From the NCBI GenBank assembly GCA_018065085.1, contig JAGHUA010000029.1, forward strand, positions 1-57,660: a DNA stretch of 57,660 bases. Reading direction: 5' to 3'. The notes under the pieces were generated by a model. The model ran no database searches. It worked only from the letters and a program-made list of their open reading frames with translations, and was not told where the DNA came from. Positions within the stretch are counted from its first letter, which is position 1, and each line of letters begins with the position of its first letter. Positions 1 through 57,660 of this stretch are shown one piece after another. The position numbers and the translations under genes were made by a program. The stretch comes from Candidatus Liminaster caballi (GTDB lineage: Bacteria > Bacteroidota > Bacteroidia > Bacteroidales > UBA3663).

Positions 1-34
1 TGGTTAGTTCCGAGATGTTTAATGCAGTTATGCT

Positions 35-221
35 AAGCCTGGAAGGCTTTACTATGAGTAACCGGGGGCAACGCCCTCGGTATAAAGCAAACAAAAGACC
101 ATTGCCTGGAGGGCAATACCTTATTCCGGGCAAGGTACTGCCTTCCAGGCAGCTGTTTGGTCGAGCCTTTTTTAATCCGAGGGCGTTGCCCCCGGTTACT
201 AAGATATTGGCTTCCAGCCAA
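35..221. repeat. Nested palindromic element with four mini-hairpins
   Basis: A perfect 23-bp inverted repeat pairs 58-80 with 177-199. Inside it a second inverted repeat pairs 103-122 with 132-151 with two mismatches. Four small hairpins punctuate the element, at 35-49, 101-117, 138-152 and 207-221. Three have perfect 6-bp stems and 3-nt loops (GGA or TCC), and the one at 101-117 has a 5-nt loop. Both strands give short open frames with the same peptide theme (NRGQRPR), which I treat as a by-product of the symmetry and not as genes. It resembles dispersed REP-like intergenic elements of Bacteroidales. That family assignment is inference. Confidence 0.8.
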
Positions 222-242
222 GATAGAGCACTATTATGATTA

Positions 243-444
243 TTCAAGTTTCGCAAGTCTTTAACTTGCTTACTTGTGGGGAGTTAAAGTAGTTAAAGAA
301 GTTAGCTCCTTCGTCGCTTGGGAAAGTTAAAGACAAATGTAGTTGCATTCGCCATCTGATGGTATCGTCTTTATCTCCTTTATATTCCTTTATCTCCTTT
401 ATCTTCCTTTATCTACCTTATCTTCTTTATCTCCTTTATCTTCC
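243..444. repeat. Low-complexity direct repeats, including a CTTTATCTC tandem array
   Basis: 369-444 is a pyrimidine-rich tandem array with a roughly 19-bp period built from two copies of a 9-10 bp unit (CCTTTATCTC). The stretch before it (270-335) carries degenerate copies of GTTAAAG. No convincing coding sequence is present here. Together with the palindromic element before it and the hairpin after it, this accounts for the gene-free 1-578 region. Confidence 0.7.
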
Positions 445-476
445 GAATCAAGAGGAGCCAAGACAAAGCGAATGCC

Positions 477-520
477 GGCATGGTGCTTTTTTGGCCTTAG
501 GGCCTTTTTAGCACCATGCC
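477..520. terminator. Hairpin downstream of the PEGA/FGE-like gene
   Basis: An 11-bp perfect inverted repeat pairs 477-487 with 510-520. A ggcc-ttag-ggcc core lies between T-runs. It lies about 60 bp beyond the minus-strand stop at 579 and could act as a terminator for that gene. There is no classical U-run directly after the stem on the minus strand, so termination is uncertain. Confidence 0.45.
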
Positions 521-578
521 AACATTATTCTTTTATTTTCATTTTGTTTTTACTTTTTTCTTTTTTGTTAGGAAAGAA

Positions 579-2723
579 CTAAAGGGCAAGGCGGAGGCCA
601 AGGTAGCTAAGACGGTTATAAGGCGTTTCCCTGCCGCGACTAGCCACGCGACAGCGCTTGGCAAAGTAGAGCCAACCACCACCACGGATCACATGGAGCG
701 AGCCCGAGGCTGGCCCCTTTGGATTGGTCTGCGAACCGCTTTGGTAATCACCTTTCCAATCATTACACCACTCCCAAACATTGCCACTCATGTCGTATAG
801 ACCAAGCTCATTTGCCTTTTTGGTCTTGACGGCATGGGTCTCTTTGCCGGAATTATAATAATACCACGCCACTGCATCAATACTGTTGCTGCCTGAATAC
901 TGATAGCCCTTGCTCTTATTGCCGCCACGCGCAGCATATTCCCATTCAGCCTCGGTTGGCAGGCGGAAGTTCTTGCCCGTAAGCATATTGAGTTTGCGGA
1001 TGAATTCCTGACAGTCGTCCCATGAAACTTTCTCGACAGGAAGTTTATCTCCTTTATTATAAGAAGGATTATATCCCATCACCGCCTTCCACAAAGCCTG
1101 GGTAACCTCTGTCTCGCCAATGCAATAGTCTGACAAGGTGACGCTATGAACAGGCTTTTCGTCGTCATCAGCATCTTGCTGCTCAGGCGTAGCTCCCATC
1201 TGGAATGTGCCGCCCTTCACAGCCACCATCTTAAAGGAAACACGATTAACCGTAAAGGTCTGAGTCTTATTATTAACAACAAAGCTAAAAGCCACTACAG
1301 GATCTGCGCCGCCCTGCTGGACGGAGAAGGTCTTGGCATCAGACTTCTTGCCACCACGCATAGCGTATGCCGTATGGTTGCCGAAGGTGAGCGAACCTGA
1401 GAATGAATGTGTGCCAACAAGATTGCCATCGATATAAATCTGATCATCTGCCTGCTCGGCGCTGACAGTGACATTACGACCATTCTGCAGCGTAGCAGTG
1501 ACGCTGGCGGTCTCGCGCTCGCTTACGGTCACAGTCTGTTTCTCAGATGCGTAGCCATCGAGAGAGAGCTCGACCGTGTGTTCGCCAATAAGGATTTCCT
1601 CGACAGAAAATGGTGTCTGACCGATGTGCTTGCCGTCGAGAATAATCTCGGCGCGGCGCGGAGAACTGGAGATATCAAGAGAACCGTAGATTGGCGTAGG
1701 CTCAAGATGCACCTCCTGCGGTTCGCCGGCAATGACCTGAATCTGGCGAGTGACAGGACGGTGATTGGCAAGGCGCACCTCCACGTCGTAATAGCCCTCC
1801 ATCAGTTCTTCGCTGTATGAGGTATAGCCGCGCGACTTGCCATCGACAACTATCTCAGCTCCCTCAACGCTGCTCAATGTCAGACGGGCGAAACGAGCCT
1901 TGAGCATTGCCGAAGCCTCGGCTGTTGCGCCATCGCTGACCTCGACGCGGAGGGTGACAGGCGCATATTTGGGTTTCTGCACAGAGACGTTATGTGTGCC
2001 TGATGCCACTTCGGTGAGTGTGCATGGAGTGGTAAGACCGGTGTTCTCGTTGTCGAGCAAAACCAAGGCTCCAGGTTCGGAACTTGTAACCCTGATACTG
2101 CCGAACGCAGGTTGGAGAGGGAGATTGAGCTCCACACTTGGCTGCTGCACCTCGACAAGGCCTGCCGCGTTATGGTATTTCGGATATTCCAAGCGATAGG
2201 TGTATCGTCCGTAAGGCACCTTATATTGGTCGAGCGGAGTGTTGCCAACATACTCGTCGTTCACAAACACCGTCGCACCCTTAGGCTCAGACTCGATGAT
2301 AAGCCATCCCATCTTCTGCTTTGCCTCGTGGATGATGGTCTCGACCGTGCCGGCACGCAACTTCAAGATGTAGGTTTTTGCTTTCTGCACCGACATGCCG
2401 AGATCATGCTTACGCAAAACTCCGAGATCGGGATGAAATATTGAGATGTATCTGACGCCACGGGGCACGTAGAGCCATATCTCACCCACATGCTGCTCAG
2501 ACTTCATGATGGCAAGCATGCCGGTGTCGAAGGTCAGTCCCTTGAGCGTGGTTTCGACCTTGATCAATGCGCAGGGATTGCCATCGAGGTCAAGAACCTG
2601 TGTGGCTGAACGATTGGCAGTAAGGTCGAACTCATCAAGATCGAACGACTCGACGGCTATCTGTGCGTGAAGGTTCACACACAGAAACATCAGCAGCAGA
2701 GCGGTGAGATAGGATCTAAGCAT
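579..2723 (-). CDS. Exported PEGA-repeat protein with C-terminal FGE-sulfatase-like domain
   Basis: 714 residues with an N-terminal signal peptide (cleavage near LHA-QIA). Residues about 140-480 hold four clear PEGA-type beta repeats (for example VFVNDEYVGNTPL and IILDGKHIGQTPF) and a fifth weaker one. The last about 220 residues are a formylglycine-generating-enzyme/SUMF1-like domain (KGGTFQMG, RLPTEAEWEYAARGG, GNVWEWCNDW). The tail RGGGWLYFAKRCRVASR lacks the paired active-site cysteines of true FGE, so a binding or structural role is more likely than sulfatase activation. PEGA modules usually occur in cell-surface or periplasmic proteins. It follows a lipoprotein gene by 57 bp on the same strand. 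Substrate and partner are unknown. Confidence 0.85.
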   Translation of the reverse strand: MLRSYLTALLLMFLCVNLHAQIAVESFDLDEFDLTANRSATQVLDLDGNPCALIKVETTLKGLTFDTGMLAIMKSEQHVGEIWLYVPRGVRYISIFHPDLGVLRKHDLGMSVQKAKTYILKLRAGTVETIIHEAKQKMGWLIIESEPKGATVFVNDEYVGNTPLDQYKVPYGRYTYRLEYPKYHNAAGLVEVQQPSVELNLPLQPAFGSIRVTSSEPGALVLLDNENTGLTTPCTLTEVASGTHNVSVQKPKYAPVTLRVEVSDGATAEASAMLKARFARLTLSSVEGAEIVVDGKSRGYTSYSEELMEGYYDVEVRLANHRPVTRQIQVIAGEPQEVHLEPTPIYGSLDISSSPRRAEIILDGKHIGQTPFSVEEILIGEHTVELSLDGYASEKQTVTVSERETASVTATLQNGRNVTVSAEQADDQIYIDGNLVGTHSFSGSLTFGNHTAYAMRGGKKSDAKTFSVQQGGADPVVAFSFVVNNKTQTFTVNRVSFKMVAVKGGTFQMGATPEQQDADDDEKPVHSVTLSDYCIGETEVTQALWKAVMGYNPSYNKGDKLPVEKVSWDDCQEFIRKLNMLTGKNFRLPTEAEWEYAARGGNKSKGYQYSGSNSIDAVAWYYYNSGKETHAVKTKKANELGLYDMSGNVWEWCNDWKGDYQSGSQTNPKGPASGSLHVIRGGGWLYFAKRCRVASRGRETPYNRLSYLGLRLAL

Positions 2724-2780
2724 AGTATTTTAGAGAATTGGGGAATTTAGGACAATAAGGCTATTAAGAGAGAGCCAAAC

Positions 2781-3206
2781 TTATTCGACAGTGGCACCCT
2801 GAGATGTCCAGATCTTGGTCTTGAGACTTGAGTCGAAGTTGGTGAATGGCTGGAGGATAGCCTTCATGTAGTCTTCACCATGCAGACCGGCACATGCCTT
2901 GGCATCGTCGATCTTAGAAAGGATGGCGTCGAACTGCTTGATGGCCTCGGCGTTACACTCCTTCTCAGATGCGCCCTCGATGATGATGATGCGAGTCACA
3001 TAGTCGCCATCGGCATTGAGCTCCCAGAGTGGGGTGAAAGCATCGAAATCAGACTGGTAGAAGTTTACCACTTCGGTATAGAGATTGTAATGACACTGAA
3101 TAGGGTCGGTCAGAACCTTATCGTCGTCAGAATCATCGCCACAAGATGTGAAGACTGCAGCGGATGCCATAAGAACAATGGCAGTGAGGAATTTGAAAAG
3201 TTTCAT
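2781..3206 (-). CDS. Small lipoprotein of unknown function
   Basis: 141 residues. The N-terminus is a lipoprotein signal with the lipobox FTSCGDDSDDD. The acidic run after the Cys is typical of Bacteroidota lipoproteins exported to the cell surface. The mature part is a compact predicted globular domain with no motif I recognise. Only 11 bp separate it from the large GLUG protein gene upstream, so the two are almost certainly co-transcribed. It may be a surface partner of that protein, which is inference from adjacency. Confidence 0.8.
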   Translation of the reverse strand: MKLFKFLTAIVLMASAAVFTSCGDDSDDDKVLTDPIQCHYNLYTEVVNFYQSDFDAFTPLWELNADGDYVTRIIIIEGASEKECNAEAIKQFDAILSKIDDAKACAGLHGEDYMKAILQPFTNFDSSLKTKIWTSQGATVE

Positions 3207-3217
3207 AAGAAAAAATA

Positions 3218-6200
3218 TTAGAGATTAGAGTTTTTTATCACTTTCTTGCCATTGACGATGAAAACGCCGTGCTGTGGGTTGGTGACACGCATTCCGCTGA
3301 GGTCATAGATAATGTCGGAGGCAGGCTCAGAGGTATGGGTTGACACCGATGGCAGGACAGACGGAGCGTTGTCGCCATTCATGATGTAGAGCCACGGGAG
3401 GCGATCGGAAGCAAACTGCCACGGCGAGGCGGCATCACTGCCAAACACATAACCGAGACCCGTCCAGAACGACTGATCGAGCAGGACATTGCCATCGATG
3501 ATGAGCTTGCCATCGGCACTGGTGTGATCATCGCTGAGACACTCGTAACTGCCACAGTCGAGCGATGCACTATAATAGGCATAGTTGTGACGGAGACCGT
3601 CCTCGACGAGCACCTCCGACGGATCTTCCTTTGGTTCGTTGGCCTTGGTATAGCCTGCAATGACATGGACAGCCGAGAGATCGGCATCCTCGCTGAGATA
3701 GCTATCGCTGACAAGGAACGATGTGGCGCTGACGCAACTGCTGATAACAACGGTGGTGTCGCTCTTAGCCCAGCATGGCTCGACATAACCGGCAATGACA
3801 GCAAAACCGCGATGCGTCTCAGACAGATCCTCGACAACACTGCCTGAGGCCAGACAACGAGCGATGACACCACGGTTGCCATTGATGCCACAGCGTCCTG
3901 CCACAGCGCCAATGCTCATCTGTCCGCTGATATTGACCTCGGAATAGCAGTCGGTGACCTTACAGCCCGTGCCGATGATGCCGGCAATGCCGCCGACCTC
4001 CGATCTGCCCGCGATGTGCGAACCGGTGACAGCCGAAGCTGTGACAACAGAGCTGGTGCGCATCTCGCCGACAATGCCGCCGATGACATTGCCCAGAGGA
4101 AGAGTGATGTCGGCATTGCTGCTGAGACATGAAACGATGCGAGTCTCAGACATAGCCTCGCCTACGAGTCCGCCAAAAGGAGTGGCAACAGCGCGACCCT
4201 CGGAAGAAATCAGCATCTGATCGACCACTATGTCGCTGAACTCAGACGAGATGGAATAGCCGCTGATAAGGCCGAACGTGGTATTTCCCGGATTGACAAT
4301 GCCATGAGGAGCATAGAGTTTGAGATTGCGCACAACGGCATAAGTGGTGGTGCCGAAAAGACCGCCATAGTAATTGTCGGACGAGACGCAGAGATCCTTG
4401 ATGGTATGGCCGTCGCCATCGAACACGCCTGTGAACTCAGGCACGGAGGCGATGTGTCCGGCTGCTTCGATGTCGCATGCCAGACGATAGTGTGCCGACG
4501 GATTGCGCGAGATGAGATTAAGCTCACCCACGCTTGTGATGAGATATGGATTGGCCTCAGTGCCATCGCCGCCGAGAGTGAAGCTGCTGAACGGAAGGGA
4601 ATGGAAATCGACCTTGTTCATCTCGGTCTCAGGATTGTAGAAGTTGACGAGAAGCTCAGCGTTGTCGGTGGCATAGTTGACAATGGCTGCCGTCCAGATG
4701 TCGCACTCCTCATCGACCTCGGCAGGATCAATGCGGCGCACGATCTGTCCGCGCTCATTGCCGACGAAAAGCACGTTACGGCCACGCGAACCCTCAGCGT
4801 CATAGGCAAGCTTCGAGAAGAAGATGTACTCCATCTGGTCGTCGGCACAGAAGAGATATGGGTCGAGACTCTGGTTGTTGACCAACGGAGTGAAGGTCTG
4901 AGCCAGCGGACCGACATTGAAACGCACCACATGATGGAGCTTGCAGTCGCTGGTAAGGTGGGCATAGACCGTGAGGACATTGCCCTGGGCATCGACATCA
5001 GCCACGTTGATGCCGCTTACGTAACGGTAGCCGAGCGGATCGTCAGGAGCAGCGTAGCGGTCGAAGTTGAACGAGAGCGGCATGTCGCTGACCGTGACAG
5101 GAACCTCGCGTGTGGTGAACGACGGAACATCGACGGTGTAGAGATGCTCGTTGGAAGCATCGAGGAAGAGGAACTGATCCTCCTTGCCTTTCAATGGGCT
5201 GAGCAGCTTATAGACATCGCTCATGCCAGAGGCAAGAGTGTCGATGACCTGTCCGTCATGATCGAAGACAATGTAGCTGAAATGGGTCTCGGTGGTAAGC
5301 TTGACATCCTCGAACATAAGGATGTATGACAGACGGCCGTCGTCGGTGAAGACGTTGCTTGTGATGTCGAGGTCGGAGAACGAACCAATGCCAATCATGC
5401 GGGCAATATACTCGTCGGAAGGCACGTCGGTGGAAACAGAGAAACTATCGACCAGCTGATAGTTGCGGTCGTAGGTCTCGACGATGAAATGGTTGTCGGG
5501 TGTGAAGACAGGAACGTAAGAGTCCTCGTCGAAGATGCTCTCGCCGTTCTCATCGTACTGACAGAAGGTCTTTTCGTAGTAGGTGAGCACGTATTTGCTG
5601 TCGTTTCCTGCCTCAACGAAATTGAAGAACGGAGCATCGATGTAAGTGATGTGAAGCGAATTGAGCCTAAAGGTATGTTCGTGCTGAGCAGACGACTCGC
5701 CCCATGTGGCAGGACGATAGATGTCGATATCGGTCATCCATGGCTCCTCTGCACTGTCATGCACAGAGACGTAGCGCTGATATGTGGTCCAGTCATTGAT
5801 GCGCGAAGAGACAACCATGCCATCGCCAGGGAACTCGGCCACCATGTCGCCGCCGATGGTGTACACACGGACGTAGGTCTTGCCCTTATAGTCAGGAGTG
5901 ACCTCATGGAAGAACACAAGAATCTCCTGTGTAGAGGAGTTTGTGTCGAACATCTTATTGGTGACAATGCCGTATGGCTCGATATAGTTGACACGTGAAG
6001 AGTCAGGGACGGTGATAGAGACAGAGCCCTTGAGTGTGTGATGGCCGTCATAGACACTGATGACACTGGAGGTGTAGAAGTCACGCAGTTCTTCCTGACG
6101 CGTGATCTCCTGTGTGTAGTACCAAATCTGGCCGTCGATGCCATCGAGATAGCCATAGCCAGGACACTCAAGACTTGTGACAGCACCCGATGCCTTGCGC

Positions 6201-6355
6201 GGAGAACCTAACAGCTGATGGGTGTCAGCAACTGATTTATGGCCATAGATGCCTGCCGACTGACGGGCATCGAAGAATGAAGCAGCATCGGCAACCGACA
6301 GAGTCAGCGATGAAAGCAGGGTGGCAAACAGTACCTTAAAAGTATTATTGAACAT
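3218..6355 (-). CDS. Large exported GLUG-repeat protein with C-terminal sorting-like tail
   Basis: 1045 residues with a signal peptide (about 1-24). Residues 30-590 look all-beta and are rich in aromatic and Asp residues, with no family I can name. Residues about 595-870 contain repeated GLUG-type motifs (GGLFGTTT, GGLVGEAM, GGIVGEM, GGIAGIIG), a beta-solenoid found in adhesins. The protein ends with IYDLSGMRVTNPQHGVFIV followed by NGKKVIK. This resembles the short C-terminal tails of Prevotella/Bacteroides exported proteins that look like type IX secretion sorting domains. The start at 6355 is the first Met and gives a complete signal peptide. Likely a surface adhesin or binding protein. Ligand unknown. 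Confidence 0.85.
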   Translation of the reverse strand: MFNNTFKVLFATLLSSLTLSVADAASFFDARQSAGIYGHKSVADTHQLLGSPRKASGAVTSLECPGYGYLDGIDGQIWYYTQEITRQEELRDFYTSSVISVYDGHHTLKGSVSITVPDSSRVNYIEPYGIVTNKMFDTNSSTQEILVFFHEVTPDYKGKTYVRVYTIGGDMVAEFPGDGMVVSSRINDWTTYQRYVSVHDSAEEPWMTDIDIYRPATWGESSAQHEHTFRLNSLHITYIDAPFFNFVEAGNDSKYVLTYYEKTFCQYDENGESIFDEDSYVPVFTPDNHFIVETYDRNYQLVDSFSVSTDVPSDEYIARMIGIGSFSDLDITSNVFTDDGRLSYILMFEDVKLTTETHFSYIVFDHDGQVIDTLASGMSDVYKLLSPLKGKEDQFLFLDASNEHLYTVDVPSFTTREVPVTVSDMPLSFNFDRYAAPDDPLGYRYVSGINVADVDAQGNVLTVYAHLTSDCKLHHVVRFNVGPLAQTFTPLVNNQSLDPYLFCADDQMEYIFFSKLAYDAEGSRGRNVLFVGNERGQIVRRIDPAEVDEECDIWTAAIVNYATDNAELLVNFYNPETEMNKVDFHSLPFSSFTLGGDGTEANPYLITSVGELNLISRNPSAHYRLACDIEAAGHIASVPEFTGVFDGDGHTIKDLCVSSDNYYGGLFGTTTYAVVRNLKLYAPHGIVNPGNTTFGLISGYSISSEFSDIVVDQMLISSEGRAVATPFGGLVGEAMSETRIVSCLSSNADITLPLGNVIGGIVGEMRTSSVVTASAVTGSHIAGRSEVGGIAGIIGTGCKVTDCYSEVNISGQMSIGAVAGRCGINGNRGVIARCLASGSVVEDLSETHRGFAVIAGYVEPCWAKSDTTVVISSCVSATSFLVSDSYLSEDADLSAVHVIAGYTKANEPKEDPSEVLVEDGLRHNYAYYSASLDCGSYECLSDDHTSADGKLIIDGNVLLDQSFWTGLGYVFGSDAASPWQFASDRLPWLYIMNGDNAPSVLPSVSTHTSEPASDIIYDLSGMRVTNPQHGVFIVNGKKVIKNSNL

Positions 6356-6367
6356 TATGAGATGGAT

Positions 6368-6394
6368 TTTGATCTATATAATTTGATCTATATA
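6368..6394. repeat. 13-bp direct repeat in the leader of the GLUG gene
   Basis: TTTGATCTATATA occurs at 6368-6380 and again at 6382-6394, a 14-bp period, just upstream (minus strand) of the GLUG-protein start at 6355. The stretch is very AT-rich. It could be a regulatory site in the 5' leader, but there is no matching promoter box to tie it to. Confidence 0.5.
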
Positions 6395-6427
6395 TATAAT
6401 ATGTGACTTCAACTGATTATTTACTGA

Positions 6428-7639
6428 TTATTTCACCATCACCTTCTGACCGCCGATGATGACCAAGCCCGCAGCGCTGGCTGCACGCTGTCCGCTGAGA
6501 TTGTGAATGTCACAGGGGACAGGGACAGCCCTAATGTCAGCGACAGACGACGGATCATCGCCAGTAACCTCAAAGAAGAGTGTGACAGGGGAATTCTCCT
6601 CAGCGTTTGGATAGGAATACTCGTAGGTCTTGCCGCCGTGACCGTTGTTTCCTGTCTCGCGGATGCAGACCTGGCTGATGCTGATGATGTATGCCAGTCC
6701 TTCCTCGAACTCGACATTGCCGATGACAACGCCATCCTGGAGAGTGCCGGTATATTCATAGCCATAGAGATTGATAGGTGCGCCATAAGGCAGACCGTCC
6801 TCAGCCTCAAAAACGTATGCTGCAACCAAGACATCATCGTCCGGTTCGCCACCCTGAATGTTAGGGAATGTGATAAGGATGGAGTCGGGTGCAGACGCAA
6901 GCTTGGCGCCATTGGCGATGCTGAAGGCAAGGTCTCCGACAGATACGATTGGAGTCTTAGGCTTGCAGATGTAGTCAAATACCACAGTGGCAACCTGTGC
7001 GGTGGCAAAGGTGATGCGCACATAGAGATCGGCAGCAACCGAATCATTGTTGCTGGCAATAACGGCATAGCCCGAGAATCTTGACTCATACTGGAAGGTA
7101 GCTCCATCGATGCCCTCAACCGAACCGGAAGGATAGTCAGAGAAGGTGATGACCAACATTTCGTTGGCTGGAACGCTGACCTTATACCACTGTGGGATTC
7201 CGCCGGTCTTAACCTCAGAGATGATGTTGTCGCCCTCAACGAGAACCTTGGCAGTCTCCTGTGTCTCGCCCTCGCCAAGATCGCGGATGTTGAGTGTGAA
7301 GGTCTTGTCGGTTGCGTCAGTCTCGGCAACAAGCTTGATATTGACAGTGTCGCCCTCAGAAACAAGTATAGAAGCCTTATAGTTGAACAACACTTCGCCA
7401 ATGGTGATTGTGCCCATGATATTGCCAAGGTCTTTGACATCGAGCGAGATGACGCCATCCATTTCTGTCACATAACGATAGTATGTATAGACCAAAGGAC
7501 TGCCAGAGGATGCTGCCGGGCCTGGAACCGGTTCTCCGGCAGAGATTATGATAGGATTGCTCTCGGTGCCCGCAACCTGTGCGAAAGCGGAAGTCATTGC
7601 CGTAAGCAATAAAATGAGCGAAGTGATGGATTTGAGCAT
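6428..7639 (-). CDS. Exported beta-rich protein with C-terminal sorting-like tail
   Basis: 403 residues with a signal peptide ending near AFA-QVA. The N-terminal half begins GTESNPIIISAGE and looks like a beta-sandwich domain. I do not recognise the family. The last 25 residues (DIHNLSGQRAASAAGLVIIG then GQKVMVK) match the layout of the tail of the GLUG protein that follows it by 72 bp on the same strand. The shared tail and adjacency suggest both use the same export or anchoring route. No catalytic motif is visible. Confidence 0.8.
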   Translation of the reverse strand: MLKSITSLILLLTAMTSAFAQVAGTESNPIIISAGEPVPGPAASSGSPLVYTYYRYVTEMDGVISLDVKDLGNIMGTITIGEVLFNYKASILVSEGDTVNIKLVAETDATDKTFTLNIRDLGEGETQETAKVLVEGDNIISEVKTGGIPQWYKVSVPANEMLVITFSDYPSGSVEGIDGATFQYESRFSGYAVIASNNDSVAADLYVRITFATAQVATVVFDYICKPKTPIVSVGDLAFSIANGAKLASAPDSILITFPNIQGGEPDDDVLVAAYVFEAEDGLPYGAPINLYGYEYTGTLQDGVVIGNVEFEEGLAYIISISQVCIRETGNNGHGGKTYEYSYPNAEENSPVTLFFEVTGDDPSSVADIRAVPVPCDIHNLSGQRAASAAGLVIIGGQKVMVK

Positions 7640-7648
7640 CTTGTTGGG

Positions 7649-7685
7649 GTAAGTAAGGAGTAAGGAGTAAAGAGTAATGGGTAAA
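7649..7685. repeat. GTAAGGA-type microsatellite between genes
   Basis: A degenerate heptamer-like repeat (GTAAGGA/GTAAAGA) fills the gap between the PPDK-like gene stop and the next start on the minus strand. It is similar in character to the GGGTTAA repeat at 34298-34339. No other feature is seen here. Confidence 0.6.
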
Positions 7686-7686
7686 G

Positions 7687-10600
7687 TTAATTAGTCATTA
7701 TGACCGCCTCGCGATGGATGCCATCGACAAGGATTCGCATTGGCTGTTCGAAACGGATGTGACGCACATGCTCGGTCTCGGTGACAGCCGGCATCGCATC
7801 GAGCACATCCTGCTGGATGACGCCATCGCCTCGGAACGCATTGATGGTAAGATAGCTTACGCCAAGCGACGTGAGGTTCTGGAAGAAGTGAGTGCCCTGC
7901 GACGGATCGACCTGAAATGAGTCGAGACCTGCCTCGATGATGACACGCGCACTGGAGATATGCGGCCACTTGACAGGAATGCCAAGCCACGGATCGCTCG
8001 AACCCCAACGGCCAGGACCCATGAGCACACAGCGGCGGTTGTCGGCAAGAAGCTGGCGGTTGATGTGCTCAATCTCGTCGGCAATGGCCTGGTTATGGCC
8101 GGCATTGAAGTTCTGCGGACGGACATAGACAAGGTCCTGCACATCGGTTATGATGCCGTGACCAATGGCCGAATGCGAACGGATAAGGGTGTCGCTGTCG
8201 GCAATCTGACTGAGATCCTCGCTGATGGACATTCGGTTATCGACCATCGGACGGATCTGAAGCAGATGGAAGTCGCCACAGTTGCGATAGATGGTGCGAT
8301 TCTCGTTGTTCGGATCGATGAACGGTTCCTTATAAAGATTAATGGCAAACTCAATCTCAACGGGACGACGCATCTCGTCCTGTCCGTAGCGCAAGACTTT
8401 CTGCATCAGCTCTGGCAACGGGAAGAGACCGTTCTGAAGTACGCCCACCATGGAGATAACCTTACGGTTGCGTCCTTCATAATAGCCATCATAGATACAC
8501 TGGGCCTCGGGATCGAACGTCGAACAAACCCAAGGCAACGTACCATCGGCCTCGGCCTGACGCACAGGAATGCGACGCAGATTGAAACCGTCATCGACCT
8601 TGAACTCGCCCGATTCGTTCTCCAGATCGAGGGCAAGGAATGCTGTCTGAGTGTCGCGCAAAGCAAGCTCCATCTCGCTCATCTGCAGGACCTGTGCCGG
8701 ATGTGCCGGACTGACTCGCAGGCTGACGCCACCATCGACGATGTATTTGCCAAGACCGAAGGCAAGGGAAACAGTACCCTCGTCGGCCTCCTCATCGCCA
8801 ATAGGATAATAGTTGACCGAACGCGCCACGCCCGAGATGACCGGATAGAAGCGTGTGCCATGCTGCTGACCAACGACTTCCTGAAGGATGACTGCCATCT
8901 TCTCCTGATCGATGACATTCTGTGTGGCAGTCATATAATCTTTCGAGCCCTGATAGAAGACGCTGGCATAAACCGACTTGACGGCACTGGCAAGAAGTTC
9001 CATGCGCTTATATTTGTCGGATACATAAGGAATCATGTATGTGCTGTAGATGCCGGCAAAAGGCTGATAATGCGAGTCTTCGAGCAGGGATGACGAACGA
9101 ATTGCAATCGGTCCATGCACAACATCCATAAATGCCTCAAGATCGCCAATAAGATGCTGAGGAAGATGTCCGCGCAGGAAAGCATGGAGGATATCATCGT
9201 CAGGCAACGGCGAGAGCGCGGTCTGATAGAGCTGGTTCTGATCCATGAACTCATCGAACACATCGGTACACAGCACCACGGTCTTTGGAATGCACGTGTT
9301 GAAACGCGGTGTGGAGATGTCAATGCTCTTGCTGTCTGCATAATCAGGACTCTGAAGATCCTCATAACGGGTGAGCATTCGGTCGAGGAACGCAAGACCA
9401 CGTCCCTTGCCGCCAAGCGAACCGTCACCGATGCGCGCAAAGTTGCTGTATTTATCGAATCGCTCACGCTGGAACACAGCAACGACACCCTGATTCTTCA
9501 TCTTACGATAGGAGACAATGGCATCGAAAATGATCTGACGATGGGCATCGACATCCTGGAGACTGGTCCATGTGATGCCCTTGAGGAACTCTGAGATAGG
9601 GAACATGGCTCGCGAACCAAGCCATCGCGACACGTTATTGTGCTTGATGTGATAGAGCAATGACTCGCGAGGAATGCTGAAGATATTGTTCTGAAGTTCC
9701 TTGAGGTTATGGACACGCGCCACCTCATGCAAAGTGTTTGGATCGCGGAACACAAAGTCACCGAAACCGAAATAGTTACGCACCATGTCACGCAGATCGA
9801 CGTCCATCTTCTTCGAATTCTTGTCGATGAAAATATAACCCTTCTCATGGGCACGGGCCTCGTTCTCCTGTTCGGCAGACTCCATGATGAGCGGAATATA
9901 AGGATCAGTCTCGCGTATGGCAGCAAGCAGACGGAAACCGGCATCTGCGGCCTTCTCCTCCTCAGTCGGATTGGCACCCTTGGCAGCAGTCAGTGGAAAT
10001 CGGCAATCGGAAATAACACCGAGCGCATTGCCCGAATACTGCTGATAGATGCGCCATGCCTCCTCATAGTTACGTGCAAGGACAATCTTTGGACGACCAC
10101 GCATACGGAGTGTCTCAAGCGTGGCATTGAGCGCCTCGGTGGCAAAGTTCTGACTCTGCTGAAGCACGAACTTATAGAGGTTGGGAAGGATGGATGAATA
10201 GAAACGGATATTGTCCTCAACCACGAGAATCATCTGTACGCCAGCCTGAATGTCGTGATCGAGGTTCATCTGATCCTCAATAAGCTTAATGATGGAGATA
10301 AGCAGGTCGGTATTGCCCAACCAGCAGAACACATACTCGAAGATGCTGAGATCTACGTTGCGCATGCGGTCGGTAATACCGTGACTGAATGGAGTCAGCA
10401 CCACAATCGGTACTGAAGGATAGTCTTTCTTGAGCGATGAGGCAATGTCAAATACATCGTTGTCGGGTGTGGATGCCTTGGCTGGCATACAGATGATGAG
10501 ATCGATGTTGCTGTTCTGCATCACACGGTCGGCACTCTCCTGCGAATCGACCTGAAGGAATCGCGGAGGAAATCGCAGTCCGAGTTCGGCATACTCCTGG

Positions 10601-10737
10601 AAAATCTTTTCGTCAACACGGCCATCATCCTCAAGCATGAAGGCATCATAGGGGTTGGCGATGAGAAGCACATTGCAAATGCGCCTCTGCATCAGATCGA
10701 CAAACTGCGTGTCGCGTAAACGAGGGATATTTGACAT
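7687..10737 (-). CDS. PEP/pyruvate-binding (PPDK ATP-grasp) protein with receiver-like domains
   Basis: 1016 residues from the ATG at 10737 (MSNIPRLRDTQ). A TTG four codons upstream is possible but overlaps the preceding stop. Residues about 10-150 and 165-335 look like two response-regulator receiver folds (CNVLLIANPYDAF; MILVVEDNIRFY). Residues about 435-980 carry the nucleotide-binding domain of pyruvate phosphate dikinase/PEP synthase: SLGGKGRGLAFLDRML, GPIAIRSSSLLEDSHYQPFA and the closing LLQIRPMV. The phospho-His swivel domain and the PEP-binding TIM barrel of true PEP synthase are absent, so it cannot run that full reaction. A phosphotransfer or sensing role is inferred. It is cytoplasmic, with no signal peptide. 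It is the last gene of a run of exported-protein genes. Confidence 0.85.
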   Translation of the reverse strand: MSNIPRLRDTQFVDLMQRRICNVLLIANPYDAFMLEDDGRVDEKIFQEYAELGLRFPPRFLQVDSQESADRVMQNSNIDLIICMPAKASTPDNDVFDIASSLKKDYPSVPIVVLTPFSHGITDRMRNVDLSIFEYVFCWLGNTDLLISIIKLIEDQMNLDHDIQAGVQMILVVEDNIRFYSSILPNLYKFVLQQSQNFATEALNATLETLRMRGRPKIVLARNYEEAWRIYQQYSGNALGVISDCRFPLTAAKGANPTEEEKAADAGFRLLAAIRETDPYIPLIMESAEQENEARAHEKGYIFIDKNSKKMDVDLRDMVRNYFGFGDFVFRDPNTLHEVARVHNLKELQNNIFSIPRESLLYHIKHNNVSRWLGSRAMFPISEFLKGITWTSLQDVDAHRQIIFDAIVSYRKMKNQGVVAVFQRERFDKYSNFARIGDGSLGGKGRGLAFLDRMLTRYEDLQSPDYADSKSIDISTPRFNTCIPKTVVLCTDVFDEFMDQNQLYQTALSPLPDDDILHAFLRGHLPQHLIGDLEAFMDVVHGPIAIRSSSLLEDSHYQPFAGIYSTYMIPYVSDKYKRMELLASAVKSVYASVFYQGSKDYMTATQNVIDQEKMAVILQEVVGQQHGTRFYPVISGVARSVNYYPIGDEEADEGTVSLAFGLGKYIVDGGVSLRVSPAHPAQVLQMSEMELALRDTQTAFLALDLENESGEFKVDDGFNLRRIPVRQAEADGTLPWVCSTFDPEAQCIYDGYYEGRNRKVISMVGVLQNGLFPLPELMQKVLRYGQDEMRRPVEIEFAINLYKEPFIDPNNENRTIYRNCGDFHLLQIRPMVDNRMSISEDLSQIADSDTLIRSHSAIGHGIITDVQDLVYVRPQNFNAGHNQAIADEIEHINRQLLADNRRCVLMGPGRWGSSDPWLGIPVKWPHISSARVIIEAGLDSFQVDPSQGTHFFQNLTSLGVSYLTINAFRGDGVIQQDVLDAMPAVTETEHVRHIRFEQPMRILVDGIHREAVIMTN

Positions 10738-10745
10738 CGGCAAAA

Positions 10746-12536
10746 TCAATATTCAAGTATTTCAGGCTTGACATTGCGGAATGAAGGCTGAGCCATTCCG
10801 ATACTTGCGCCGATATAGGTTGGGTCACAGATCACATAGCGTGTGCTGCCCTTGGTGACATTGTCGCCCTTGACATCGCCTGAGAACTTCACGCCTGTGG
10901 CAATGTGGTTAGGATAGTCGAGCAGGACAACCTTGAGGCCTGTAAGCTGGCGCACAAGATAAGAGAAGAGGATGGAACGATCCTCACAATCGGACTTTGG
11001 ATAGTAGAACATCTCCTCAACGAAGAATGGCTTCTCATAACCGAACTGTTCGTCATCGGTGGCGTAGTCAAATGCCTTCTGGCACCAGTTGAGGATGTAC
11101 TGGACAGCCTCTGTCTCGCTCTTGCCGGCGATGCCCTGCTTCAGGACTTCGAGCACAGGAGAGGCAGAGACAGGATTGACCTGAGCCTTATAATAGACTG
11201 AGAAGTCGCACTGAGGATACTGCTTGTAGAGCTGCATCTGACCAAGAGACACAGTTGCTGTGGCACTTGCACCGGTGTCGCGCGAAGTGTGGGTCGATGA
11301 CTTGGTGGCGGTGGCAAGCACTGGGACGGCAGAAACCTGCATGTCAATCTGGTTGACAGCCTTTGACGAAAGCTTCTGACAGAGTTGGAAGGTGCGGCCT
11401 TTCAGCACCTTGTCAATGTCATAGAAGTTCTGGTTGCCAAGCGTAACGTATGGAATGCCATAGATCTTACAGTCAGGCGAAACGAAGAGTGCAAGTTCGC
11501 CTCCGACACGTCCGACCTGACATTTATAACCCAGCTGGTTGAGCAGGAAGAGACGCAGAATGACACGCTCATTGGCCGAGTTGCAAAGGTTCTCGCTGAT
11601 CTTATTGACAAGAAGAACCGTGGCCCAACCGTTAAGTTTGAGAGTCTTGCGAGCCTCTGTGATATCGGCTACAATGGTCTTATAGTCGGAAGACGCGAGT
11701 TTCTCAACGGCATTGGCTACGCTGTTCTCATCGGTGCCAGACACAGCAGCCTTGTTCTTGAGATTGGTGTCGATATAGATTGGCATGCCAAGATAGTCAA
11801 TCTGCTGACGGCCTGAACCGCCGGTGAAGAGAGCCGATGAAGAAGCAATGGATGGTGTTGCTGCCGGTGCTGGAGTGGCCGATGGAGCCGGCACTGGAGT
11901 TACAGATGGAGTGGCAACAGGTGTCTTAGCTGCAGGAGCAACAGGTGTAGCCGGAGTAGATGGAACTACAGGAGCAACCGGAACAACAGGAGTAGATGGG
12001 GTAGCCGACACAACTGGCTGTGTTGGGATTACAGGCTTGACCGGTTTCTGGTCAAGAGGCTTGGCATCGGCAGGAACGACCGACGAAGATTTGCCAGCCG
12101 AAGGTTTCTTGTCCTTTGGCTTCTGATTGGCAGGATTCTTGGTTTTGGCAGCAGTAACACTGCCCTGCTGACCCTGACGGATGACACCCGGTTCGTCGGC
12201 ATCGAAGTCGAAACCGAAATCAACATCCGGCTCCTTGTCGGCATTGATCAATGGCTTAGTGTCAGGAAGATCAGATGGGTCAACGGCAGGAAGGTCCTTT
12301 TCACTGACCACAACCGGAACGGAAGGCTTTGGCTTTGGCAAAGCTTTCTCAGCTGGCTTTGGTTCGGTATCTTTCCATGGTTCACGCAGGAAATTGATAA
12401 ACTCCTTGTTAGCATCCTCGATGAACTTATCGAAATCGGCCATCTCTTCGGCCATGAAGTCATCGGTCTGAGCCTGAACGCCGGTAAACGGAAGAGACAG
12501 AAACGCCGTAAGCAAAATGAATGGTAATTTTTTCAT
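10746..12536 (-). CDS. Exported protein with Pro-rich linker and transglutaminase-like domain
   Basis: 596 residues from MKKLPFILLTAF at 12536, which gives a clean signal peptide (ends VQA-QTD). A farther upstream Met adds a non-signal extension and is less likely. Residues about 170-235 form a long Pro/Val/Ala/Thr linker. The C-terminal about 120 residues hold a papain-like transglutaminase triad: Cys517 in SDCEDRS, His544 in DYPNHIATG and Asp571 in VICDPTY. Such domains act as proteases, amide ligases or, in Bacteroidota, as unexplained envelope enzymes. The stop lies 8 bp from the ATG of the PPDK-like gene. A hairpin at 12567-12600 separates it from the upstream gene. Confidence 0.85.
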   Translation of the reverse strand: MKKLPFILLTAFLSLPFTGVQAQTDDFMAEEMADFDKFIEDANKEFINFLREPWKDTEPKPAEKALPKPKPSVPVVVSEKDLPAVDPSDLPDTKPLINADKEPDVDFGFDFDADEPGVIRQGQQGSVTAAKTKNPANQKPKDKKPSAGKSSSVVPADAKPLDQKPVKPVIPTQPVVSATPSTPVVPVAPVVPSTPATPVAPAAKTPVATPSVTPVPAPSATPAPAATPSIASSSALFTGGSGRQQIDYLGMPIYIDTNLKNKAAVSGTDENSVANAVEKLASSDYKTIVADITEARKTLKLNGWATVLLVNKISENLCNSANERVILRLFLLNQLGYKCQVGRVGGELALFVSPDCKIYGIPYVTLGNQNFYDIDKVLKGRTFQLCQKLSSKAVNQIDMQVSAVPVLATATKSSTHTSRDTGASATATVSLGQMQLYKQYPQCDFSVYYKAQVNPVSASPVLEVLKQGIAGKSETEAVQYILNWCQKAFDYATDDEQFGYEKPFFVEEMFYYPKSDCEDRSILFSYLVRQLTGLKVVLLDYPNHIATGVKFSGDVKGDNVTKGSTRYVICDPTYIGASIGMAQPSFRNVKPEILEY

Positions 12537-12566
12537 TGTGAAAAGGACATTATTATAATTGTTGAA

Positions 12567-12600
12567 AATCATCCAAGGGCTAATTACCCCCTGGATGATT
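12567..12600 (-). terminator. Intercistronic hairpin, weak terminator or attenuator
   Basis: On the minus strand 12588-12600 pairs with 12567-12579, 12 of 13 pairs with an 8-nt loop, followed by UUUU and then mixed sequence. It sits between the 212-residue gene and the transglutaminase-like gene. It would either partly terminate transcription or protect an RNA end after processing. Confidence 0.6.
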
Positions 12601-12625
12601 AATTATTCAGTATCTCGCAAGTAGA

Positions 12626-13264
12626 TTACTCAGCGTTGTTCATAGCGTCGCCGATGAAGTCAGCAACCTGGTCAGAAAGGCTCTGGAGCTTGTAAGCATC
12701 CATTGTCTCCTTTGCGATGGCAGCAGCCTGCTTGTTAACAGCGGTGAGGTCGATTGTGCCGAAGTACTGATACTCATACATACCCTTCTTATCTGGGCTC
12801 TTGCGCTTGAGCACGAAGCTATCCTTGATAACGCCAGCGAGCTTCTGGTTGATCTTCTGCTCGAAAGCCTCACCAAACTTATCGATCTCCTCGCCGTTAG
12901 AACCAGAGTCGAGAGACTTGATCTTACCAACGATCTCAGCGCTAACGCGAGCGCAATACTGAGCACGAGCGTCCATGGCAGCAGCGTTCTTGCCAATCTT
13001 GTCAGAAGCCTGAACTGAGTTGCCGATTACACCGATGTGAGTCTCTTCGTCAGCAAGGAGGAATGTGTTGTACTTAGCAACGAGCATGTCAAGAGACATA
13101 GTGCTGTTGATTGGTGTCCAACCTTCCTTGTTGTACTTCTTAACCTGCTTCTTAGCATCCTTCTTGAGCTGCTTTACGGTCTGAGCGTTAGCAGTAGTAG
13201 TGATAACAGGAGCTGCACCCATGCAGAACAATGCGGTGAGCATAATCACAAGAATCTTTTTCAT
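12626..13264 (-). CDS. Exported protein of unknown family
   Basis: 212 residues. Signal peptide MKKILVIMLTALFCMGAAPV with a cleavage site near ANA-QTV. The mature part starts with a Lys-rich helix (QLKKDAKKQVKKYNKEGW). It continues with a mixed domain containing MDARAQYCARVSAEIVGKI, similar in spacing to the Ala-rich helix of LPP20-type domains (a GYG-like loop followed by an ARxxA helix). I cannot name the family. It sits 46 bp downstream of the LPP20-like gene and within the same run of exported-protein genes. Its length and Lys/Ala-rich start resemble the 210-residue protein at 18883-19515. Confidence 0.75.
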   Translation of the reverse strand: MKKILVIMLTALFCMGAAPVITTTANAQTVKQLKKDAKKQVKKYNKEGWTPINSTMSLDMLVAKYNTFLLADEETHIGVIGNSVQASDKIGKNAAAMDARAQYCARVSAEIVGKIKSLDSGSNGEEIDKFGEAFEQKINQKLAGVIKDSFVLKRKSPDKKGMYEYQYFGTIDLTAVNKQAAAIAKETMDAYKLQSLSDQVADFIGDAMNNAE

Positions 13265-13310
13265 AGTCTTTGTGAATTAAAAATTAATAATATTGGTTAT
13301 TTGAAATTTA

Positions 13311-14612
13311 TTACCAGTTTGTGGAATATGTCAGGTTGATGGCAATAGCCTCGGTGGCCTGTGTCTCTGGATTGACAACGGTCAGCTTGCCCTTGACAAA
13401 GCCTGCTGATGATGTCTTGACCTCGCGCACCTTGAACAGACCCTCAGCCACAGCCTTGATCTGAACGACACCCTTCGAACGATAGACGCCATTGATATCG
13501 TCGAACACGATTGGAGCCTGGAGTTCAGGTACGTTGAGTTCGATTGACTTCAAACCGAATGGCACTCCGCCACGGTTGTTGACCGAGATACGGATGGAGA
13601 TATCGGTAAGTGTAGAGCCATCTGAATCGGCAGCCTGCAGATAGACCTTACCCTCAGGGATGACAGAGAACTTCTGTGCACCCTTGGCATCGGACTTCTT
13701 TGGCAGGTAAGCCTTTGCTGCAACCTTCTTGCCATCGGCCAGGAAACTGATGTCAAGGAAATTATCTTCGTCATCGAGGCAGTCCTCATCGTTGTAAGTG
13801 ATGATGAAAACACCATCCTGCTGACGGATGTTGATCTGTGAAGCACACTCAGACTTTACCTTTGGAGCAGCGCCGGTTGCCACTGGATTGCCATTAAGAA
13901 GAAGCTGAGCTACACACTCGCCAGGAGCTGTGAATGATGTTGCAACCGAGAGATATGAATAGAGGCTCTTGTACTCCTGGATGACGGCATCGACCTCGGC
14001 CTGACGGACACGGTCAGGGAAGAACTCCTTCAAAGCCATGAGCTGGGCAATGCCAGCCTTAATGTCCTTGACGTTCTCGATCTCACCGATCTGATCGTGG
14101 ATGCGCTTCAACTCTGCAACCTTTTCCTTCTCAAGAGTCTCATATTCGAGAATGAGAGCATTGAGCTGGGCATCAGAGAATGGATAGAGAACATGATAGA
14201 CATAGACAATGCGACCGTTCTCCTGCTGCTTGACCCAATAGGTCTCCTCTGCCTTCGAGAGTGTTATGCCCTTGAGGAAAGGAAGATTGGCACCCTTGAT
14301 GCGGGTCTTCTCATGATAGATGTCAGTGGTATTGTTCATACCGTTCTGAGTCACACTTAGAGCCTCGGAAGTCTGATCGACCTCAATGTTGCTGGCGATG
14401 GCCAGAACCATCTGGTTCTTCAGATCGACGAGGGCATTCTCCTGTGCAGCCGCCAGATCAGCACCATAGCCGGTGACAACAATCATACCCTGATTGGCAG
14501 AGCCCAACCAAGATGGAGCCTTCTTTGCACTTGCCTCAAGAATCTTGTTCTGGGCAAAGACTGCGCACACCGAGCAAACGAAAATGGCTAAAACAAATGA
14601 AATGCGTTTCAT
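13311..14612 (-). CDS. Exported LPP20-like domain protein
   Basis: 433 residues with a signal peptide (ends VFA-QNK). Residues about 28-170 match the LPP20 pattern: APSWLGSANQGMIVVTGYG, then an Ala-rich helix (DLAAAQENALVDLKNQMVL), then a central strand region and VYHVLYPFSDAQLNALI. LPP20 domains occur in Helicobacter Lpp20 and in the Vibrio flagellar outer-membrane protein FlgP. A coiled-coil segment (about 160-215) is followed by beta-rich domains to the end. No lipobox Cys is present, unlike LPP20 itself. It lies 24 bp from the next upstream gene, consistent with one operon. Periplasmic or outer-membrane location is inferred. Confidence 0.8.
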   Translation of the reverse strand: MKRISFVLAIFVCSVCAVFAQNKILEASAKKAPSWLGSANQGMIVVTGYGADLAAAQENALVDLKNQMVLAIASNIEVDQTSEALSVTQNGMNNTTDIYHEKTRIKGANLPFLKGITLSKAEETYWVKQQENGRIVYVYHVLYPFSDAQLNALILEYETLEKEKVAELKRIHDQIGEIENVKDIKAGIAQLMALKEFFPDRVRQAEVDAVIQEYKSLYSYLSVATSFTAPGECVAQLLLNGNPVATGAAPKVKSECASQINIRQQDGVFIITYNDEDCLDDEDNFLDISFLADGKKVAAKAYLPKKSDAKGAQKFSVIPEGKVYLQAADSDGSTLTDISIRISVNNRGGVPFGLKSIELNVPELQAPIVFDDINGVYRSKGVVQIKAVAEGLFKVREVKTSSAGFVKGKLTVVNPETQATEAIAINLTYSTNW

Positions 14613-14636
14613 AGGCTATAACTATGAAAGATTGAA

Positions 14637-15773
14637 TTATTCAGACCAATCGACAAACATGTCGCGAATGACAACCTTGGTATCACCGATCTCAAGGTCA
14701 AGATAGTCGAAGCGTGGAGTCTTCTCCTTCTGTCGAAGGATGTAGAAAGTGTGCTTACGCTCAACACCGAAAGGAGCACTTGTATAGTAGCTGTACTTAG
14801 AGTCCTCGCGTGTGTAGAACTTAGATGAGATGTCAGCACCGTTATTGTCGATACATGTCTTAGCTGCGATATACAGGCCATCGCGGTTGTCAAGTTCGTT
14901 GGTGAAGACAGTGTTGATCTCAACACGGCCGTTCTTCCAGCTGCCCTTGACGGAGATGATATCAAACTCAATCTCGCCGTTTGAAACCACAATCTGAGCC
15001 TTGGCTGGCTTAGCAGCTGGAGCAGGAGCTGGTGTTGGCGCAGGAGCTGGAACCTCAACAGGAACCTCGACAACGACAGGTTTCTCGATTACCTTCTCAA
15101 CAATTACCGGCTTCTCAACGACACGCTCAACCTCGACAATCTGAGGATCCTTGCCCATGTTCTGGAGGCAGAGGGTGAGCAGCTGGCTTGCCTGATCGAA
15201 GCAAGGCAGAGCCTCGCTGATGGCAGCAAGATAGGCAGCACAAAGTTCGTACTCGGCACCATCATAGAGCATCTGAGCCTTTGACATGATGGCGGCACAG
15301 TTGTTGGCATAATAGTCTTGAATCTTCTCACGTGCCACACGCACGAACTTAGTAAACTGGCTGTCAGTTGGCTTGATGTTGGCAATCATCTCGAGCATTG
15401 CCTTATCCTCGCCACCTGTCACTGTGCCCTTAAGAGGGATTGTGACACTGTGGTACTGAGCACCATCGACGATGTTCTTAGCCACAAGAGTAAGTTCACC
15501 CTGACAGAGAGTGACGGTCTGCATTGTGCCCTGTGATGCCTCCATGTTGGTGACAGTCACGATAGGTTCGATGCCGAATACACAAGCGTTACCACCGGCA
15601 GCCGCACTGTTGCGAGTCATGGCAGCGGTGAGTTTGGTGGTGAGGTTCTTGTTGGCCTGAGCCGAGAGGTCTTCCTGTGTTGAAGGCAGAGCCTGGAACA
15701 TCACTACAGCCTGGGCGTTAGCCGAAGCATAAAGTCCGAGGCAAAGTAAAAGAGTTGAAAATATCTTTTTCAT
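14637..15773 (-). CDS. Exported two-domain protein with Pro/Val/Glu linker, paralogue of the next gene
   Basis: 378 residues with a signal peptide (ends ANA-QAV). Residues about 22-205 are clearly related to the product of 15797-16417. Shared blocks include NSAAAGG, GELTLVAKN, YHSVTIPLKG and AREKIQDYYANNCAAIMSKA. Residues about 215-262 form an extended Val/Pro/Glu then Pro/Ala linker (VEKPVIVEKVIEKPVVVEVP) like those that span the periplasm. The last about 115 residues are a separate beta domain ending in VDWSE. The function is not recognised. The linker suggests the two folded parts sit at different distances from the membrane, which is inference. Confidence 0.8.
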   Translation of the reverse strand: MKKIFSTLLLCLGLYASANAQAVVMFQALPSTQEDLSAQANKNLTTKLTAAMTRNSAAAGGNACVFGIEPIVTVTNMEASQGTMQTVTLCQGELTLVAKNIVDGAQYHSVTIPLKGTVTGGEDKAMLEMIANIKPTDSQFTKFVRVAREKIQDYYANNCAAIMSKAQMLYDGAEYELCAAYLAAISEALPCFDQASQLLTLCLQNMGKDPQIVEVERVVEKPVIVEKVIEKPVVVEVPVEVPAPAPTPAPAPAAKPAKAQIVVSNGEIEFDIISVKGSWKNGRVEINTVFTNELDNRDGLYIAAKTCIDNNGADISSKFYTREDSKYSYYTSAPFGVERKHTFYILRQKEKTPRFDYLDLEIGDTKVVIRDMFVDWSE

Positions 15774-15796
15774 AGCTTATTTTTCGTTTCACTATA

Positions 15797-16417
15797 TTAC
15801 TGAGGATTCTTACACATCTCGATAAGGAAAGCTGCCTGTTCGTAGCAACCTACAGACTCTGGGATGCTCTGCAGGTAGATGACACACTTCTCGTACTCCT
15901 TCGAGCGATAGTATGTCTCGGCCTTCTGGACGATGGCAGCGCAGTTGGTCTGATAGTAAGATTTGATCTTCTCGCGGGCAGTGGTCACAAACTTGGTGAA
16001 CAATGGGTCGGCAACCTTCAGACGCTTGATCATATCAAGCTTAAGGTCTTCCTCTGTGCCCATCACATTGCCACGGATAGGAATGACCACGCTATGATAC
16101 ATCGAACCGTCTATGCGATTCTTGACCACGAGTGTGAGTTCTCCGTGAGCCGAGGCTACAGGAGTGTTAGGATCCTCTATCTTTGTAACTTTGCCAAGCA
16201 CCATGCTCGACTCGACTACAAACACACCGTCCTGACCGCCAGCCAGCGCACTGTTCTTGGTCAATGCCTGGGTGAGCTTAAGATCGAGCTGTGACTTGAC
16301 CTGAGACGAAAGTTCTGCCTGTGCGTTAGGTGACAGGGTGAACATGATGGTCTGAGCAAATGCCGAAGCACCGATCAAAAGAGAAATGACGAGTGTGATA
16401 AAGAATTTCTTATTCAT
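15797..16417 (-). CDS. Exported single-domain paralogue of the neighbouring gene
   Basis: 206 residues from MNKKFFITLVISLL at 16417. A Met four codons upstream is possible. The ATG overlaps the end of the upstream gene by 8 bp (ATGAATAA), so translation is probably coupled. Signal peptide ends AFA-QTI. The mature part aligns along its length with the N-terminal domain of 14637-15773 (NSALAGGQDG, GELTLVVKN, AREKIKSYYQTNCAAIVQKA, then CYEQAAFLIEMC). Tandem duplication followed by gain or loss of the linker-plus-beta domain explains the pair. Family not recognised. Confidence 0.85.
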   Translation of the reverse strand: MNKKFFITLVISLLIGASAFAQTIMFTLSPNAQAELSSQVKSQLDLKLTQALTKNSALAGGQDGVFVVESSMVLGKVTKIEDPNTPVASAHGELTLVVKNRIDGSMYHSVVIPIRGNVMGTEEDLKLDMIKRLKVADPLFTKFVTTAREKIKSYYQTNCAAIVQKAETYYRSKEYEKCVIYLQSIPESVGCYEQAAFLIEMCKNPQ

Positions 16418-17330
16418 TGGTGATAACAAAATTTACAATCTGACCGTCGCTCTTCACTGTCTTAGCCTTTACGCCGACTGGCTGAAGCATGGCATTGAGG
16501 CTCTTGAGGAGGATTGAGCGCATACGGCCGATCTGGAATGGACGACCTGTTGACTGGTCATATACAGGTACGCGGAACTCCATGTTGATATACTGCTCAG
16601 ATGACTTGAGGTCACCGTTCGAATTGAATGCGTTCTGCTCGATCCAGTCACGAAGCTCGGTCTCAAGGTCATTGCCGTTGGTACCGACCTCTGTGTAGGC
16701 ATCGATGTCGCAACCCTGGGCAAAGTCAATCTTCACACGGAGGAGACGACCCTCAGACACCATGTTGGCAAAACCGTTGGCAAACTCATCGAAGAAGTTG
16801 TTTGAAATCATGCCAACCACGCGAGTGGCAAGGCGCACACTGTCGGTGGTGTTGAACTTACCGCTTGAGTAGCTCTTGGTGGCGAATGTCTGTGCGACCT
16901 TGGTCTCCTGGGCATCGATGGCAACAGAAACCTCAAGCGAACCGTCGCTGTGGCGCTGCACCATAGGCTTGAAATAAACGACAACGTCGGTCGAAGAATT
17001 TTCGACAAGCATCTTGGCGAGGTCTGAGCTTGCGCCCTGTTCGCGTGAGAGCATTCCCTCGGTGCGGAGCTGACGCAGAGTGGCCACATAATCCTTGATT
17101 GGGTAGTCGTGCGAGGTGAAGATCTCCTTGATCTTAGCAAGGCACATAACAACAACCTCATTGTCCTGAGCTGCAGCCTCAAGTTTCTCAGGAGTCATTG
17201 TCGAACCGAGGTCCGGCATTACCATAACAGTAGGGTTGGCTGCCTGTGAACCGCCGCCCTGAGTATTGTACTGGGCGAACAACGAGCAACAGGCGATAGC
17301 ACCGCAGATGGTAGCAAAAATACGTTTCAT
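16410..17330 (-). CDS. Exported protein, possibly the DUF6175 family
   Basis: 306 residues with a signal peptide (ends LFA-QYN). After a Gly/Ser-rich stretch the mature protein begins NPTVMVMPDLGSTMTP, then alternates helices and strands (STDVVVYFKPMVQ, DSVRLATRVVGMISNNFFDE, RLLRVKIDFAQGCDID). This overall plan recalls CsgG-like and DUF6175 Bacteroidota proteins. I am not certain of the name. The end overlaps the start of the following gene by 8 bp. The coupling indicates equal-ratio synthesis with the small paralogue protein. Confidence 0.8.
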   Translation of the reverse strand: MKRIFATICGAIACCSLFAQYNTQGGGSQAANPTVMVMPDLGSTMTPEKLEAAAQDNEVVVMCLAKIKEIFTSHDYPIKDYVATLRQLRTEGMLSREQGASSDLAKMLVENSSTDVVVYFKPMVQRHSDGSLEVSVAIDAQETKVAQTFATKSYSSGKFNTTDSVRLATRVVGMISNNFFDEFANGFANMVSEGRLLRVKIDFAQGCDIDAYTEVGTNGNDLETELRDWIEQNAFNSNGDLKSSEQYINMEFRVPVYDQSTGRPFQIGRMRSILLKSLNAMLQPVGVKAKTVKSDGQIVNFVITNE

Positions 17331-17402
17331 CTTTTCAATCAGTTAATTTTATTGTTAGACAAATACTGATGGTAGAAGTTTAAAAATTCAATAGGACAAA
17401 GT

Positions 17403-17849
17403 TTAGAAGCCGAACTTCTTATAACCGTTATTACGCAGGTAAGAGTCGAGGGCATTGATGCGGATAGTGATGTCGAAAGTCATCTTGTTTGACTTTGCAC
17501 CCTTGTCCTTGGTCAATGGACCCTGTGAGACTACGTTCTGGATGTAGTCCTTATACTGCTTGTTGTCGATAAAGTCATCGAGAGCCGAAGTCTCCTGCTT
17601 GAGCAAAGGAGCAGACTTGCCATCAATGCCCGTATAGAGTACCATGCGCAGAACACGCACCTCAGCATCCTCGCGACACTGTGCGTCCTTCTTGCCATAA
17701 CCGGTCACACGGATGGTATAGACACGGCTTGCCTGATCGACAGTAGCCTGATACTGGCAAGTGCCGCCATACTGCACAGGCTTAACCTTCTGAGCCTGAA
17801 CACCGACTGAAAGCAGGGCAATGATAATGCCCAAAATAAGTTTCTTCAT
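17403..17849 (-). CDS. Small exported protein with FlgT-N/LPP20-like pattern
   Basis: 148 residues with a signal peptide (ends VQA-QKV). The core YTIRVTGYGKKDAQCREDAE followed by VRVLRMVLYTG has the Gly-x-Gly loop and following amphipathic helix seen in LPP20 and FlgT N-terminal domains. The C-terminal half (TFDITIRINALDSYLRNNGY) is a strand plus helix. The domain is complete with no extension. It lies 27 bp downstream of the CsgG/FlgT-like gene. The family is assigned from pattern only. Confidence 0.75.
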   Translation of the reverse strand: MKKLILGIIIALLSVGVQAQKVKPVQYGGTCQYQATVDQASRVYTIRVTGYGKKDAQCREDAEVRVLRMVLYTGIDGKSAPLLKQETSALDDFIDNKQYKDYIQNVVSQGPLTKDKGAKSNKMTFDITIRINALDSYLRNNGYKKFGF

Positions 17850-17876
17850 AATCGTTGTGGTATTAAGTTTCTGATA

Positions 17877-18761
17877 TTATTTCTCTTTCAATATGGACTT
17901 CACACGGATCCAGCCACCCTTTTCGAGGCAAGTGAACACCTCGTTGCTGCCCTTTGTGATCTTGCATATTGATGAATTGTCTGCAACCTGTTTGGCCTCG
18001 CACATACCGACAGGAGTCTCGATGATGGTCTTGTCGGCCTCGTTGAATGCCATGTGGAAAATCTGGAACTTGGTGCCCTTTGTGACACCATAGTTGCTGC
18101 CGGCGGTAATCTTCAGATCCTCGCCCTCGAAACCATTGCCCTTGGCATAGATTGAGAAATGGTTTGCAAAATGATATACGAACTCAGCCTTCATATCTTC
18201 GAGCGACTGGGCAACGGCGTCCTCACGGCGAAGCTTCGGAGCCTGTTTGCTCACGTCAGTCACGAAACGGTGAGTGTCGATGATTCGGATATTAGGATCC
18301 TTACGGTCCTTGGTGACGATTGAAATGCGCAGGATGGCAGTATAAGCCTTGCCGCCTGCCTTTGGTGTGAGCTGGCACTGGGTGATATCGACCTCCAAAA
18401 GCCAGTCGCTTGCCAGCATCTTCACGGCGTTGTCGTGCATAAGACGCTGACGCTCTTCTTCCGAAAGATCCAGGGCACGTTCGCTGCGCATCTCCTCGTC
18501 CATGCGGGCGGCTGCCTCCATGTCGGTGATGTTGAAGCGCTTTGACTCCTGTGCGGCATCCATGATCACCTGTCGTGTCTGGTCGCAGATATAGTCGATA
18601 AACTCCTGTGCAGCCGGACGTGACTGTGCGGCAATGACAAGTTTGCTGTCGGTCACCTTGACGGTATCCATACGGAGCACCATACCACCCTGCTGTTCGT
18701 CATCATCGGCAAAAACAGGCAGTGCGAGAGCACAGAGGAGCAGTGTCAGAATCTTTCTCAT
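17877..18761 (-). CDS. Exported CsgG/FlgT-like protein
   Basis: 294 residues with a signal peptide (ends VFA-DDD). Residues about 50-175 resemble CsgG-type proteins: a helix then SKRFNITDMEAAARMDEEM (compare the 'f.vveR..l..il.E' pattern), then a strand KMLASDWLLEVDITQCQL. Residues about 205-290 resemble the FlgT C-terminal beta-barrel: a DLKITAGSNYGVTKGTKFQI core, then GMCEAKQVADNSSICKIT and GGWIRVKS. In Vibrio, FlgT builds the H ring around the flagellar basal body. No flagellar genes are visible here, so a ring or scaffold role in another envelope structure is inferred. First gene after the leader hairpin at 18782-18830. Confidence 0.75.
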   Translation of the reverse strand: MRKILTLLLCALALPVFADDDEQQGGMVLRMDTVKVTDSKLVIAAQSRPAAQEFIDYICDQTRQVIMDAAQESKRFNITDMEAAARMDEEMRSERALDLSEEERQRLMHDNAVKMLASDWLLEVDITQCQLTPKAGGKAYTAILRISIVTKDRKDPNIRIIDTHRFVTDVSKQAPKLRREDAVAQSLEDMKAEFVYHFANHFSIYAKGNGFEGEDLKITAGSNYGVTKGTKFQIFHMAFNEADKTIIETPVGMCEAKQVADNSSICKITKGSNEVFTCLEKGGWIRVKSILKEK

Positions 18762-18781
18762 TTTTGGTTTGCTTTTAGACG

Positions 18782-18830
18782 CAGTATTAAGAGATGGGAA
18801 CTTTTGGCCATTCCCATGCTCTTAATCCTG
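18782..18830 (-). promoter_or_regulatory. Leader hairpin directly upstream of the CsgG/FlgT-like gene
   Basis: An imperfect inverted repeat pairs 18782-18800 with 18811-18830 (attaagag and tgggaa blocks, one bulge), with a roughly 10-nt loop. Its edge lies 20 nt from the ATG at 18761. There is no U-run on the minus strand, so it is more like a leader or processing structure than a terminator. Confidence 0.55.
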
Positions 18831-18882
18831 CTGTTTCCTTATATATATTATATAATGTGTATGCAAAAAGTATTGCTACAGA

Positions 18883-19515
18883 TTAGTTGTTCTTCATTGT
18901 CTCGATAATCTCAGAGTCGGTCTTGATCTTCTCACGGATCAAAGGCACAACTGCGGTGATCATCTTAGCCTGCTTGAGGATGTTCTTGCCCTGAAGACCA
19001 AGAGCGATGAGCTGCTTAGGATCCTGAGCAAAACCCATAACAGACGAAGTCAGGGTTACAGCACTTGCAGAGATAGCTACAAACTCAGCTGTACACTCCT
19101 TGTACTCGCTCTTCTTCTTCTCAACATCGATGTCCTGGCCTGTACGGCGGTCGTATGCGCGATCCACAACTACTACCTTTTCACCAGTAATCTCATCCTC
19201 AGCCTCGTGAGTCTCGAACTCGATGTAGCCAACCTTCTCATATACGCTGTTCAAAGCTGGAACAACGATGTTGAGTGTTGCTACCATGTCATCGGCAGCA
19301 GGTACGCCGATAGTTGCCAGTGGCTGATAGTTTGCACAGAGCTCTTCGTACTCAACGAGACGCTTTTCTGCCTTTGCAGCTTTCTTGTCAGCCTTAGCTG
19401 CCTTCTTCTCTGCCTTCTGGGCAGCCTTTTCTGTCTTGTCATCCTTAGCCGATACGGTAGAAACCGCTGTGCCAAGTGTGAGCAACGCCATGATAATGAC
19501 GAGAATCTTTTTCAT
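18883..19515 (-). CDS. Exported Lys/Ala-rich protein of unknown family
   Basis: 210 residues from MKKILVIIMALLTLG at 19515. An upstream in-frame Met adds 33 residues before the signal peptide and runs through the promoter, so it is rejected. Signal peptide ends near VSA-KDD. It is followed by a strongly charged helix made of AEKKAAKADKKAAKAEK repeats, then a mixed domain (VVVVDRAYDRRTGQDIDV, IALGLQGKNILKQAKMI). The Lys/Ala helix may bind peptidoglycan, nucleic acid or anionic lipid. That is inference. A near-ideal promoter lies at 19554-19585. The downstream gene starts 121 bp after its stop, so read-through into the exported-protein run is possible. Confidence 0.8.
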   Translation of the reverse strand: MKKILVIIMALLTLGTAVSTVSAKDDKTEKAAQKAEKKAAKADKKAAKAEKRLVEYEELCANYQPLATIGVPAADDMVATLNIVVPALNSVYEKVGYIEFETHEAEDEITGEKVVVVDRAYDRRTGQDIDVEKKKSEYKECTAEFVAISASAVTLTSSVMGFAQDPKQLIALGLQGKNILKQAKMITAVVPLIREKIKTDSEIIETMKNN

Positions 19516-19553
19516 GATGATATTTTTTATTAAATGGTTATTATTTGCCGTGG

Positions 19554-19585
19554 CAAAGGTACAAGTTAAAATTGTAATGAGCAAA
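19554..19585 (-). promoter_or_regulatory. Bacteroidota-type promoter
   Basis: On the minus strand the -33 box TTTG (19582-19585), a 20-bp spacer and the -7 box TACCTTTG (19554-19561) match the consensus exactly. It drives the gene starting at 19515. Confidence 0.8.
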
Positions 19586-19652
19586 TTTTTTAACAAAAAA
19601 GTGCCATAATGCACTATCTGTTAGCATTAATTGCTTGTGCAATCGTTTATAT

Positions 19653-21686
19653 TCATGACTTTTTATTCAATTCCGGGTAGGCAATACGCGAATGATAGAT
19701 TGACTCAAGGCCATGGATGAACGACTCCTTGACAACCTGTATTTCGTGCAGAGTGATGCGCGCATTGTTCAGACGGCCATCGGCAACAAGTCCATCGACT
19801 ATGGTATTGACCAACTTACGTATCGACTCCTCACTGTAATCCTTCAGGCTCTTTGATGCAGCCTCGATGCCGTCGCCCATCATAAGCAGAGCTTCCTCGC
19901 GCGTCTCCGGATCAGGACCGACATACGTGAACAGTTCCTTGTCTGCTTCCTCGCCTGGATGAGCGTTGCACCATGTGACATAGAAGTATTTGATGAAGCC
20001 TCGGCCATGATGTGACGCTATGAATCGGCGGATGTCCTCAGGCAGATTGGCTTTCTCGGCCATCTTAAGACCCTCAGTAACGTGGCGCTTGATGATCTCA
20101 ACCGACTCCTCGGTAGTGAGCTTGTCGTGCGGATTGCCGCCCATCTGGTTCTCTGTAAAATATAATGGGTTCCACAGCTTGCCGATGTCATGATAAAGCG
20201 CACCTGTCCGCACCAACTGCGACTTCGCACCGATGGCTTCGGCTGCCGCAGCAGTCAGGTTTGCCACCTGGAGGGAATGATGGAATGTGCCAGGGGCCTC
20301 TTTTGACAGCCTGAGCAACAATCCCTGGCCGAGATTGCAGAGTTCGACAAGCGTTACGCCCGACATAAATCCGAAAAGATTCTCAAGTGCATAGATAATG
20401 AGATATGACATCATCAGTAGCAAAGCACTGATCTCCATCATAATGATGGTGAGGATTGGGACATTGACGAGCGTACCCTCGTTGGCAAGCGTATATGAAC
20501 AATAGATAAGCGGATAGACAATCATGGCCACAAGGCAGACGCGCAGAAGCTGGGCACGGTCGTTCATACCATCGTTAAGACAGAAGATAATCATGATGCC
20601 CACCACACTCTGCACCACAAGATACTCGAAATGCGACGGAGCGATGAACGAACACAACAGAGCCATGACCATGTGACACCAATATGCAGTGCGCGAACCG
20701 TGGAATGTGGCAAGGACAATAGTGGTCACACCTATCGGCACCAGATAGGCTCCACCCACCACAATGCGCGAACTGAGTGCTGTGAGCAAGACCATAAGCG
20801 ATACCATGCCAACGGCAACAAGCGTGTAGGACTGGCGTTCGTGATGCCACTTGCGGAACAGGAAAAGGAAGCCAAGCATACTGCACAGAATGATACTGAT
20901 CAGCAATATCTGACCGACATGCATCAAAAGTCCGTCATTCGACTCGGCCATACGTTGCTGCTGTGCACGTTTGTACGAATTTAGCACATCAAAAGTAGGC
21001 ATATCTATGACCTGACCCTGATCGATGATACGCGTTTCGGCAACAATAACCCTGTATGTGGTGGAAATTTCCTTGCGTCGTTCGGCATACTCGCGAGCCA
21101 TGGCAGCCGAGTCGAGTTTAAGATTGGGCACGATATAATCCTGAAGTCGCGACACATGTCTATAGGCCGACGAATATGTAGTGTCAGACATTAGATGATC
21201 ATAGACTTGCTTCTCACCGTCAAAAGCCGATGCCTCACGCACAATCTGCGTATTGACACCATTGCGTATGCGCCCTTCAGTATAATCAGACTCTGCAAGA
21301 TTGCGTTTATCGGGTGCCGAGAGAATGCCTGCAACGTAGAACTCATGTAAAGCCTTTTCGAGATGATGATAAGCATCCTGACCAAGCACCATGTGTTCCT
21401 TGTTAAGACTGAGCATCACACGGGTTTCAACTTCGCTGTCCTGCAAATAGATCGGCGAGACAAGATGTTGAAGGCTGTCCTCCATGCGTGTAATCACTGA
21501 GTCGGAATGATAGACAGGGAAATCGTAGTCGGCAATCAGACGACCGTAACGCCACGGCTTGCCCAACTCATATTCATAGCGGAAACTGTCGTTATGAGGA
21601 AAAACATAGTCGATGAGCGCTATCGCACATACGATAAACAGAACGCGTATTACGAGCTGCTGTATTGAGAGTTTGTTATTTTTCAT
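19653..21686 (-). CDS. 7TM-HD phosphohydrolase, PgpH-type
   Basis: 677 residues. An N-terminal membrane anchor (about 10-28) and a large extracytoplasmic domain (30-265) are followed by about seven membrane helices (270-450) and a C-terminal HD domain. The HD motifs are present: FHHSLQVANL, then ALYHDIGKLWNP, then IASHHGRGFIKYFY. This layout is that of PgpH, which hydrolyses c-di-AMP to pApA. The length fits the family. Activity on c-di-AMP is family knowledge and is not shown here. It has its own promoter (21712-21743) and no close same-strand neighbour. Confidence 0.9.
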   Translation of the reverse strand: MKNNKLSIQQLVIRVLFIVCAIALIDYVFPHNDSFRYEYELGKPWRYGRLIADYDFPVYHSDSVITRMEDSLQHLVSPIYLQDSEVETRVMLSLNKEHMVLGQDAYHHLEKALHEFYVAGILSAPDKRNLAESDYTEGRIRNGVNTQIVREASAFDGEKQVYDHLMSDTTYSSAYRHVSRLQDYIVPNLKLDSAAMAREYAERRKEISTTYRVIVAETRIIDQGQVIDMPTFDVLNSYKRAQQQRMAESNDGLLMHVGQILLISIILCSMLGFLFLFRKWHHERQSYTLVAVGMVSLMVLLTALSSRIVVGGAYLVPIGVTTIVLATFHGSRTAYWCHMVMALLCSFIAPSHFEYLVVQSVVGIMIIFCLNDGMNDRAQLLRVCLVAMIVYPLIYCSYTLANEGTLVNVPILTIIMMEISALLLMMSYLIIYALENLFGFMSGVTLVELCNLGQGLLLRLSKEAPGTFHHSLQVANLTAAAAEAIGAKSQLVRTGALYHDIGKLWNPLYFTENQMGGNPHDKLTTEESVEIIKRHVTEGLKMAEKANLPEDIRRFIASHHGRGFIKYFYVTWCNAHPGEEADKELFTYVGPDPETREEALLMMGDGIEAASKSLKDYSEESIRKLVNTIVDGLVADGRLNNARITLHEIQVVKESFIHGLESIYHSRIAYPELNKKS

Positions 21687-21711
21687 ACTGGTGATGATGC
21701 TTTACAGAGGG

Positions 21712-21743
21712 CAAAGATAAGCGGTTTTGTCGAAAAATGCAAA
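21712..21743 (-). promoter_or_regulatory. Bacteroidota-type promoter of the HD phosphohydrolase gene
   Basis: On the minus strand TTTG (21740-21743), a 20-bp spacer and TATCTTTG (21712-21719) match the consensus. The -7 box lies 25 bp upstream of the ATG at 21686. Confidence 0.8.
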
Positions 21744-21756
21744 CAAAACGCAAAAA

Positions 21757-21787
21757 AACACGATGCTGAGCGACTCAACATCGTGTT
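21757..21787 (-). terminator. Intrinsic terminator of the SusC/SusD locus
   Basis: On the minus strand 21779-21787 pairs with 21757-21765 (9 bp). An inner TGAG/CTCA stem extends the hairpin, and a run of T follows (A-run 21752-21758 on plus). It separates the SusC/SusD locus from the HD gene. Confidence 0.85.
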
Positions 21788-21830
21788 TATGTATTAAATT
21801 GCCGAAGAATCAGCAATTAGCGGCTGTAAA

Positions 21831-22739
21831 TTAGAGGTTGATAGCCTTCTTGCCATTGCGGATAACGAGACCCTTAGCATTAGCAGCAACCTTCTGGCCG
21901 AGGATGTTGTAAGTAACAACGTTGCGACGAGCAGCAGCAACATTGTTGATGCCAGCACCGCCACCTTCGCCGATGAGCTCGAACTCAGGCATTGGAGCGT
22001 CGTCAGCTGTACCAACAACAGCAACACGGCAAGGAGCTGAAGTGAAGTAAGCACCGCACCAAGAGATCTTAGAGCCACCTGCACCTACGATATACTTAAG
22101 ACCCTCATAAACAGGGAAACCAATTACACCAAGACCGTTAACCTTGATGTCAGCCTCACGAGCGTCACCGAGAACAACCTTCTCAGGCCAGTCTGTCCAC
22201 TTAGGATCAGTAACATAACCATCTTCATCACCTTCGGCTGTGTAAACGATACGACCAGTTGGGAATGCAGCATTGGTTACCTCCATAGCAAGAGTGAAAG
22301 CGATAGCAGAGCCCTCCTCGAATACATAGTAGTTCTTGTTAGAAGACAACTTTGCAACTACATACATGTAACCATCCTGAGCAGCCTCGATAGCAACAAC
22401 TGCACCCTGAACAGGCTCCTTGAGAGTGAGACCTGGATTGCCACCGTCGATATCTTTAGGGTTATCAGAACCCTGAGCACCGCCCTTAGTTACAACAACG
22501 TCACCAGCGCCGAAAACTACCTGATTGTAGTTGTCCTGCTTGCAGTCGAGAGTCTTGTGCTGAGAAGCAAAAGCATTGCTGAAAACAGCTGTGCCAGGAA
22601 TCTCTCCCCATACAAAACCTTCCTCGCAATCAGAAGCTGTGCCTGAAAAACCAAGTGCCTCAGAATCCATCTGGAAAACCTGAGCGTTCATTGAAGCTGC
22701 ACAAACAAGAGCAGCAGCAAAAAGTAAAGATTTCTTCAT
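21831..22739 (-). CDS. Secreted protein with C-terminal sorting-like tail
   Basis: 302 residues with a signal peptide (ends MNA-QVF). The mature protein is Gly/Val/Asp-rich and predicted beta (about 20-255). It ends in a tail NVVTYNILGQKVAANAKGLV then IRNGKKAINL, the same layout as tails at 3218-7639. I recognise no enzyme motif. It lies at the end of the SusC/SusD locus, separated from the lipoprotein gene by a strong nested hairpin (22780-22835), so it may be expressed at a different level. A ligand-binding or surface-matrix protein is one guess. Confidence 0.8.
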   Translation of the reverse strand: MKKSLLFAAALVCAASMNAQVFQMDSEALGFSGTASDCEEGFVWGEIPGTAVFSNAFASQHKTLDCKQDNYNQVVFGAGDVVVTKGGAQGSDNPKDIDGGNPGLTLKEPVQGAVVAIEAAQDGYMYVVAKLSSNKNYYVFEEGSAIAFTLAMEVTNAAFPTGRIVYTAEGDEDGYVTDPKWTDWPEKVVLGDAREADIKVNGLGVIGFPVYEGLKYIVGAGGSKISWCGAYFTSAPCRVAVVGTADDAPMPEFELIGEGGGAGINNVAAARRNVVTYNILGQKVAANAKGLVIRNGKKAINL

Positions 22740-22779
22740 AATAAAAAAATTAGAGATTAATAAAAATGTGAAATGTCTG

Positions 22780-22835
22780 ATTTACATCTTATCGGCCGGC
22801 GAACACCGACCGATAAGAAATATAGGGATGTAAAT
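22780..22835 (-). promoter_or_regulatory. Nested intercistronic hairpin
   Basis: An inner 12-bp stem pairs 22788-22799 with 22806-22817 (one mismatch). A perfect outer 9-bp stem pairs 22780-22788 with 22827-22835, touching the lipoprotein stop codon. There is no U-run after it on the minus strand, so RNA processing or partial termination is likelier than a full stop. Confidence 0.65.
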
Positions 22836-23320
22836 TATTCAGCAGAAACTGGAGTTGTTGACACCAAGAACTCGTACTTATATCTCTTACGCTTAACAAC
22901 AACTTCCTTGACGAAATTGCCTTCGAGATCCTTATTCTTGGAAATAATCAAACGGAACGATGTACCGAAAGCATTATTGTCACCTACAGCATTGACAAAG
23001 AACTTGTTGCCGGCCTGTGCGACGTTGCAGTTGACTGTTGCTTCGTCAATACCCATATCAGCGCATTTTGCGAATGTAACAGTTACAACATAAGGAGTCT
23101 CTGACTGAGCGATTGTTACAACACTTGTTGCTGTTTCAGTGCCAGCTTCAGGAAGATCATCGCAATGACGGTAATATGTGACATTATAATCGCCAGCTAC
23201 TTCTGCAGCAGGATTGCTAACGATGCTGTAGTTTGAGTTGCCGCCCTCGTCATCGTCGCATGAAGTGAAACCGAGCGACAGAGACATTGCAGCAAGAGCT
23301 ACGATAAAAAACTTTTTCAT
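22835..23320 (-). CDS. Calycin-like lipoprotein of a SusC/SusD locus
   Basis: 161 residues from MKKFFIVALAAMSLSLG at 23320. An upstream Met four codons earlier is less likely. The lipobox is GFTSCDDDEGG with an acidic tail, marking surface export. The mature part begins EVAGDYNVTYY and runs as eight or so short strands (SVVTIAQSETPYVVTVTF, GTSFRLIISKNKDLEG), resembling the calycin-like domain of Bacteroidota lipoproteins. It follows susD by 30 bp. A ligand-binding role next to the transporter is inferred. Confidence 0.75.
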   Translation of the reverse strand: MKKFFIVALAAMSLSLGFTSCDDDEGGNSNYSIVSNPAAEVAGDYNVTYYRHCDDLPEAGTETATSVVTIAQSETPYVVTVTFAKCADMGIDEATVNCNVAQAGNKFFVNAVGDNNAFGTSFRLIISKNKDLEGNFVKEVVVKRKRYKYEFLVSTTPVSAE

Positions 23321-23350
23321 TGTTATAGTCAATTGAGTTTTTCGTTCAAA

Positions 23351-25171
23351 TTAATAACCAGGGTTCTGATACATATCAGCCGAAGTATTACTGCTGATCT
23401 CATCACTTGGAATAGGACGGTACCACTTAACTTCACCAGCACCCATCATATCCTCAACCTTATCAATGAGGCAGTTGTAGGCAACGGTGTACTTAACAAG
23501 CTGGTGTGTACGACGGAGATCCATCCAACGTGTGCCCTCTGCATAAAGCTCACGGGCACGCTCGTCAAGCACGAGGTCAACCATACGGTATGTGCCAGTG
23601 AATGTGAATGCAGGTTCGTAAGAGGCTACAGATGTAATCTTAGCAGCCTTGGCACGCGAACGAACTTCGTTCACATAGTTAAGACAGCCTGTCTCATCGT
23701 TCATCAAAGCGCAAGCCTCAGCAGCAACGAGGTAAGACTCAGAAGCGTGGAGCATAACGATGTCGCGATAGCACTCAGAAGTGTTGCCGTTTGACTGTGG
23801 AGTCTCAGGATCATCCCACTTCTTAACGCATGGAGCATAGTTCATACGTGTCTGGAGAGTAGCGTATGTATAAGCTGCACCGCCCTTGTCAGTAGAAGAA
23901 TCAACTACGAACTTTGTGCCATTGAACTTATAGGCAACAACAGGATCCTGCATCAAATATGCATAAGGTGCAGTCTTAAGAGCCTTATAATCGCCGCAGT
24001 TAGCAACGATGGCAGCAGCAACATCAACGAGCTTAGCCTCAAATTCAGCCTTTGTTACATAGTAAGGAGCATAGCAATAAGCGACTGGAAGCTTTGAGAG
24101 ATCAGCTGCATTATAATATGCATAATAGCCTTCTGTGCTCCATGTGCCACTCTCAGTGTTATAGAAAGTGGTCATGAATGTAGCATCATAACGCTCATCA
24201 CCCTTCTCGAAGAGCTTGAGAGACTTATTTGAAGGAACCTTATCAGAACCAACTGACTTCATATAAGAAGCAGTGATATCGCCATAGTATGAACCGAAAT
24301 CGTTCTGAAGACCGTGACCGCCACCTGTACCAGGGAAGCTTGCGCGATCATACTGAACAGAGAAGAATGTCTCAGGGTTCTTGTCCTCATTGGCTGGAGA
24401 CCACTTCTGCTCGAAACTCTGGGTGAGGGAGATACCGCTGATAGCCTTCTCAGCCCAAGCCTTAGCCTCAGCTGCATAAGAAGTACCGGTTACAGTATAT
24501 TCACCAGTCTTTTCGTCAGTCATAGTTGTCTCAAGATCCCATGCAGCAGCAAGGTTGAACTTAGCGCAGAGAGCAGCAACGGCACGCTTGTTTACTGTGC
24601 CATCATACTCAGCGGGACGCTCTGGAGCAAGATCGTAAGCAGCCTTAAGGTCAGAGATACAGTTGTCGTAGATAGTCTTAAGATCCACGCGACCATATGA
24701 ACGCTCAGCATTGTTGATGTAAGTGGTTGAATATGGCACAGGACCGAAGTGCTGGGTCAGATAATAGTAACCGAGAGCACGGATAAAGAGAGCGTCAGCC
24801 TTATAGGTGTCACCACCATAATAGATAAGACCGTTGGCACTGTTGACCAGCTCGAAGCAAGAAACATAGAATTTCTTGACATCGCTATTCTCAGCAGAGA
24901 GACTGTAGCGGACATAATCAGACTCACCGCGGCCACGTGAAGGCCAGTAGAGGTCAGTGCCCTGCTCGTTGATATCTATGGCTGTGGCAATAGCACGGAT
25001 ACCATAGAAAGTGTTGTTGCGCCAAGCCTTCAAGCCCTCGGCAGTAGAGAAATACTCCTCAGCTGTCTGGCCACCAGCGCTCTTGTTCTCGGCCTCAAGG
25101 AAGTCAGAGCAGCTCATGAGTGAAGCGCCGGCAAACAAGGCCAAAGTTGAAATATAAAGAATCTTTTTCAT
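23351..25171 (-). CDS. SusD/RagB-family nutrient-binding lipoprotein
   Basis: 606 residues with lipobox SLMSCSDFLE. SusD hallmarks are seen: an N-terminal EAENKSAGGQTAEEYFSTAE segment, TPR-like helices (DALFIRALGYYYLTQHFGPV), and the C-terminal SESYLVAAEACALMN and LYAEGTRWMDLRRTHQLV blocks. SusD proteins cap the SusC barrel on the cell surface and bind oligosaccharides or other nutrients. It lies 27 bp downstream of susC. No glycoside hydrolase lies in the locus, so the substrate cannot be read from context. Confidence 0.95.
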   Translation of the reverse strand: MKKILYISTLALFAGASLMSCSDFLEAENKSAGGQTAEEYFSTAEGLKAWRNNTFYGIRAIATAIDINEQGTDLYWPSRGRGESDYVRYSLSAENSDVKKFYVSCFELVNSANGLIYYGGDTYKADALFIRALGYYYLTQHFGPVPYSTTYINNAERSYGRVDLKTIYDNCISDLKAAYDLAPERPAEYDGTVNKRAVAALCAKFNLAAAWDLETTMTDEKTGEYTVTGTSYAAEAKAWAEKAISGISLTQSFEQKWSPANEDKNPETFFSVQYDRASFPGTGGGHGLQNDFGSYYGDITASYMKSVGSDKVPSNKSLKLFEKGDERYDATFMTTFYNTESGTWSTEGYYAYYNAADLSKLPVAYCYAPYYVTKAEFEAKLVDVAAAIVANCGDYKALKTAPYAYLMQDPVVAYKFNGTKFVVDSSTDKGGAAYTYATLQTRMNYAPCVKKWDDPETPQSNGNTSECYRDIVMLHASESYLVAAEACALMNDETGCLNYVNEVRSRAKAAKITSVASYEPAFTFTGTYRMVDLVLDERARELYAEGTRWMDLRRTHQLVKYTVAYNCLIDKVEDMMGAGEVKWYRPIPSDEISSNTSADMYQNPGY

Positions 25172-25198
25172 TTTAGTATCAAGTCTTTGGATTTTTGA

Positions 25199-28100
25199 TT
25201 AGAACTTCACGCTTGCACCAAACTGCCATGTGATGGTTGAAGGACCATCCTGCTTGTTGGTAGCACCTGCCCATTCAGGATCGAAGCCCTTGTAGTCGGT
25301 GAAGACGAATGGGTTGGTAACGGTAGCATAGAGACGGAGCTTAGACAAACCGATGTGGTTGAGCACCTTCTTGCTGAATGTATAACCGAGGGTAATGTTC
25401 TTAACCTTGACGAACGAAGCATCTGTAAGCTTGTTGGTGTCGCTGGTCCACTGTGAAGAACCTACACCACCATTAGCTGCACCATTGTTAGGGAATGGAT
25501 AAGAACCATAGTGAGTCTGCTTCTGATATACAGGATTGATGTATGTACCGTCAGCATTTACGCCATCGCAGTCGATGAGTGTACCTGCTGGGATATAGTA
25601 GTCAACCTGGAGGTGGTTACGGCCACGGTCGCCCCAGTTGAGATACTCGTCATAGAAGTTAGAAGATACGGTGAACTTCTGCTTAGCATAAACCGATACA
25701 GAGAGATCCCACTGCTTGTAGCTGAGGTTAGAGGTGAAACTGCCTGTCCACTTAGGATCTGAGCTGTACACCTTCTTGTCTTCATCGTTGAACTTACCAT
25801 CGCCGTTCACGTCGCGGATGATAGCGTTACCTTCAGTCCAGCCGTAGCACTCATAGTAGTAGTCGCACTGGCGAACCTTCTGGCCAGGAGTGAAACCATG
25901 CTCGGTTGCGATAGGCTTGTTAGGTACGGTCATCTCGCGATCGCTCACGATACCGTCCCAGATGAAGGTATAAACGTTGTTGATAGGACGACCGATGAAG
26001 AGGTTGTCGCCTGGCATATCCATACCTGTACCGTTGATCTCCTTAACCTTGTTCTTGTTGGCAGAGAAGTTGAATGTGGTAGTCCAGTGCCAGTTGCGGC
26101 CATCGATGTTAACTGTGGTGAGAGATACCTCGACACCACGGTTCTGAACTGTACCTACGTTTGTCTTCATCTCCTTGACAGCGCCATTTACGAGACCTGC
26201 CTCAAGAGGGAGCTTAACAGGATAGAGAAGATCGACAGCCTCCTTGTTATAAACATCGAGTGTACCGGTGATGCGGTTGTTGAGGAAACCGAAGTCGAAA
26301 CCTGCGTTGTACTCGGTAGAAGACTCCCAAGTAAGGTTGCGGTCAACAACACCATTTGGCCAAGCGCCAGTGTAGTGGTAGCCACCGAATGGATAGTAGT
26401 GACCAGTGGCAACAGTCTGCTGTGTAGCATAGTTGCCGATACCGTCGTTGTTACCAGTCACACCGTAAGAGAGACGGAGCTTGAGGTTAGAGAGCCAGTC
26501 AGAAGTGTTGGCCATGAAGCTCTCGTCAGAGATACGCCATGCAGCAGCTACTGATGGGAATGAACCCCAACGGTGACCGTCGGCGAACTTAGAAGAACCA
26601 TCCCAACGTACGGTACCTGTGAGCATGTAACGACCCTTATAAGAATAGTTCGCACGCAAAGCCCAAGAGATCATCGAGCTCTCTGAGTAGCTTGAAGAGT
26701 AGTCGCCTGTGGTCTTGTCAGAAGCAGAACCGACGTTGTACCAGAGTGAGCCTGGGAGAACGCGGCGTGATGTTACGCTAAGTTTCTCGCTGTTGCCAGC
26801 GGTAACTTCGTTAAGGGCGAGAATGTCAGCGTTGTGACCGCCCTTGAATGACTTGCTATAGTTAACCTGGTTGGTCCATGTCCAGTTGAATGAACGGTGC
26901 TGAGTGTTGACTGCACGGCTGCCATCGCCATCTGGCTCATAACCCTTAACGTAGGCACTCTCATCGTTGAATGTACCCTCACGGTAGGTTGAGAAACTTG
27001 GAGCGAATGTGGTCTTGAGTGAGAGACCGTCCATTGGCTTAATCTGGAGATATACGTTACCAAGCATACGCCATGTCTGCTTGTTCTTTGTCTGATTCTC
27101 AAAGAGAAGGAGTGGGTTTGGCTGGTCAGAGAACTGGAAACCGTTGTCTGAGCCCATTGCCTCATAGTTACCTGGCTTCTCGTTGCGTACGCCATCAGCA
27201 TTGTAAGGAACCATGAATGGGTTCATACGATATGCATACTGCACGGCATTGTCGTCAGCATAGTCGTTCTCCTGACGGGCGAGGTTGAAGTTGAAACCGC
27301 CAGTCACATACTTAGAGATCTTAGCGTCAACAGAACCCTTGAAGTTTATGCGGCTCTGCTTATCGTCCTCATAGATACCCTGCTCGCTGTTGTAGCCGAG
27401 ACCCATGTGATAGCTTACGTCACCGCCACCTGCTGTACCGCTGACAGCGAGATAGTGGTTCTGCTGGTAACCGTTGCTAGTAACGGCATCCGGCCAATCG
27501 TATGTTTCGCCAGCCTTAAGACGCTGCTTAAGAACAGAGTAGCCGCCTGCCTCAGAGTCATCGCTCTTCCAGAGACCCATCTGCTGGAATGTGCCCATCT
27601 GATAAGTTGGCTGACCGCTGCGTGCATTAGCAGCACCACCCTCAGCGTATGTGAGGAACTTGAGGAAACGGTAGTTGTAGAACTCCTGGCCATCCATGAA
27701 GTCTGGCATGCGTGCTACGTTGGTGATACCATAGTAACCATCGTAGCTGATAGAAGCCTTAGACTCCTGCTTGTTGACACCCGAACCGCTCTTGGTTGTG
27801 ATCATTACAACACCAGCGGTAGCGCGGCTACCATAGATAGCTGTAGAAGAAGCGTCCTTGAGAACGTCGATACGCTCGATGTCCTGTGGGTTGAGGAAGT
27901 CCATATCATCGCAGATAACACCGTCGATAACATAGATTGGGTGTGTGTCAGAGTTGGTAGAAGACTTACCACGGATCTCGATAGCGAAACCGCCACCTGC
28001 ACGACCAGAAGACTGGGTAATGTTAACGCCAGGAACAGAACCCTGGAGGTTAGCCATTACAGAAGGAGCACCCTTGGCATTGAGTTTATCGGTAGAAACC

Positions 28101-28483
28101 GAAGAAACAGAACCGGTGAGGTCAGACTTCTTCATTGTGCCGTAACCAACTACGACAACGTCTTCGAGAGTAACCTGATCCTCGACCATCTGCATGTCGA
28201 TTTTTGACTGGTTACCTACGGCAGCCTCCTTAGAGGTGTAGCCGATGTAAGAGAACACAAGAACATCAGATGCTTTCACATCGTGAAGAACATAGTTACC
28301 ATCGAAATCGGTAATTGATCCGTTGGTAGTTCCTTTCACTGAGACATTAACGCCAATCATTGGGTCACCGAAATCGTCAGTAACGACACCGGCCACCGTC
28401 TGAGTCTGAGCTAATGCCACAACACAAAGCATGCCCAACACGAGTGTTGAGAAAGCTTTTCTTGCCAAATCTTTAAGATTCAT
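25199..28483 (-). CDS. SusC/RagA-family TonB-linked outer-membrane transporter
   Basis: 1094 residues. Signal peptide (ends ALA-QTQ), carboxypeptidase-like regulatory domain (about 28-105, DDFGDPMIGVNVSVKGT), plug domain with the SusC signature (IYVIDGVICDDMDFLNPQDI and DASSTAIYGSRATAGVVMIT), then a 22-strand barrel ending WQFGASVKF with a terminal Phe. It imports a nutrient passed on by SusD, powered by TonB. It is preceded by a promoter at 28597-28628 and a leader of about 110 nt. No anti-sigma or hybrid two-component regulator is adjacent. Confidence 0.95.
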   Translation of the reverse strand: MNLKDLARKAFSTLVLGMLCVVALAQTQTVAGVVTDDFGDPMIGVNVSVKGTTNGSITDFDGNYVLHDVKASDVLVFSYIGYTSKEAAVGNQSKIDMQMVEDQVTLEDVVVVGYGTMKKSDLTGSVSSVSTDKLNAKGAPSVMANLQGSVPGVNITQSSGRAGGGFAIEIRGKSSTNSDTHPIYVIDGVICDDMDFLNPQDIERIDVLKDASSTAIYGSRATAGVVMITTKSGSGVNKQESKASISYDGYYGITNVARMPDFMDGQEFYNYRFLKFLTYAEGGAANARSGQPTYQMGTFQQMGLWKSDDSEAGGYSVLKQRLKAGETYDWPDAVTSNGYQQNHYLAVSGTAGGGDVSYHMGLGYNSEQGIYEDDKQSRINFKGSVDAKISKYVTGGFNFNLARQENDYADDNAVQYAYRMNPFMVPYNADGVRNEKPGNYEAMGSDNGFQFSDQPNPLLLFENQTKNKQTWRMLGNVYLQIKPMDGLSLKTTFAPSFSTYREGTFNDESAYVKGYEPDGDGSRAVNTQHRSFNWTWTNQVNYSKSFKGGHNADILALNEVTAGNSEKLSVTSRRVLPGSLWYNVGSASDKTTGDYSSSYSESSMISWALRANYSYKGRYMLTGTVRWDGSSKFADGHRWGSFPSVAAAWRISDESFMANTSDWLSNLKLRLSYGVTGNNDGIGNYATQQTVATGHYYPFGGYHYTGAWPNGVVDRNLTWESSTEYNAGFDFGFLNNRITGTLDVYNKEAVDLLYPVKLPLEAGLVNGAVKEMKTNVGTVQNRGVEVSLTTVNIDGRNWHWTTTFNFSANKNKVKEINGTGMDMPGDNLFIGRPINNVYTFIWDGIVSDREMTVPNKPIATEHGFTPGQKVRQCDYYYECYGWTEGNAIIRDVNGDGKFNDEDKKVYSSDPKWTGSFTSNLSYKQWDLSVSVYAKQKFTVSSNFYDEYLNWGDRGRNHLQVDYYIPAGTLIDCDGVNADGTYINPVYQKQTHYGSYPFPNNGAANGGVGSSQWTSDTNKLTDASFVKVKNITLGYTFSKKVLNHIGLSKLRLYATVTNPFVFTDYKGFDPEWAGATNKQDGPSTITWQFGASVKF

Positions 28484-28596
28484 AAAGTGTGTATTAGGTT
28501 AGTTTGTTAATATTATATTCGTGTTCAGTATAAGACCGCACCTACAATTAATGGTTGTTTGTACAATCGATGATAAAAGGCACAATTTATCGGGTG

Positions 28597-28628
28597 CAAA
28601 GGAACTGAGAATCTTTTAAAAAAACAAA
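28597..28628 (-). promoter_or_regulatory. Probable promoter of the SusC/SusD locus
   Basis: On the minus strand TTTG (28625-28628), a 20-bp spacer and TTCCTTTG (28597-28604). The -7 box differs from TAnnTTTG by one base. It leaves an AT-rich leader of roughly 110 nt before the ATG at 28483. Confidence 0.65.
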
Positions 28629-28728
28629 TAAAACGCTAAAAAAAATCAAAAATAGGGCGTTTTTTAACAGAAACACTCTATTTTTTGGTTATCTAATGGC
28701 AATTTTTAATAAAAAAGTGCTAATTTTA

Positions 28729-29442
28729 TTAAGCAAAGATTGCAACTGCGCCACTTATTGCCATATAGATGTAAATTATCGTCCTAAGTACATTAAGGGG
28801 TATGCGGTCGAACACCTTACTGCCAAGCCATGTGCCGAGTAGTACAGCGGGCACTCCGACGCACCATGCCTTACCCACATCGGCCGTCAGATAACCCTCG
28901 CCGGCACGGAATACGGTCATCATCAGATTACCCACAAGGAAATAGCATTGAGTCAGGGCAATGTAACCCTCCTTGGTGCCTGTGCAAGCCAGGAAATAAA
29001 GCACGGCCGGCGGTCCTTGCATGCCGAACAGTCCTCCCATGACTCCGCTCAGTGTGCCCATTGCCACCTGAACAGGAATGGAAGGCCTCACCCTGATGTG
29101 ACGGCTGAAGAACATAAACCACACGGCTGCCAATATGAGCATCACGCCCAACATACGCTTTAAAACAATATCTCCTGCCGACGAGACGAACTTCACGCTC
29201 ACGTACGATACTATTATAAATGTAAACAATATGGGCCAAAGCCTGCGCCACGAGATATGGCTATGCATCTTCCATACGATGAGTATGGACGTGACTGCCG
29301 CCAGCAAACCGCTCAATGCCGTCGCTTCGCCGTAACTCGGCATCAGATACGGCAATATGGTCATGATGAAGATGCCGAACCCAAAACCCGACACGCGCTG
29401 CACAAACGCAGCTCCGATGCAGAAAAGTATGAGCAGAATCAT
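28729..29442 (-). CDS. TauE/SafE-family anion permease
   Basis: 237 residues, almost all membrane helices (about eight). Family features are the N-terminal GFGFGIFIMTILPYLMP segment, the central GTLSGVMGGLFGMQGPPAVL repeat and the C-terminal LLGTWLGSKVFDRIP. Family members export sulfite, sulfoacetate or other organosulfur anions, and here the substrate is unknown. It is a single gene flanked by its own promoter region, which contains a 14-bp perfect palindrome (29482-29495). Confidence 0.9.
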   Translation of the reverse strand: MILLILFCIGAAFVQRVSGFGFGIFIMTILPYLMPSYGEATALSGLLAAVTSILIVWKMHSHISWRRLWPILFTFIIVSYVSVKFVSSAGDIVLKRMLGVMLILAAVWFMFFSRHIRVRPSIPVQVAMGTLSGVMGGLFGMQGPPAVLYFLACTGTKEGYIALTQCYFLVGNLMMTVFRAGEGYLTADVGKAWCVGVPAVLLGTWLGSKVFDRIPLNVLRTIIYIYMAISGAVAIFA

Positions 29443-29481
29443 AGTTTAGAATCCAAAGAACCGTTTTTTATACTAATTTTA

Positions 29482-29495
29482 TCTTTTATAAAAGA
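29482..29495. promoter_or_regulatory. Perfect 14-bp palindrome, possible operator
   Basis: TCTTTTATAAAAGA is its own reverse complement. It lies 40 bp upstream of the TauE/SafE start. A half-copy TTATAAAAGA recurs at 29527-29536. This is the pattern of a dimeric repressor site. The regulator is unknown. Confidence 0.45.
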
Positions 29496-29546
29496 CAAAA
29501 ACAAGGAAAATCTATGTTTTATCCATTATAAAAGATGAATCCGCTA

Positions 29547-30704
29547 CTACTCCCTATGCAATATATAGCGGAGATTGCTGTCAGGAACCTCATCTTCCCT
29601 TATGTATGTCTTATAACCGTCATGACTGATTGACACAGCCTTTGCCTCCGACTGATCAGCGACATCGAAAACGACTTTGAAATGTCCTTCGGCATCAGTG
29701 CTTGATGCTTGATTGCCTATAGTGACAACGGCATCTGCAAGCGGCAGCAATTCGTCATCAGATCCGAGGCAATAGACGATTCCTGCAAATTCGGCGAACG
29801 TATTGTCTCGTTTTATGTTCAATACCACCGACTGACTAATGCCTGCCGTAACATCGATTTCCGATTCGCATGAGACATAGAATCTGTCGGCATTGAACGA
29901 TACAGGCAATTTGCCCATACGACAATAACCTGGCAGCTTGGCAGTATGAACCGTGGTGTCCATTGATGTGACAGAGTATTCATTGCCACCGACCGACAGG
30001 ACAGCCGTATTCATCTCCGGAAGATTTGACGACTCGCCCTTGATGGTGACGGAAAGGTTCACAGGAATCATGAACCAATAGATTAACGCCAGACAAATCA
30101 ACGACAGGGAAGCGACAGCCATCATCATGCGTCGAACCTCACGCTTGCGACGTTTCCACAGAGTGTCGAAATCGACACCCAGCATACGGCTGACCACTCG
30201 GATGAATGCCTTCTGTCTGTCAGAACTCCCATCGTCATTCACAGCAATGCCAAGAAGGCTCTCCTGTGGATGTTCGATGTTCCACTGACGCAAAGCCTTC
30301 GGGAAACACTCTCCCATAATCGGGACGGATGCCGCCTCTGCGCTTACATAATTTTGAGGTTCGCCATCGACGATGAATGGGATGATGTATTCCAGACGAC
30401 CCATCTCGATGAATGCCTTCACCTCATCGCTCACCCAATCGGAGTGCGCCGAATTAGGCGAACAAATCACAATTAGGAATTTCGAAGCCTCAAGCCTTTT
30501 GCGCAACTCTGCGCCCAGTATGCCGGCATTGAGTTCATCACGGTCGCGAAACACAGGACGGATGAAGCGCGAATCGTCAAACTCGTTGTGAATCTCCGAT
30601 GGCAGACGATACCACTCCAACTTGCGGCGCAGCCATTTCGCCCATTGCACATCGCGATGGTTATATGATATGAAGGCGAAATTATGTATTTTGTTCGTTG
30701 CCAT
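29547..30704 (-). CDS. TIR-domain membrane protein with C-terminal beta domain
   Basis: 385 residues. Residues 7-150 form a bacterial TIR domain (FAFISYNHRDVQWAKWLRR, FRDRDEL, FLIVICSPNSAHSDW). Glu94 in SDEVKAF is at the place of the NADase catalytic Glu. Residues 193-214 are a single membrane helix preceded by a basic stretch (WKRRKREVRR), so the TIR is cytoplasmic. The outside part (215-385) is beta-rich with a carboxypeptidase-regulatory-like end (GNQASSTDAEGHFKVVFDV). Its ATG overlaps the TAA of the upstream TPR gene by one base, so they are co-translated. TIR proteins of this type occur in defence and signalling. Activity is inferred. Confidence 0.85.
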   Translation of the reverse strand: MATNKIHNFAFISYNHRDVQWAKWLRRKLEWYRLPSEIHNEFDDSRFIRPVFRDRDELNAGILGAELRKRLEASKFLIVICSPNSAHSDWVSDEVKAFIEMGRLEYIIPFIVDGEPQNYVSAEAASVPIMGECFPKALRQWNIEHPQESLLGIAVNDDGSSDRQKAFIRVVSRMLGVDFDTLWKRRKREVRRMMMAVASLSLICLALIYWFMIPVNLSVTIKGESSNLPEMNTAVLSVGGNEYSVTSMDTTVHTAKLPGYCRMGKLPVSFNADRFYVSCESEIDVTAGISQSVVLNIKRDNTFAEFAGIVYCLGSDDELLPLADAVVTIGNQASSTDAEGHFKVVFDVADQSEAKAVSISHDGYKTYIREDEVPDSNLRYILHRE

Positions 30705-32839
30705 TATTGCGGTTGTTCAATAAGTTTCTCTTCGATAAGACGCACATAAAAATCAATCGTTGCATTCAGCTTAAAGTAATTCGGATCGTCGGCAATAATC
30801 TGGTTATAGATCTCCAACGCCTTATCTTTTTCGCCATCTGTGAGATAAAGCAAACCCTTGAAACTCAACACTGCCATCAAGAGCAAATGATCATCGAGAG
30901 TAACCGTAGTGTAGTCCTTATACATGTCATACGACAGCCCGATATACTCATGGGCTTCTGCCGACTTGCCCAATTTGAGCTGAACAAGGCCAATGTTGGC
31001 AAGCAGACGCACATATTGATTGATGCTGAGTTTTGGATTCTGTTCGTACATTCGCCTACACAGCGGAAGCACCTTCATATACCCACTGAGACTCTTTTCA
31101 TAATTGCCTGCCACCAGATTAAGATATGAAAGGTTATTGACATTATCAATACAAAAAGACATGTAAGAATCTTCAGATTTCTGTAACAGAATTTCATTTT
31201 CACCGTCTGCCATCTCCATATACTGTATGGCTTTATCGATCATGCCGCAATAAAAATAGTTTTGACCGGCACTATGGCAGGAAACCACATAAGAGTCACG
31301 ATATGCATCGGGATTATATTCAAACAGCTCGCGTGACAGTTCCACGGCGCGCATCAATAGCCTATCGGCTTCATCCACGCCAACACCGGAATAAATAAGG
31401 GCATTGGCTAAAATATTGCACGAACTCACTATAACCTGTTTGTTGGAAGGGCTTTCGTTGAGTGCAAGTGCCTCCTCTTCCAAAGGAAGAAGCTGACGCA
31501 AGATTTCAATAGCCTTGTCAAATGCCATGATTTCAGTATAAACTAACGACAAATTGTTGCATGTCTTGATATAGGTATCTCGGCATTTGTCTTTGTCATC
31601 TTCATACATTGTTCTGATCTGTCCGATGGCTTCAACGCCAAGAGTTTCAGCCTCGTCAAATCGGCGCAAATCGAGCAAAAGCTTCATGTACACATTCTTA
31701 CATTGTACAGACAGCAAAGAAACGGTCGACGGCTCATGATCAGCAATTTCTTCAATCAATTCGAATGCGCGAAGCATGTAGGTCTCAGCCTTGTCATACT
31801 GTTTTAGAAAAGTGTACAAGATACACATGTCATGGCATATCTGCGCAAACTCAAATCGTTTGTCCAGATTCTCACCAGCAAGGTCGGAATAGCGCCGGTA
31901 AACTATCTCGTAGTATTTTTCTGCCAGTTTGTAATCTCTCTGATCGAACAGAAACTGAGCGCAGCCTGCCACAACCTCCAACATAGTGGTGTCCTGGTCG
32001 GCACATGCAATAAGATTGTTCTTAACTCGGGCAAAATTCTCTTCACCGCCAAGCATGATGAGAAGGTTGTTCTTATTTTTTACCTGTCGATAAATATCAA
32101 GACGTTCGTTCTCTGACTTTTCGATTACTTTCTGAAGTTTTTTGATGCCCTCATTGGCAACCTGTATTTTCTCGACAGCCGTGGCATATTTATCCTCAAG
32201 ATCCAACGCTTCGTAGGCAGCAATTGCCTCATCAATCCTGCCTGCCTGCACCATCTCGATGATTTTCTGTTCTTTCTTCGAGATGGTTTCAAGGTCAATA
32301 CGGGCAAAGTGATCGATATAAGTATCAAGATTCTCTATCTGCTCGTCAAAACGGTTTTGCAGCTCTCTCAGCTTCTGGTCATATTGCGCCTGCTGGATCT
32401 TGCCCTGTTTGAGCAAGTCGGCAAGCCGCTCCTCCTCTTTCCTATGCTGCTCGGCATAGCTCTGGCTTGCCATGGCATTGTACTGGTCTTTGAGCGCCTT
32501 GAATTCGGAACTCTTGCACAACACGACGTTAAACTCGCTGCCATCGTTGGCAATGCGCCACGCCTCTATCGCCTCTTTGTTAAAAACCTCATAGCCTTCC
32601 TTCTCTATCTTGCGTACGTCAACCTTGTCACCAGGTTTGAGTGTACGGAAGTTAAGCACAAAACGGCCATTATTGTCTGAGATATTACTGCCGGCATTAG
32701 AGATTATAAGCTCTACTCCCGACAAAGCGGTTTTCTTCTTCGCATTATTATACTCTTTCACGATTCCGTTCTGCGTGCTCTGGGCAAACAGCGAACAGAA
32801 TGAACATACCACGGTGATGACAGACAGAAAATACTTCAT
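30704..32839 (-). CDS. Exported TPR-repeat protein paired with the TIR protein
   Basis: 711 residues with a signal peptide (ends LFA-QST). Residues about 22-110 resemble a carboxypeptidase-regulatory-like beta domain (SGVELIISNAGSNISDNNGR). Residues about 115-260 are a long charged coiled coil. Residues about 280-700 are about eight TPR units (LAEKYYEIVYRRYSDLAGE, KAETYMLRAFELIEEIAD, KALEIYNQIIADDPNYFK). The export signal places the TPR array in the periplasm, on the same side as the beta domain of the TIR protein. One-base overlap and a shared promoter support a two-component system. Function unknown. Confidence 0.85.
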   Translation of the reverse strand: MKYFLSVITVVCSFCSLFAQSTQNGIVKEYNNAKKKTALSGVELIISNAGSNISDNNGRFVLNFRTLKPGDKVDVRKIEKEGYEVFNKEAIEAWRIANDGSEFNVVLCKSSEFKALKDQYNAMASQSYAEQHRKEEERLADLLKQGKIQQAQYDQKLRELQNRFDEQIENLDTYIDHFARIDLETISKKEQKIIEMVQAGRIDEAIAAYEALDLEDKYATAVEKIQVANEGIKKLQKVIEKSENERLDIYRQVKNKNNLLIMLGGEENFARVKNNLIACADQDTTMLEVVAGCAQFLFDQRDYKLAEKYYEIVYRRYSDLAGENLDKRFEFAQICHDMCILYTFLKQYDKAETYMLRAFELIEEIADHEPSTVSLLSVQCKNVYMKLLLDLRRFDEAETLGVEAIGQIRTMYEDDKDKCRDTYIKTCNNLSLVYTEIMAFDKAIEILRQLLPLEEEALALNESPSNKQVIVSSCNILANALIYSGVGVDEADRLLMRAVELSRELFEYNPDAYRDSYVVSCHSAGQNYFYCGMIDKAIQYMEMADGENEILLQKSEDSYMSFCIDNVNNLSYLNLVAGNYEKSLSGYMKVLPLCRRMYEQNPKLSINQYVRLLANIGLVQLKLGKSAEAHEYIGLSYDMYKDYTTVTLDDHLLLMAVLSFKGLLYLTDGEKDKALEIYNQIIADDPNYFKLNATIDFYVRLIEEKLIEQPQ

Positions 32840-32911
32840 ATTCTTATAGAACTATTATATTATGACTCAAATAGACGCGTCCTCTTAGATCTCAATTACG
32901 GTTTAACGCGG

Positions 32912-32942
32912 CAAAGATACGTAAAAATTCTTTTACAACAAA
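32912..32942 (-). promoter_or_regulatory. Bacteroidota-type promoter of the TPR-TIR operon
   Basis: On the minus strand TTTG (32939-32942), a 19-bp spacer and TATCTTTG (32912-32919). Its -33 box lies only 26 bp from the first unit of the 42-bp minisatellite. Confidence 0.75.
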
Positions 32943-32968
32943 GAGTAACGTCAAAAAATCGTTCGTTT

Positions 32969-33500
32969 GGACTTCCGAACTCTTGGGAAATGCTAACAAA
33001 ACTTTTGTTTGGATTTCTGAACTGTTGGGAAATGCTGGCGAAACTTTCTTTGGGACTTCCTAAGTCTTGGGAAATGCTAACGAAAGTTTCTTTGAGATTT
33101 CCGAACTATTGGGAAGTGCTAGCAAAAGTTTCTTTAGGACTTCCGAAGTCTTGGGAAATGCTGGCAAAACTTTCTTTAGGACTTCCGAAGTCTTGGGAAA
33201 TGCTGCCGAAAGTTTATTTTGGATTTCTAGGTTTCTGGAAATGCTCGGAACATTGTTCTGGGAACTTCCTAACTCTTAGGAAATGCTGAGAACATTGTTC
33301 TGACGACTTCTAGGTTTCTGGAAATGCCGGGAACATTGTTCCGGGGACTTCCTAACTCTTAGGAAATGCTGAGAACATTGTTCTGACGACTTCTATGTTT
33401 CTGGAAATGCCGGGAACATTGTTCTGGGGACTTCCTAACTCTTGGGAAATGCTCAGAACCATTTTTTTGCTCTTCCTAAGTCTTGGGAAGTGATTTTGCT
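32969..33500. repeat. 42-bp minisatellite, 13 units with an 83-bp higher-order phase
   Basis: Units start at 32969, 33011, 33053, 33095, 33137, 33179, 33221, 33262, 33304, 33345, 33387, 33428 and 33470 (the last is truncated). The first six steps are exactly 42 bp. From 33221 the array alternates 41- and 42-bp units, giving three copies of an 83-bp dimer. The core is GGACTTCCTAAGTCTTGGGA then AATGCT. Because 42 is a multiple of three, open frames encode 14-residue repeats (GLPKSWEMLAKLSL, or FFRTSEVLGNAGKT), but no signal or start context supports a gene. It fills the gene-free 32943-33521 region between two minus-strand operons. Confidence 0.9.
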
Positions 33501-33521
33501 TTATTTTTAAGCATTTCCAAA

Positions 33522-34292
33522 CTAAACCTTAACAACATCGACAACGTGGCTGCCTGCTCCGATAAGGTCGGAACGCTCGGAAATGACTTTCTGATATTCG
33601 ATGAAATGCTGGAAAGTCTCATCGGACATCTGGTTGAGACGCGTGCGCATGTAATCTGCAGCTCCATCGGGCGAGAAGATGGTGACACGTTGCAATCCAG
33701 CGGCAGCATTGAGACGGTCAACATCTTCAAGGCGAAGGTAATCGTAGAGTTCGCCATCCTGCACCTGCACATGGAAGTTGCCATCGACCACGCCACGCGC
33801 AAGCAGATCGCCAATCCTGTCCTCGTCGAAACAATAGGAAAGAATGCTGTATTCGTTCATCAGATAAGCCACAAAAATCACTCCCCCAGGCTTAGTGACT
33901 CGCTTTGCTTCACGGAGAGCCTTGAGTTTCTCGTCATCGCCGATAAGATGATAGAGAGGACCGAGCAGCAAGGTCACATCGGCTGTCGCATCGGGAATAA
34001 ACGAGAGGTTGCGGGCATCGCCCTGAACGACGTCAGCCGCAGGTTCTCGTTTGAGAAAAACCTCGATGTTGCGACGCACAAGTTCAATGGCCTTTACGGC
34101 ATAGCCTTCAGACATGAGTGCCGAGGTGTAGCGTCCGGTGCCAGCACCTATGTCGAGCAACTGCTGACCCGGCTGCAGGAAACGATGAAGATGATGCATG
34201 GTGGTTTGAAATTCCACTATGCCATGCCTGCGCAGAAGGCGAAGGTCTTCGGGGTGCTTGTTATAATGCTTCTCGATGTTGGAAAGTGCCAT
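33522..34292 (-). CDS. Class I SAM-dependent methyltransferase
   Basis: 256 residues. SAM-binding motif I is QQLLDIGAGTGRYTSAL, motif II region DVVQGDARNLSF and motif III VTLLLGPLYHLI. These are followed by a proline-containing KRVTKPGGVIFVAYL strand. The length fits small-molecule or rRNA methyltransferases of the UbiE-like type, and the substrate cannot be read. It is the last gene of the ybeY-mnmG-apt-uvrC run, 49 bp after uvrC, with a GGGTTAA microsatellite in its leader. The minisatellite begins just past its stop. Confidence 0.9.
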   Translation of the reverse strand: MALSNIEKHYNKHPEDLRLLRRHGIVEFQTTMHHLHRFLQPGQQLLDIGAGTGRYTSALMSEGYAVKAIELVRRNIEVFLKREPAADVVQGDARNLSFIPDATADVTLLLGPLYHLIGDDEKLKALREAKRVTKPGGVIFVAYLMNEYSILSYCFDEDRIGDLLARGVVDGNFHVQVQDGELYDYLRLEDVDRLNAAAGLQRVTIFSPDGAADYMRTRLNQMSDETFQHFIEYQKVISERSDLIGAGSHVVDVVKV

Positions 34293-34297
34293 CTGAA

Positions 34298-34339
34298 GGT
34301 TGAGGGTTAAGGGTTAAAGGTTAAGGGTTGAGGGTTAAA
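34298..34339. repeat. GGGTTAA microsatellite in the methyltransferase leader
   Basis: About six degenerate copies of a heptamer (GGGTTAA/GGGTTGA) fill the gap between the uvrC stop and the methyltransferase start. They resemble telomere sequence by chance. Slipped-strand length change here could alter translation of the methyltransferase, which is inference. Confidence 0.65.
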
Positions 34340-34341
34340 TA

Positions 34342-36225
34342 TTAAGAGATAGAGAAGTGATTTACAATAAGTTGAGCCTTTGCACGTCCGACAATCTGGG
34401 CAATTTGATCGAAGTCGGCCTCGCGGAGACGTTTGACACTCTTGAACACACGCAGAAGTTCTTGTTTCGTCTTAGGTCCAATGCCCTGAATATCATCAAG
34501 TTCGGAGTGAACCTGGCTCTTACTGCGTTTTTGGCGATGGAAAGTGATGGCAAATCGGTGGACCTCCTCCTGAATATGTTCGAGAAGGTGAAAGAGATTG
34601 CTGCCAGCCTTGACGTCAACAGCAGAAGGCGGATTGCCAAAGAGAAGCTGACGCGTACGATGATGACCATCCTTGACAAGGCCGCCAACAGGGATCTGAA
34701 GGAGAGAATGAATCTCGTGCATTCGTTCACTTGAGATCTCGCCCTGCATCTGTCGTTGCAGATACTGGCCTTCGAGATCGATCAACGCCTGACGGATAAC
34801 ACCCATCTGTCCGACACCACCGTCGGCAAGGATAAGATCAGGCATCTCTTGCATCTCGTCAACAAGACGGCGATAACGACGCATCACTACTTCATGCATC
34901 GACGCATAATCGTTAGGGCCCGAAACCGACTGGATGTTGAACTTACGGTACTCTTTTTTGTTCGGTTTGCCATTGGTAAAAACAACGCACGAAGCAACTG
35001 CATCAGTGCCCGAGATATTGGAATTATCAAAACTCTCAATATGACGGGGAAGCGAAGGAAGACCAAGCTGACGTTGTATTTCAGTAAGCAGTCGCGTCTG
35101 CCTTTGTTCGGGATTAAGTTTGTCTGATTGCTTAATCTGATCAATACGATACTGGCGGCAATTCTTCTCGGCAAGTTCGAGAAGCTTGCGTTTATCGCCT
35201 CGTTGAGGAATGAACGAAACACAGCCATCGGGCACAATAGACGGCTCGAAAGGAACGATAAGTTCGGTGGTTTCACGTGAAACATCTGCACCTTCATCCT
35301 CTCGCTCCTGTTCGAAGCGTTCACGCAATTCGAGGATTCCAAGCGCAAGAACATCCTCACGTGGTTCGTCAATCTGTTTACGATATTCGATGGTGTAACT
35401 CTGAACAATGGCACCTTGCACAATGTGGAAATACGAGACAATGGCACTGAGATCTTCTTCGTCGTAAGCAAACACATCGACATCACTAATGGACGAGGGG
35501 ACAATGTTGCTCTTCACTCGATAACCATCGATAAGCTCATAGCGGTTCTTGATTTGCTGTGCCTCCTCGAACTTCATTTCAGATGCCTTTTGCATCATCA
35601 GGTCATAAAGACGACGACAAAGTTCGGAAGTATGTCCGCGTAAAATCTGCTTGATTTCTTCAATATCGTTTTGATACGTTTCACGTGAAATATTGCCAAC
35701 ACAAGGACCGAGGCATTTCTGAATATGATATTTCAGACAAACTTTATAGCCACGCTCGATCATTGCGTCCTGGAGATTGAGTGAGCATGTACGGATCTTA
35801 TAGAGTTGCTGAAACAGATCAATCAGGGCTTTGGCGACACCGATATTGGTATAAGGTCCGAAGTAACTGGAACCATCCTTAACCAACGTACGAGTCATAA
35901 AGACACGCGGAAAAGCCTCATTCCTGACGCAAATCCAAGGATAGGTTTTACCGTCTTTTAGGAGCACGTTATACTTAGGTTGATGAGCCTTGATCATACG
36001 ATTTTCAAGGTTGAGCGCATCATTCTCAGTATTGACAACAATGTATTTGAGGTCGTAAATCTGACGGACAAGATTGGCTGTACGCCGGCTTTCATGCTCC
36101 TTGGTAAAATAGCTCGAAACACGCCGTTTCAGATTCTTGGCCTTACCCACATAGATTATCGTTCCCTCGGCATCAAGATAACGATAGACGCCGGGGGAAT
36201 CAGGAAGGATGTCAACAATGGACAT
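34342..36225 (-). CDS. uvrC: Excinuclease ABC subunit C
   Basis: About 627 residues from ATG at 36225 (MSIVDILPDSPGVY). A TTG 13 codons upstream (36264) would add residues that align better in length with homologues, so the start is open. GIY-YIG nuclease (GVYRYLDAEGTIIYVGKAKN), UVR motif (FEEAQQIKNRYELIDGYRV), RNase H-like domain (IESFDNSNISGTDAVASCV) and a C-terminal helix-hairpin-helix pair (IQGIGPKTKQELLRVFKSVK). It makes both incisions in UvrABC nucleotide excision repair together with UvrB. It is in line with apt and mnmG on the minus strand. Confidence 0.95.
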   Translation of the reverse strand: MSIVDILPDSPGVYRYLDAEGTIIYVGKAKNLKRRVSSYFTKEHESRRTANLVRQIYDLKYIVVNTENDALNLENRMIKAHQPKYNVLLKDGKTYPWICVRNEAFPRVFMTRTLVKDGSSYFGPYTNIGVAKALIDLFQQLYKIRTCSLNLQDAMIERGYKVCLKYHIQKCLGPCVGNISRETYQNDIEEIKQILRGHTSELCRRLYDLMMQKASEMKFEEAQQIKNRYELIDGYRVKSNIVPSSISDVDVFAYDEEDLSAIVSYFHIVQGAIVQSYTIEYRKQIDEPREDVLALGILELRERFEQEREDEGADVSRETTELIVPFEPSIVPDGCVSFIPQRGDKRKLLELAEKNCRQYRIDQIKQSDKLNPEQRQTRLLTEIQRQLGLPSLPRHIESFDNSNISGTDAVASCVVFTNGKPNKKEYRKFNIQSVSGPNDYASMHEVVMRRYRRLVDEMQEMPDLILADGGVGQMGVIRQALIDLEGQYLQRQMQGEISSERMHEIHSLLQIPVGGLVKDGHHRTRQLLFGNPPSAVDVKAGSNLFHLLEHIQEEVHRFAITFHRQKRSKSQVHSELDDIQGIGPKTKQELLRVFKSVKRLREADFDQIAQIVGRAKAQLIVNHFSIS

Positions 36226-36338
36226 CAGATAATCATAGCGAGGATTGTCTTTTGCCTGAACCAAGGGAAAGTAATTTTGAATTAGGATTTATGAATTGGA
36301 ATTCACCCACCCATAATATAAACTCAAAGAATTTATGA

Positions 36339-36446
36339 ACGGTAAATTTACGGGTAATTTACGGACATTTACGTAAAAAAATTTAATCTTCTTGATTCTT
36401 CTTAACGCGAATTACCGTAAATTGACCGTGAATTTTTCGTGAATTA
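36339..36446. repeat. AT-rich imperfect inverted repeats between apt and uvrC
   Basis: 36340-36375 carries GGTAATTTACGG-like blocks and 36407-36446 carries the inverted form (CCGTAAATTGACCGTGAATT). The arms match imperfectly. It lies in the 229-bp gap between the uvrC start and the apt stop. It has the look of a dispersed intergenic repeat. No promoter box of good quality is seen here. Confidence 0.5.
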
Positions 36447-36493
36447 TTCTATTTGGACTTTATCAAATAGGTTGTATGGAGGGTGAAATAAAA

Positions 36494-37027
36494 TCACTCA
36501 CCTTCATAAGTGACCGGACAATAGACATCGGCATCGGCAGGGAATACATCGCGACCCTTGAGATCGACAAGCTCAATAATACAGTTGATGTAAACCTTCT
36601 TCACGCCAAGCTTCTTGCAGAGATCGTAGGCAGCCTTCATTGTACCACCTGTTGCCATAAGATCATCATGAATAAGGACAACATCATCTGGTGAGAGTGC
36701 ATCCTTGTGGATCTCAATCTTGTCAGTACCGTATTCAAGAGCATACTCCTGCGAAATGGTTTCTGCAGGGAGTTTGCCCGGTTTGCGGATTGTGACAAAG
36801 CCAGCGTTGATGTTATTGGCAATGATAGGGCCAAGAATAAAACCACGGCTCTCAATGCCGAGCACCTTAGTGATGCCAAGACCTGTGTAATGGCCAGTAA
36901 GACCATTTGCCAACTCGCGAAGACACGCAGGATTCTTGAGCACAGTGGTAATGTCGCGGAACATGATTCCTGGCTTTGGGAAATTTGGAATCGTGCGGAG
37001 ATTAGATTTAATTAGTTCGATATTCAT
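36494..37027 (-). CDS. apt: Adenine phosphoribosyltransferase
   Basis: 177 residues, the usual length. FPKPGIMFRDITTVLKNP near the N-terminus, the adenine-side loop LGIESRGFILG and the PRPP-binding motif VVLIHDDLMATGGT. It salvages adenine with PRPP to give AMP plus pyrophosphate in the cytoplasm. It lies 57 bp after mnmG on the same strand. Confidence 0.95.
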   Translation of the reverse strand: MNIELIKSNLRTIPNFPKPGIMFRDITTVLKNPACLRELANGLTGHYTGLGITKVLGIESRGFILGPIIANNINAGFVTIRKPGKLPAETISQEYALEYGTDKIEIHKDALSPDDVVLIHDDLMATGGTMKAAYDLCKKLGVKKVYINCIIELVDLKGRDVFPADADVYCPVTYEGE

Positions 37028-37084
37028 AAAATATAAAAAGGTAAAAGAGGTTACAGGATTAGGCTAATTTGACCAATTGGCCAA

Positions 37085-38995
37085 TTATCGCCCAAGAAGA
37101 AGCAGAAGGATGTTGACATCGGCTGGCGAAACACCGGGAATTCGCGACGCCTGTCCAACTGTGGCAGGACGGATCGCAGAGAGTTTTTGTCGCGCCTCGA
37201 TGGTGAGTTGCTGGAGTGAGTTATAATCAAAATCCGAACGGAGCTTGATATTCTCAAGACGGTTGATCTTGTCAGCCACCATTCTTTCGCGTTCGATGTA
37301 ACCGGCATACTTGATGCGCACCTCGGCAGCTTCGATTATCTCCTTGCGGCGAACCAAAGGCAACGATTCGATGAACTCCTGCAGTTCGGGAATATGGGCA
37401 GCAAGAGTAGCTATGGATAGTTCCGGACGATTGACAAGCGAAAGCAAACGAACGCCCTCTTTAAGCGGAGTGGAAGAAAGAGATTCAAGAACGGAATTAA
37501 AAGAAAGTTTCACGTGGAACAGTTCACAGAACTCGATCAATTTCTCAACCCACTTCTTCTTTTCGAGCATAAGTTGGTGACGCGACTCTTCGGCAAGACC
37601 GATGGCATAGCCGCGAGGCGTGAGTCGCATGTCAGCATCATCCTGACGAAGGAGTATACGATACTCGGCACGCGACGTAAACATGCGGTAAGGTTCGTCA
37701 ACGCCTTTTGTAACGAGGTCGTCGATCAACACGCCGATGTAAGCTTCGTCGCGACCGAGAACAAACTCTTCTCCCCTACCCTGGGCAGAGAGCGCCGCAT
37801 TGACACCAGCCACAAGTCCCTGGCCGGCGGCTTCCTCATAGCCAGTAGTGCCATTGACCTGTCCGGCAAAATAAAGACCGCTCACAAGCTTTGTTTCGAG
37901 TGTGTGACGAAGTTGAGTAGGATCGAAATAATCATATTCGATGGCATAGCCGGGACGATAAGCCTTGACATTGCGCAAGGCAGGAATCTGATGAAGGGCT
38001 TCAAGCTGAATGTCGATCGGCAGCGAACTGGAGAAACCGTTGAGATAGTATTCCTGAGTGTCGGTGCCTTCCGGTTCGAGGAAAAGCAGATGATGATCCT
38101 TGTCGGCAAAGGTCACAATCTTCGTTTCGATGCTTGGACAGTAACGGGGGCCTATGCTCTGGATCTGTCCGTTGAACAAAGGAGAGTCAGGCAACCCTCG
38201 GCGGAGGATCTCATGTACCGTATCATTGGTTTGAATGGTCCAACACGGAAGTGATGGAAGAAGTGCAGACGATGACTGAAGTGCGGATGACTCAGAGAGG
38301 GATGGCTGAGGAAGGAACGAGAACTTATAGCCGTCAGTGTCGCCGTCCTGGCGTTCGGCAAGAGAGAAGTCGATGGTGCGGCCATCAAGACGGACAGGCG
38401 TGCCGGTCTTCATTCGACCAGTGACAAAACCCAAGGACTTGAGTTGCTCGGTAAGGCCGAAGCTGGCAAGTTCACCACAACGGCCACCTGGAATCATCGC
38501 ACGACCGATATGCATCAATCCATTGAGGAAAGTGCCAGCCGTAAGAACCACAGATTTGGCAATGAAGGTAACACCCATCTGAGTAACTGCACCATGCACT
38601 ACATTATCTTTGATAATGAACTCAGTGACAGTGTCTTGCCATATAGAAAGATTAGGAGTATTTTCGAGCACATTGCGCCACGCCCAAATGAACTTGCCGC
38701 GGTCGCACTGACTGCGAGGGCTCCACATGGCAGGACCTTTCGAACGGTTGAGCATACGGAACTGAATGGAACAGGCATCAGTAACCTCGCCCATCTTGCC
38801 GCCAAGCGCATCAATCTCGCGTACGATCTGTCCCTTGGCGATTCCACCCACCGCAGGATTGCACGACATTTGTCCTATCTTGTTCATATCCATAGTGATA
38901 AGGCACGTATTGGCACCAATACGCGCGGCAGCATGCGCAGCTTCACAGCCAGCATGTCCACCACCAATCACAAGGACATCATATTCGAATTGCAT
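37085..38995 (-). CDS. mnmG: tRNA uridine-34 carboxymethylaminomethyl modification enzyme MnmG
   Basis: 636 residues. FAD-binding Rossmann motif [20 protein letters not shown] at the N-terminus, then [20 protein letters not shown] and [20 protein letters not shown], both characteristic of GidA/MnmG. The C-terminal helical domain ends [19 protein letters not shown]. With MnmE it installs the cmnm5 group on U34 of tRNAs. The length fits the family. It follows ybeY by 39 bp and is probably in the same operon. Confidence 0.96.
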
Positions 38996-39034
38996 CGTTC
39001 AGCTATTGCTTATAGTTGTCTGGTTAACGGCAGG

Positions 39035-39454
39035 TCAAAGTTTCAGAAGGCTCAGCGCCTCGTTCTCATGCTGCTCCATGATCTCACGTTCGCCAGGACC
39101 TTTGTCATTGATGCCGCAGAGATGCAGGATGCCGTGGATGATTACACGATGAAGTTCCGTCTCATACGGCTGACCGAACTGTTCGGCATTTGTACGTACG
39201 GTGTCAAGGCTGATGAAGAGATCGCCCGAAATGCGATCGCCCTCGGTATAGTCGAACGTGATGATGTCGGTATAGTAATCGTGCTGCAGGAACTGGCGAT
39301 TGACCTCAAGGATCTTCTCGTCATCGCAGAAAATATACGACACCTCCCCTACCCTCTTGCCATGAAGCGCAGCGACCTGCTTGACCCAGTTGCGGACATC
39401 GGTCTTGCTGATGGATGGCATCGGAGCCTGTTCGTTGAAGAATGATATTGCCAT
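39035..39454 (-). CDS. ybeY: Endoribonuclease YbeY
   Basis: 139 residues. Zn-binding motif IIHGILHLCGINDKGPGERE supplies two histidines. The third His of the HGxLHLxGxDH form seen in Proteobacteria is absent, and I believe this is common in Bacteroidota. YbeY matures 16S rRNA 3' ends and takes part in ribosome quality control. Promoter at 39494-39525. First gene of the ybeY-mnmG-apt-uvrC-methyltransferase run and divergent from the ATP synthase operon. Confidence 0.92.
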   Translation of the reverse strand: MAISFFNEQAPMPSISKTDVRNWVKQVAALHGKRVGEVSYIFCDDEKILEVNRQFLQHDYYTDIITFDYTEGDRISGDLFISLDTVRTNAEQFGQPYETELHRVIIHGILHLCGINDKGPGEREIMEQHENEALSLLKL

Positions 39455-39493
39455 AATTGGATTTTATAGAAATACTTTCGCGTAATTGCAGCG

Positions 39494-39525
39494 CAAAAAT
39501 AGATATAAAGTAAATAAATTGCAAA
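39494..39525 (-). promoter_or_regulatory. Bacteroidota-type promoter of the ybeY operon
   Basis: On the minus strand TTTG (39522-39525), a 20-bp spacer and TATTTTTG (39494-39501). The -7 box lies 39 bp upstream of the ybeY ATG. Confidence 0.75.
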
Positions 39526-39612
39526 AAAACAAACAGAAAAAAGACAAATTAACAATGATTTTTGACTTTATTGCAAAAAAAAATGAAAAAAATTATGCTA
39601 TTTAAAAAATAA

Positions 39613-41199
<1,587 letters not shown>

Positions 41200-41216
41200 T
41201 ATGAATTAGAAAAGAT

Positions 41217-41453
41217 ATGAAGCTAATCATCTATTCTCCTGAAAAAACTGTTTTCGACGGCGAGGTGTCGCTGGTGGAAGTGCCTGGAACAAAGGGACGT
41301 TTCGAGATTCTTGAGAATCACGATGCCATCATTACCACACTCCAGCCAGGCGTGATTCGCTACATCTCAGATGGTGTTGAAACACGTCAGCCGGTTACAT
41401 CGGGCTATGTAGAGGTACACAACAACCTGATTTCAGCCTGCGTACATCTATGA
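41217..41453 (+). CDS. atpC: ATP synthase F1 subunit epsilon
   Basis: 78 residues, consisting of the N-terminal beta-sandwich only (YSPEKTVFDGEVSLVEVPGT, GRFEILENHDAIITTLQPG). The C-terminal helical hairpin used for inhibition in E. coli is missing, as in many Bacteroidota. It connects the rotor to gamma. Its stop overlaps the start of the next gene by 4 bp (ATGA). Confidence 0.93.
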   Translation: MKLIIYSPEKTVFDGEVSLVEVPGTKGRFEILENHDAIITTLQPGVIRYISDGVETRQPVTSGYVEVHNNLISACVHL

Positions 41454-41713
41454 AATGGCAGTATGAACTGGTGCTGATCGGTTTCATCTTCTACGAGACG
41501 GTCGTAATCAACATCTACAAACGCCTTGACCCTTCACAACGGCTTTGGCTCATCCTGGGCTCGAAGATTGTGAAACTGGTGCTTACCATCGGAGGAATCC
41601 TGGCAGCCAAGATGCTGTGCGAGGGTTCGGTCAAGGAGTTTGCACTTGTCACAATAGGCATCTATCTGATCGCCACCATCGTCGAAACAATTTATTTCCT
41701 AAAGAAGAAATAA
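41450..41713 (+). CDS. Small membrane protein within the ATP synthase operon
   Basis: 87 residues with three predicted helices (LVLIGFIFYETVVINIY; LWLILGSKIVKLVLTIGGIL; TIGIYLIATIVETIYFL). It occupies the slot between atpC and atpB where an AtpI-like protein sits in other operons, and the size fits, but I see no AtpI motif. AtpI helps c-ring assembly or Mg2+ uptake in some bacteria. Overlap with atpC by 4 bp and 9 bp to atpB show co-translation. Role inferred from position. Confidence 0.8.
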   Translation: MKWQYELVLIGFIFYETVVINIYKRLDPSQRLWLILGSKIVKLVLTIGGILAAKMLCEGSVKEFALVTIGIYLIATIVETIYFLKKK

Positions 41714-41722
41714 TCACATTAT

Positions 41723-42796
41723 ATGAATCACAACAGAAAAGTCTGGACACTCATCGTAGGTCTGCTCATGTCGGTAGGCTTGCTCCTCCCCTCTCAGGCA
41801 AAAGCCAATGAGGCAGAGGAAGGCGGACTGGATGTCACGGCTATGATCTTTGACCACATTGGCGATTCGTACTACTGGCATCTCTTCGACATCAACGAGG
41901 AGACACAGGTGTCGATGCCGCTGCCAGTGCTGGTCTATAGTTCGGAGTCGGGTTTCCACTGCTTCATGTCGAGCCGCTTCCATCACGGACACGAGAGCTA
42001 TGACGGACTTAAGATTGCACACGAAGGCGAACCATACGCTGGCAAGATCGTGGAACAGGTGGGCGGTGAATGGGTACGTCCAACTCTCGACCTTTCGATC
42101 ACCAAGAACGTGGCAGGACTCATCATCACAAGTATCCTTCTTGTATGGATGATTCTCTTCTGCGCGCGCTGGTATAAGAATAAGGATGAGAAACATCCTG
42201 CACCAAAGGGATTTGTCGGAACAATCGAAATGCTTGTAAGCTACGTATATAACGACGTCATCAAGCCAAACATCCCTAAGAACACAGGCCGCTATGCTCC
42301 TTACCTGCTGACAGCGTTCTTCTTCATCTTCTTCAATAACCTGTGCGGCCTTATTCCTGGTTCAGCCAACCTGACAGGCAATATCGCCATCACCGTGACA
42401 CTGGCTCTGTTCACCTTTGTGACCACCAATATCTTCGGCACAGGAGCTTACTGGAGTGAGATCTTCTGGAACAAGGAACTCCCTGCATGGCTTCGTCCTA
42501 TCATGGCTGTCATCGAGTTCATCGGTCTGTTCACCAAGCCGTTCTCACTCACCATCCGACTCTTTGCCAATATCCTTGCAGGCCACTGTGCCCTGCTCGG
42601 CGTATTGAGCGTTATCTTCCTGACAGCCATATCAATGCCAGGTGTCGGTAACGGAGCAATGTCGTTTGTAAGTATCCTCCTCGGCATCTTCCTCGACTGC
42701 CTCGAACTGCTTGTTGCATTCATCCAGGCATTCGTCTTCACAATGCTTTCGAGCATCTATATCGGACTCTCGCAGGCAGAACATCATCATCATTGA
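41723..42796 (+). CDS. atpB: ATP synthase F0 subunit a
   Basis: 357 residues, long for the family because of an N-terminal signal-like helix (LLMSVGLLLPSQAKA) and an extra periplasmic segment of about 110 residues, common in Bacteroidota. The channel helix LFTKPFSLTIRLFANILAGH holds the essential Arg. The C-terminus is AEHHHH, a natural His tail. It forms the proton half-channels with the c ring. Confidence 0.95.
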   Translation: MNHNRKVWTLIVGLLMSVGLLLPSQAKANEAEEGGLDVTAMIFDHIGDSYYWHLFDINEETQVSMPLPVLVYSSESGFHCFMSSRFHHGHESYDGLKIAHEGEPYAGKIVEQVGGEWVRPTLDLSITKNVAGLIITSILLVWMILFCARWYKNKDEKHPAPKGFVGTIEMLVSYVYNDVIKPNIPKNTGRYAPYLLTAFFFIFFNNLCGLIPGSANLTGNIAITVTLALFTFVTTNIFGTGAYWSEIFWNKELPAWLRPIMAVIEFIGLFTKPFSLTIRLFANILAGHCALLGVLSVIFLTAISMPGVGNGAMSFVSILLGIFLDCLELLVAFIQAFVFTMLSSIYIGLSQAEHHHH

Positions 42797-42841
42797 ACAA
42801 TAAAAACAAAAAACAATATTAACACTTAAAACATTACAACT

Positions 42842-43066
42842 ATGCTTTTGGAAATTCTTTCTACTAAGGGTGCTGCCGCTCTCGGCGCAGGTATCGTAGC
42901 AATCGGTGCTGGTCTTGGTCTCGGCAAGATCGGTTCTTCTGCCATGGACGCAATGGCTCGTCAGCCAGAGGCTATCGGCAAAATCCAGACCCCAATGATC
43001 ATTATCGGTGCTCTCGTTGAGGGTGTTAGCCTTTTCGCTGTTGTAGTCTGCCTCTTGGCCGCTTAA
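42842..43066 (+). CDS. atpE: ATP synthase F0 subunit c
   Basis: 74 residues, two helices with the loop ARQPEA. The ion-binding Glu is in GALVEGVSLF. By alignment to the Na+-type c subunit of Ilyobacter the ligand positions (Gln32, Ser66, Thr67) are Leu, Gly and Val here, so a proton ring is predicted. The ring rotates against subunit a. Confidence 0.96.
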   Translation: MLLEILSTKGAAALGAGIVAIGAGLGLGKIGSSAMDAMARQPEAIGKIQTPMIIIGALVEGVSLFAVVVCLLAA

Positions 43067-43146
43067 TACAAATACATTGCACGGAGAGGGATAGGAATCG
43101 TCAATGACTCCTACCCCACCCCTGCAAATTAATATCCGATTAAAAT

Positions 43147-43641
43147 ATGGACTTGCTAATTCCCGAAAGTGGACTCTTCATTTGGATGCTTCTTGCGTTC
43201 ACTGTAGTCTTCATCGTCTTGGCAAAATTCGGATGGCCTATCATCACGAAGATGATCGACGACCGTGCCAAGTACATTGACGACAGCATTGCCAAAGCCA
43301 ACGAGGCCAACGAGAAGCTTGCCAAGATCCAGGAAGAAACTGCCGCAATGCTTAAGCAGACCCAGGAGAAGCAGAGCCAGATACTGGCCGAGGCAATGGA
43401 GATGCGTAAGCAGATAGTCGAGAAAGCGCAGACAGAGGCAACCGTAGCCGGCCAGAAGATTCTGGAAGAGGCGCGTCAGCAGATTCAGGCAGAAAAAGAG
43501 GATGCTATCCGCGACATCCGTCGTCAGGTTGGCGAACTCTCTGTCAAGGTCGCTGAGAAGGTGCTCCGTCAAAGTCTTGACTCAGACCAGGCACAGATGG
43601 CAATGATCGGCCGTATGCTCGATGAGTTAGAAACCAAATAA
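43147..43641 (+). CDS. atpF: ATP synthase F0 subunit b
   Basis: 164 residues. One N-terminal membrane helix (FIWMLLAFTVVFIVLAKFGW) then a long charged coiled coil (IAKANEANEKLAKIQEETAA) that forms the peripheral stalk. Normal length. It is followed by atpH after 9 bp. Confidence 0.95.
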   Translation: MDLLIPESGLFIWMLLAFTVVFIVLAKFGWPIITKMIDDRAKYIDDSIAKANEANEKLAKIQEETAAMLKQTQEKQSQILAEAMEMRKQIVEKAQTEATVAGQKILEEARQQIQAEKEDAIRDIRRQVGELSVKVAEKVLRQSLDSDQAQMAMIGRMLDELETK

Positions 43642-43650
43642 CATCAAAAA

Positions 43651-44211
43651 ATGGATATTGGAGTAATCGCCAAACGTTATGCCAAGGCTCTGTTGCTCTT
43701 TGCGCAGGAAGAGAAGGCTGAGGATCTCGTCTATCAGGAGGTCCTGCAGTTCATCGAATCCTACTCAAAGGTGCCACAGTTGGCTACGGTACTGGGCAAC
43801 CCTCTTTTACCTGCAAAGAAGAAAGAGATGGTCATCTGCCAGGCAGCATCGACCGAGGTGAGCCCAGTCTTCCAGAAATTTGCAACTTTGGTTGTAGCTC
43901 ATCGCCGAGAGTCGTTCATGCTCTTCATCGCCCACAGTTTTGTCACCCTTTACCGCGAACTGAAGCATATCAGCATCGGTAAGCTAATCACCGCAGTTCC
44001 TGCCAACGAGGTTGTTGCCAAACGCCTTGAGAAGATGATCGAGAAACGTTCTGAGAACTCGATCGACGTGATTATGGAGACAACGGTTGATCCGAACATC
44101 CTGGGCGGTTTTATCTTCCAGCTCGATGACATGCGTCTCGACGCAAGCGTGTCAACGCAGTTTGAGCAGATCAAGAAGCAATTTATTGAGAAAAACAAAA
44201 GAATTATCTAA
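43651..44211 (+). CDS. atpH: ATP synthase F1 subunit delta
   Basis: 186 residues. N-terminal six-helix domain (GVIAKRYAKALLLFAQEE) and the C-terminal signature NILGGFIFQLDDMRLDASVS. It joins the peripheral stalk to the top of F1. Only 3 bp separate it from atpA. Confidence 0.94.
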   Translation: MDIGVIAKRYAKALLLFAQEEKAEDLVYQEVLQFIESYSKVPQLATVLGNPLLPAKKKEMVICQAASTEVSPVFQKFATLVVAHRRESFMLFIAHSFVTLYRELKHISIGKLITAVPANEVVAKRLEKMIEKRSENSIDVIMETTVDPNILGGFIFQLDDMRLDASVSTQFEQIKKQFIEKNKRII

Positions 44212-44214
44212 ACT

Positions 44215-45795
44215 ATGAGTAATATAAAAGCCAGCGAAGTTAGCGAAGTGCTCCTTGAACAACTCAAGGGCATAGACACCAGCGCACGTTTTGACGAGGT
44301 AGGCACCGTGCTTACCGTAGGCGACGGCGTGGCTCGTATCTATGGTTTGCGCAATGCCGAAGCTAACGAGTTGTTGGAATTCGAGAATGGTGTCATGGCC
44401 ATCGTCATGAACCTCGAGGAGGACAATGTCGGTGCTGTGCTTCTCGGCGGTGCTGAAAAGATCCGTGAGGGTATGGTGGTAAAGCGCACCAACCGTATCG
44501 CATCTATTCAGGTCAACGAGAACATGTTCGGACGCGTCATCAATCCTCTTGGCGAACCGTTGGACGGCATGGGACCAATCGAAGGCCAGAAATACGAGAT
44601 GCCTCTCGAACGTAAGGCTCCAGGCGTAGTATTCCGCCAGCCGGTTAAGCGTCCGTTGCAGACAGGTCTGAAGGCTGTAGATGCCATGATTCCTATCGGT
44701 CGTGGTCAGCGTGAGCTTATCATCGGCGACCGTCAGACAGGTAAGACTGCCATTGCCATCGATACAATCATCAACCAGAAGGAGAACTACGAGAATGGCG
44801 ATCCTGTATATTGTATCTATGTTGCAATCGGCCAGAAGGGTTCTACCGTAGCATCTTTGGTTCAGACACTTCGCGAAAAGGGCGCTATGCCTTACACCGT
44901 AGTTGTCGCTGCAACCGCTGCAGATTCGGCTGCCCTCCAGTACTTTGCACCATTTGCAGGCGCTGCCATCGGTGAGTTCATCCGCGATACAGGACGTCAC
45001 GCCCTCGTCGTATATGATGACCTCTCTAAGCAGGCTGTTGCCTATCGTGAGGTTTCCCTGATTCTCCGTCGTCCTTCTGGTCGTGAGGCTTATCCTGGCG
45101 ATGTGTTCTATCTGCACTCACGTCTTTTGGAACGTGCAGCCAAGATCATCGAGCAGCAGGAGGTTGCCGAGCAGATGAACGACCTTCCTGAGTCACTCAA
45201 GGGCAAGGTTAAGGCAGGCGGTTCACTCACTGCCCTTCCTATCATTGAGACACAGGCAGGCGACGTTTCGGCATACATCCCAACCAACGTAATCTCTATT
45301 ACTGACGGTCAGATCTTCCTTGAGACCGACCTCTTCAACCAGGGCTTCCGTCCAGCCATCAACGTAGGTATCTCGGTATCGCGTGTAGGTGGTTCGGCTC
45401 AGGTCAAGTCAATGAAGAAGGTGGCTGGTACGCTTAAGATCGACCAGGCTCAGTATCGTGAACTTGAGGCATTTGCCAAGTTCTCGAGCGATATGGATGC
45501 CGTTACAGCCATGACCATCGACCGCGGACGTAAGAACAACAAGCTGCTCATCCAGCCACAGTACAGCCCAATGCCTGTAGGCGAGCAGATTGCTATCCTT
45601 TATTGCGGCACAAAGGGCTTGATGGCCAAGCTCTCTGTCGATCAGGTACCAGAGTTCCAGGACAAGTTCCTGCAGCTGTTGCGCGCTGCCCATCAGGAGG
45701 ATGTCATCACTCCTCTTTCAAAGGGACAGATTGACGACACAATCATCGGCATTATCACGGAGGTTGCAGCCAATATCTGCACAGAAATGGCATAA
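44215..45795 (+). CDS. atpA: ATP synthase F1 subunit alpha
   Basis: 526 residues. Walker A is [16 protein letters not shown], Walker B is [17 protein letters not shown] and the family signature is [17 protein letters not shown]. Non-catalytic nucleotide-binding subunit of F1. Normal length. It is followed by atpG after 12 bp. Confidence 0.97.
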
Positions 45796-45807
45796 CAAAG
45801 AACAACA

Positions 45808-46695
45808 ATGGCTTCATTAAAAGAAATCAAAGGACGCATCGGATCGGTTGAAGGTACTCTCAAGATTACCTCAGCCATGAAGATGGTGGCTTCAGCTAAG
45901 CTTCATAAGGCTCAGGTGGCCATCGAGAACATGCTCCCATACGACCGTCAGCTGCACAAGATCATGGTCAGCCTGCTGAGTGGAGACGCAAAGGTAACCA
46001 CTCCGCTGAGCCAGCCACACGATCGAATCAAACGCATCGCAGTTGTCGCCGTAGCCAGCAACTCGAGCCTTTGCGGTGGCTATAACAGCAATGTGCTTCG
46101 TCACACCACAGCGTTGCTCGACGAGTATAAAAAGACATTGACAAAGCCTGAAGCAGAAGCAGCAGAAGCCATCGATTGTTATGTTATCGGCCGTAAGCTC
46201 GACCAAAGTCTTGCCAAACTGCGCGGATTCAATCATATCCGTCAGTATGTTGAACGTGGCGACAATCCGAAGTTCGAGACAGCCAAGGAACTGGCAGAAA
46301 AGCTCATGAAGGACTACGTGGAAGGCCGTATTGACAAGGTTGAACTCGTCTATATGCACTTCAAGAGCACAGCCAGCCAGGTGCCTACACGCGAGGTTTT
46401 CCTGCCTCTCGAACTCAAAACCGACTCAACCGGCGAGGGTCCTACAGGCTACATCATCGAGCCGACTCAGACAGAGGTGCTCAATGCTCTTGTTCCTGAC
46501 GCTCTGTGCATGAAGATCTACACAATGATGCTCGATGCACAGGCTGCCGAACATGCAGCACGTACCGTAGCGATGCAGACGGCTACCGACAATGCCAACG
46601 ACCTGCTCGGAGAACTCCGAATCCAGTATAACAAGGGTCGTCAGGCTGCCATTACTGCCGAATTGCTCGACATTGTCGGCGGTTCTATGCAGTAA
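45808..46695 (+). CDS. atpG: ATP synthase F1 subunit gamma
   Basis: 295 residues. N-terminal MASLKEIKGRIGSVEGTLKI coil with TSAMKMVASAKL and the C-terminal coil AMQTATDNANDLLGELRIQY ending with TAELLDIVGGSM. The central rotor shaft. Last gene of the operon and followed by a hairpin terminator. Confidence 0.96.
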   Translation: MASLKEIKGRIGSVEGTLKITSAMKMVASAKLHKAQVAIENMLPYDRQLHKIMVSLLSGDAKVTTPLSQPHDRIKRIAVVAVASNSSLCGGYNSNVLRHTTALLDEYKKTLTKPEAEAAEAIDCYVIGRKLDQSLAKLRGFNHIRQYVERGDNPKFETAKELAEKLMKDYVEGRIDKVELVYMHFKSTASQVPTREVFLPLELKTDSTGEGPTGYIIEPTQTEVLNALVPDALCMKIYTMMLDAQAAEHAARTVAMQTATDNANDLLGELRIQYNKGRQAAITAELLDIVGGSMQ

Positions 46696-46720
46696 GCCAC
46701 TCTCCTACTTACAATATATA

Positions 46721-46766
46721 ATGCTTGTGAAAAAACTACACGATAGGGCTTTCACAAGCATTTTAA
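46721..46766 (+). terminator. Terminator of the ATP synthase operon
   Basis: A perfect 12-bp inverted repeat pairs 46721-46732 with 46750-46761, followed by TTTTAA. The loop is 17 nt. It starts 25 bp after the atpG stop. Confidence 0.8.
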
Positions 46767-46779
46767 TATCACTGAAACA

Positions 46780-48636
46780 ATGAACCATTTGAGCATCAGC
46801 TTCTCACTTTTCGCAGCCATCCTGACGCTTACGTTCAGCACGGACGTCTCGGCACAAGAGATAAGCGAAAAGAAACTGAGAGAACGAGTAATCTGGCAGA
46901 ACGAACTCTTCCCTCAGGAGAAAGTGCATATCACCACAGACAAGGAAATATACCTCAGTGGCGATACGGTATGGATGCGCCCGTTCCTGGTCGATGCCAT
47001 GACTTGCTCGCCTGTGTCGCGCAGCCGGTTTATGTACGTCGATCTGGTTTCAGAACAGGATTCCATCAAGCAGCGCGTAAAACTGCATCGCAATCCAGAA
47101 GAAAACGACAGCATAATGCAGGGATATCTGCCACTTGACATCACACTGCCAACCGGCATCTACACCATCGTGGCATACACACAATGGATGATCAACACGT
47201 CAGAGCATTATTTCTTCAAGAAAAACATCAGCGTCATCAATCCTAAAGAGGTGCTTGACAACGAGATCTCAACGGTTAAAATCCCTTATAACGGTGCTGA
47301 CGCATGGCATTATGCCGACATAGAGACAGCCTTTGAAGATACAGAATCGATGCTCACAGGCACTGCCAGAATAACTACAGACAAACCATCATATACCCCA
47401 CGGCAAAAAGCCACGGTACGAATCGAGGCTCCTGCCAAAACATCATTGGCCGTATCAGTCACAGACAACGGTTTCAACACCCAGCCACGCCATTCCCTCA
47501 TCGCCAGCAGCATGTCGATTCCCTATATACACAATCTCGACGAGCTTGCAAAAGGTAACATACGACTGCCGAACATTCCGTTTGAGGACGCAGAGATTAT
47601 CAGCGGCAAGGTTGTCTCGCTCGTTCTTGGCCGACCGCTTGCCAACGTAAACATTGGACTTATCGCTCCTCAGCATGGTCTGGCAGACATTGCCGTGACC
47701 GACATTGACGGCAATTTCACTTTCAATGACCTCGACCTGCCCAACGGCACAGTCTTCTGTATCCGTTCTTACAACAACAAACAGAAAAGTCAGGGTTACA
47801 TCGAATTTCCAAAGAGCTATCTGCCAAACCACCTGCATCATCTTGCTGCGCCAGCATCGTCAGACAATATCAGCGAACTCACCACAGATGTCAACTTCGT
47901 ACAGAACCTTCGCAAACGCATGGAATACAATCACGGCATGTGGCAGATGCTTCTCAATGAGGTTGAAGTGGTGACGTCATACAAGAAAAAAGTCAAGGAG
48001 AGCGATGCCATAAAATACGTGAAGCGTTTCGACAGCGATTACATACGCGAGAAAAACATCACAACCATTGACGAACTCCTGATGCGCATTCCAGGCGTAC
48101 GCACATCGGTCGATAATGCCTTCTACCGACAAGCTGTGCTGCAATTCGTGATCGACAACGTCATGGTCGAGCCGTTCACCGGAATGTCACCTTACCAGGC
48201 CTTCCTCCAAATGTGTCCGTTCGAATGGATTGAGTCTGTCGAGCTGCTCAATGCCGTCCAAAGCCTTATGTACACACCATCGACAGCGACCGTAGGCATG
48301 AGGACTTTCAACGAGAAATCAGCGACGATACGTGTCAAGACCAAGTCAATAGCCGAGACTAGCACATACAAAGACCACTACATTCTCAAACCTTTGGGCT
48401 ATCAGCCTCGCATCGACTATAAGCCGCAGACATACGACAAGCCCGGCACCATCGACAACAGCGACCAGCGTTCCACACTCTATTGGAATCCGGCATTGCG
48501 CACAGATGACGACGGCACAGCCATGTTCGAGTTCTACACCAACGATGCCAGCGGTACCACACTCACCATTGCCATCGAAGGCATCAGCGACGATGGTCTG
48601 ATAATCTCACACACAAAACAGATTACAATAGAATAA
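46780..48636 (+). CDS. Exported MG2-like protein with degenerate TonB-plug domain
   Basis: 618 residues with a signal peptide (ends VSA-QEI). Residues about 35-150 resemble a macroglobulin MG2 domain (EKVHITTDKEIYLSGDTVWM, LPTGIYTIVAYTQWM). About 200-360 hold further beta domains including a carboxypeptidase-regulatory-like one (VTDIDGNFTFNDLDLPNG). About 410-520 is a TonB-receptor plug (ITTIDELLMRIPGVRT, PFEWIESVELLN) without any barrel. The end (TDDDGTAMFEFYTND) is a beta domain. Such MG2-plug proteins are Bacteroidota-specific and may contact surface receptors. It starts 84 bp after atpG, past the terminator, and leads a three-gene unit. Confidence 0.85.
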   Translation: MNHLSISFSLFAAILTLTFSTDVSAQEISEKKLRERVIWQNELFPQEKVHITTDKEIYLSGDTVWMRPFLVDAMTCSPVSRSRFMYVDLVSEQDSIKQRVKLHRNPEENDSIMQGYLPLDITLPTGIYTIVAYTQWMINTSEHYFFKKNISVINPKEVLDNEISTVKIPYNGADAWHYADIETAFEDTESMLTGTARITTDKPSYTPRQKATVRIEAPAKTSLAVSVTDNGFNTQPRHSLIASSMSIPYIHNLDELAKGNIRLPNIPFEDAEIISGKVVSLVLGRPLANVNIGLIAPQHGLADIAVTDIDGNFTFNDLDLPNGTVFCIRSYNNKQKSQGYIEFPKSYLPNHLHHLAAPASSDNISELTTDVNFVQNLRKRMEYNHGMWQMLLNEVEVVTSYKKKVKESDAIKYVKRFDSDYIREKNITTIDELLMRIPGVRTSVDNAFYRQAVLQFVIDNVMVEPFTGMSPYQAFLQMCPFEWIESVELLNAVQSLMYTPSTATVGMRTFNEKSATIRVKTKSIAETSTYKDHYILKPLGYQPRIDYKPQTYDKPGTIDNSDQRSTLYWNPALRTDDDGTAMFEFYTNDASGTTLTIAIEGISDDGLIISHTKQITIE

Positions 48637-48660
48637 CACAAGAGATTGCATTCAACGAAG

Positions 48661-51600
48661 ATGAAAAAGATATTGCTTACAATGGCCTTGATGCTCGTCA
48701 GCATCATCCCATGCCTCTATGCTGACAACGATCCGGATGTCATCGAATTTGCCATGATCACCGACACTCACCGCTATGGTCCGAGCGCCGACATACGCTA
48801 TGCCGAAGCCAATATCAATGCTTTCATCGAATATTGCAACCACACGCCGTCGCTTTCGTTTGCCCTGCATGGCGGCGACCTTATGAATGCCTACGACACC
48901 AATCACGAACAGGCTCTATGGTGTCTGGAGCATGGCCAGCGCGACTTCATCGACCTCAAGATTCCGATGTACGTCACCAAGGGCAACCACGACTGCAACG
49001 GCAAGTGCCGCACCAAGGATCGCCGTCCCGACAACTCACAGATCATCACCGACCATGAGTTCTATCGTCTGTTCAGTCCTCTCTCTGACTCCAATCCTCT
49101 TGCGGGTCCTGACAGCATCGTCATCGACCCTGCCAATCCTGAAGGCAACTATTATTACCGCGACTTCACGCCACAGCGCTTCCGTCTCATCGTGCTCAAT
49201 GCCTACGATCAGGACTCAATGGAGGTCTCGGGCTATCACGGACAGCAGGTAAAGTGGCTCGCCGAGACAGCGCTCAACTTCGAGGACAAGGAAGATGCCG
49301 AAAATTGGTGTTTTCTTATGGTAGGACACACTTTCTCGGTCAACATGAAGGATCATGCCACCTCGCGTCTGATGCACGCTTATATCCACGGACAGCCGTT
49401 CACCGACTCAGACAACGGCGTGACTTATGGCGGACAATTCAACAAGATGAAACGCGCTACGATGGTCGGACTTCTCGGCGGACACGTCCATGAGGACATC
49501 TACCGATGGAGCCAGAACTATAATATGATCCATGTGACACGCGGTTTTGCCACCGGCGGCGAGGTAGGACGTCCCGATCAGGACATCTGTTTCTCACATT
49601 TCAAACTCAATACCCGCACACATACCCTTGAAGAAAAACGCATCGGCCGAGGCAGTTCGCGACTCTTCAGCTATGGTCAGCAACACACCATGCTGGCTCC
49701 TGTCGGCACATTCCCCGAGGCCGACGGCATGGGCATGTACACTCAGGGAGGCACCGGCGGCGAGGTTTATATTGTCAACAATCTCAAAGATTCCGGACGC
49801 GGTTCTCTGCGTTGGGCTGTCGAGCAGGAAGGCTGTCGCACCATTGTCTTCGAGGTCAGCGGCAATATCCAGCTCAAATCGCCGCTTGTCATCAAGAATG
49901 ACAGCATCTCCATCCTTGGTCACTCGGCTCCGGGCCAGGGCATTTATATCTCCGGCGCACCCGTACAGATTCTTGCCTCTGAGGTCATCATGCGATACAT
50001 TCATCTGCGCGGTGTCGGCATCACAGACGGCGATTTCGGACAGTCACACATCATGCTCGATCATCTCTCGGTATGCGGCACGACAGGCAACTGCATCAGC
50101 ATTCGCCGTGCAAAAGGCGTGAGCGTGCAGAACTGCATCCTCTCACACACGCTCCTGAGTCCTATGCCTGCGGATGGCAAACAGCCGGCAGCACTCATGG
50201 CTGGCGGTTTCATGGCCACATACCATCATAATCTCATCGCCAACTCGGCCAATGCCGTCGAATTTCCGAGCGAGGAAGGCGAGAACCGCTGGATTCACTT
50301 TGCACGCAACATCGTCTATAACTGGCGCGACCATGCAATGTGGGGTGGAGGCCGTCAGGGCGAAATCTCAATCGAGGAAAACTATCTTATTCCTGGCGCC
50401 GCAACCCTCAACAACCAGATGCTCGATGTCGCTCCTGACGGCACAGGCCGCTACTATCTGTGGGGCAACGAGATGAAAGGCCGCGAGCAGTTCACCACAT
50501 GGAATTCACAGATGGTCAACGATCATGTGGGTATGCCATACGACCCTGAGGTGTTTGATGCCAAGCTGCGTATGCGCATGGAACCAGTACAGCGTCCGTC
50601 CATCGGTTCGTTCGCTTCCTCATGTCTCACCATTGCAGCTTTCCACTACAAGCCGTTCTTCGATTCGCCTACCAAAGACCAGCTCTATCGCGACGCCATG
50701 CTCTACGTTGGCTGCAGTTGCGACCGTGACGCCTACGATGCTTCCCTGCTCAATGGTTTGAAAGCCGAAACTCCTTACGGCAGCAACGACGGACTTATCT
50801 ATTCCACCAGGGATCTTCCTTCACTTCCGAGATTTGCTCAGACAGTTGCTCCAGGTCGCGACTATTCCGACCTCGACACTTTGCTCGGCAATCGAGTACA
50901 GAAGGAAAAGAGCATCGTGATTTTCTATGACAACGAACCTCTTTTCAACATCGAAGGATATCCGAAACTGGCAGGTGCAAGGGATGAGATCTCGCTCGAT
51001 TCGTCGTACGTAGCCATGGTGTCATGCGGTGACTATATCGACGGCGGCGGAATTGGCTATATGGAACGTGGCAAATATACTGTCGGCATCATGAAATATG
51101 CCGGCTATGATGCCATCACGCTGGGCAATCATGAGTTCAACATCAACATCGACACCCTGCGCAAGACACTCCGTCCCATCGAGTCGGTCATCACATGCAG
51201 CAATCTCATCGAGAAGGACTCTCGTCACACGGTCTATGCACCGTACATCATACATCAGTATGGTTCGCGCAAGGTGGCATTCCTTGGTGTGACCACTCCT
51301 GAATCCAACAAGTTGCGCACCGTGGCGTTCCTCGACGGCAACAAAAAGAAGAAATACGAGCTTCTCGACGATGACGAATTCTATGCCAACGTGCAACAGA
51401 ACGTCGATAAGGCTCGCAGCGAAGGTGCAAACTATGTCATTGTCCTTGCTCACCTCGGCCTTGGCGGCACATACACAAAGGTCAATACCGAACAGCTTAT
51501 TGCATCGACTACGGGCATCGACGTGGTGCTCGACAGCCATCGTGACCGTAGCGAGAATGCCGGCACTAAGCACCTCAACAAGCAAGGCAAGCCGGTCATC

Positions 51601-52389
51601 CTCAGCTGGGCAGCCGATAAGTTTCGCAAGATTGGCAAGATGGTCATCGCACCCGACGGTGTGATCTCGACCGAACTTCTCGCCATCGAGGATCTGCATT
51701 TCAACAACACTCCGACGTCGCTCATGCTCGACAGCATCCAGGAGATATTCAACGACATCATTTACGAGAAGATCGGTTCTTCCAGCGTCGATATCCTGCT
51801 CACCAATCCGCATGTGGGCAAGGGCATCCGCTTCTGCGAGACCAATGCCGGCGACCTTGTGGCTGATGCTATGCGTGTCACCACCAATGCCGACATCAGC
51901 ATCATCAATTCAGGTTCCATCCGCGACGAACTCAAGGCAGGGCAGGACATCACGCGTTATGACATCATGCAGATGCTGCCGTTCGACAACAAGGTCGTGG
52001 TGGTCAACGTGAAGGGCAGCGACATCATCCAGCTCCTCAACGACATGACCCTCGCCCTTCCTACTATCTACAGCGGACACCTCATCCAGCAGTCAGGACT
52101 TCATTACACCATCCACGAAGGCGTAGGCGCCAGCGACATTGAGGTTCTCGACCGCCGTACGGGCTTCTATAAGCCTATCAATCCTGACGCAACCTATTCG
52201 CTCGCCACCATCGACTTCTGCCTCTATGAGAAAGTATATCAGCGCTCGTTCGAGAATGCCGAACAGATATCTACGAACAGCAGCTATGCCGAAATCATGA
52301 TCGAATACATCCGCGACTTCCTGGGCGGCGTTATTGGCAAGGAATATGCGTCTCCAAACGGACGCTTCACAGTCATTGAGAAGGAATAA
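48661..52389 (+). CDS. Three-module protein: metallophosphoesterase, pectate-lyase-like helix, 5'-nucleotidase-like
   Basis: 1242 residues from MKKILLTMALMLVSII at 48661, with a signal peptide. Residues about 28-330 are a calcineurin-type phosphoesterase with all metal motifs: Asp35-x-His37, Asp73, Asn109-His110-Asp111, His223 and His275-x-His277. Residues about 352-745 match a PL1-type right-handed beta-helix (GTGGEVYIVNNLKDSGRGSL, TIVFEVSGNIQLKSPLVI). Residues about 751-1242 are a UshA-type 5'-nucleotidase with its C-terminal domain (NAGDLVADAM, NSGSIRDEL). In this second phosphoesterase the DxH becomes Glu759-Pro-Leu761 and GHxH becomes SHRD (959-962), so it may be inactive. No frameshift is seen. 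It starts 24 bp after the MG2 gene. Confidence 0.88.
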   Translation: MKKILLTMALMLVSIIPCLYADNDPDVIEFAMITDTHRYGPSADIRYAEANINAFIEYCNHTPSLSFALHGGDLMNAYDTNHEQALWCLEHGQRDFIDLKIPMYVTKGNHDCNGKCRTKDRRPDNSQIITDHEFYRLFSPLSDSNPLAGPDSIVIDPANPEGNYYYRDFTPQRFRLIVLNAYDQDSMEVSGYHGQQVKWLAETALNFEDKEDAENWCFLMVGHTFSVNMKDHATSRLMHAYIHGQPFTDSDNGVTYGGQFNKMKRATMVGLLGGHVHEDIYRWSQNYNMIHVTRGFATGGEVGRPDQDICFSHFKLNTRTHTLEEKRIGRGSSRLFSYGQQHTMLAPVGTFPEADGMGMYTQGGTGGEVYIVNNLKDSGRGSLRWAVEQEGCRTIVFEVSGNIQLKSPLVIKNDSISILGHSAPGQGIYISGAPVQILASEVIMRYIHLRGVGITDGDFGQSHIMLDHLSVCGTTGNCISIRRAKGVSVQNCILSHTLLSPMPADGKQPAALMAGGFMATYHHNLIANSANAVEFPSEEGENRWIHFARNIVYNWRDHAMWGGGRQGEISIEENYLIPGAATLNNQMLDVAPDGTGRYYLWGNEMKGREQFTTWNSQMVNDHVGMPYDPEVFDAKLRMRMEPVQRPSIGSFASSCLTIAAFHYKPFFDSPTKDQLYRDAMLYVGCSCDRDAYDASLLNGLKAETPYGSNDGLIYSTRDLPSLPRFAQTVAPGRDYSDLDTLLGNRVQKEKSIVIFYDNEPLFNIEGYPKLAGARDEISLDSSYVAMVSCGDYIDGGGIGYMERGKYTVGIMKYAGYDAITLGNHEFNINIDTLRKTLRPIESVITCSNLIEKDSRHTVYAPYIIHQYGSRKVAFLGVTTPESNKLRTVAFLDGNKKKKYELLDDDEFYANVQQNVDKARSEGANYVIVLAHLGLGGTYTKVNTEQLIASTTGIDVVLDSHRDRSENAGTKHLNKQGKPVILSWAADKFRKIGKMVIAPDGVISTELLAIEDLHFNNTPTSLMLDSIQEIFNDIIYEKIGSSSVDILLTNPHVGKGIRFCETNAGDLVADAMRVTTNADISIINSGSIRDELKAGQDITRYDIMQMLPFDNKVVVVNVKGSDIIQLLNDMTLALPTIYSGHLIQQSGLHYTIHEGVGASDIEVLDRRTGFYKPINPDATYSLATIDFCLYEKVYQRSFENAEQISTNSSYAEIMIEYIRDFLGGVIGKEYASPNGRFTVIEKE

Positions 52390-52399
52390 CCCTCATTAC

Positions 52400-53638
52400 A
52401 TGCGAATATTAAAGATTTCTACCTTCTCTATATTCTGTCTCGCCATGTTGGTGCTGACAGCTGCCTCGTTGCTCGACAACGTGACAGGCGAACCTTGCAC
52501 TTCTGAGGCGGTTTATCATTCCACATCCTTTGCAGCAATGTGGGGGATGCTCGCTGTGCTGGCTCTCAGCTATATCTTCCGTCGCAAACTGTGGAATGTT
52601 CCTGCCACGCTGCTCATCCACATGGCTTTTATCGTGATTCTTGGCGGCGCTTTGGTCACGCACCTCTGGGGCGAACAGGGTAGTATGCACTTAAGAGAGA
52701 GAGAATCATCGAACTTCTACATAGACGATGATGATCAAATGAAGCTGCTCTCTTTCTCTGTGCAACTCAATCGTTTCGAGATAGAGTATTATCCTGATTC
52801 CCGTGCTCCTAAAGATTACGTCAGCGAGATTGTCTTCAAAGAAAATGGCAAAGACGAAACAGCTACCATCTCGATGAATAACATCGCCACACACGCCCAT
52901 TATCGCTTCTATCAATCCGGCTATGACGATGATCTGCAAGGCAGCATCCTGATTGTGACACGCGATCCTTGGGGCATCGGCCTTACCTACACCGGCTACC
53001 TGCTGCTGCTTTTTGGCATGCTGCTATTCTGGCTGCAACCCAACAGTCAGTATCGCCGAATCTTCAAGGCATGGCGAGATGACCGACAGGCTTCTTCCGG
53101 CCGTGTGATGCGATTGTTGCCATATATCTCGTTCTTCCTTGTGTTGCTTATCGTTGGCCTTGTCATGTTCCTGCGCTGGACGTCTGCACCTCTCATGCCT
53201 GTGTTGCGTTCTCCGTTTTTCCCGCTGCACGTATCGGTCATCATGATCTCATACATCCTGCTGGCTTTCATCATGGTCAATGGTTTCAGGGCAATGTTCC
53301 TGTCGAGCAAGAAGGAATGGCACGAAGAGAAGGTCACTCGCCTGATGCGCTCCAGCCAGCTGATGCTCTTGCCTGCGCTCTTCCTGTTGATTGCCGGCAT
53401 TTTCATTGGAGCCGTGTGGGCAAACGTCTCTTGGGGTCGCTATTGGGGTTGGGACAGCAAGGAAGTCTGGGCACTCATCACCATGATGTTCTATTCGCTG
53501 CCGCTGCATCAGCAGAGCTTGCGATGGTTTGCCAATCCCCGTCATTTCCATTACTATTGTGCCTTCGCTTTCCTCATCGTTCTGATGACCTATTTCGGCG
53601 TAAACTACTTCCTCTCAGGCTTGCATTCATACGCGTAA
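52400..53638 (+). CDS. Compact CcsBA-like cytochrome c assembly protein
   Basis: 412 residues from MRILKISTFSIFC at 52400. About nine membrane helices. Residues about 100-215 include a periplasmic ResB-like part (FSVQLNRFEIEYYPDSRAPK). The C-terminal half is CcsA/ResC-like with the haem-handling WWD-type motif WGRYWGWDSKEVWALIT and conserved histidines. It attaches haem to c-type apocytochromes at the outer face of the membrane. It is much shorter than full CcsBA fusions, having lost part of the ResB region. No cytochrome gene such as nrfA is adjacent. It starts 10 bp after the three-module gene and ends at a hairpin. Confidence 0.85.
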   Translation: MRILKISTFSIFCLAMLVLTAASLLDNVTGEPCTSEAVYHSTSFAAMWGMLAVLALSYIFRRKLWNVPATLLIHMAFIVILGGALVTHLWGEQGSMHLRERESSNFYIDDDDQMKLLSFSVQLNRFEIEYYPDSRAPKDYVSEIVFKENGKDETATISMNNIATHAHYRFYQSGYDDDLQGSILIVTRDPWGIGLTYTGYLLLLFGMLLFWLQPNSQYRRIFKAWRDDRQASSGRVMRLLPYISFFLVLLIVGLVMFLRWTSAPLMPVLRSPFFPLHVSVIMISYILLAFIMVNGFRAMFLSSKKEWHEEKVTRLMRSSQLMLLPALFLLIAGIFIGAVWANVSWGRYWGWDSKEVWALITMMFYSLPLHQQSLRWFANPRHFHYYCAFAFLIVLMTYFGVNYFLSGLHSYA

Positions 53639-53649
53639 ACTATGACATG

Positions 53650-53682
53650 AGATGGCAGCGAACAAATCGTTGCCATCTTATT
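53650..53682 (+). terminator. Hairpin terminator after the cytochrome assembly gene
   Basis: An 11-bp stem pairs 53650-53660 with 53668-53678, with one G-T wobble and a 7-nt loop, followed by TATTCTT. It closes the 46780-53638 unit. Confidence 0.7.
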
Positions 53683-53714
53683 CTTCTGTATATGTTCATA
53701 ACTTCAAATCACAC

Positions 53715-53772
53715 TTGTCACGTATTTGTCACGCATAAGATTTGCACAAACCAGCAAATAACCTTACTTTTG
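53715..53772 (+). promoter_or_regulatory. Promoter with an upstream direct repeat
   Basis: -33 TTTG (53741-53744), a 20-bp spacer and -7 TACTTTTG (53765-53772) give a near-ideal Bacteroidota promoter for the gene at 53802. Directly upstream, TTGTCACG occurs at 53715-53722 and 53726-53733, 11 bp apart, which is one helix turn. This is the spacing expected for a bound activator. Confidence 0.75.
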
Positions 53773-53801
53773 CGCCGTCAAATCAATTAAAAACCAAATC
53801 G

Positions 53802-54251
53802 ATGATGAAAAAGCCAAGTGGACAAAACGTGCTGTTGATATTGTCATGCACGATAATTCTGTCATTTGCGGCCATAAACTGCATCAGGTTATCCTTCAAT
53901 CTCAAACGATGGCAGGAAATGCATGCACACGCCGGCAATGAACTTGAATACAAACTGTCGAAGGTCAATACCCACTACGACTCCCTGTACGTAATCAGAA
54001 CACACAATCTGACGATTGACGAACAGATCAATACTTCTGAGTGGCATCTGGCTTGGATGGACAGCATACAATGCATTTACAGGGACATCTTCCTGTCCTA
54101 TGCACAGACCCCAGCTGACTCTCTGACGGTTATTGATACCATGATGAGCCCTATAGACAAAGTGGACAGGAAGGCATGGAAACAAGAAATAAGACAGAGA
54201 AAGAACAACATCATCAAAAAACTGAATATAAATGAGAGCGACAGGAATTAG
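53802..54251 (+). CDS. Small single-pass membrane protein
   Basis: 149 residues from ATG 53802 (a second Met follows directly). A longer reading upstream crosses the promoter and is rejected. One membrane helix (QNVLLILSCTIILSFAAINC), then a helical extracytoplasmic part with SKVNTHYDSLYVIRTHNLTI and a basic C-terminus. No family recognised. The next gene starts within its last 20 bp, so the two are translationally coupled and probably act together as a sensor or inhibitor and regulator pair. Confidence 0.7.
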   Translation: MMKKPSGQNVLLILSCTIILSFAAINCIRLSFNLKRWQEMHAHAGNELEYKLSKVNTHYDSLYVIRTHNLTIDEQINTSEWHLAWMDSIQCIYRDIFLSYAQTPADSLTVIDTMMSPIDKVDRKAWKQEIRQRKNNIIKKLNINESDRN

Positions 54252-55074
54252 TTTCACACGATTGATGATTCACGTCACAGCCATATTGGTTGTGATCGAA
54301 TACATACTCGAATACATGGCGGATTGGAGTATATTGAACTCGTACAAGCTGTATATTTCAACACCCATACTCATAGTGGTTATCACGTTACTTATATTGC
54401 TCATAATCCTGATGCTGATAGCCAAAGGAATTGCAAAAATTATCAGACTCAGAAAAATATCTGCAACAACAGTCTCAATAATGCTTTTTTTCTTAGTAGT
54501 TGGCGGCCTAAGGCTGTCAGCTACTAAGCTGTTAATAAACGAAGGGAATGCCGATGCCGCATACATACACGATGTCTCCGCCTCGATAACAATAGCAATA
54601 ATAGCAGTGACAGCAATAGCCAAGTCATATTTCGACAATAAACGGGTAGCAAGGCTTCAGAATGAGCTGATGGATATGAAAGCAAAAGCAATCATAGAAG
54701 ACACCTCGTCGCACGATAGCACAAGAAAAAAACTAATGCACCAACACTTCAAGGTCTTTGCTACGAGCGACACATACCGTGACATGAGCACGCTATATGA
54801 CCTGAAAGCAGGTGAGATAGTCAGCACAGAGAAAAGGAAAACATACGTAAGCCATGTCCTCGCCGCCTACTATGATATGGTATTGCCGATAATGACCGAC
54901 CGAGACCTTACCCATGACGATATATTCGTCTGCCTGATGTATTATATGAACTTCACGACGCGTCAAATCGCCGCATGCCTAGGAGTGACAGAAGAAGCCG
55001 TCAGGAAACGTAAAAGCAGAATGAAGCAGAAGCTAAAAGAAGATGAATACAATCTATTCTTTGTCGGTAAATAA
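54232..55074 (+). CDS. Membrane-anchored HTH regulator
   Basis: 280 residues. Four predicted membrane helices fill residues 1-140 (RLMIHVTAILVVIEYILEYM, ISTPILIVVITLLILLIILM). After a charged coiled-coil part the C-terminal 60 residues are a sigma-70-region-4/LuxR-like helix-turn-helix: NFTTRQIAACLGVTEEAVRK then RKSRMKQKL. This suggests a regulator that stays at the membrane and binds DNA directly. The start overlaps the previous gene by 20 bp. Its stop touches the stop of the opposing gene with no gap and no terminator. Target unknown. Confidence 0.8.
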   Translation: MRATGISFTRLMIHVTAILVVIEYILEYMADWSILNSYKLYISTPILIVVITLLILLIILMLIAKGIAKIIRLRKISATTVSIMLFFLVVGGLRLSATKLLINEGNADAAYIHDVSASITIAIIAVTAIAKSYFDNKRVARLQNELMDMKAKAIIEDTSSHDSTRKKLMHQHFKVFATSDTYRDMSTLYDLKAGEIVSTEKRKTYVSHVLAAYYDMVLPIMTDRDLTHDDIFVCLMYYMNFTTRQIAACLGVTEEAVRKRKSRMKQKLKEDEYNLFFVGK

Positions 55075-56688
55075 CTAATCAGCCGATAAAAGGTCTTCAA
55101 TCCAACTGAATGTTTTACTCCAGCGCCAAACTGTAGCACGAGACAGTCCTGTAATATTCTGTATTTCGGACTTTGAGAAACCAATACGCATCAGATAGCA
55201 AACTTGCATCTTTTCTTCCGTATATTTATCCAGTTTCTGCAAGAGGGTATCTTTGAATGATGGATACAGTTTATCTACAGCACTATAAAACAATCTCCAA
55301 TCCTCATTCGACATGTGCCTACGTCCAATAGATGTTTGGCGAAGTGCAGTAATGATTTCCTTCGAAGTCTTTTCCATTTCAGTTTGATGCAACAGCTTAA
55401 CAAGCGTCTGGTTCTGAGACAAACGTTCATTTGAGATCAGTTCCGTCTCGGTTAACTCTTTAGACATCACTTCCAATTCTGAATTCAGATGATTGATTAC
55501 GCCATTCAATCTAATGGTTTTCTTCAAATGCCTGTTTTTGACTATTAAAACATATCCGATTATGGACAACAGGAGAATAATGGCAATCATAATGACTCTA
55601 ATAATCCAATTATGATATTCCATATTCTCCGTTTTTATCCTCTGTTCCTCTTCCTTATCTCTGTTGTATTTATAAATGTTTGTTATAGTTGCGGCCATCT
55701 CCTGACGTTTCCCGAAATTAAGTGTATCGCAGATTTGGGTGAAACGCAAAGCACAATCCAAAGCATCTTTTTCCTTGTTTTCATTCAGATATAATCGGAA
55801 AAGCCATTTTGAAGCATCATAGATAGCTTCCAAGTCATCTTCTCTTTCTAAAACTGTGCGATAACAAATTTTCGCTGAATCTAAATTGCCAGATATATAG
55901 TAAGACCATCCGAATAAGAACAGAGATTGAGATCCTAAAAATTGGTATATATCATTAACCGCAGACTTTATTATATCAGCACATTGACTCACACGTTCAT
56001 TATCACCTTGACATGTGGCAATGTATAACAAAGTAGATAGGTTGTCAACATCTGGATAAACGGCATTTATTGCAAGAATGGAGTCAAACAATGCCATTGA
56101 TTGAGAAAGACTATCAGCAAGAAAATATGCATGTGCAAGGTGAGTCAATCCGGTACTGGAAATCATGTAAAGTTTAGCCTCAAAATCACATTCTTTTTTG
56201 GAATATTCTAAATAATTGTGATAATCCTGAACACTACCATAGGCATAACTGAGGTTTGAATATGTATTACGCAATAGGATAGAGTCGCAAGTATCTTCCA
56301 TTCGCTCGGCAATATTTGCAGAATAGAGAAAAAACTCAATAGCCCTGGGATAATCATGCAAATCACGATATGTACTGCCAGCATAATAATAAACTTCCTG
56401 TAAGTCCAAATCCGTTCCATTGGTTTTGAAAAAAGTCACTAATTGATTAATGCTGTCAGCAGAACTTGGTATTATATCCGCCTTATCTCGTAACCGTATT
56501 TGCAACAGATCGTATTTTGCCTTGACATAATCCGACTCATTGACTATCGAATAATCATTTAACAAACCCATAGTTGGATCACTATTACCAATTATTTTTA
56601 TTCTGTCCAGTTCTTTTAATGAGCTAGAATCATTATTGCACGAAAAGAATAAAGATAAGATTAAGGCGAATAATAAAAGATGTTTCAT
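55075..56688 (-). CDS. Lipoprotein TPR-TM-HTH regulator
   Basis: 537 residues from MKHLLLFALILSLF at 56688. A longer upstream reading lacks a signal at its N-terminus and crosses the promoter. The lipobox-like LSLFFSCNNDSS suggests lipidation. Residues about 80-330 are TPR-like helices, about 361-383 a membrane helix (WIIRVIMIAIILLLSIIGYV), then a coiled coil, and about 490-523 a helix-turn-helix (GFSKSEIQNITGLSRATVWR). The layout is a periplasmic sensor joined to a cytoplasmic DNA-binding domain, a form found in Bacteroidota. It opposes the gene at 54232-55074 and is divergent from the lipoprotein gene at 56961. Confidence 0.82.
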   Translation of the reverse strand: MKHLLLFALILSLFFSCNNDSSSLKELDRIKIIGNSDPTMGLLNDYSIVNESDYVKAKYDLLQIRLRDKADIIPSSADSINQLVTFFKTNGTDLDLQEVYYYAGSTYRDLHDYPRAIEFFLYSANIAERMEDTCDSILLRNTYSNLSYAYGSVQDYHNYLEYSKKECDFEAKLYMISSTGLTHLAHAYFLADSLSQSMALFDSILAINAVYPDVDNLSTLLYIATCQGDNERVSQCADIIKSAVNDIYQFLGSQSLFLFGWSYYISGNLDSAKICYRTVLEREDDLEAIYDASKWLFRLYLNENKEKDALDCALRFTQICDTLNFGKRQEMAATITNIYKYNRDKEEEQRIKTENMEYHNWIIRVIMIAIILLLSIIGYVLIVKNRHLKKTIRLNGVINHLNSELEVMSKELTETELISNERLSQNQTLVKLLHQTEMEKTSKEIITALRQTSIGRRHMSNEDWRLFYSAVDKLYPSFKDTLLQKLDKYTEEKMQVCYLMRIGFSKSEIQNITGLSRATVWRWSKTFSWIEDLLSAD

Positions 56689-56712
56689 ATTTGTTGACCG
56701 TTTTGTTAACTG

Positions 56713-56720
56713 CAAATATA
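56713..56720 (-). promoter_or_regulatory. -7 box upstream of the TPR-TM-HTH gene
   Basis: TATATTTG on the minus strand matches TAnnTTTG, 24 bp upstream of the ATG. A weak -33 (CTTG, 56739-56742) lies 18 bp further upstream. Confidence 0.6.
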
Positions 56721-56804
56721 GTGAATTTCTATAAAAAACAAGAAAAAATGCCATTGTGAAACACAAAGAAACAAATTTTTCTTTATTTTGATGCAGTAAA
56801 CCCA

Positions 56805-56812
56805 TAAATTTG
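56805..56812 (+). promoter_or_regulatory. Possible upstream promoter box in the divergent region
   Basis: TAAATTTG is followed by GCGCCGTTAA, close to the GCGCCGTCAA that follows the -7 box at 53765-53772. The nearest TTTG (56787-56790) is only 14 bp upstream, so the match is partial. It would give a leader of roughly 140 nt to the gene at 56961. Confidence 0.4.
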
Positions 56813-56906
56813 CGCCGTTAATTTTCATTTTTGATACTTTGATAATACAAAAGTTTCGGAAGTTTAACAAAAAAGATATTTAGAGTCTGATTATTGACCA
56901 AAATCA

Positions 56907-56937
56907 TTGGATAATAAATTGTAAAAAAGTATATTTG
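56907..56937 (+). promoter_or_regulatory. Promoter of the DUF4377-like lipoprotein gene
   Basis: -33 TTG (56907-56909), a 20-bp spacer and -7 TATATTTG (56930-56937). The ATG is 24 bp downstream. Confidence 0.7.
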
Positions 56938-56960
56938 CACACTCATAAACTAATACGCGT

Positions 56961-57347
56961 ATGAAAAGAACATATCAACTGCTGCTTGCTTGCATCATGC
57001 TTGCTATCTTCACGTTTGCAGTAACGTCATGCAATGATGATGAGGAGGTGACCTATACTAAACTGACTGTTGAGATAGACTCTGAGCAATGTGAATATTT
57101 CAACATAAACACCGGAAGCAGACAGCCAGGAATGTGGGTGACAGAGGCAGGAAAGAACAATTGGAAAGAATGGTCTCAAACAGCTATTGAAGGATTTACG
57201 TTCGAAGAAGGATATTACACAAAGTTACTGATCAATAAGAGGACAGATAATAAGCAGAATGGCATTGACGGAGCATCCAGCAACGCATATCAACTGCTGA
57301 AGTTAATAGAGAAAACGGAATCTGAATCTGTCAGAGGGAAACGATAG
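56961..57347 (+). CDS. DUF4377-like small lipoprotein
   Basis: 128 residues with lipobox AVTSCNDDEE. The mature part is a short beta domain with WKEWSQTAIEGFTFEEGYYT and KLLINKRTDN, which resembles the DUF4377 pattern 'W-x-x-F-x-x-x-I-x-G-F-x-x-x-x-G-Y'. Function unknown in the family. It stands divergent from the TPR-TM-HTH regulator, a common arrangement for a target gene. The following gene is 20 bp away. Confidence 0.75.
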   Translation: MKRTYQLLLACIMLAIFTFAVTSCNDDEEVTYTKLTVEIDSEQCEYFNINTGSRQPGMWVTEAGKNNWKEWSQTAIEGFTFEEGYYTKLLINKRTDNKQNGIDGASSNAYQLLKLIEKTESESVRGKR

Positions 57348-57367
57348 CACATAAAAAAGCAAGGGCT

Positions 57368-57660
57368 ATGGTATGCGATACTATTGCAACCATCATCATT
57401 TCGGCTTACCTCAGTTCAGCAGGTGATCATGCAGCACTCTATCAGGGTGAAGCAGAATACGCATTCACGCAGACGTCAGAGACAGATCACCCATATTGGG
57501 GGCAAAGCATGTTCCTCAAAGGAGACATTTGCTATGATGGCAATGTCTATGTGTCTGTGCCAATACGCTACAACATTCTTACAAATCAACTTGCCGTCAT
57601 AACTCCGGACGGCAAGTTGCCTGTCATTCCGCATCAGGACAAGATAAACTGGTTTGAACT
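57368..57660 (+). CDS. Hypothetical protein, cut by the window end
   Basis: Open from ATG 57368 to the last base. The visible 97 residues begin MVCDTIATIIISAYLSSAGD, a short hydrophobic stretch that may be a weak signal peptide, then ALYQGEAEYAFTQTSE, MFLKGDICYDGNVYVSV and PIRYNILTNQLAVITPDGKL. This resembles a Bacteroidota exported domain of unknown function. The start is uncertain because an upstream part may belong to the same transcript. It lies 20 bp after the lipoprotein gene. A perfect 12-bp inverted repeat lies inside it (57587-57598 with 57608-57619). Confidence 0.55.
   Translation, partial: MVCDTIATIIISAYLSSAGDHAALYQGEAEYAFTQTSETDHPYWGQSMFLKGDICYDGNVYVSVPIRYNILTNQLAVITPDGKLPVIPHQDKINWFE

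Follow-up and report, generated by a model that had tools for sequence, protein, structure and literature searches.

CsgG, in the export of curli, and PelC, in that of Pel polysaccharide, form or underlie outer-membrane pores. Related folds occur in flagellar assemblies: in the available parts of the sources, the Vibrio H-ring is composed of FlgO, FlgP and FlgT (PMC7990780, PMC6375700), flgT and flgOP are neighbouring genes in V. fischeri (PMC3948606), an SHS2-like fold is common to FlgP, Lpp20 and FlgT, and the FlgP/FlgT family forms rings (PMC12222027). One proposal confines FlgT-containing rings to flagellar motors driven by sodium, again in the part of the source available (PMC6375700).

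The window analysed here, 57,660 nucleotides of Candidatus Liminaster caballi, contains a row of genes for predicted exported proteins that resembles the Vibrio H-ring (PDB 3w1e, 8z5n) in two respects: the predicted monomer model of its g2 product matches the middle and C-terminal domains of FlgT, and the LPP20-type g7, g8 and relatives' C5 recall FlgP as presented in the available part of PMC12222027. It differs from the H-ring in that its own genome gave no FlgI match and g2 has no FlgT N domain. To our knowledge, nothing in the H-ring corresponds to DUF6175, to g5/g6, to C2 or to the transglutaminase-like protein. The Campylobacter FlgP/FlgQ basal disk likewise uses an SHS2/LPP20-type building block, but it is flagellar, and the available part of PMC12222027 mentions no FlgT-like or DUF6175 partner for it.

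The preliminary description of this DNA held that no known system combines such proteins. This was too strong, because the H-ring already unites FlgO, FlgP and FlgT, and FlgP, Lpp20 and FlgT share a fold, as the accessible parts of these papers state. Its proposal of an undescribed envelope system fared better, as the neighbourhood is conserved and no description of the cassette was found in the open-licence literature searched, but the folds do resemble a known kind of assembly. No paper was found in that literature for DUF6175, for FlgT combined with LPP20 in Bacteroidetes, for CsgG combined with LPP20 or with FlgT, or for FlgT-like proteins, homologues, domains or families. A match for FlgT together with Bacteroidetes concerns rotary motors.

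The gene row and its conservation

Nine open reading frames, g1 to g9 in transcription order, lie on the minus strand, each starting from ATG and free of internal stops. By eye, all nine products carry signal peptides of the Lys/Arg-hydrophobic-AxA type, and none was seen to have a lipobox. The genes are spaced by 121, 27, 72, -8, 23, 24, 46 and 89 bp, the 8-bp overlap reported earlier being that of g4 and g5; the last spacing is counted with the g9 start at the internal ATG at 12536, which was preferred to 12572 because the signal peptide is better from there. The row lies at the positions first given, with every gene intact and its product predicted to be exported, and the run is not a product of chance. 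Most of the long open reading frames in the window's left half have minus-strand orientation, so that co-direction by itself is weak evidence, and the case rests on conservation. Pfam gave nothing above a cut-off for g1, g2, g3, g5, g6, g7 or g8, and NCBIfam no match for any of the nine.

The order of the core, g2 to g8, recurs across Bacteroidota, other families of Bacteroidales among them. In 80 loci anchored on g4, the same-strand neighbours included g6 (76), g3 (74), C2 (68) and g7 (46); a second set of 36 loci with g4, which has 7 contigs in common with the first, contained g2 or C2 in 29, g3 separate or fused in 31, g6 in 28 and g7 in 13. Counts for locus L069 are low because the ORF caller missed its g4 (G123:C47:130028-130816). 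Of 35 g6 places, 30 have a same-strand DUF6175 place no more than 2 kb away, g3 and g4 are fused in 10 loci and also in L198, L199, L213, L214 and L216, and g8 follows g7 in L070, L184, L187, L198 and L205. The order g2 to g9 recurs in one relative from another Bacteroidales family (L198), where g2, a fused g3-g4, g6, g7, g8 and g9 are arranged as in the window; here g9 comes directly after g8 with a 4-bp overlap, and g7 is 36% identical to that of the window.

The neighbourhood check proposed in the preliminary description thus upheld the core g2 to g8, and g2 to g9 in one relative. Its counter-case, that the genes occur independently elsewhere, applies in part: to g7, which was away from g4 in 9 of the 20 loci fetched to test this (accompanied by C5 without g4 in 7 of the same 20), and to g9, whose homologues mostly have other surroundings (a DUF6175 gene is found within 5 kb at 1 of 39 places, counted without 8 weak or fragmentary rows and without the window's own rows).

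The small Lys-rich exported protein encoded by g1 (18883..19515, 210 aa) had been counted as part of the system. A protein search found one relative besides itself, at 41%, and none of the relatives' loci searched had a match; g1 was dropped from the cassette for these two reasons, and it is described here as a neighbour for which no link to the conserved genes was found.

Most of the relatives examined have C2 as their lead gene, which encodes a longer protein and whose position g2 takes in the window. The locus of a cultured strain, Salegentibacter echinorum DSM 24579 (L186), holds the core as C2, g3, g3, g4, g6. The two never occur in one locus (21 loci with C2, 10 with g2, window included). 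Phe is the final residue in 49 of 61 long C2 proteins and Lys in 18 of 22 short ones, in a set that counts some contigs twice. As a final Phe marks outer-membrane barrels, it seems likely from its sequence that the long C2 carries one. ExbD-like genes lie upstream of C2 in some loci.

Folds and profile relationships of the products

In Foldseek, the model of g2 (17877..18761, 294 aa) matched the middle and C-terminal domains of two FlgT-type structures with an E value of 2e-13, as against 1.4e-4 for the next family and 1.2e-3 for CsgG. The match sets in at residue 94 of the 3w1e chain or 117 of 8z5n_0, on the g2 side just past the signal peptide, and the FlgT N-terminal domain is absent from the g2 chain. 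Profile and predicted fold thus agree on the FlgT likeness originally proposed for g2. Pfam finds CsgG in 2 of 13 g2 members (best 1.9e-6) and LpoB in 6 of 13 (best 2.1e-8), neither of them in the window g2, and FlgO is not among the matches listed for the members. Elsewhere in the same genome there is a CsgG match on contig C84; the stretch read there (L107) holds no cassette gene.

The assignment of g4 (16410..17330, 306 aa) to DUF6175 is secure (PF19672, 123.9 bits against a cut-off of 23), but this member is divergent, at 19-23% to 52 relatives. On the basis of its predicted model, we assign residues 31-192 to the TolB-N/CsgG/PelC/FlgT_M fold, the same as that of g2. Profile searches of the PDB with g4, g6, g7 and g3 returned nothing convincing.

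Profiles were also compared with hhalign after signal peptides had been cut by a simple rule, the maximum among 245 control pairs being 8.0%. In the first, untrimmed runs, scores between families were high partly through the signal peptides; the simple rule is a rough one that over-trimmed some rows and so lowered true scores too (g2-g4 from 94.5 to 58.6). Against this control maximum, scores were 58.6 for g2-g4, 42.7 for g2-g6 and 27.0 for C2-g2. The two paralogues seen earlier are g5 (15797..16417, 206 aa) and g6 (14637..15773, 378 aa), 46% identical over about 202 residues; g5 is a short version with the N-terminal part only, while g6 has a g2-related N-terminal part, a Pro-rich linker and a C-terminal part. 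Judged by profile, both are related to g2.

A second group is formed around LPP20, with scores of 97.0% for g8-C5, 70.4% for g7-C5, 62.9% for g7-C7 and 32.9% for g7-g8 (control maximum 8.0%). C7 reaches 40.4 bits against LPP20 (cut-off 25.9) and C5 stays under the cut-off; LPP20 (PF02169) is found in 3 of 15 g7 members (best 7.1e-4), window g7 and g8 giving no match. By profile, then, g7 (13311..14612, 433 aa, an LPP20-type N-terminal part followed by a C-terminal part) probably belongs with the LPP20-type group, and so does the exported protein g8 (12626..13264, 212 aa), which had been called unrecognised. The LPP20 kinship claimed for the small exported protein g3 (17403..17849, 148 aa) was withdrawn, because after trimming g3-C5 fell from 86.5% to 7.1%, not above the control maximum of 8.0%, and g3-g7 left the top list. 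LPP20 was not among the matches listed for 28 g3 members.

The exported transglutaminase-like protein g9 (10746..12536, 596 aa) has a long Pro-rich linker and is, with g6, one of the two linker proteins noticed at the outset. Transglut_core (PF01841) scores 20.5 bits on it, under the cut-off of 23. C529, H556 and D583 (numbered from 12572), which we take to be its Cys-His-Asp triad, are kept in all 9 sequences aligned, window included.

A possible ring at the outer membrane and its alternatives

FlgI, the flagellar P-ring gene and the one marker searched, was not found in the own genome (89% complete), in a search that detected it in 3 of 14 control genomes. This suggests that the set works outside a flagellum. 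The idea of a T9SS accessory, once the leading one, was abandoned because DUF6175 is about as frequent in genomes without GldM (3 of 16) as in those with it (33 of 133 with GldM_4th).

Our favoured reading, to which we give somewhat less than an even chance, is that the g2-g9 products form a ring-like periplasmic scaffold that lines the outer membrane on its inner side and corresponds to the H-ring without a flagellum. By analogy with FlgT, FlgP, CsgG and PelC, the FlgT-type and LPP20-type modules would oligomerise. Where relatives have the long C2 as lead protein, its likely outer-membrane barrel would fix the ring to the membrane; the window g2, without C2's barrel part, would instead be held by its partners. 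In g6 and g9 the Pro-rich linkers probably span the peptidoglycan, and close to the ring g9 would probably act on a partner or on the wall, by modification or cross-linking.

More tentatively, Bacteroidota might use such a flagellum-free H-ring, built of FlgT-, DUF6175- and LPP20-type proteins, as the periplasmic ring of an undescribed envelope machine. With a FlgT-type and LPP20-type cassette found without FlgI, ring parts would serve beyond flagella; if true, FlgT-type rings would be a general outer-membrane collar, the flagellar version being one use. DUF6175 gains its first structural and genomic setting, and a small gene set is now named that is open to deletion, tagging and imaging.

The TolB-N-type fold in the g2 and g4 models is shared with the CsgG curli pore and the PelC ring. 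These FlgT/CsgG/PelC-type proteins could instead form or underlie the outer-membrane pore of an export or surface-assembly apparatus. We consider this unlikely: the window g2 has a FlgT_C-like second domain, no lipobox by eye and no Pfam CsgG match, the two FlgT-type structures rank above CsgG in Foldseek, and Pfam recognised no secreted substrate or CsgE/CsgF-like partner among 20 relatives' proteins, a small part of the loci.

The fold of g4 and the LpoB matches among g2 members would also suit LpoB/TolB-like proteins that regulate how peptidoglycan is made or how the outer membrane constricts, with Pro-rich linkers crossing the wall and a transglutaminase-like partner. This seems improbable, as the two-domain match of g2 is FlgT-type and not LpoB, there is no TolB beta-propeller, several such proteins occur per cassette, and scans of cassette families recognised neither a penicillin-binding protein nor a division gene; the distribution among genomes is patchy, which disfavours a core wall role. 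That the genes are merely co-transcribed under shared regulation, encoding functionally separate exported proteins built on a few common periplasmic folds, is very doubtful despite the loci with g7 and C5 but no g4, the mostly dispersed g9 and the lack of any link found for g1, since the tight order across families, the g3-g4 fusions and the replacement of C2 by g2 indicate a joint function.

Hairpins along the row and predicted promoters

The gaps flanking the inner genes g2 to g8 may hold transcription signals. Between g1 and g2, a minus-strand hairpin (18781..18831) lacks a T run and could mark a boundary or an attenuator; the folding energy of this gap, which runs from 18762 to 18882, is -35.0 kcal/mol (z -5.72, 0 of 200 shuffles). 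The inner gaps tested, g2/g3, g3/g4 and g7/g8, have no strong hairpin. Between g8 and g9, a 13-bp stem followed by UUUU (12567..12600, minus strand; -22.3 kcal/mol, z -4.07, 0 of 200 shuffles) is terminator- or attenuator-like and was also picked by the terminator scan, whose total of 9 is near the shuffle mean of 7.4; predicted promoters numbered 17 against a shuffle mean of 9.2.

A nine-gene run and its closest relative

The nine genes, here g1 to g9 in transcription order, occupy the minus strand from 19515 to 10746 as open reading frames free of internal stops. The preliminary description of a run of nine exported-protein genes holds, as every frame is intact and a signal peptide was judged by eye to be present on each product. 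Taking the g9 start at 12536, successive gaps from g1 to g9 measure 121, 27, 72, -8, 23, 24, 46 and 89 bp. In Pfam, g4 is a DUF6175 protein (123.9 bits against a cut-off of 23) and g9 weakly resembles Transglut_core (20.5 bits, below the cut-off of 23); g1, g2, g3, g5, g6, g7 and g8 gave no match above cut-off, and NCBIfam added none for any of the nine. Genes g5 and g6 are paralogues with 46% identity.

Strong hairpins were found in the g1/g2 gap (z -5.72) and the g8/g9 gap (z -4.07), and none in the three inner gaps tested. In the window, this distribution fits a single unit running from g2 to g8, and g9 would follow an attenuator or terminator. The best match to g7 (36%) comes from a genome of another family (G540), whose locus, L198, reads g2, a fused g3-g4 protein, g6, g7, g8 and g9. 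Residues 24-135 of the 427-aa fusion match g3 and residues 173-422 match g4; g8 and g9 overlap by 4 bp, and the long Pro-rich linker is also present in this g9. In this locus, then, g2, g3-g4 and g6-g9 recur in order, and only g1 and the duplicate g5 are missing. The L198 order also argues that g9 is part of the cassette despite the g8/g9 hairpin.

Conservation of the cassette and genes found apart

The window's genome spans 2.94 Mb in 90 contigs and is 89% complete; the analysis covered 14 relatives from its family, which belong to a single genus. We searched 149 genomes of the order for g4, g6 and g9, fetched 40 stretches (38 from other genomes) and then built profiles. The usual order in relatives is C2 (a longer lead protein in place of g2), g3, g4, g6, then C5 (a family of the LPP20-type profile group) or nothing, then g7 and sometimes g8. 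Among 36 fetched loci with g4, chosen for having g4 or g6 matches, g2 or C2 occurs in 29, g3, as its own gene or in a fusion, in 31, g6 in 28, g7 in 13, g8 in 3 and g9 in 1. Anchoring on g4 and counting same-strand neighbours up to six ORFs away in the best 80 of 516 confirmed named loci gave g6 in 76, g3 in 74, C2 in 68, g7 in 46, C5 in 24, g9 in 4 and g8 in 2, counts that are too low because of short contigs. Seven contigs are common to both sets, and, judged by record titles, the best 80 extend to Flavobacteriia (Salegentibacter echinorum, L186). DUF6175 is present in 36/149 genomes of the order, 6/15 of the genus and 13/296 drawn from the phylum, few of the latter from this order; g7 is found in 53/393 order genomes, yet in only 1/15 of the genus.

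The possibility that the genes occur independently elsewhere was borne out in part. Outside the window, g6 lies within 2 kb of DUF6175 on the same strand at 30 of 35 places. From 54 g7 places in other genomes we fetched 20 loci, partly chosen for distance from g4: g4 is nearby in 10, a contig end intervenes in one, and nine have no g4, with C5 adjoining g7 in seven of those nine. Homologues of g9 are mostly elsewhere, with 1/39 places within 5 kb of DUF6175 (a count omitting eight weak rows); one occurs in 6 of the best 80 of 516 named stretches, twice on the opposite strand. Public records label the g7 homologues P0016, P0024 and P0045 'plethodontid receptivity factor PRF', a name that is probably misassigned.

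Building blocks and the lead protein

First profile-profile scores were too high because signal peptides align with each other, and profiles were rerun with these trimmed by a simple rule and with 245 control pairs (control maximum 8.0%). Two groups were left. One comprises g2, g4, g6 and C2 (g2-g4 58.6, g2-g6 42.7, C2-g2 27.0); the other comprises g7, g8, C5 and a further family, C7 (g8-C5 97.0, g7-C5 70.4, g7-C7 62.9, C5-C7 46.4, g7-g8 32.9), with C7 above (40.4) and C5 below (18.0) the Pfam LPP20 cut-off of 25.9 bits. g3 falls in neither group (g3-C5 7.1 against the control maximum of 8.0%), and g3-g4 fusions occur in 10 loci of the first fetched set and 5 further loci. A related second cassette (L097, L099 and L100 in the same genus; L105) holds zinc-ribbon proteins upstream of g2, one with a Peptidase_C25 match (L100), followed by g2, a g3-g4 fusion and the LPP20 protein C7. 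Further upstream, L097, L099 and L100 carry an SLT transglycosylase-type gene.

C2 leads in most relatives examined and never shares a locus with g2 (21 and 10 loci, respectively), and profile comparison gave it a stretch in common with the C-terminal part of g2. In a set of 85 C2 proteins, which counts some contigs twice, 61 are long, 49 of these ending in Phe, and 18 of 22 short ones end in Lys. OMP_b-brl matched 2/30 C2 proteins (best E 2e-4). C2 likely carries a putative barrel anchor, which the window's g2 lacks. As read from sequence, ExbD-like pairs and an alkaline-phosphatase-like gene stand directly upstream of C2 in L076, L077, L081 and L083, a set of proton-driven-motor type next to the cassette; going by ORF lengths, several of L108-L139 share this arrangement.

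A candidate ring or scaffold

PMC7990780 and PMC6375700 describe the Vibrio flagellar H-ring as FlgO, FlgP and FlgT located beneath the outer membrane, on its inner face; PMC12222027 describes an SHS2-like fold common to FlgP, Lpp20 and FlgT, a family in which an insert after the SHS2 helix accompanies ring formation. The P-ring marker FlgI had no match in the window's genome (89% complete). Given this composition, the shared fold and the lack of a FlgI match, we interpret the cassette as a flagellum-free collection of H-ring-type components, whose products likely form a predicted ring or scaffold. Alternatively, the genes could encode an export pore, a regulator of wall synthesis, or separate proteins that share one promoter. 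Co-occurrence gave no support to type IX secretion as the machine served. Within open-licence literature we found no paper on DUF6175 or on FlgT-like proteins, and none pairing CsgG with LPP20 or FlgT, or LPP20 with FlgT in Bacteroidetes/Bacteroidales.

Elsewhere in the window, a large PPDK_N-domain protein (7687-10749) lies directly downstream of g9, and its homologue in L101 of the same genus (6659-9718) lies two genes upstream of g2. The protein at 579-2723 combines PEGA repeats with an FGE-sulfatase domain; contig C57 of this genome (L106) carries a homologue of it close to a second homologue of g9. A SusD-type and TonB-dependent-receptor-type pair (23351-28483) lies upstream of an HD-domain gene, and a TIR-domain protein (TIR_2 and ThsB_TIR matches) adjoining a TPR protein at 29547-32839 is possibly a defence or signalling pair.
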